IMG/VR virus record: IMGVR_UViG_3300047175_000107
Location: 1-21,264 of that record
Direction: 5' to 3' (one strand)
DNA from: a virus
Length of the DNA stretch: 21,264 nucleotides
The stretch's first letter is position 1. Each line of letters opens with the position of its first letter. Shown here in pieces: positions 1-21,264 of the stretch. The notes below the pieces were generated by a model. It made no database searches and was not told the DNA's origin. It saw nothing but the letters and a program-made list of their open reading frames with translations. Both the position numbers and the translations under genes were made by a program.

Positions 1-157
1 CGCGCCTTGGTAGCCGGTGGCACTGGCCGCGCCTTGGTAGCCGGTGGCACTGGCCGCGCCTTGGTCGCCGGTGGCACTGGCCGCGCCTTGGTCGCCGGTG
101 GCACTGGCCGCGCCTTGGTCGCCGGTGGCACTGGCCGCGCCTTGGTCGCCGGTGGCA
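1..157. repeat. 27-bp tandem repeat inside a coding region
   Basis: Five full copies and one partial copy of a 27-bp unit begin at the left edge, so the array probably continues outside the window. The copies are nearly identical. The two leftmost have A where the others have C, which changes Asp to Tyr in the encoded protein. Read on the minus strand, the unit encodes the nonapeptide ATGDQGAAS, and the period keeps the reading frame. Confidence 0.95.
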
Positions 158-522
158 TGCGAACCGTCTTCAAGTGTCGCGTGATCGAACACCCATTTTA
201 TCGCGCGCTGAATCAAGCTATGGAGATGAAATTCAACGCCTATTGTGATCTTGGCTGACGCCATTTTGCTGTCGGACCCTCCACGGTCCAAGACGCCCGA
301 TTGCTGAACCTCGGTATAACGGCTACCTGCCGGCGCGTAGTAGCTTAACACTTCAAAAGGATGGCCAGTGATCGCGTGGAAACCAGATTGGCACGCCTGC
401 ACTTCGCCGTCGTGTTCGTAGGTCTTACCGATTTCGTATTGAAATCCCCGGCATTTCAAGTTGCTGTCATAACCCTTGATGCCGTGAACAACTTCGTTGC
501 TGGTAGCCTCTTGCTCGCTCAT
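1..522 (-). CDS. DUF7666-like protein with 9-residue repeat tail (3' end outside window)
   Basis: The start is ATG at 522 with a GGGAGG Shine-Dalgarno seven bases upstream; 174 codons are visible before the left edge. Residues about 12-115 look like the phage/prophage DUF7666 family: a KGYDSNLKCRGFQYEIGKTY segment, then CQSGFHA, YYAPAGSRY and a DSKMASAKITI strand. From about residue 122 the protein becomes an ATGDQGAAS repeat array. The function of the family is not known to me. The repeat could form a solenoid, which is inference. The N-terminal domain aligns loosely with the three AAxx-tailed proteins elsewhere in the window through the shared pattern C-x2-G-[FL]-HA, then YYAPG or YYAPA. 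It lies 50 bp downstream of the mini-gene string at 573-1029 and may share its transcript. Shadow frames on the plus strand were rejected. Confidence 0.85.
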   Translation of the reverse strand, partial: MSEQEATSNEVVHGIKGYDSNLKCRGFQYEIGKTYEHDGEVQACQSGFHAITGHPFEVLSYYAPAGSRYTEVQQSGVLDRGGSDSKMASAKITIGVEFHLHSLIQRAIKWVFDHATLEDGSHATGDQGAASATGDQGAASATGDQGAASATGDQGAASATGYQGAASATGYQGA

Positions 523-572
523 AGCCGCCTCCCTTGTGCTAAGGCTTACTATATTGCAGAAATCTGCAAGCG

Positions 573-746
573 TCAATCGGAAAGTTGGTTTAACTCGTAG
601 CTAATCACGTCCACTCGATCGAATCGCCGCTCGCTAGCCAGCACGTCTTTACGGGCCTCGTAAGCCTTATCCGGGCAATCGAACACGCCACAAGGTTCCG
701 CGTAGCCGGCGTAATCCCATTCTCCAATAACGACCCAGACTTTCAC
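573..746 (-). CDS. Small phage protein, 57 aa
   Basis: I chose the GTG at 746 because it overlaps the stop of the upstream gene by four bases (GTGA) and has a GGAGG seven bases before it. A longer reading frame exists upstream but would cover the neighbouring gene. The protein begins VKVWVVIGEWDYAGY and has a mixed beta/alpha composition with two Cys (residues 19 and 24). No family is recognised. It is the last of three translationally coupled mini-genes. Confidence 0.7.
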   Translation of the reverse strand: MKVWVVIGEWDYAGYAEPCGVFDCPDKAYEARKDVLASERRFDRVDVISYELNQLSD

Positions 747-856
747 GGGCCGGCCTCCGGGTAATCCTCGCTCATGCAAGCCAGCCAACGCCCCACAAAG
801 AGCGCCACGCCTGGCGATAGGAGCAGCCAGCCGGCAACCCAATACCACCAGGTCAC
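743..856 (-). CDS. 37-aa single-span membrane peptide
   Basis: The GTG start at 856 overlaps the upstream stop by four bases. The peptide starts VTWWYWVAGWLLLSPGVALF, an aromatic-rich hydrophobic stretch long enough to span a membrane once, followed by a short acidic tail (MSEDYPEAGP). Its last codons contain the Shine-Dalgarno of the next gene. The size and placement resemble accessory membrane peptides of phages, but no family is recognised and a holin or spanin role is not supported. Confidence 0.6.
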   Translation of the reverse strand: MTWWYWVAGWLLLSPGVALFVGRWLACMSEDYPEAGP

Positions 857-1029
857 TTGAGATTGTCCCCGCGCGACACCGCTGCCGTGTGCTCGTCGAG
901 CCGGTGCAGATGCGCCCATAGCTCCTGTGCCTTTCTGGCGTGCATAGGGTTGTTTTGGGCAGTGTGTTGCGCCAGCAACGCCACGCATTCGGTCAACGCG
1001 GTAATGCGTTCATCGTCTGTTAAAATCAT
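853..1029 (-). CDS. Small helical phage protein, 58 aa
   Basis: The start is ATG at 1029 with a weak GGGGA eight bases upstream; a TTG seven codons earlier is a poorer alternative. The product starts MILTDDERITALTECVALLA, is predominantly helical and charged, and has no recognised domain. It heads the run of three genes that overlap by GTGA junctions, which suggests coordinated translation. Confidence 0.65.
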   Translation of the reverse strand: MILTDDERITALTECVALLAQHTAQNNPMHARKAQELWAHLHRLDEHTAAVSRGDNLK

Positions 1030-1104
1030 TTTTGTGTTCCCCAACACCAAGTCACTAAAGTCAATAAATAAGACAACTCGGGTATACGTTTAAGAAGCCC
1101 TAGA

Positions 1105-1190
1105 GCCTCCCTTGAGGGTCCCGGAGGCCAATCCGGGTAGTTTCAAGGTGGTGTTCACCCTTACCCGATAGGGCGGCTTGGCCAAACCGC
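1105..1190 (-). other. Structured intergenic segment upstream of mini-gene operon
   Basis: The 190-bp gap 1030-1219 has no gene but several nested inverted repeats: GCCTCC/GGAGGC (1105-1110 with 1123-1128), CGGGTA/TACCCG (1134-1139 with 1162-1167), and GCGG/CCGC (1173-1190). Read leftward this would be a structured leader before the gene starting at 1029. No U-tract follows any stem, so a simple terminator is unlikely. A regulatory leader or small RNA is possible but unproven. Confidence 0.35.
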
Positions 1191-1219
1191 TTTCGCTCGC
1201 GTTGTCTTAATTGTTGACC

Positions 1220-1372
1220 TTACAAAACCCCAATGACCACAAACGCCAAAGCCGACAGAGCAGAGATTGTCCCGAAGAACCACCATTCCTGTCTGTAGGT
1301 CTGGCGCAGGCGGAAGAAACAGAACCAGGCGTAAATGGCCAAAGCAAAGGCGATGATGGAAAAGACGATCAC
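1220..1372 (-). CDS. 50-aa protein with two membrane spans
   Basis: The GTG at 1372 overlaps the stop of the gene at 1369-1596 by four bases. The product has a hydrophobic stretch at residues 1-20 (VIVFSIIAFALAIYAWFCFF), a short charged loop (RLRQTYRQE) and a second hydrophobic stretch at about 30-50. This is a small hairpin membrane protein. The topology resembles small holins, but it lies far from any lysin gene, so that assignment would be speculative. Confidence 0.65.
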   Translation of the reverse strand: MIVFSIIAFALAIYAWFCFFRLRQTYRQEWWFFGTISALSALAFVVIGVL

Positions 1373-1596
1373 GACCGGGCTTCCTCCAACGTCATCTCGG
1401 CCAGCAACTCCATGCAACGAAGTTTGGCCCGAGTATCGCCGCACACCCCGTATACCTTCGCCGCCATCTCGTAATAGCTGGCGCAACGTTCGCCTTCCCT
1501 CGCGTGGCCATTGAGGAACAACGCCCAGCGCCGATCGCCTTCGCGCAAGGCCAAAGCAGCCAAGGCATTCAATTCAGCGGGTGTGAATGCGTCCAC
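1369..1596 (-). CDS. Hypothetical helical protein, 75 aa
   Basis: The GTG start at 1596 is set by a strong GGGAGG about seven bases upstream. The product (MDAFTPAELNALAALALREG at its start) is entirely helical in character, with a paired-helix feel in which Ala, Leu and Arg recur. No family is recognised. It is coupled by GTGA overlap to the two-span membrane protein downstream. Confidence 0.7.
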   Translation of the reverse strand: MDAFTPAELNALAALALREGDRRWALFLNGHAREGERCASYYEMAAKVYGVCGDTRAKLRCMELLAEMTLEEARS

Positions 1597-1677
1597 TAAA
1601 GCCCTCCCTCAGTCCGTTGCGTCCGTAATCAGAAGGCTACCACACTTGCGAAAAACTGCAAACCTAAAATGCGCCTA

Positions 1678-2070
1678 TCAGGGATTAAAAGTGAACCCCA
1701 AAGCATTGACCTGCATAGAGTAGGCGGATTCGCAAGGCGCATAGACGACTTCGGGCACTTCCTCGGCGCCTTCGTCCTCAGACGCCGCCAGCGACAGCCC
1801 CAAGGCAAATGCCTCAAGCTCCTCCCGCACTTGCCGAAGCCTGGCCAGGAGCCTCGGAGAAGCCGCCCTGGCCGTCCCCAAAGTCGCCCGCGCCAAAGCC
1901 CCGGCAGCCGAGGACGACACGCCCTGCGCTATTAGCTGCTGACGCAAATCCAGGGTTGCCTTACGAGCGGTGCGATGCGCAGCCAACTCGGCGTCGATCG
2001 CCAAGCATTCGGCCTCGCATAACATCCGAAGGCGAGCCTGCGCGCTGTCAGACAAGTCATGCGGTTTCAT
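1678..2070 (-). CDS. Hypothetical helical protein, 130 aa
   Basis: The ATG at 2070 lies 14 bp inside the end of the upstream gene (2057-2770), so the two are probably co-translated; a G-rich stretch precedes it. The product starts MKPHDLSDSAQARLRMLCEA and is Ala-, Leu- and Arg-rich with long predicted helices to about residue 95, then an acidic segment (SEDEGAEEVPE). No domain is recognised. Confidence 0.7.
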   Translation of the reverse strand: MKPHDLSDSAQARLRMLCEAECLAIDAELAAHRTARKATLDLRQQLIAQGVSSSAAGALARATLGTARAASPRLLARLRQVREELEAFALGLSLAASEDEGAEEVPEVVYAPCESAYSMQVNALGFTFNP

Positions 2071-2770
2071 CGGGCGCCCCCGGAATAGGCATCCAATGAG
2101 TGGGCGTGTAAGAAAGGCTCAGTGGTGTTACAAACTTATGGTCTACCCAAACCCATGACTTGTCGCGGTCGCGCCACTTATAATCCGCCCATCGCCGTCC
2201 GTTCGCCCACAGGTCTATCGGCCTGTCTTTCGGTGCTGTCTCTATAGGAAGCCAGTCCGTGCTTTGCAGAGCGGTTTTCTCCGGCGTCGGGCGCACCAGC
2301 ACAGACGGCTTTAGCCCGACCTTTATTTTGATCGTGCCGTCGCGCAAATCCGCTAGTGTTATTAGCCGCATTGCATCGGTAGTCCTGTCGTCATTCAGCA
2401 GGACGGCGCCACAACGCACCAGCCGCCACGCTTCGCCCCAGCTAATCGCCACGCCCGCCAACGGCAGCAGCCGAAACAGTGGAATGCCTGCTTCCAACTC
2501 CGCTAAGGATATCAGAGCACTCGGCTGATCATCGCCCTCCCTGTCCGCATCCGCATCCGCATCCGCATCCGCATCCGCATCCGCATCCGCTTGCGCCACC
2601 AGGATTTGACGCAAAAGTGCCGGCGTCTGCCGCAGCCCTTCCGGCAATCCTTCCTCGGGCATGATCGTCTGCATAAAGCCCTCGTGCGCATCCGAGGTGA
2701 CGGCCCAGCCCAAAGTTGGGTGCTCGTCAATCGTTAGCGTGAACCTGGGTGGAAACAGTTTTGATGCCAT
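2057..2770 (-). CDS. Mosaic protein: HicB-like N-terminus, Asp-Ala linker, TyrRS-type S4 domain, DUF551-like C-terminus
   Basis: The ATG at 2770 has GGAGG nine bases upstream. Residues 9-58 (RFTLTIDEHPTLGWAVTSDA) resemble the DUF1902/HicB-like fold, a weak match. Residues 60-76 are a Gln-Ala-Asp run encoded by a hexanucleotide repeat. Residues 94-160 look like the C-terminal S4 RNA-binding domain of tyrosyl-tRNA synthetase: AGIPLFRLLPLAG, EAWRLVRCGAVLLND, TLADLRDGTIKIKVG, then VLVR. Residues 172-233 (WLPIETAPKDRPIDLW, PTHWMPIPGAP) look like DUF551, a short domain common in phage proteins. The S4 domain suggests RNA binding, but no synthetase catalytic domain is present. A TTGACA-type promoter lies upstream, so this may be the first gene of the leftward run ending at 1220. 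Confidence 0.8.
   Translation of the reverse strand: MASKLFPPRFTLTIDEHPTLGWAVTSDAHEGFMQTIMPEEGLPEGLRQTPALLRQILVAQADADADADADADADADREGDDQPSALISLAELEAGIPLFRLLPLAGVAISWGEAWRLVRCGAVLLNDDRTTDAMRLITLADLRDGTIKIKVGLKPSVLVRPTPEKTALQSTDWLPIETAPKDRPIDLWANGRRWADYKWRDRDKSWVWVDHKFVTPLSLSYTPTHWMPIPGAPDETA
2544..2590. repeat. Hexanucleotide microsatellite (TCCGCA)n
   Basis: Seven perfect copies of TCCGCA plus a partial eighth. On the minus strand the unit encodes Asp-Ala, giving the linker between the HicB-like and S4-like parts of the protein at 2057-2770. Gain or loss of units changes linker length without shifting frame. Confidence 0.95.
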
Positions 2771-2797
2771 GGGCTTAGTCCTCCGTGCGTTCGCGTA

Positions 2798-2824
2798 GTG
2801 TTACACGCGGCCTAAAACTGTCAA
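2798..2824 (-). promoter_or_regulatory. Candidate leftward promoter before the S4/DUF551 gene
   Basis: On the minus strand there is a perfect TTGACA (2824-2819) followed after 15 bases by TAACAC (2803-2798). The spacing is short and the -10 is imperfect. It sits about 30 bp upstream of the ATG at 2770, a sensible position. Confidence 0.4.
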
Positions 2825-2868
2825 GCCGCTTTGAGAACATCTTTTAGTAACTATGTCCGACAGCAGGC

Positions 2869-3468
2869 TTATATAAAGCAATCAGGGCGGTTAACATTTA
2901 CCGGCGGGAACACTTTTTGACGCCGCTTCGCTCCGCCCAAGCAATGTAAAGCCGATGAGACTTGCTTGGGTGTCACGCCGAGTGAACGTTGAATGTAGTC
3001 GCGGGAATGCCCGGCGTCGTGCATCTGCTTGATTTGTCTGCACATCGGGGTTGCTGTCTTTGTTGCTGGCGGCAGCAAACCCTTACGCCGGAGGCGCCCC
3101 TCATAGCCTTTGTATTGGGATTTGGTAATCGAGAGGGTGGCGAGGATTTTTTCGACAGGGGTATTCGCTAGGCGTAATTTAAGGAAACGGTCCCTGAGCG
3201 GCTTATTGTAGCCCGTCTGAGGGCGGCCCATGCCGAGGTGGTGGAAGTAGCGGCCCAGGGAGGCGGGAGAGCAGCCGAGGGAGGCTGTCATGACCTTGTA
3301 AAGGGCGCCAGCAGTGCGGAGGGTGCGCAGGGCTGCCCAGAAGGCGGCTGGGCGGCCTCCGATGGTCTCGCCGGCTTCCACGCGCTGCCAGAAGTCCGGG
3401 GTTACATGGTGGGCGCAGAGAGCGGGGCGCGAGGGCGCCTTACAGGGTCCCGAGGGTTTGCGCGGCAT
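2869..3468 (-). CDS. Putative DNA-binding protein with repeated HTH-like segments, 199 aa
   Basis: The ATG at 3468 is preceded only by a weak TAAGAG. The protein is basic (RKPSGPCKAPSRP at the start). Three segments look like helix-turn-helix units: about residues 55-80 (MTASLGCSPASLGRYFHHLG), about 92-130 (LRDRFLKLRLANTPVEKILA, ending in GYEGRLRRKG) and about 143-178 (QIKQMHDAGHSRDYIQRSLG, ending in SSALHCLGG). This pattern is known from phage regulators and from Hin-like or sigma-like HTH arrays. No catalytic residues are visible, so a transposase or recombinase role is not supported. A transcription regulator is the best guess. The gene at 11745-12158 has a similar tandem-HTH layout. Confidence 0.7.
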   Translation of the reverse strand: MPRKPSGPCKAPSRPALCAHHVTPDFWQRVEAGETIGGRPAAFWAALRTLRTAGALYKVMTASLGCSPASLGRYFHHLGMGRPQTGYNKPLRDRFLKLRLANTPVEKILATLSITKSQYKGYEGRLRRKGLLPPATKTATPMCRQIKQMHDAGHSRDYIQRSLGVTPKQVSSALHCLGGAKRRQKVFPPVNVNRPDCFI

Positions 3469-3574
3469 AAAATGCTCTTACTGTGTAATGTGGTGAACTT
3501 TAGACTAACAGGTGGTAGTGCGGGAAGCTTGACATGCTCCCCGGCCTGAAGGCCGAGGGTTCTGAAGGACTGCA

Positions 3575-3814
3575 TCAAGCCGCCCTCCGGATGCTTCGTG
3601 CTTCGTCCGGCCTCTTACCGAGGTGCCCGTCCACACGCTTCAAGGACTCGTCCAGCCCCCGTTGTAGAATAACGATCGCCGCGTTGGTGTCCGCGTTGGC
3701 TTCGTGGCCGCAGCCCGTGCAGACGAACCGGCACGAACCCGCAATCTGCGCCATTTGCTGCGCTTGTTCGGGCGTCGGGTAGAGCCGGTATGTGTTGGCT
3801 TTGCGGATAACCAT
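3575..3814 (-). pseudogene. Internally deleted TnpB, 79-aa open frame
   Basis: The frame starts with ATG at 3814 and reads MVIRKANTYRLYPTPEQAQQ, the usual TnpB N-terminus. At residue 31 (CRFV) it jumps directly to the end of the zinc finger and the RuvC-III region (CTGCGHEANADTNAAIVIL) and continues to a normal TnpB-like end. The RuvC-I Asp, RuvC-II Glu and the first Cys pair are missing. The junction CRFV-CTGC suggests deletion between two similar FV(C/Y) codon stretches, and it stayed in frame. The product cannot be a nuclease. The intact relative is at 15051-16238. Confidence 0.8.
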
Positions 3815-3817
3815 AGC

Positions 3818-3889
3818 CCATATTACAGTTGGTCTATGGCAGATGACAATATCCGCCAATACATCGAACAACAGCGGACGCCCGGATAA
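3818..3889 (+). pseudogene. C-terminal scrap of TnpA (Y1 transposase)
   Basis: The end of the frame reads MADDNIRQYIEQQRTPG and stops at 3889. This matches the typical IS200/IS605 TnpA ending, in which a helix carrying YIE(x)Q closes the protein. Just before it, ITVGL is readable in another frame, as expected for the preceding TnpA strand with a one-base frameshift. The catalytic Tyr and HUH motif are absent. Confidence 0.6.
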
Positions 3890-3990
3890 CCCATGTCGGC
3901 GCGGACGCGCCTGTAACGCCCTTACCTCGGCCTGAACGCCGAGGCTTGCGGGCTTACAGAGAGTCAATGTAATCCCGCGTTATAGTCACG

Positions 3991-4401
3991 TCAGGATTCC
4001 TTTGGCTTGAGGGGAGTGGGTGGCGGCGGGGCGGCGTAAAATGGGGCTTTCTCGTAGTTGGCCAGCCGGGCTTTCAGAAGTTCTATTTCCGCCATCGCCC
4101 GCGCAAACCCTATGTCAGCCACGCTATGCGTCGAGTTGGGTTCACTACGGCGCCTGGTTGCAGCCCTCAGGTGCTTGGCGTGAGCAAACTGTTCCTCCGC
4201 CTTTTCGGTCATGTTCGCCAAAAAGCCTAGTGTGTCCAATACGTGCTTCGGGACAGGAAGGGGGGCTTCGGGTTCCAGCCAGCGATGTATTGACCGAAGT
4301 GAATAGCCGGAAGCGTCGGCTAAAGACGTTTTAGTCCAACGGACTTTGGCTAGCAGTCGAGCAAGGGCCTCACATGGAGTTTCGTTTGTAGGGAGAGCCA
4401 T
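3991..4401 (-). CDS. HTH transcriptional regulator, likely phage repressor, 136 aa
   Basis: The ATG at 4401 has AAGGAA seven bases upstream. Residues about 9-45 (LARLLAKVRWTKTSLADASG then YSLRSIHRWLEP) form a helix-turn-helix of the lambda-repressor/Cro type. The middle is helical (about residues 52-75 and 97-118) and the C-terminus is proline-rich (PPPPTPLKPKES). It faces the rightward genes across a 540-bp control region, and a TTGACA promoter overlapped by an inverted repeat lies just upstream. This layout suggests an autoregulated repressor at a lysis/lysogeny-type switch, which is inference. Confidence 0.75.
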   Translation of the reverse strand: MALPTNETPCEALARLLAKVRWTKTSLADASGYSLRSIHRWLEPEAPLPVPKHVLDTLGFLANMTEKAEEQFAHAKHLRAATRRRSEPNSTHSVADIGFARAMAEIELLKARLANYEKAPFYAAPPPPTPLKPKES

Positions 4402-4422
4402 ATTAACTTTCCTTGTGTTTGT

Positions 4423-4459
4423 ATGGCACTTTTTATGGCTTATACTTGTGCCATGTCAA
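4423..4459 (-). promoter_or_regulatory. Repressor promoter with operator-like inverted repeat
   Basis: On the minus strand TTGACA (4459-4454) is followed after 17 bases by ATAAAA (4436-4431). The perfect 7-bp inverted repeat ATGGCAC (4423-4429) / GTGCCAT (4448-4454) brackets the -10 region, with one arm touching the -35. A protein bound there would block this promoter, as expected for autoregulation. Confidence 0.6.
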
Positions 4460-4480
4460 GCGTGATTGCGTGCTACCTAA

Positions 4481-4507
4481 TTGGCGTTTATTCATTTTGC
4501 GTATAAT
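4481..4507 (+). promoter_or_regulatory. Possible rightward promoter with perfect -10
   Basis: TATAAT at 4502-4507 has TTGGCG at 4481-4486, 15 bases upstream. The -10 is perfect, but the spacing is short and the -35 imperfect. No gene begins within 400 bp, so a transcript from here would first run through the structured segment at 4645-4713. Confidence 0.35.
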
Positions 4508-4612
4508 AGTGCAGCGTTTGGCGCAGTTGTTTACTGTTACGCCGCTTTCAGCGCCAGTTAAGCGTATTTTTACGCAGCATCAGAGTAGGCGGGCATAGTT
4601 ATAAGCCTAAGT

Positions 4613-4639
4613 CAGTGTTAGGACAGTGTTAGGACAGTG
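4613..4639. repeat. 11-bp direct repeat
   Basis: CAGTGTTAGGA occurs twice head to tail (4613-4623, 4624-4634), followed by a partial CAGTG. Short phased repeats in a control region may be protein-binding sites; the function is unknown. Confidence 0.7.
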
Positions 4640-4644
4640 GCGCC

Positions 4645-4713
4645 GGTCGCTGCGACGCATCCATTCTTCTATCCCCGTGCCTGTAGGGCCGGGGTAGAAT
4701 GGTGCTAGCGACC
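4645..4713. ncRNA. Strong nested hairpin, candidate small RNA or regulatory element
   Basis: Outer arms GGTCGCT (4645-4651) and AGCGACC (4707-4713) enclose an inner stem TTCTA-CCCCG-GCC (4667-4681) / GGC-CGGGG-TAGAA (4687-4699), 13 pairs with two single-T bulges and a TGTAG loop. No reading frame uses this DNA. No U-tract follows on either strand. It lies upstream of a TTGACA promoter at 4733. A structured RNA or a DNA cruciform site are both possible. Confidence 0.4.
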
Positions 4714-4732
4714 TATAATTGTGCTTGTCGGC

Positions 4733-4764
4733 TTGACAAACCCTATATCTACTATACATAGTAG
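4733..4764 (+). promoter_or_regulatory. Rightward promoter overlapped by palindromic operator
   Basis: TTGACA at 4733-4738 and TACATA at 4755-4760, spacer 16. The palindrome CTACTAT-AC-ATAGTAG (4749-4764, 7-bp arms) covers the -10, which would suit a repressor site. The next gene starts at 4945, leaving a leader of about 180 bases that is AT-rich and has no supported gene. Confidence 0.5.
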
Positions 4765-4944
4765 GACTTTGTGACGATGGGCAGAATTTTTTATCTTTTG
4801 CGGCTCGCTAACTTTTGTGAAAGTGAATGATATCAATGGTTTACAATTTTGGCGAATTTTTAAGTTGCCCACTGTCACTACCCTAAGCGTTTGTAAGACC
4901 TATGGGCAGCTACATTACGCCCCTGGAATGAATAGGAGTTTGTT

Positions 4945-5772
4945 GTGGGTGTTCTTGGCCGTAAGCCGCTTAATGTGACCGGAAATATATTCTTGGATGG
5001 CCAACTATATCGTTTTGTGGATTTTACCGAACTCACTTATGACCAAACTCTGGTCTTTGCGCCAGGTTTGAACAAATACCGAAAGAGGCGTAAAAATGCG
5101 GTTAAACCGCATGAGAAAGTTAAACTTGTCCAAAGGACTGTGCGGCGATCAATTTGGGAATCCGAGTGCCCTATGTGCCTTAAGCCGTTCACTATAGAAG
5201 TTCCGGTGAACTGGCCTTTTCATTCTCAGACGCCCGTTCGGTATTGCTCTGCACACCGGAACTTGACGCAAGGCGAGAATGCGCGCGTTCACATCGAGAC
5301 AACGATAGTCCGGTTGCTGGACCAGAGTTTGCTGGTTTCGTTGGACCAGATGGCTAAAGCTTTAGGCGTTTCCAGGGTTGACTATGCGCTGCTCGAAACG
5401 CTGAAGAAGCTGAAAAAAGCCAAGTTAGCCTTTTGGCACGGACATTCGTATACGAAGGTGCCTTACAAAGAAGAAGTAGCGCGGAAGATCATGTGTCACG
5501 AGATTGGCCGGCGTGGCCGGATGACGATGGCGGACCTGTATGAATGGTTTGCGGCGCCAAGCACGCTGAAGGAGGCAAAACTGGCGGTTTGGTTTGACGC
5601 GGAATCTGATATAAAGCTTAATAGTGTTCGGCTATTTGTGAATAAGATGCGGGTTTGGGGCTTTATTAAGCGGGACAAGCACACTTATAGCCTCCCCTTC
5701 GATTACGCCATGAGAGACATTGACGATGACGCGCTCCGAATCCGTCTTGCCGCCGAATCCAGGGCCGAGTGA
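4945..5772 (+). CDS. Zinc-finger / winged-helix phage protein, 275 aa
   Basis: The GTG at 4945 is supported by AGGAG six bases upstream. Residues 75-104 hold a Cys2-CysHis cluster (CPMC ... CSAH), likely a zinc site. Residues about 130-160 (SLDQMAKALGVSRVDYALLE) are HTH-like, and about 196-252 (MTMADLYEWFAAPSTLKEA and later MRVWGFIKRDKHTYSL) look like a winged helix. It is the first rightward gene after the control region and overlaps the next gene by 47 bp. The composition suggests DNA binding, such as a replication or transcription factor. No family is recognised. It is more AT-rich than the downstream genes. Confidence 0.75.
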   Translation: MGVLGRKPLNVTGNIFLDGQLYRFVDFTELTYDQTLVFAPGLNKYRKRRKNAVKPHEKVKLVQRTVRRSIWESECPMCLKPFTIEVPVNWPFHSQTPVRYCSAHRNLTQGENARVHIETTIVRLLDQSLLVSLDQMAKALGVSRVDYALLETLKKLKKAKLAFWHGHSYTKVPYKEEVARKIMCHEIGRRGRMTMADLYEWFAAPSTLKEAKLAVWFDAESDIKLNSVRLFVNKMRVWGFIKRDKHTYSLPFDYAMRDIDDDALRIRLAAESRAE

Positions 5773-6331
5773 TGTAGCTCGCTACCGGGCTTTCCTCGAA
5801 AAGGCTGTGGCGAACGCGGAGATTCGCGGCGAACAGAAAGAGCGCATCGCCAACCATATGCTGAAAGAGGCGGAGAAATACCGCGATGAGACATCAAAGC
5901 AGCTAAGGCTCTTTGCCCGGCATACGAATCTCGGAGAGCTAGAGGCCAAAATTCAGGCGAGGGATATGATCCTGCTGCTGGCTGGCTTGGCCAAGGATCA
6001 TACGCTTGACGTGAAGTTCCGCCGGGAATGCGCGAAAGACATCATTGAGCGGGCTATTCCGCTTGCGCCGCAGCGCACGGAAGTCATCACGCCCGATAAG
6101 CTGGAAGCCACCGATGGACGCGCCGGAACCATCATAGACGCTGACATAGAGCAAGCCAGGCTGGCGATGGAGCAGATGGCGGAAATGACCCGTTGCATCG
6201 GCACTCTACCGCCAGACCAATGGCCTCAGTGGCTTCAAGAGAAGGTTGGCAAGGAGGCTATGAAGGCGTATCAGGCCGAGGCGCCTGCTGACCCTTCAAA
6301 TTCGTCTCCGAAGCCCCCCGTAGATCGATGA
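5726..6331 (+). CDS. Possible small terminase subunit, 201 aa
   Basis: The ATG at 5726 (MTRSESVLPP) overlaps the end of the preceding gene; a TTG at 5720 is an alternative, and the Shine-Dalgarno is weak for both. The protein is almost wholly helical: about residues 16-60 (RYRAFLEKAVANAEI, EKYRDETSKQ), then KFRRECAKDIIERAIPLAPQ near residue 100, which resembles the helix-rich core and linker of some small terminase subunits. The C-terminus has WPQWLQEKVGKEAMKAY. It is about 10 kb from the large subunit, unusual for a terminase pair, so a general phage DNA-binding protein remains possible. Confidence 0.55.
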   Translation: MTRSESVLPPNPGPSDVARYRAFLEKAVANAEIRGEQKERIANHMLKEAEKYRDETSKQLRLFARHTNLGELEAKIQARDMILLLAGLAKDHTLDVKFRRECAKDIIERAIPLAPQRTEVITPDKLEATDGRAGTIIDADIEQARLAMEQMAEMTRCIGTLPPDQWPQWLQEKVGKEAMKAYQAEAPADPSNSSPKPPVDR

Positions 6332-6554
6332 CGGCTGTGCTCCGCAAGGAGCACTTCTCACGAAGTGCAGCATTTGCACTGAATAGCAAATCCACGTATT
6401 GGCTGAAAGGAAGCTTTGCCAGGATTGGATCGTTGTCATTGTTTGACGAATAGAAAGCCGTTAGCCGACCTTCATTATAAGACCACACTTGGCTGAACAA
6501 GGCGGTGTTCAGTATGACCTCGCCACCGTTGGATGTGTTCACGACCAAGATCAT
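6258..6554 (-). CDS. Hypothetical protein, 98 aa, 3' end crosses inverted repeat
   Basis: ATG at 6554 overlaps the stop of the upstream gene by four bases (ATGA). Residues 1-62 (starting MILVVNTSNGGEVILNTALF) look like a compact mixed fold. The last 35 residues are encoded by the left 38-bp inverted repeat and by sequence antisense to the convergent gene ending at 6331 (74-bp overlap), so that end may be incidental. No family is recognised. Confidence 0.55.
   Translation of the reverse strand: MILVVNTSNGGEVILNTALFSQVWSYNEGRLTAFYSSNNDNDPILAKLPFSQYVDLLFSANAALREKCSLRSTAVIDLRGASETNLKGQQAPRPDTPS
6334..6371. repeat. 38-bp inverted repeat, left copy
   Basis: Perfect inverse of 6995-7032. Each copy contains two overlapping hairpins: GTGCTCC-gcaa-GGAGCAC and GCACTTC-tcac-GAAGTGC, sharing GCAC, so only one can form at a time. 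The loops are of GNRA type: GCAA on the plus strand and GTGA on the minus strand. Confidence 0.95.
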
Positions 6555-6787
6555 GTTCCATAGCCTTTCATCTGATGCTGCTGCCGGATGCCGAGAACGG
6601 TATTTGCCAAAGCCTCCGCGCTCATGCCAGGATGGTAATTGTGCTTAACCGTGGCGAGCCATCGAAAAGTCGGCCGGAAGCCGTGCTCGTCCACGAGAAC
6701 ACGCATTGCAGAATTTAGCAATTCCAGTTCCGAAGCCGAAAAGCCCGGCGCATTTGCGGAATTGAACCAGAAATAAGCGTGCGGCAT
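6551..6787 (-). CDS. Small phage protein, 78 aa, paralog of the next gene upstream
   Basis: ATG at 6787 has a GGAGA seven bases upstream. The product begins MPHAYFWFNSANAPGFSASE and continues LLNSAMRVLVDEHGF. The pattern WF-x6/7-G-[FL]-S-x5/6-LN-x-A-x-R-x-L recurs in the protein at 6827-6985, so the two are paralogs. The function is unknown. It is coupled by ATGA overlap to the gene at 6258-6554. Confidence 0.65.
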   Translation of the reverse strand: MPHAYFWFNSANAPGFSASELELLNSAMRVLVDEHGFRPTFRWLATVKHNYHPGMSAEALANTVLGIRQQHQMKGYGT

Positions 6788-6826
6788 AAATCAGTCTCCG
6801 TGTTTAACTGTTTGCGTCCAGCGTAA

Positions 6827-6985
6827 TCAAAAGCTGTAGGCTTTGCGCATCTCGGCTAAATCAGCTTCCGATGGTTCGCCGGGTGTAGAAGACAGAAGCC
6901 GAGCAGCAGTATTCAGCACATTGGCGTCTGTCAGACTCAAGCCCTCCGTTTTAGAGGGCTTGAACCAAATCTTAACTGGCGTCAT
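6827..6985 (-). CDS. Small phage protein, 52 aa
   Basis: I chose ATG at 6985 (MTPVKIWFKPSKTEG); the frame extends upstream to 7072, but that part is antisense-like sequence inside the clamp gene and the inverted repeat. No clear Shine-Dalgarno is seen; the start lies five bases after the clamp gene stop, so translation is probably coupled. The pattern IWF ... GLSLTDANVLNTAARLL matches the paralog at 6551-6787. Confidence 0.6.
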   Translation of the reverse strand: MTPVKIWFKPSKTEGLSLTDANVLNTAARLLSSTPGEPSEADLAEMRKAYSF

Positions 6986-6990
6986 TCGTG

Positions 6991-7752
6991 TTAAGCTGCA
7001 CTTCGTGAGAAGTGCTCCTTGCGGAGCACAGCTGCTTCCGCTTTTTCCGATGGCGCAACGCCGCGCGCCCAATCAGGAGCCGATAGGAAGCCGCCTTCCA
7101 CGATGGATGATTCTTTGCCGCCCCGCACCGGCATCAGGACACCCACGAAGTCCTCACGCCCACATTCGATGAACGCCGGCCCGTTGCCTTGCGCGCGCAC
7201 CATCAGGTTGCCCCCATCGCGTTTCTTGCTGCCATTCGCGCTGACCGCGCAGACCTTGGCGAAGATGGCCAGATACGCCGGGCCGAACCACGTTGGCGCG
7301 CTGTCCTTCTCCTCGAAGTAGGGCATCAGGTGGCCATAGTCTGGGAATGTCCCGTCAATCAAGTCCGCGAAGCCCTGCCAGACGGTGAAGTTGGGCGCCC
7401 CGCTTTCCAGGACCTCCAAGGCGTCCTCGGCGCTACCCAGCGCCACGCGGACCATCAACTTGCTGCCCTCGCCTGGAAACAGCCCGAGCCATGCGTTGTC
7501 GTAGCTGCGAAGTTTCTTCAGCGCGGACAGGCAATCGGCCGGAAGCTTGACGATGCGCTCCGCGTCAGTGAAGCCCACATCTTCCTTGAACACGCCGAGA
7601 TAGTGGCCGTTCGTGGCCGCGATGCGCATCCCGCCACCGGGCATTGGTGATAGATGGATGCCGTTCAGGTAGTAGCGCGTCTCCTCGGTGCTGATGAACG
7701 CGCTTGCGAGCATTGCACGGTCAGCGCGCATCATGGTGATAAGTTGGCTCAT
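6991..7752 (-). CDS. Truncated DNA polymerase III beta (sliding clamp) homolog, 253 aa
   Basis: The ATG at 7752 has GGAG eight bases upstream; a GTG at 7761 overlapping the preceding stop is an alternative. Residues about 17-100 match clamp domain 2 (TRYYLNGIHL, AATNGHYLGV, VKLPADCLSALKKL), then DGTFPDYGHLMP, and a compressed domain 3 ending VLMPVRG, equivalent to the MPMRL end of bacterial clamps. Domain 1 is missing (bacterial clamps are about 370 aa) and about 40 residues follow MPVR. It could tether a phage or host polymerase, or act in gene regulation as the T4 clamp does. The 3' end carries the right copy of the 38-bp inverted repeat. Confidence 0.8.
   Translation of the reverse strand: MSQLITMMRADRAMLASAFISTEETRYYLNGIHLSPMPGGGMRIAATNGHYLGVFKEDVGFTDAERIVKLPADCLSALKKLRSYDNAWLGLFPGEGSKLMVRVALGSAEDALEVLESGAPNFTVWQGFADLIDGTFPDYGHLMPYFEEKDSAPTWFGPAYLAIFAKVCAVSANGSKKRDGGNLMVRAQGNGPAFIECGREDFVGVLMPVRGGKESSIVEGGFLSAPDWARGVAPSEKAEAAVLRKEHFSRSAA
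6995..7032. repeat. 38-bp inverted repeat, right copy
   Basis: Exact reverse complement of 6334-6371. It encodes the last residues of the clamp homolog (VLRKEHFSRSAA). The 623 bp between the copies hold three small genes. Confidence 0.95.
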
Positions 7753-7756
7753 CTGT

Positions 7757-7846
7757 TTCACTCCACTTCAGTTGCAGCAAGTTCATCCCAGCCGGCTCGG
7801 CCGCCGTAAAGACTGGCGATTTTGTCCATCGGAATCACTTCGTCCG
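7757..7846 (-). pseudogene. 3' fragment of the GHNKPP-motif gene (duplicate)
   Basis: These 90 bp match 9251-9340 with about six differences and encode the same ending, VIPMDKIASLYGGRAGWDE then LAATEVE. Only the last ~28 codons of the gene at 9252-9692 are present; no start or N-terminal part. The fragment overlaps the end of the gene at 7835-8566, and its stop overlaps a GTG of the clamp gene. It marks a past recombination. Confidence 0.85.
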
Positions 7847-8566
7847 GACCATTTGCACCATCGCTTCCAGACGTGCGTCCTGGGTGCCCCCCGCAGCGTC
7901 CCTCGCAGCGCGCCTCGCAGCGGCATCCGCAGCGGCCCCCGTAGCGGCCCCCGCAGTGGCCCACGCAGCGGCATCCGCAGCGTCCCACGCAGCGTCCCAC
8001 GCAGCGGCCTCCGCAGCGGCCAACGCAGCGTCCCTCGCAGCGCGCCTCGCAGCGGCATCCGCAGCGGCCCCCGTAGCGGCCCCCGCAGTGGCCCACGCAG
8101 CGGCCCCCGCAGTGGCCCACGCAGCGGCATCCGCAGCGTCCCACGCAGCGTCCCACGCAGCGGCCTCCGCAGCGGCCTCCGCAGCGGCCATCAGGTCATC
8201 GCGTCCGGTTTCCAGATACTCCCGGACTACGCTCGGCATGTCCCACAGATGGGCCACGTCCAGGGCACAATGGCGTGCGAACTCACGCAGCACCGTAGTG
8301 GCATCAATACGCCACAGTATGGTCCGCTGACTGCATGTCAGCTTGTCATCTTCCAAGACCACCTTTCCGGTGCAACTGACGCGGCATAGAGTTTCACCAG
8401 AGGCGTATTCTAGCGCGTCAATAAGCCGGACGCTCGCGTGCAGCCCTTGCTTGCACGGGACGATCTCGCCGTCATGGATCAGCGGAACTCCGTCAGCGGG
8501 AATCGGGCGCCCATCAAACAGTTTATCGGCCACGAAATGCCAGGCGAGGATTGGTGCTGCGGTCAT
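7835..8566 (-). CDS. Repeat-tailed phage protein, copy 1, 243 aa
   Basis: ATG at 8566 overlaps the upstream stop (ATGA) with GGAGA seven bases before it. Residues 1-115 form the conserved domain: PILAWHFVADKLFDGR, CKQGLHASVRLIDALEYA, GETLCRVSC, DDKLTCSQRTILWRIDAT, and VVREYLETG. Residues about 125-225 are AAxx repeats (AAWD, AADA, TAGA, AARR) and the end is LEAMVQMVRTK. The first 45 residues resemble the copy at 8563-9246 and the rest the copy at 10121-10864, so the gene looks mosaic. The C-terminus is cut short by the duplicated fragment at 7757-7846. The domain resembles a distant form of the DUF7666-type domain at 1-522. No enzymatic motif is evident. Confidence 0.8.
   Translation of the reverse strand: MTAAPILAWHFVADKLFDGRPIPADGVPLIHDGEIVPCKQGLHASVRLIDALEYASGETLCRVSCTGKVVLEDDKLTCSQRTILWRIDATTVLREFARHCALDVAHLWDMPSVVREYLETGRDDLMAAAEAAAEAAAWDAAWDAADAAAWATAGAAAWATAGAATGAAADAAARRAARDAALAAAEAAAWDAAWDAADAAAWATAGAATGAAADAAARRAARDAAGGTQDARLEAMVQMVRTK
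7893..8190. repeat. 12-bp repeat array with a 132-bp higher-order duplication
   Basis: A run of 12-bp units of the form GCAGCGnCCnnC, encoding AAxx on the minus strand. A block starting at 7893 recurs at 8025, an offset of 132 bp (11 units). The second block has an extra 24 bp (two units). No stop appears in any of several frames, which explains the many false open frames here. Confidence 0.9.
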
Positions 8567-9246
8567 GGTGCTGTCTCCATAGCGCGTGCTGCGTGGACCA
8601 TCGTTTCAAGGCGCGTGTTCTGGGCGTCCCATATGGCGTCCCATGCGGCGTCCCGTGCGGCGGCCCATGCGGCGCCCCGTGCGGCGCCCCGTGCGGCGGC
8701 CCATGCGGCGTCCCATGCGGCGCCCCGTGCGGCATCCCGTGCGGCGTCCCATGCGGCGCCCCGTGCGGCGGCCCATGTGGCGGCCCGTGCGGCGGTCCGT
8801 GCGGCGGCCGATGCGGCGTCCCGTGCGGCGGCCCATGCGGCGTCCCGTGCGGCGTCCCGTGCGGCATCCCGGATAGTATCATCGCCCGTTTCGAGGTACT
8901 GCCGAACGATGTCAGTCATATCCCACAGATGCGCTACGCTCAGCGCGCATTGCCGGGCAAATTCGCGCAGTAGGTCTGTCGCATCCAGCCGCCATACGAT
9001 TGTTCGCTCGCTGCACACAAGCTTGTCGCCCCCATGGACAATATGGCCGGCGCAGCTGACGCGGCAAATCGTCTCGCCCGGCGCGTAATACAGCGCGTCA
9101 AGGATGCGAACGCTCGCGTGCAATCCTCGCTCACACGGGATGACTTTGCCCTTATGAATCAGCGGAACTCCGTCAGCGGGAATTGGTCGGCCATCAAACA
9201 GTTTATCGGCCACGAAATGCCAGGCGAGGATTGGTTCTGCGGTCAT
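8563..9246 (-). CDS. Repeat-tailed phage protein, copy 2, 227 aa
   Basis: ATG at 9246 (MTAEPILAWHF) has GGAG eight bases upstream, inside the last codons of the preceding gene. The conserved domain reads CERGLHASVRILDALYYA, GETICRVSCAG, GDKLVCSERTIVWRLDAT and IVRQYLETG. The tail from about residue 130 is AAxx with a different residue choice (ARDA, WAAA, ARGA), ending NTRLETMVHAARAMETAP. The METAP codons carry the Shine-Dalgarno of the next copy. The first 80 bp are nearly identical to copy 1. Confidence 0.8.
   Translation of the reverse strand: MTAEPILAWHFVADKLFDGRPIPADGVPLIHKGKVIPCERGLHASVRILDALYYAPGETICRVSCAGHIVHGGDKLVCSERTIVWRLDATDLLREFARQCALSVAHLWDMTDIVRQYLETGDDTIRDAARDAARDAAWAAARDAASAAARTAARAATWAAARGAAWDAARDAARGAAWDAAWAAARGAARGAAWAAARDAAWDAIWDAQNTRLETMVHAARAMETAP
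8640..8872. repeat. 12-bp repeat array (GCGGCG-type)
   Basis: About nineteen 12-bp units built on GCGGCGnCCCnT, encoding AAxx on the minus strand. The base choice differs from the arrays at 7893 and 10215 (GTGCGGCG versus CGCAGCG), so this array expanded separately from its neighbours. Confidence 0.9.
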
Positions 9247-9250
9247 TGGC

Positions 9251-9340
9251 TTCACTCCACTTCGGTTGCAGCCAATTCATCCCAGCCGGCTCGGCCGCCA
9301 TAAAGGCTGGCGATTTTGTCCATCGGAATCACTTCGCCCG
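9251..9340. repeat. 90-bp direct repeat, right copy
   Basis: Matches 7757-7846 in the same orientation with about six substitutions. The two copies flank the pair of repeat-tailed genes. Confidence 0.9.
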
Positions 9341-9692
9341 TCTTCAGCACGATCCCGCCGACGTTCTCGGCGTTTAGCGTTTGGCCGTCCGTTGTCTTGA
9401 TTGACCACGCGGCGCCGGCTTTCGTGCTCAAAGTCAAGAGCCATTTGCCGCAGCGCGCGGCGCGAGACAAGCCGATTGCTTTCTTGATCAGCGGCTCATT
9501 GTTTTTCTTGATTTTTTCCGCCGAAGCGATGTCGCGCTTGGCCTGGACGAAAGCCGCGATCAGCGGTTCCATTTCCGCCGGCAGCGTTTGCACGGCTGGC
9601 GTTTCCGTCTGCGCGGGCGGCTTATTGTGCCCGATTGGCGGCGGGGCGTTCGCGGTCAAAGTGATCGCGTTCATGCTGTAGAAGTCAGACAT
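9252..9692 (-). CDS. Phage protein with PIGHNKPP motif, 146 aa
   Basis: ATG at 9692 follows a perfect AGGAGG five bases upstream. Near the N-terminus is PPPIGHNKPP, a motif seen in many phage proteins of unknown function. Residues about 40-75 are helical and charged (FVQAKRDIASAEKIKKNNEP), then comes a compact end with KWLLTLSTKAGAAWSIKTTD and PMDKIASLYGGRAGWDE. The last 28 codons are duplicated at 7757-7846. Its ancestral neighbour was probably the clamp gene, from which it is now separated by two repeat-tailed genes. Confidence 0.75.
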   Translation of the reverse strand: MSDFYSMNAITLTANAPPPIGHNKPPAQTETPAVQTLPAEMEPLIAAFVQAKRDIASAEKIKKNNEPLIKKAIGLSRAARCGKWLLTLSTKAGAAWSIKTTDGQTLNAENVGGIVLKTGEVIPMDKIASLYGGRAGWDELAATEVE

Positions 9693-9722
9693 TGAAGCCT
9701 CCTGTGTGCGTCTGTGAGTAGC

Positions 9723-10121
9723 CTATTGCGTCTCGACGCGGTCGGCAAGTGCTATTTCAGCCTTAACCATGGAATTCCGCACGTCATCAGCCTTCGCAGG
9801 CGGCCGGCCGATTTCCCAGCCTTTTAACGTTGCGACCGGAACGCCGAGCAAAGCCGCTGCCTCAGTCTGAGACAGATTGAACCTGGCCCGCCAAGCCTGC
9901 ATCTCGGCCTTAAACGGGCACACCTGACGCCGGTAGTCCGCTTTGCCGCCCGTATGCGCCAGAACCCGCGCGTAGTCCCTGCAAGCCTGTCCTGACAGCC
10001 ACAATGCCAAAGTAGACTGCGGCACGCCCAAAGCCTCTGCCGCCTGATGCTGCGTCAGTTTGTGCTTTGCCAGCCAGACTTTCAGGGCGCGGCTTATCGG
10101 CTTTCCGGGCGCGTGTTTCAT
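9723..10121 (-). CDS. Tandem HTH_XRE regulator, 132 aa
   Basis: I chose ATG at 10121, which shares one base with the upstream stop (TAATG) and has GGAG seven bases before it; the longer frame upstream is repeat DNA. Two helix-turn-helix units are visible: residues 12-48 (LKVWLAKHKLTQHQAAEALG, then VPQSTLALWLSG) and 74-110 (MQAWRARFNLSQTEAAALLG, then VPVATLKGWEIG). Each has the lambda-repressor/XRE form, with Q-x3-A-x2-LG-V. Two units in one chain could bind two half-sites without dimerising. The palindromes upstream of the operon (10943-10962) are candidate targets. Confidence 0.8.
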   Translation of the reverse strand: MKHAPGKPISRALKVWLAKHKLTQHQAAEALGVPQSTLALWLSGQACRDYARVLAHTGGKADYRRQVCPFKAEMQAWRARFNLSQTEAAALLGVPVATLKGWEIGRPPAKADDVRNSMVKAEIALADRVETQ

Positions 10122-10864
10122 TAGCCATCTCCGCTTACCATCCGGCCCTTGGCGGTGGCTTCCGCCTTGGCCCGGACCATTTGCACCATTGCTTCCAGGG
10201 TGGTATTCTGGGCGGCTTCCGCAGCGGCCTTCGCAGCGGCCTTCGCAGCGGCCTTCGCAGCGGCCCCCGCAGCGCCCCGCGCAGCGCCCCGCGCAGCGTC
10301 CCACGCAGCGGCCCCCGCAGCGCCCCGCGCAGCGCTTCGCGCAGCGCCCCACGCAGCGGCCATCGCAGTGGCCCACGCAGCGGCATCCGCAGCGTCCCAC
10401 GCAGCGGCCCGCGCAGCGTCCCACGCAGCGTCCCACGCAGCGGCCCGCGCAGCGTCCCACGCAGCGGCCCCCGCAGCGTCCCTCAAGGCTTCATTCCCGG
10501 TCTCAAGATACTCCCGAACGACGGCTGGCATGCTCCACAGATGGGCCACGTCCAGGGCACACTTACGGGCGAACTCACGCAGCACCGGGGTGGCATCAAT
10601 GCGCCACAGTATGGTCCGCTGACTGCATACCAGTTTGTCGTCTTCGAGGGCCACCTTTCCAGTGCAGCTAACGCGGCATAGGGTTTCACCAGGGGCGTAT
10701 TCTAGCGCGTCAATAAGCCGGACGCTCGCGTGAAGACCTGCCTGGCACGGGATAACTTCACCTCGATGGATCAGTGGCTTACCATCCGGCGGGACTGGCC
10801 GGCCGTCTCGCAGGGTTGCGCCTACGAAATGCCAGGCAAGGATGGGGGTTGCTGCGATGTCCAT
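10121..10864 (-). CDS. Repeat-tailed phage protein, copy 3, 247 aa
   Basis: ATG at 10864 (MDIAATPILAWHF) has GAGGAA seven bases upstream; ATG at 10879 would cover that site. The conserved domain has CQAGLHASVRLIDALEYA, GETLCRVSCTG, DDKLVCSQRTILWRIDAT and VVREYLETG. Residues about 122-215 are AAxx repeats (AAWDAARA, AAGA, then AKAA four times) and the end is NTTLEAMVQMVRAKAEATAK plus a short basic tail. It appears to be the first gene of the leftward operon reaching 6258. The tail of this copy has the intact C-terminal cap that copy 1 has lost. Confidence 0.8.
   Translation of the reverse strand: MDIAATPILAWHFVGATLRDGRPVPPDGKPLIHRGEVIPCQAGLHASVRLIDALEYAPGETLCRVSCTGKVALEDDKLVCSQRTILWRIDATPVLREFARKCALDVAHLWSMPAVVREYLETGNEALRDAAGAAAWDAARAAAWDAAWDAARAAAWDAADAAAWATAMAAAWGAARSAARGAAGAAAWDAARGAARGAAGAAAKAAAKAAAKAAAEAAQNTTLEAMVQMVRAKAEATAKGRMVSGDG
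10215..10490. repeat. 12-bp repeat array (GCAGCG-type)
   Basis: About 23 units of 12 bp encoding AAxx on the minus strand. Three or four units near 10225-10260 are almost identical (GCCTTCGCAGCG), a sign of recent expansion. Confidence 0.9.
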
Positions 10865-10927
10865 TGGCGTGTTCCTCATCAACACGCTCAAACTAATGTT
10901 TAACGCGCACGGACGCAAATGACATAA

Positions 10928-10962
10928 TTGCATAGCAGGTATGCGTATTATACGCTAGCGTA
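10928..10962. promoter_or_regulatory. Divergent promoter region with palindromes
   Basis: On the minus strand a perfect TATAAT (10952-10947) could drive the operon starting at 10864, although no good -35 is seen. On the plus strand TTGCAT (10928) and TATACG (10949) lie before the gene at 11010. The region holds GCGTATTATACGC (10943-10955) and the perfect 12-bp palindrome TACGCTAGCGTA (10951-10962), which overlap the -10 and look like operators. The HTH protein at 9723-10121 is a candidate binder. Confidence 0.45.
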
Positions 10963-11009
10963 TTGCGTTTGGACGCGATACTTATTGCTCACAGACAACG
11001 GAGGCTGAC

Positions 11010-11270
11010 ATGGACAAGGTGCTTATTCAAACGGCGGACTACAAAGGCCGGACTTATAGTGACTTCCATGTGCGGAAAAACCCCGGTCAAGCGCCAGGGT
11101 GGTTCGTATTTGGCCGTAATGAAGGCTACGGCGGCCGTCTGATAAGCCTCTGCGCCCGTCCTGATGTGCCGCTCCGCAAGCATCCTCACTATAACTGCCG
11201 GGTGCAACGTGGATGGCTTACAAAGCGCGAGGCGCAAGCTGTCGCTGACCAGATGAACAACGGAGGCTGA
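11010..11270 (+). CDS. Small phage protein, 86 aa
   Basis: ATG at 11010 has GGAGG five bases upstream. The product (MDKVLIQTADYKGRTYSDFH, then GWFVFGRNEGYGG) has a small beta-rich look with many Gly and aromatic residues and ends in a helix (TKREAQAVADQMNN). No family is recognised. Its last codons GGA-GGC-TGA form the Shine-Dalgarno of the next gene. Confidence 0.7.
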   Translation: MDKVLIQTADYKGRTYSDFHVRKNPGQAPGWFVFGRNEGYGGRLISLCARPDVPLRKHPHYNCRVQRGWLTKREAQAVADQMNNGG

Positions 11271-11271
11271 C

Positions 11272-11472
11272 ATGAAGCTGGCAGAGAAGATCGAGGCGCA
11301 GCGGGCGCGTAAGGCAGCCCTGGCCGAGGTGAATGCTTGGTATGACGAGCGGCGCAATGAGGTGCTGCGCCAATGGGAAACCGGCCAGATTACCTACGAG
11401 GCCATGTGCGAGCAATGGGACGATATTGCTAGTAATTTCCGCGTCAAGTATGAGGTGTTGATGGGAGGCTGA
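11272..11472 (+). CDS. Small helical phage protein, 66 aa
   Basis: ATG at 11272 follows GGAGG by five bases, in the same 14-base context (CGGAGGCTGACATG) as the gene before it. The product begins MKLAEKIEAQRARKAALAEV and is a long charged helix, probably a coiled coil. The end is again GGA-GGC-TGA, forming a third Shine-Dalgarno for the short frame at 11474. Confidence 0.7.
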   Translation: MKLAEKIEAQRARKAALAEVNAWYDERRNEVLRQWETGQITYEAMCEQWDDIASNFRVKYEVLMGG

Positions 11473-11473
11473 C

Positions 11474-11509
11474 ATGATCAGCGATACCGACTGCCGCAAA
11501 GCGGGGTAA
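11474..11509 (+). CDS. 11-codon open frame with strong Shine-Dalgarno
   Basis: ATG at 11474 has GGAGG five bases upstream, in the repeated GGAGGCTGACATG context. It encodes only MISDTDCRKAG. It may be a true micropeptide, or the stub of a gene lost by deletion, since the previous two genes use the same start module. Confidence 0.35.
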   Translation: MISDTDCRKAG

Positions 11510-11563
11510 GCGAGCGGCGAGAGTAGGCAGGCGGCGTTAACCGACTGTTATCTAACCGGGCGG

Positions 11564-11591
11564 GGGGTGAGGGAGGCACCCCTTTGCTCTT
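11564..11591 (+). terminator. Probable terminator of the small rightward operon
   Basis: GGGGTG (11564-11569) pairs with CACCCC (11577-11582) around a 7-base loop and is followed by TTTGCTCTT. The U-tract is imperfect, but the place, about 90 bp after the last supported gene, fits. Confidence 0.5.
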
Positions 11592-11610
11592 GTCGATACG
11601 GGCTACCTCC

Positions 11611-11765
11611 GAGAAAAAATTCTAAGTAAATTTTACTAAAACGCTTGCTAGTTTCTGCAAATGCAGCAGAAAAAAATTCTAAGTAAATTTAGCAGTTTGC
11701 TTGCTAAAAACAGCAACAAAAAATTTTATATAATTCTGCAACTATTACTTGCTACTTTCTGCAAG
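11611..11765. repeat. AT-rich repeat region
   Basis: The 20-bp sequence AAAAAATTCTAAGTAAATTT occurs at 11614-11633 and 11671-11690, offset 57 bp. A third, diverged A-tract (AAAAAATTTTATATAATTCT) follows at about 11718, and TTGCTA(G/C)TTTCTGCAA occurs at about 11645 and 11750. It lies between two convergent genes in an otherwise GC-rich window and covers the 3' end of the gene at 11745. The 235-bp gap 11510-11744 has no other gene. It may be an origin, a partition site or a strong attenuator. Confidence 0.6.
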
Positions 11766-12158
11766 TCCTGCACACATCCCCCCGGCAATCTGTTCTCCTG
11801 AAACAGGGGCCGTTGTCCGGTTCCGAGGCCGCTTTATGTTGTGCTTACGCAAAGCAGCGTAAACGCTACCGCATTTGATGTCCATAAGATCGGCAATTTC
11901 CAGAACGGAATAGCCCTTCGCGATCAACTCATCAATGCGCGCCGCCTCTTGCTTCCAATTATGATGGCGGCGGAGCTTCTCTATCTTCAGCGTCCACATG
12001 AGGTGGTTAAAAGGAACCCCAAAACGTTTAGCCAACTCGGGGTTGGAAATGCCATCTTGTTTCAGCACGCTAAGTAGCTGTAGCTCCCAGGGTTGCCAGA
12101 CGTATAAGCGAGAATACTTACCCTTCCGCTTTGACTCTGTGCAGCGCGTCAAAGGCAT
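11745..12158 (-). CDS. Tandem HTH DNA-binding protein, 137 aa
   Basis: ATG at 12158 shares one base with the upstream stop (TGATG), so it is coupled. Two HTH-like units: residues about 28-60 (LLSVLKQDGISNPELAKRFG, then VPFNHLMWTLKIEKL) and 74-106 (IDELIAKGYSVLEIADLMDI, then KCGSVYAALRKHNIKRPRNR). The second ends in a basic run. The first HTH is preceded by a WQPWELQ segment. It resembles small regulators found in phages. The protein ends within the AT-rich region. Confidence 0.7.
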   Translation of the reverse strand: MPLTRCTESKRKGKYSRLYVWQPWELQLLSVLKQDGISNPELAKRFGVPFNHLMWTLKIEKLRRHHNWKQEAARIDELIAKGYSVLEIADLMDIKCGSVYAALRKHNIKRPRNRTTAPVSGEQIAGGMCAGLAESSK

Positions 12159-12535
12159 CAGTAAGCGAACCCCGGTGAGAAACAGTAAATCTTAGGCCCC
12201 TCGTCGTCTTCCTGCATATACCAAAGAATGGCGTTGGGCGTTGGATTGACTCCGCCCTTCGGGTCGCGCAAAGCGCCGCGAGGAACATCAAACCATTCGT
12301 TGCCAATCTTGACCTTGTAGCCGTCTTTCGTCGTCGTCCAATCCTCATCGCTCAAGTAATAGGCGTCGCTATCTTTGCAGCACCAGCCTCCGTTGACGTT
12401 GTGCTGCTGTGCAAACCATTCGCTTAATGCACTTCCGTCGTGCGGAACACCTGGCGGGTGAGCATAGGCAGGATAACCACGCGCCATAGCCAATGTAACA
12501 AGGCCAAATAGAAAACCGCGTCTTTGTAAGGGCAT
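12158..12535 (-). CDS. Exported small protein, 125 aa
   Basis: ATG at 12535 has only a partial AGG upstream. A signal peptide is clear: MPLQRRGFLFGLVTLAMARG with a twin-arginine-like RR and a hydrophobic core, and probable cleavage near AYA. The mature part reads WCCKDSDAYYLSDEDW, then IGNEWFDVPRGALRD, and ends IYCFSPGFAY. This resembles short periplasmic proteins common in rhizobia and relatives, with conserved CC and YCF cysteines. The function is unknown. In phage it could be a host-fitness gene, which is inference. It is the first gene of a two-gene unit with the HTH protein. Confidence 0.7.
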   Translation of the reverse strand: MPLQRRGFLFGLVTLAMARGYPAYAHPPGVPHDGSALSEWFAQQHNVNGGWCCKDSDAYYLSDEDWTTTKDGYKVKIGNEWFDVPRGALRDPKGGVNPTPNAILWYMQEDDEGPKIYCFSPGFAY

Positions 12536-12612
12536 GACCTAAATAATCCACTTGCCAAAATCTGCGTAACATGACAATCACACCCCTACGGCCAAGTCAA
12601 GGGGCAAACTAA

Positions 12613-13236
12613 GTGCTAAAGGACGAGCTACCGGACATCCAAGCCTGGATAAGGCATAACAGAGCGGAATTATTACACTTCGCAAACACTCTCCGCGAAG
12701 TGCCTTTGTCTTACCCGGCGGTCGCGAAAGAGCTAAACAGGAAGTATCCGCGCCCGGATGCCCGCCCTTGGACCGCAAACACCGCCCAATCGTTGATACG
12801 ACATCAACACAGCGTTATTACACCGGAGTATGTGGACAAAGTAATCGCGTTTTTAGAGGGTAAAACGGATTCCGACGTTCTTGAGGCGCTGAATGAAGCC
12901 TTTCCGAGGGAGAAAGGGGTTAAGTGGTCAGCCAAGATGCTTGACTACCTCCTCACGTTCCATAAAAAGGCGTCTCCTGTCGCGCCTACGCCGGCTGTCC
13001 CTGTCGTGGAAGCCCCTCGGCCGAAACCTGTCATCCCGAAGCCACCTGAGATCGTTTACAAGGGGTTCCTGAACGCCGAGGTAAGGCCCGCGCGAACCTG
13101 CCAATGGGTAACAGATGAGGCGCACTTGCAGTTTTGCAGCAAAACGTCATTGCCAGGATGCAGTTGGTGTGCTTATCATCACTCCATCGTATTCTTACCG
13201 CCTGATTTAGCAGCGGGCAGAGATTTTCTCACATGA
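12613..13236 (+). CDS. GcrA-like DNA-binding protein with duplicated N-terminal module, 207 aa
   Basis: GTG at 12613 has AAGGGG eight bases upstream. The C-terminus (residues 163-196) holds CQW, QFC, CSWCAYHHSIVFLPP: the same order of Cys/His and aromatic residues as the zinc-like C-terminal domain of GcrA, the alphaproteobacterial cell-cycle regulator. The N-terminal half is different from GcrA and has two similar modules: residues 35-66 (AVAKELNRKYPR, then WTANTAQSLIRHQH) and 88-119 (DVLEALNEAFPR, then WSAKMLDYLLTFHKK). A Pro-rich linker (125-146) joins the halves. It heads the long rightward operon toward the packaging genes. It may control transcription with host sigma70, as GcrA does, which is inference. 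Confidence 0.7.
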   Translation: MLKDELPDIQAWIRHNRAELLHFANTLREVPLSYPAVAKELNRKYPRPDARPWTANTAQSLIRHQHSVITPEYVDKVIAFLEGKTDSDVLEALNEAFPREKGVKWSAKMLDYLLTFHKKASPVAPTPAVPVVEAPRPKPVIPKPPEIVYKGFLNAEVRPARTCQWVTDEAHLQFCSKTSLPGCSWCAYHHSIVFLPPDLAAGRDFLT

Positions 13237-13385
13237 TTTCTAACGCTGCCGTAGCGGCGGATAGCTACTACCCAATCGTTATCCACCTTACCGAGACAGG
13301 CGAAATAAGGGTGGTAGATTCACCGAAAGACCTACCGCAAGGTAAGCCTTTTGTAGTGTTGGAAACAAGGAAACGGAAAAAGTGA
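13233..13385 (+). CDS. Small phage protein, 50 aa
   Basis: ATG at 13233 overlaps the previous stop by four bases (ATGA). The product starts MISNAAVAADSYYPIVIHLT and ends VVLETRKRKK, a beta-rich chain with a basic tail. No family is recognised. Confidence 0.6.
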   Translation: MISNAAVAADSYYPIVIHLTETGEIRVVDSPKDLPQGKPFVVLETRKRKK

Positions 13386-13645
13386 TTGATAGCGTAAATG
13401 TTGAATCCGAGTTGCGGGCGCATTTCCAGACCGGCGTTGACATTCTGCAACTGGCATTGACCCAGACCGAGCAAACGCCGAATGTGCTAGGCGGCTGGGG
13501 TGCGCAATGGAATTACCAGGCTGCGGTATTCGCGATCTTGGCTTGGGCATCGGTGGTGGCGGTTAATCAGGTGGAGATTGCCCTTCTGTCGGCGTCGGAT
13601 GACGAGTTGGCGGCTTTGGGGCTGCAACGGCTGGCGCGACACTGA
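13382..13645 (+). CDS. Small phage protein, 87 aa
   Basis: GTG at 13382 overlaps the previous stop (GTGA). The product begins MIDSVNVESELRAHFQTGVD and is helical; residues about 45-70 (NYQAAVFAILAWASVVAVNQ) are hydrophobic and may be a membrane span or a buried helix. No family is recognised. Confidence 0.6.
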   Translation: MIDSVNVESELRAHFQTGVDILQLALTQTEQTPNVLGGWGAQWNYQAAVFAILAWASVVAVNQVEIALLSASDDELAALGLQRLARH

Positions 13646-13725
13646 TGACGGCGTTCATTGTCATCTGGCTAGGGGTTGTGTTCCTTTTGGTCATTGACGC
13701 GGTGCTGGGTAACAAAAGCCACTAG
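13645..13725 (+). CDS. 26-aa single-span membrane peptide
   Basis: ATG at 13645 shares one base with the previous stop (TGATG). The peptide is MTAFIVIWLGVVFLLVIDAV followed by LGNKSH, nearly all hydrophobic with a short polar end. It is too short for most gene callers. The coupled start supports it. Confidence 0.5.
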   Translation: MTAFIVIWLGVVFLLVIDAVLGNKSH

Positions 13726-13726
13726 T

Positions 13727-14149
13727 ATGCCAGACCGCTTTTCCGAATTGAATTACCCTTACCGGGAAAACTATCCGCCGCTGGTTCTGCTGTGCTGCGG
13801 CGGCCGGGATTTCAATGATGTTCGGCTGGTGTGGAACACGTTGGATTTTATCTACCGGCAGCGGCACATTGCCTTGATCGTGCATGGGGCTGCTTCTGGC
13901 GCGGATACCTTGGCGGCCCGTTGGGCTGAGAATGCCGGCGTGGGTGTTAAGCCTTGTACGGTAGATGGCACCCACGGTTCTCAGGCGGTCAGCATCCGTA
14001 ATGGGCGGATGCTTCGAGAGAATGATATAGATTGTGTGATAGCCTTTCCGGGCGGCGCGGGGACGGCGGATATGGTCTCCCAGGCGCGAGCGGCAGGGGT
14101 TCCAGTGTTCCAACCCACGGGTGCCGAGACGGTGCGCCAGTGGTCTTGA
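13727..14149 (+). CDS. YspA/DUF2493-type SLOG protein, 140 aa
   Basis: ATG at 13727 (MPDRFSELNY) lies two bases after the previous stop; no good Shine-Dalgarno, so coupling is likely. The Rossmann-like SLOG fold is shown by LCCGGRDFND (residues 23-32), IVHGAASGADTLAARWAENA (about 56-75), RNGRMLREND and AFPGGAGTADMVSQA (about 104-118). This is the cpYpsA-related SLOG family, often in phages and thought to bind nucleotides or ADP-ribose derivatives. No catalytic role is established. Confidence 0.8.
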   Translation: MPDRFSELNYPYRENYPPLVLLCCGGRDFNDVRLVWNTLDFIYRQRHIALIVHGAASGADTLAARWAENAGVGVKPCTVDGTHGSQAVSIRNGRMLRENDIDCVIAFPGGAGTADMVSQARAAGVPVFQPTGAETVRQWS

Positions 14150-14161
14150 AAGGGCGTAACG

Positions 14162-14701
14162 ATGACCTATGACGAAATGAATGAAATTGCTCAGAGGATG
14201 GGTTTAGCGGAGCGGGTTGGCCCTATAGGCCAGTCTCCGTATGATCTGGTGCCCGTTAACCCGTGCCATGTGGCGCAGGCGACAGAACCAAAGCCAGGAT
14301 GGCACACGCTTTTTGCTCCTGGAAAGCAAGATGCTATTCGTGAAGAAATGCACTTCATTAGCTTGCTAAGGGCGGTGCCGGTCGATATCGCGGAGCAACT
14401 GCTTAAACTTTACCGAGCGGCGCAAAGCAGGACGCGTCCATCCAGTGACATCGAAGAAATGGCGCGGCGCGTAGCTGCCACGAACCCGGACCTATACATG
14501 CCTTACTGGGCTGCTTCGGTCAACGCGCCCGCATCCGCACAGACCATCATCCCGACGCCGCAGCACCCCTTCGACGCAGCCAAGGAAGCCAAGGTTAAGC
14601 TGGCTAAGGAAGCCGAAGCCAAGAAAGCGGCCGAGGCAGCCAAGGTTAAGCAGGAACGCGATGAGAAAGTAGGCGGCGCGATTAAGCGGGCCTTTCGCTG
14701 A
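14162..14701 (+). CDS. Hypothetical phage protein, 179 aa
   Basis: ATG at 14162 has AAGGG seven bases upstream. The N-terminal two-thirds are of mixed character (MTYDEMNEIAQRMGLAERVG, then PGWHTLFAPGKQDAIREEMH). The C-terminus from about residue 137 is a Lys/Glu/Ala helix (AAKEAKVKLAKEAEAKKAAE), probably a coiled coil, and the protein ends basic. No family is recognised. It overlaps the next gene by one base (TGATG). Confidence 0.65.
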   Translation: MTYDEMNEIAQRMGLAERVGPIGQSPYDLVPVNPCHVAQATEPKPGWHTLFAPGKQDAIREEMHFISLLRAVPVDIAEQLLKLYRAAQSRTRPSSDIEEMARRVAATNPDLYMPYWAASVNAPASAQTIIPTPQHPFDAAKEAKVKLAKEAEAKKAAEAAKVKQERDEKVGGAIKRAFR

Positions 14702-14904
14702 TGGTTAAATTGCCTGCGGCGTATAAAGTAACATACGGCGAACAAGTAAGAGTAGAAGAAACGTTAGACCTGGTGGATTACCTATTATCCCTCGTAGATT
14801 TGCCGCCGGGATATGTGCCACCTACAGATGTGTCAGGCTTTACGGCTGACCAACTCAAAGAGTTTATAGAAAATGGTAACAAGCCTATTGAAAGCGGCGC
14901 CTGA
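14701..14904 (+). CDS. Small phage protein, 67 aa
   Basis: ATG at 14701 shares a base with the previous stop. The product is MVKLPAAYKVTYGEQVRVEE, then a helical segment (TLDLVDYLLSLVDLPPGYVP) and a short acidic helix near the end. No family is recognised. Confidence 0.6.
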   Translation: MVKLPAAYKVTYGEQVRVEETLDLVDYLLSLVDLPPGYVPPTDVSGFTADQLKEFIENGNKPIESGA

Positions 14905-15091
14905 CGGCTATGAGTTTGTAGAAATCCATGTGTCGTGGCCGCAGTGGATGATTGAAAGAGCTTTGGCGGACTGGGCGCGGTCAGGGGTTGATGTTACCGG
15001 CATCAAATTGGTTAGTATGCTAGACAAGGCGGAAAGTGAACTACCTCCGCCTAAAGGCGGAGGCTTCCAGCTTCAACGGGAACAACCTTGA
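14873..15091 (+). CDS. Small phage protein with C-terminus supplied by an IS element
   Basis: ATG at 14873 overlaps the previous gene by 32 bp; a TTG at 14888 is an alternative. The native part reads MVTSLLKAAPDGYEFVEIHV, then WPQWMIERALADWARSGVD. The final residues (SELPPPKGGGFQLQREQP) are encoded by the right end of the IS element (15044 onward), so the original C-terminus was probably replaced or lost. Confidence 0.5.
   Translation: MVTSLLKAAPDGYEFVEIHVSWPQWMIERALADWARSGVDVTGIKLVSMLDKAESELPPPKGGGFQLQREQP
15044..15063. other. Right-end hairpin of the IS element
   Basis: Perfect 8-bp stem with a TAAA loop. In relatives the omega RNA scaffold ends in this area and the guide is the DNA just beyond the element, here the phage sequence left of about 15040. 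Confidence 0.7.
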
Positions 15092-16238
15092 CCCGAGGAT
15101 TTCGCCTCTTGCTAGGATTTACATTCCCTCGACTGGCAGCAGCGCGCGCTCCGCCCGCCAATATCCGCAACCCTTCGGCGCGGATATTCTTCGCCGCGTT
15201 GATGTCCCGGTCGTGGTGCGCACCACAATGGGCGCAATCCCACGACCGAACATCGAGCGGCATCTTGTCGCAGATCGACCCACACACGGAGCATGTCTTG
15301 GAACTTGGATACCAGCGGTCGCATTTGATGAACGCCTTGCCGGCGCGCGCCGCTTTGTATTCTAAAAACCCGACGAACATGCTCCATCCTGCGTCGCCCG
15401 TGGCTTTCGCGAGGCAGTGGTTCGACATGATACCCTTCACATGCAAGTCCTCGACGGCGACGATTTGGTTCTCATCGACGATGCGCCGCGACAGCTTGTG
15501 GAGGTTATCCCTTCTGGCGCACGCCACACGCTCATACGCGCGGGCTACCAGTTGCCGGGCTTTCTCCCGGCCTTTCGATCCCTTTTTCTTGCGCGAGAGC
15601 TTGCGCTGTTTTCGCTTCAGGTTCTTCTCCGCCTTCCGCAGATAGCGGGGGTTCTCGAACTTCGATCCGTCGCTGGTGATAGCGAGATGAGCCAGACCGA
15701 CATCGACACCGATTGCCTTCCCGTCCATCGAGATTTCCGGCAGCGCCTCGCCATCATCGGTCAGGATGGCCGCATGGAACTGCCCGCAGGCATTGCGGCT
15801 GACCGTGACGGTTTTGAACTTTCCAACGATTTCGCGATGCACGATGCACTCGACCCAACCGACTTTCGGCAGATAGATGCGCGATCCTTCGATTTTCACC
15901 CGCTGCGGGTATTGGATCGACTGGCGACCATGCTTCGACTTGAAGCGAGGATATTTGCCGCGTTTCTGGAAGAAGTTCTCATATGCGCGCGACAAGTTTT
16001 GCAAGGATTGCTGCAACGCCTGAGAGTCCGCGTCGCTCAACCACTCAAATTCCTGTTTGAGCTTCGGCAGGCGGATGGCCATCGCATGATAGTTCAAGCC
16101 CTTACCGGTCGTGCGATAGAGTTCATCGGACACAGCAAGCGCGTTGTTCCATACCCAACGCGCACACCCGAACTGAACAGTCAAGGAATGGGCTTGTTCA
16201 TCAGTAGGGTAGAGCCGGATGCGAGTGGCGGCGAACAT
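15051..16238 (-). CDS. tnpB: TnpB RNA-guided nuclease, 395 aa, apparently intact
   Basis: ATG at 16238 gives the usual start MFAATRIRLYPTDEQ. The RuvC-like catalytic residues are all present: Asp179 (AIGVDVGLAHLA), Glu263 (IVAVEDLHVKG) and Asp345 (HHDRDINAAKNI). The zinc finger is intact (Cys316, Cys319, Cys335, Cys338). The C-terminus VVPVEAGSLRL is typical, and the stop is inside the right-end hairpin. Length fits the family (about 350-420). TnpB uses an omega RNA made from its 3' end and the element end to cut DNA at a target-adjacent motif, which is established for relatives. A much shortened relative lies at 3575-3814. Confidence 0.9.
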   Translation of the reverse strand: MFAATRIRLYPTDEQAHSLTVQFGCARWVWNNALAVSDELYRTTGKGLNYHAMAIRLPKLKQEFEWLSDADSQALQQSLQNLSRAYENFFQKRGKYPRFKSKHGRQSIQYPQRVKIEGSRIYLPKVGWVECIVHREIVGKFKTVTVSRNACGQFHAAILTDDGEALPEISMDGKAIGVDVGLAHLAITSDGSKFENPRYLRKAEKNLKRKQRKLSRKKKGSKGREKARQLVARAYERVACARRDNLHKLSRRIVDENQIVAVEDLHVKGIMSNHCLAKATGDAGWSMFVGFLEYKAARAGKAFIKCDRWYPSSKTCSVCGSICDKMPLDVRSWDCAHCGAHHDRDINAAKNIRAEGLRILAGGARAAASRGNVNPSKRRNPRVKVVPVEAGSLRL

Positions 16239-16336
16239 GTCGTTAGATATAGACTACGTGCGTCTAAGACGCAAGTGCCGACGCTGCGCGTCGCGCCTTA
16301 TATCCCCGCCCTGAAGGACGGGGTTTTACGGAGGAA

Positions 16337-16393
16337 AATAAAGCCGAGGTGGGGCCTAGCTAGGCTTGACTGTTGCTTTAGTTCGGCTTTATT
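16337..16393. repeat. 11-bp inverted repeat directly upstream of terL
   Basis: AATAAAGCCGA (16337-16347) and TCGGCTTTATT (16383-16393) are perfect inverse copies around 35 bp that also hold the palindrome CCTAGCTAGG (16355-16364). The terL start is eight bases beyond. It is outside the IS hairpins. It could be a terminator, an RNA leader or a packaging site. Confidence 0.6.
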
Positions 16394-16400
16394 AGGGGTT

Positions 16401-18197
16401 ATGACTGCTAAAACCCCGCCAGTTGACTTAGGAACTTTTTACAATAGTATTTTCGCGCCTAGAGGGTTTGGTTTAGCTGCGCATCATATTCCTATGGTGC
16501 AGATGCTTGACGACACCCGCATCTCTCAAGGCATGGTAATCCTTCCACCGGGAGCGGGTAAAAGCAGCCTGCTTAACGTTGCTTACCCCGCTTACCGGAT
16601 AGGTGTGCAGCCAGACATTACCATCCTCGGCCTATCGGGCGGCGAGAAGCTGATAGGCACGTTCTTGGGCGCCTTGCAGGAGATTATCGAACACAGCCCT
16701 ATCTACCGCCGGTTTTTCCCCAACGTTCGGCCCGACAAGGGGCGTGGCTGGTCTTCTGAGAAGGGGTTGTTTGTTACCGGGCGGCCTATTGGAGACCAGG
16801 ACGCCTCTTATTATCCCGCTGGTTTGGCGTCCAAGTCCATCACTGGTGTTCATGCCCGTGAAATCATCATGGATGACCTGCATGACCGCGAAAACAGCAA
16901 TACGAAGGAAGCTCGCGACAAAGTAAAAGACATCTTCATTCAGAACATTCTTGGGCGAGGCGATCCACGCGGCTGCCGCTACATCATGATCGGGCGGCGG
17001 TGGGATAAGGATGATCTTTACGGCGAGCAGATGGCCACGGGGGAGTGGGTTGTCCTCCATACGCCCGCCCAGCGTCCAGGCGAGGTAAGGCTTTGGATGG
17101 ATGTGTTTGTCCCTAACGATATGACTTGCGTGTTTACTGAGACTGCAAAATACGTTGGCCGCCACCCGAACAAGCGCGGCCATATGTATCGCGCTTACTA
17201 CGGTGCGGACCCGTCTAAGCGCGGTTTCTATTGGCCTGATAGCAAAACCAAATGGATCGAGTATTTCCAGGCGCTAACCCATAAGCCTTCTACCGCTCGT
17301 ATCGTCTATAACGGCGACACGGAAGCCGTAGAAGACGCGGTGTTCCTGCCCGAAGACTTCGGCCGCTACGTGGCGCCGGATGATCTATCGAAGGCGCTTA
17401 GCTCGCCTGCGGTGACGAAGTTCGTTCGCGCTGACAACACTGAGTTGATCCAGGCTTGGGATACGGCGGCGGGTAAGAATACTTCGGAATCCATGTCGTC
17501 TAATCTGACGGCTCTCTTGGTGCCTTGTAATCGCTGGCACCGGGGCGAGAACGAAGAACTGGTTGGCAAATGCGAACACCACTACGACGTGCTGCTGATA
17601 GATTCGCTGCTGAAGAACCTGGATTTCAAGCAGCTTGCCGACGCCTTCCGCACCCAGTTCCGCAAGTGGTTCCCTAAGAAGGTGCTGGTGGAAGACAAGT
17701 CCAGCGGTATCAGCCTTATCCAAGCCTTTCAGGGGTCAGAAATACCCCTCGTGGCGCTGAAGGTCCATGAAGGCAAGGTGGACCGGGCGACCAATGGCAT
17801 CGGCGGTGGCGCTGCCTCGGTGCAAGGCTGGGCTAAGATGGGCCGCATCCTGATCCCTGAAGGGGCTGTGTGGGCGCCTGAGTTTATCAAGAATGTCTGC
17901 GCCTTCCGGGGCGAGAAGGATGGCCGGTCGGACCAGTTCGATACCCTCGTGCATGCCGTGGCCTATGCCATCAGCCGGTCTTCCAAACGGGTGGTGATGC
18001 CATCCGAGGAACTGATTGAACGGCAGCAGGCGAAGAATGATAGCGGGCTGGACCTTGACCTTCCCTTTAATCCGTTTACCGGCATGTGTGGGGCGCCCTG
18101 TAAGCATTATGGTATAATTAACGGTTATACTTGGTGCAAACAGCACGAACGTAAAGCCGTCGCGCTGGACGGCTGCCAGCATTGGGAAGCCGGGTGA
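16401..18197 (+). CDS. terL: Terminase large subunit, 598 aa
   Basis: I chose ATG at 16401 because the frame upstream is IS DNA read antisense to tnpB; the Shine-Dalgarno (AGGGG) is only two bases away, so initiation may be weak or the native start may have been altered. Walker A is PPGAGKS (49-55), Walker B REIIMDDLHD (153-162). The nuclease has Asp354 (IQAWDTAAGK), Glu431-Asp432 (VLVEDKSSGI) and Asp514 (FDTLVHAVAYA). The motor cuts and translocates phage DNA into the prohead through the portal encoded next. After the nuclease there is an unusual Cys/His-rich tail, residues 563-594 (CGAPCKHYG, WCKQHE, CQHW). It is coupled to the portal gene by TGATG. Confidence 0.9.
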   Translation: MTAKTPPVDLGTFYNSIFAPRGFGLAAHHIPMVQMLDDTRISQGMVILPPGAGKSSLLNVAYPAYRIGVQPDITILGLSGGEKLIGTFLGALQEIIEHSPIYRRFFPNVRPDKGRGWSSEKGLFVTGRPIGDQDASYYPAGLASKSITGVHAREIIMDDLHDRENSNTKEARDKVKDIFIQNILGRGDPRGCRYIMIGRRWDKDDLYGEQMATGEWVVLHTPAQRPGEVRLWMDVFVPNDMTCVFTETAKYVGRHPNKRGHMYRAYYGADPSKRGFYWPDSKTKWIEYFQALTHKPSTARIVYNGDTEAVEDAVFLPEDFGRYVAPDDLSKALSSPAVTKFVRADNTELIQAWDTAAGKNTSESMSSNLTALLVPCNRWHRGENEELVGKCEHHYDVLLIDSLLKNLDFKQLADAFRTQFRKWFPKKVLVEDKSSGISLIQAFQGSEIPLVALKVHEGKVDRATNGIGGGAASVQGWAKMGRILIPEGAVWAPEFIKNVCAFRGEKDGRSDQFDTLVHAVAYAISRSSKRVVMPSEELIERQQAKNDSGLDLDLPFNPFTGMCGAPCKHYGIINGYTWCKQHERKAVALDGCQHWEAG

Positions 18198-19885
18198 TGG
18201 TGCAAACCTTGGACTTGCGCGCGGAGCCGGTGGACGGCGAGGCGTTTGACCCTAACACTGGCGAGCGCACAACAAGCGGGGTGCTGTTCCCCTCGGCCAA
18301 GGGCATGCAAGTCCTTGCCAGTGCTGATTTCTACCTCGGGCAGCTAAGACAGGGGTTGGGTGATGCCTATCAGGAACTCGCAAAAGCGAACGTTCCCCCG
18401 ATGGCGTTTAGTTTTAGCAATATCAGTTATCTACCTGACCCTGTTGGGGCTGATCTTATACCTTGGCCGGGTATTGCCCCTGATTCTCTCCGTAAAGTAG
18501 CCCGTGAAAACGTTATCCCGCAGATGGTCATCCAGACCCGTGTGGCGGACGTGGCGCGCTATTGCCAGCTATCCACGCATATGTGGAAGCCAGGCTGGCG
18601 GGTGGAGTTGCGCGAAGGCGGCCGTAGCCCCACAAAGGCCGAGTTGCGTGATATCCGCGAGTGCGAAGCCTTCCTTGAATCGTGTGACATCGACACGTCG
18701 GATTACGGCGTGCGCGGGCGTGATGCCAACCTGTATACGCCGATGCGTGAGTTTTTCACACAGATTACGTATGACACTTTGCGGTTCGATGGCGTGGCTG
18801 TCTGGACCGATATGGACAACATGGGCCGGGTGCGGGCCTTCAGGGCTTTGCCGGCGGGTAACATGCGCCAAGCGAACCCTCGCACGGGCGTTAGGGGCGA
18901 TCCCAACGAGTTCATGGCTCTGTTGGATGAGACTAACACGCCAGTCATGGGGTTTACTCGTGATCAGTTGATTTGGAAGGTCAGGAATACTCGCCCCGAT
19001 CCAGGAATTTTCTCCTACGGGTATAGCGAATTAGAAGCCAGTATCCGACTTATTCAAGGCTTTCAAAGTGCTATCGACTTAAACGTTGATTCGTTTAGTA
19101 GAAATGCTATCCCAAACGGCATTATGCTGCTGAAGGGTGACTTCTGGACGCAGAACCAAGTTGATATCCTGATGCGGGAGATGAACAACGCCAAGAAGGG
19201 TATCACGAAAGCCTGGGGTGTCCCTATTCTCGGCGTGCCGAAGGATAGCGAAATAGAAATGATGCCTTTGATGGACCTTAAAGGCACCGATGTTCGCTAC
19301 AAAGACCATTTGAACATGATGGCGGGCGCTTTTTGTTGCCTGCTAGGCTTCCCAATCAGCCGCCTAGGCTATAAAACGTCGGGCCAACACCATGATTCCG
19401 CGCCTCTGCCGGATGAATCGGTGGAGATGGTAGGTGACGATGACCCAGGCTTGCCACCTTTATTGTTGTTCTACGAAGACATTCTCAACCCATACATCGT
19501 ATGGTCCCGGTGGCCTCATCTATGTTTTCGTTTCACAGGCAAATCCCCAAAGCAGGATGCTCGTGAGTATGAAGGGCGAAGGAACGCTTCTACGTGGGGC
19601 GAGGAACGCGCGCACGCGGATCAGGAACCTCTCGAAAAGCAGGCTCCTGAAGGGTTTGAAGAACTCGCCAAGATTATGTCTATGTGCCCGACTGATCCAT
19701 CAAAAGTGGGTGCTTTTACGACAATTGCCTCTCGCTTCATCGAAGTTAAGTATGGGAAGAATGAGAGTGGTGAGGCTGAAATAAATAATCAGCCGTTCAA
19801 TTCAAGCAAAGACCCCGCGCGTTCCGAAGCGCATGGCAAGACCAGCGGGGTGCGTAGAAATTCGAGTGCTGAAAAAGGTAAGTAA
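18197..19885 (+). CDS. Phage portal protein, 562 aa
   Basis: ATG at 18197 shares one base with the terL stop; a GTG at 18194 is an alternative. The protein has the portal core: DQLIWKVRNTRPDPG, then YGYSELEASIRLIQGFQSA (about 274-292) and a long segment with NAIPNGIMLLKGDF, similar to HK97-type portals. The N-terminal part is mixed (VQTLDLRAEPVDGEAFDPNT). The C-terminus is hydrophilic and ends KEKGK-like, with no scaffold or protease domain seen. The portal forms the dodecameric ring through which TerL packages DNA. Order terL-portal is normal. Confidence 0.85.
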   Translation: MVQTLDLRAEPVDGEAFDPNTGERTTSGVLFPSAKGMQVLASADFYLGQLRQGLGDAYQELAKANVPPMAFSFSNISYLPDPVGADLIPWPGIAPDSLRKVARENVIPQMVIQTRVADVARYCQLSTHMWKPGWRVELREGGRSPTKAELRDIRECEAFLESCDIDTSDYGVRGRDANLYTPMREFFTQITYDTLRFDGVAVWTDMDNMGRVRAFRALPAGNMRQANPRTGVRGDPNEFMALLDETNTPVMGFTRDQLIWKVRNTRPDPGIFSYGYSELEASIRLIQGFQSAIDLNVDSFSRNAIPNGIMLLKGDFWTQNQVDILMREMNNAKKGITKAWGVPILGVPKDSEIEMMPLMDLKGTDVRYKDHLNMMAGAFCCLLGFPISRLGYKTSGQHHDSAPLPDESVEMVGDDDPGLPPLLLFYEDILNPYIVWSRWPHLCFRFTGKSPKQDAREYEGRRNASTWGEERAHADQEPLEKQAPEGFEELAKIMSMCPTDPSKVGAFTTIASRFIEVKYGKNESGEAEINNQPFNSSKDPARSEAHGKTSGVRRNSSAEKGK

Positions 19886-19888
19886 TTT

Positions 19889-21264
19889 ATGAATTTCCCT
19901 GTTGATCGGCCGCCGCATGTAATTGCATTTGTGGCAGACATGGGCGGTTGCGGCAACCATCGTATTCTTAGTCCGATGTCGGCGCTTCTGGCCGCAGGGC
20001 TTATTACTGGCACCGTTTCAGGCGCCCTTCCTTCCGTTGAACATCTGGCGCTGACGGCACCGGACATCATTGTTTGCCAGCGTTTCGTTGAACGCGCGCA
20101 GATTGACTTCCTCCGCCAAGTGCGCGAACAGCTTCCAAACGTTTTTATTGTCTACGAGGTAGACGATATCTTGTCCAGTGTGCCGGATGAATCCTGGCAC
20201 AAGCCTTTCATGCCGCTGGAAATAGATAACCGCATCATTGAGGCGTTGCCTTACTGCCACGCCGTCAGCACGACTACCGAAGCCATGGCGGTATGGCTGC
20301 GGAGCCTGGGGGCTACCGACGTTCGCGTGGTGCCGAACCTGCTGCCCCTGATGTTCGTGCGGGAGCGGGCAATTAAGAGCGAAGGCAAGCCCCGTATCGG
20401 GTTCTTTGGCGGCATCAGCCATGGCGGCGATGTCCAGGTGCTTTACAAGGCCATGAAAGCCACCGCTGACCGGGCGCAGTGGGTGTTCATGGGCATGGAG
20501 CCGCCGAACTGCCCTATCGCCGTGGAACAGCACTCCGGCGTGCCATATCCGATGTATATGGACCGGCTGCACTCGCTGGGGCTGGACTTGGCCGTGGCGC
20601 CGTTGCAGGACAACAAGTTCAACGAGTGCAAGTCTAATCTGCGCATCCTGGAAGCCGGCGCTTGCGACCTTCCTATCATTGCGCAGGATTTGCCTGTCTA
20701 CCGCAAGGACAAGCCGCCCGTCTACGGCTACGCCAAGACTGAAGATGATTGGCTGGCTGAAATTGAGCGGTTTCTGTCTGAACCTCGCATGCTGTGGCGC
20801 CGGTCCGCGCGTAGCCTCCGCCAGTGGGTAGGCACCAAGTATACTTACGAAGGCAATGCTGCCAAGCCACGTATCCGTGAGCGCATGGAAGCCTGGCTGC
20901 CCAAGGATGTGGAGATGTGGCGGCCGGTGTCCGCCGTGGAGAACAAGCAAGGCAACGAACCTATCGTCTGCTGCAAGCAGGGCGTCAAGGCGGTCCATCT
21001 GCCCCGCAACCTGCGCTACGCCGCGCATACCCGCACGCTGAAGGAAGCCGTCGCCCGGTCGCTGTCGTCGGGTAAAGACGTGCTTTACATGCGCCCTGGC
21101 ACCACCCTCGGTTACGAGTCCTGGGTGCGGATGTATGCCGCGACGATGAACGGGGCGGCTGGCAGCAAAGGCCGTGACCCGCATATTGGTGTTACTCTGC
21201 CACTGATGAACGATGGTTTGAACGCGCTGCCGTTTGAGAATCAGTTTACACCTGCTGATGAAGT
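19889..21264 (+). CDS. Glycosyltransferase (GT4-like), 3' end outside window
   Basis: ATG at 19889 has an AAGGT about ten bases upstream. The frame stays open for 458 codons to the edge. Residues about 80-110 (VYEVDDILSSVPDESW), CHAVSTTTEAMAVWL, DVRVVPNLLP, then GKPRIGFFGG and NECKSNLRILEAGACDLPII are typical of the two-domain GT-B/GT4 fold; the last holds the donor-binding Glu region. About 100 residues past this, RNLRYAAHTRTLKEAVARSL and LYMRPGTTLG may form a second domain. It lies next to the portal, where head genes are expected, so it may modify a virion part or the host surface. Confidence 0.8.
   Translation, partial: MNFPVDRPPHVIAFVADMGGCGNHRILSPMSALLAAGLITGTVSGALPSVEHLALTAPDIIVCQRFVERAQIDFLRQVREQLPNVFIVYEVDDILSSVPDESWHKPFMPLEIDNRIIEALPYCHAVSTTTEAMAVWLRSLGATDVRVVPNLLPLMFVRERAIKSEGKPRIGFFGGISHGGDVQVLYKAMKATADRAQWVFMGMEPPNCPIAVEQHSGVPYPMYMDRLHSLGLDLAVAPLQDNKFNECKSNLRILEAGACDLPIIAQDLPVYRKDKPPVYGYAKTEDDWLAEIERFLSEPRMLWRRSARSLRQWVGTKYTYEGNAAKPRIRERMEAWLPKDVEMWRPVSAVENKQGNEPIVCCKQGVKAVHLPRNLRYAAHTRTLKEAVARSLSSGKDVLYMRPGTTLGYESWVRMYAATMNGAAGSKGRDPHIGVTLPLMNDGLNALPFENQFTPADE

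Follow-up and report, generated by a model that had tools for sequence, protein, structure and literature searches.

The closest described relatives of the proteins studied here belong to the Pfam family DUF7666 (PF24703) and to phrog_4433, of which gp53 of Enterobacteria phage ES18 is an example, with a DUF7666 head joined to an array of nonapeptide repeats. Nonapeptide DUF7666 genes are widespread in phages and uncharacterised. The same head also carries pentapeptide repeats, as in a protein of Rheinheimera Barba phage (DUF7666 plus Pentapeptide_2) with an NTGxx array, and DUF4116 repeats; ankyrin repeats accompany it by structural match only. Intragenic tandem repeats whose number varies between strains have been reported for hyvI and hyvII of Ca. 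Liberibacter asiaticus prophages (PMC3708911). In open-licence PubMed Central papers, we found no description of hypervariable residue pairs in DUF7666 proteins.

The DNA analysed here, positions 1 to 21,264 of IMG/VR record IMGVR_UViG_3300047175_000107 (the window, 21,264 nucleotides), encodes four such proteins, all on the minus strand. Four related proteins had been expected at these places from the sequence alone, and both the ORF positions and the Pfam search bear this out: all four exceed the curated DUF7666 cut-off of 27 bits, and all four contain the C-x2-G-[FL]-HA and YA motifs on which the expectation was based. The four genes, their parts, and their neighbors are as follows.

1 to 522, minus strand: DUF7666 protein 1, nonapeptide class, phrog_4433-like, truncated by the contig end (Pfam 2.8e-31; phrog_4433 2e-69)
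208 to 489, minus strand: head of protein 1 with K-G, C-x2-GFH, and D-S-K motifs (profile match coordinates; motifs)
1 to 157, minus strand: 27-bp array of ATG[DY]QGAAS units, running off the contig (TRF period 27, 5.8 copies, 99%)
6991 to 7761, minus strand: sliding-clamp-like/RusA-like replication protein, downstream of the cluster (phrog_3007 1.4e-18; phrog_947 2.6e-11)
7835 to 8566, minus strand: DUF7666 protein, AAxx class, copy A (Pfam 6.1e-8)
8285 to 8479, minus strand: DUF7666 head core, copy A (profile match coordinates)
7888 to 8189, minus strand: 12-bp AAxx array, copy A (TRF, 25.2 copies)
7835 to 7887, minus strand: cap RLEAMVQMVRTK, copy A
8563 to 9246, minus strand: DUF7666 protein, AAxx class, copy B (Pfam 7.2e-10)
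8965 to 9159, minus strand: DUF7666 head core, copy B (profile match coordinates)
8623 to 8871, minus strand: AAxx array, copy B (TRF, 20.8 copies of 12 bp; also period 36)
9252 to 9692, minus strand: ORF X, upstream of copy B, 3' end duplicated downstream of copy A
9723 to 10037, minus strand: HTH protein between copies C and B, a possible operon partner (Pfam HTH_3 1.4e-8)
10121 to 10864, minus strand: DUF7666 protein, AAxx class, copy C (Pfam 1.7e-8; AlphaFold2 mean pLDDT 88)
10577 to 10789, minus strand: DUF7666 head core, copy C (profile match coordinates)
10220 to 10482, minus strand: AAxx array, copy C (TRF, 21.9 copies)

Protein 1 is a member of DUF7666 and phrog_4433 with the same head and array type as ES18 gp53; its phrog_4433 match spans residues 4 to 174, array included, and the other three proteins match this group weakly. 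The repeats are not due to chance, given a 27-bp array with 99% matches in protein 1 and 12-bp arrays of about 21 to 25 copies in the others. Within each AAxx array the Ala codons are near-invariant (GCT GCG or GCC GCA) and the two x codons vary. The array of copy A contains an internal block duplication about 120 to 130 bp apart (7892 to 8069 against 8024 to 8189 by self-BLAST), the stop of copy B and the start of copy A overlap by 4 bases, and the duplicated 3' end of ORF X (7749 to 7846 against 9243 to 9340) is 91% identical. The original prediction of a head, a repeat tail, and a cap holds for the AAxx copies; in protein 1 the contig ends inside the array and the cap is not seen, and complete relatives of this protein have a conserved C-terminal domain after the array. 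The window also encodes a YspA/SLOG protein. SLOG is one among the ADP-ribose-network families discussed in PMC9503650, and its co-occurrence with DUF7666 was seen in a single record. No reverse transcriptase, as would be expected beside the target of a diversity-generating retroelement, was found among the ORFs scanned.

How are the two classes related? The AAxx and nonapeptide heads are homologous by hhalign (E-value of 5e-13) at an identity of only ~26 to 31%, and with the shared Pfam family this places protein 1 among the relatives of the AAxx proteins. In the tree the two head types form separate clades, each with a constant tail type, and they are ancient sister clades. Rapid swapping of the tail type can be rejected because the tree needs one change only (support 100/100). 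The idea of fast-changing tails thus applies to the length of the arrays and to the order and content of their units, and not to tail type. The view that several tail types in one phage are unusual is supported: among 48 records compared, many of which are fragments, both types occur only in this window. Elsewhere, multiple AAxx copies are found in G008 (two) and in G035 and G036 (three each). AAxx members had no detectable match in isolate phages, and the head of the Emek member had none among E. coli genomes. Eighteen diverse AAxx proteins were too variable for their alignment to be used in scanning. One candidate for a tail-less relative, L185, was discarded, as its available sequence stops beside the expected start of the array.

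Both heads were modelled with an ADP-ribosyltransferase (ART)-like fold, and two separately built models had the same structural neighbors, namely, BC2332, Arr, Tpt1-type phosphotransferases, and PARPs. The matching structures were mostly from the ART superfamily, with best Z scores below 8: the AAxx head reached 7.8 against BC2332 and 5.2 against Arr, and the nonapeptide head reached 7.1 and 6.0. Foldseek alone gave no significant match in the PDB, and no PDB relatives were found by sequence. A likeness to rifampin ADP-ribosyltransferase had also been noted, independently, in the annotation of Acinetobacter phage fEg-Aba01. AAxx heads have H10 in 24 of 28 sequences and H43 in all 28, and nonapeptide heads have K15 and H48, both in 21/21; these residues may correspond to ART active-site positions (H-H-h, H-Y-[EDQ], or R-S-E clades). 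As the two head clades do not have the same putative active-site residues, at least one head may be inactive. AlphaFold2 predicts the AAxx tail as two long helices. The nonapeptide tail is instead predicted as a YadA-like beta-roll with a strand every 9 residues (Z score of 6.4 against EibD), in a model with pLDDT values of ~37 to 63 over residues 111 to 180 and mostly 72 to 87 beyond. The models would therefore place unrelated tail folds on homologous ART-like heads.

Variation in the arrays sits mainly at two positions of each unit. The original prediction had missed this focus, as well as the wide spread of nonapeptide DUF7666 proteins in phages and the further repeat types on the same head. 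Residue-pair diversity is 0.49 against 0.04 at fourfold sites in nonapeptide arrays, with the excess present in 52/52, and 0.39 against 0.06 in AAxx arrays (16/16), so that in both classes the two variable residues of each unit exceed fourfold synonymous sites in diversity by a factor of ~6 to 12. In the best-resolved arrays, the unit types are distinguished almost solely by the two variable codons. Among complete genes, 93 pairs have heads more than 97% identical, and in none of these pairs are the arrays identical; a 57-bp unit duplication separates two AAxx contigs with an identity of 99.93% over 5.4 kb. Array length and residue choice thus both differ across close relatives, the comparison that had been proposed as a check. 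Complete arrays span 3 to 30 units, a range that lends no support to a ruler or spacer. Behind identical heads, complete genes carry 7 versus 27 or 7 versus 17 units, although repeat numbers from short-read records may be underestimates. An array is found in nearly every complete member seen. The NTGxx pentapeptide array of Rheinheimera phages likewise has an excess of non-synonymous change. Such an excess in repeats of three different periods under one head family is difficult to account for unless surface diversity itself is selected. One array gene is matched at an identity of at least 99% by 110 of 115 Rheinheimera isolates, which makes assembly error an unlikely general cause of array differences; the near-constancy of the arrays in these isolates, from one host, also indicates that diversification is not very fast. 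As judged from the sequences, the heads are homologous, the arrays turn over, and non-synonymous variation is focused on two residues per unit.

In annotated relatives, DUF7666 genes lie in early or replication regions. In the P_L early operon of ES18, gp53 comes right after N and before cIII, and the Emek member occupies the same place; nonapeptide members of Pseudomonas and Acinetobacter phages lie near CI, and AAxx genes neighbor a T7-like RNA polymerase and a gp2.5-like SSB, Sak4/RusA, or a helicase. Our preferred reading, which we put forward tentatively and at somewhat less than even odds, is that these are early host-takeover or counter-defence proteins in which a constant ART-like head is combined with a selectively diversified binding array and a cap. 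The head would supply an activity, either NAD/ADP-ribose chemistry, an option for AAxx heads if their H...H pair corresponds to the leading H-H of the H-H-h clade, or nucleotide or protein docking, an option for the K...H of nonapeptide heads. From each repeat, the solenoid or helical array would display two variable residues, which would form a binding surface that can be exchanged, with the cap closing the array. Arrays would evolve as units are gained, lost, and shuffled in frame, with the diversity of the residue pairs kept up by selection. The reshuffling of tails on a constant front, seen across many phages, suggests a changeable surface for interfering with bacterial hosts. We infer binding of host or defence targets by the array, an arms race that its diversity follows, and an activity of the head.

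Alternatively, the protein may be recognized by a host or rival-phage factor, and the array could be an evasive surface that varies to escape it, with the conserved function left to the head. Bacterial defence may be triggered by phage proteins that are expressed early, and the same diversity data (no shared arrays and an excess of residue-pair variation) are consistent with evasion. However, evasion does not require a restricted alphabet, yet N, Y, or D usually occupies position 1, where His, although one base away from each, is absent; moreover, nearly every complete member seen keeps the array. We consider this explanation unlikely, and equally so the view that the array is structural filler, a spacer or solubility rod with mostly neutral turnover, in which loop or surface positions are the only permissive ones. 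The very broad range of unit numbers suggests that length hardly matters, and slippage is common in repeat DNA, but neutrality predicts synonymous variation at least equal to non-synonymous variation, the opposite of what the fourfold sites show, and in the best-resolved arrays the unit types differ almost solely at two codons. A secreted or virion adhesin-like fibre with a YadA- or collagen-like tail is very improbable: the nonapeptide tail resembles the trimeric adhesin EibD and there are weak matches to tail-fibre PHROGs, but the complete relatives L005 and L010 have no Pfam translocator or C-terminal membrane anchor, and the P_L position argues for an early protein. A collagen-like tail was rejected, as the Pfam score is 19 bits against a cut-off of 27.2 and in every third residue triplet Ser stands in place of Gly, which breaks the G-x-y period. 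Least credible of all is a ruler or scaffold, among the roles first suggested, that would set a fixed length as tape-measure proteins do, since for all its regular rod between conserved head and cap, array length differs behind identical heads and the genes lie outside the virion module.

Should the arrays serve as binding surfaces, a natural variant library with constant heads is already at hand in hundreds of phage and prophage sequences, and the recognition partner of the array is directly testable. If our preferred reading is right, an ART-like domain would also have a part in the early arms race of temperate phages. More doubtful is the broader idea that DUF7666 proteins are virus-wide combinatorial recognition proteins, in which an ART-like head sits on unrelated scaffolds (nonapeptide beta-roll, NTGxx pentapeptide, AAxx helix, DUF4116, and ankyrin) and a small residue alphabet is recombined to reprogram the host or defence target, which might then be modified.

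In comparison with known systems, Arr and tRNA 2'-phosphotransferase of the ART superfamily are predicted fold neighbors of both heads, but there is no sequence match and the putative active-site residues are not alike in both clades. Like the head beta-roll of YadA and EibD, the nonapeptide tail has short Ala/Ser/Thr/Gly repeats predicted as stacked strands, whereas for the nonapeptide proteins no membrane anchor was found, the 9-residue units have two hypervariable residues each, and the genes are early phage genes. In contrast to the DUF7666 arrays, hyvI and hyvII have long, leucine-rich, near-identical units and are reported autotransporters, with no DUF7666 head reported (PMC3708911). The period of 5 that defines pentapeptide repeat proteins is found in the Barba relative and not in the window tails, with periods of 9 and 4. 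The Barba array is near-constant in the 115 isolates, but its residue pairs (NR, NQ, NW, DW, DQ, DR, and YW) draw on a similar alphabet. TAL effectors read DNA with 34-residue helical repeats that carry repeat-variable di-residues; we claim no homology, and the analogy lies in a repeat framework that is constant except for two residues of each unit.

The window, a linear IMG/VR virus record of 21,264 bases, has terminase, portal and glycosyltransferase genes on its + strand and four DUF7666 genes on its − strand:

1-522, −, protein 1, nonapeptide array
7835-8566, −, copy A, AAxx array
8563-9246, −, copy B, AAxx array
10121-10864, −, copy C, AAxx array

All four proteins exceeded the Pfam DUF7666 cut-off, in agreement with the common N-terminal domain (head) of the original prediction. 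The array of protein 1 has a period of 27 bp with 99% matches and runs off the contig end; those of copies A to C have a period of 12 bp and about 21 to 25 copies each. The conserved cap proposed to follow the AAxx arrays was likewise found, as RLEAMVQMVR, RLETMVHAAR or TLEAMVQMVR and then a short tail. Copy A is 80% identical to copy C and 71% to copy B in DNA. The 3′ end of the ORF upstream of copy B (9252-9692, −) is duplicated downstream of copy A (7749-7846 versus 9243-9340, direct, 91% identity, flanking copies A and B) and is, judging by the sequence, the scar of a local gene duplication.

Profile-profile comparison joined the nonapeptide and AAxx heads (E 5e-13, 91 columns). A single change with support of 100/100 splits the two in a tree of 49 heads, so tail type is an old and stable trait of the head clade. 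The window combines one nonapeptide-clade member with three recent AAxx paralogues; a Pfam profile search of 48 records, this one included, gave no other with both tail types. Another virus record (L087, 4920-9009) has three AAxx-class DUF7666 genes with a different linker before the array, DPRSIAAIAVKRRW in two of the three. The AAxx array is not confined to a single kind of protein: in L027 it follows an unrelated head (phrog_18326; 64% identity over 28 residues of linker). Other DUF7666 heads carry Pentapeptide_2 (Rheinheimera phage Barba1A) or DUF4116 (Lactobacillus phage SAC12B). Foldseek against predicted viral structures matched giant-virus DUF7666 proteins and giant-virus ankyrin-repeat proteins (E-values from 0.0085 upwards), the latter a structural lead only.

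The arrays change fast relative to the heads, as had been predicted. Nonapeptide-class heads are encoded by at least 579 stretches in IMG/VR, and among 49 complete genes none of the 93 pairs with heads more than 97% identical in DNA had the same array. In Pseudomonas phages YA3 and Flu_PA14_4, whose heads are 99.4% identical, the arrays differ in order, and two AAxx contigs (L071, L072; 99.93% identity over 5.4 kb) differ by a 57-bp in-frame duplication within the array. Multi-unit blocks recur beyond shuffling in some long arrays (L034, L035, L103) and not in others. However, 115 Rheinheimera phages of one host provide counter-evidence on speed: their array gene is nearly constant (110/115 are at least 99% identical), and length variants of 15 bp are rare. 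Many contigs (L004, L006, L007, L067, L071, L072 and many others) stop inside or just before the array, so truncation of these genes is systematic in metagenome assemblies. In three isolate phages (Emek, fEg-Aba01, TC7) the reading frame shifts at the array or within it, and the array, the cap or both can still be read in another frame, reflecting either phase variation or sequencing error:

L029, 2498-3086
L030, 2492-3079
L033, 2495-3469

Units within one array are nearly identical in DNA save for two codons, the only ones to differ among AASNTGNRS, AASNTGYQS and AASNTGDYS of L034. Mean diversity was 0.49 at variable positions versus 0.04 at fourfold sites in the nonapeptide arrays (52/52), and 0.39 versus 0.06 in the AAxx arrays (16/16). 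The nonapeptide arrays include related phages and hence are not independent, so their P value cannot be read literally; the AAxx arrays are a more diverse set, whose members are for the most part 42-74% identical to the first protein. Variable position 1 is mostly D, Y or N, and His in no unit. Pooling distinct units of all arrays gave 2160 differences within the residue pair versus 1721 non-synonymous and 577 synonymous outside, part of which come from end units and from the alternation of unit types; because of these outside differences the concentration in the pair, though strong, is not absolute. The Barba NTGxx array behaves similarly (0.48-0.58 at main variable sites versus 0.08 at the third positions of the N, T and G codons) and shares the pairs NR, NQ, NW, DW, DQ, DR and YW with the nonapeptide set.

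Relatives of the gene occupy early positions. ES18 gp53 lies within an annotated early-left operon (P_L, nutL, an N-like gene, gp53, then cIII and kil), Emek has the same gene order, and nonapeptide members of Pseudomonas and Acinetobacter phages are close to CI. AAxx genes are close to a T7-like RNA polymerase and gp2.5-like SSB (L066), RusA and Sak4 (L068) or a helicase (L073); in L066, an Asaia prophage, the polymerase is divided between two adjoining ORFs (2291-4894). Among bacterial genomes the family occurs sporadically (2/249 of the Asaia family and 3/398 of its phylum), as expected for prophage genes. Relatives occur in Acetobacteraceae genomes (Asaia; L185, 68/119 residues identical to the protein 1 head), which suggests an alphaproteobacterial host.

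The best fit is a host-directed protein made early, in which a constant head, predicted to be ART-like (ADP-ribosyltransferase), is joined to a selectively diversified array. The data show the homology of the heads, the turnover of the arrays, the bias towards non-synonymous change and the early location in relatives, and the folds are predicted. We infer a binding role for the array, its target class and the activity of the head. The array could possibly be a neutral rod or an evasive surface, or the protein an adhesin. The molecular ruler of the original prediction does not fit, as complete arrays range from 3 to 30 units (49 complete genes with measurable arrays).

The window has further features:

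15051-16238, −, full-length TnpB-like protein (OrfB_IS605, Cas12f1-like TNB, HTH), just upstream of the terminase gene
3575-3967, −, TnpB relic, N-terminal HTH fused to the C-terminal zinc-finger part, middle absent
13718-14149, +, YspA/SLOG family protein (PF10686, 2.6e-17)
2544-2590, error-free hexamer TCCGCA x7.8, which ORF 2057-2770 translates as an Asp-Ala repeat

No TnpA partner for the TnpB-like gene was identified among the window ORFs examined; the relic is, by its domain makeup, a second TnpB copy with an internal deletion. YspA/SLOG is an ADP-ribose-network family, and the phage that encodes this member also carries the ART-like heads.

For the AAxx protein, the model (mean pLDDT 88) predicts a head of alpha/beta type, a pair of short helices and, over the array, a pair of long ones whose connecting turn has low confidence. 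The nonapeptide model, built for the relative L008 since the window copy is cut (mean pLDDT 71), predicts one strand per nine residues and a beta cap; the structures closest to its tail are EibD and cyclase-associated protein. Both modelled heads are closest to BC2332, Arr, tRNA 2′-phosphotransferase and PARPs, and an ART fold is likely but not proven, because the Z scores are middling (best 7.8). Conserved residues are H10 (24/28), H43 and R81 (28/28) and D74 and K75 (27/28) in AAxx heads, and K15, H48, D82-x-K84 and E95 (each 21/21) in nonapeptide heads. ART clades are distinguished by their active-site residues, H-H-h, H-Y-[EDQ] or R-S-E (PMC9503650), and profile alignment of the heads places K15 of the nonapeptide class with H10 of the AAxx class, and H48 with H43.
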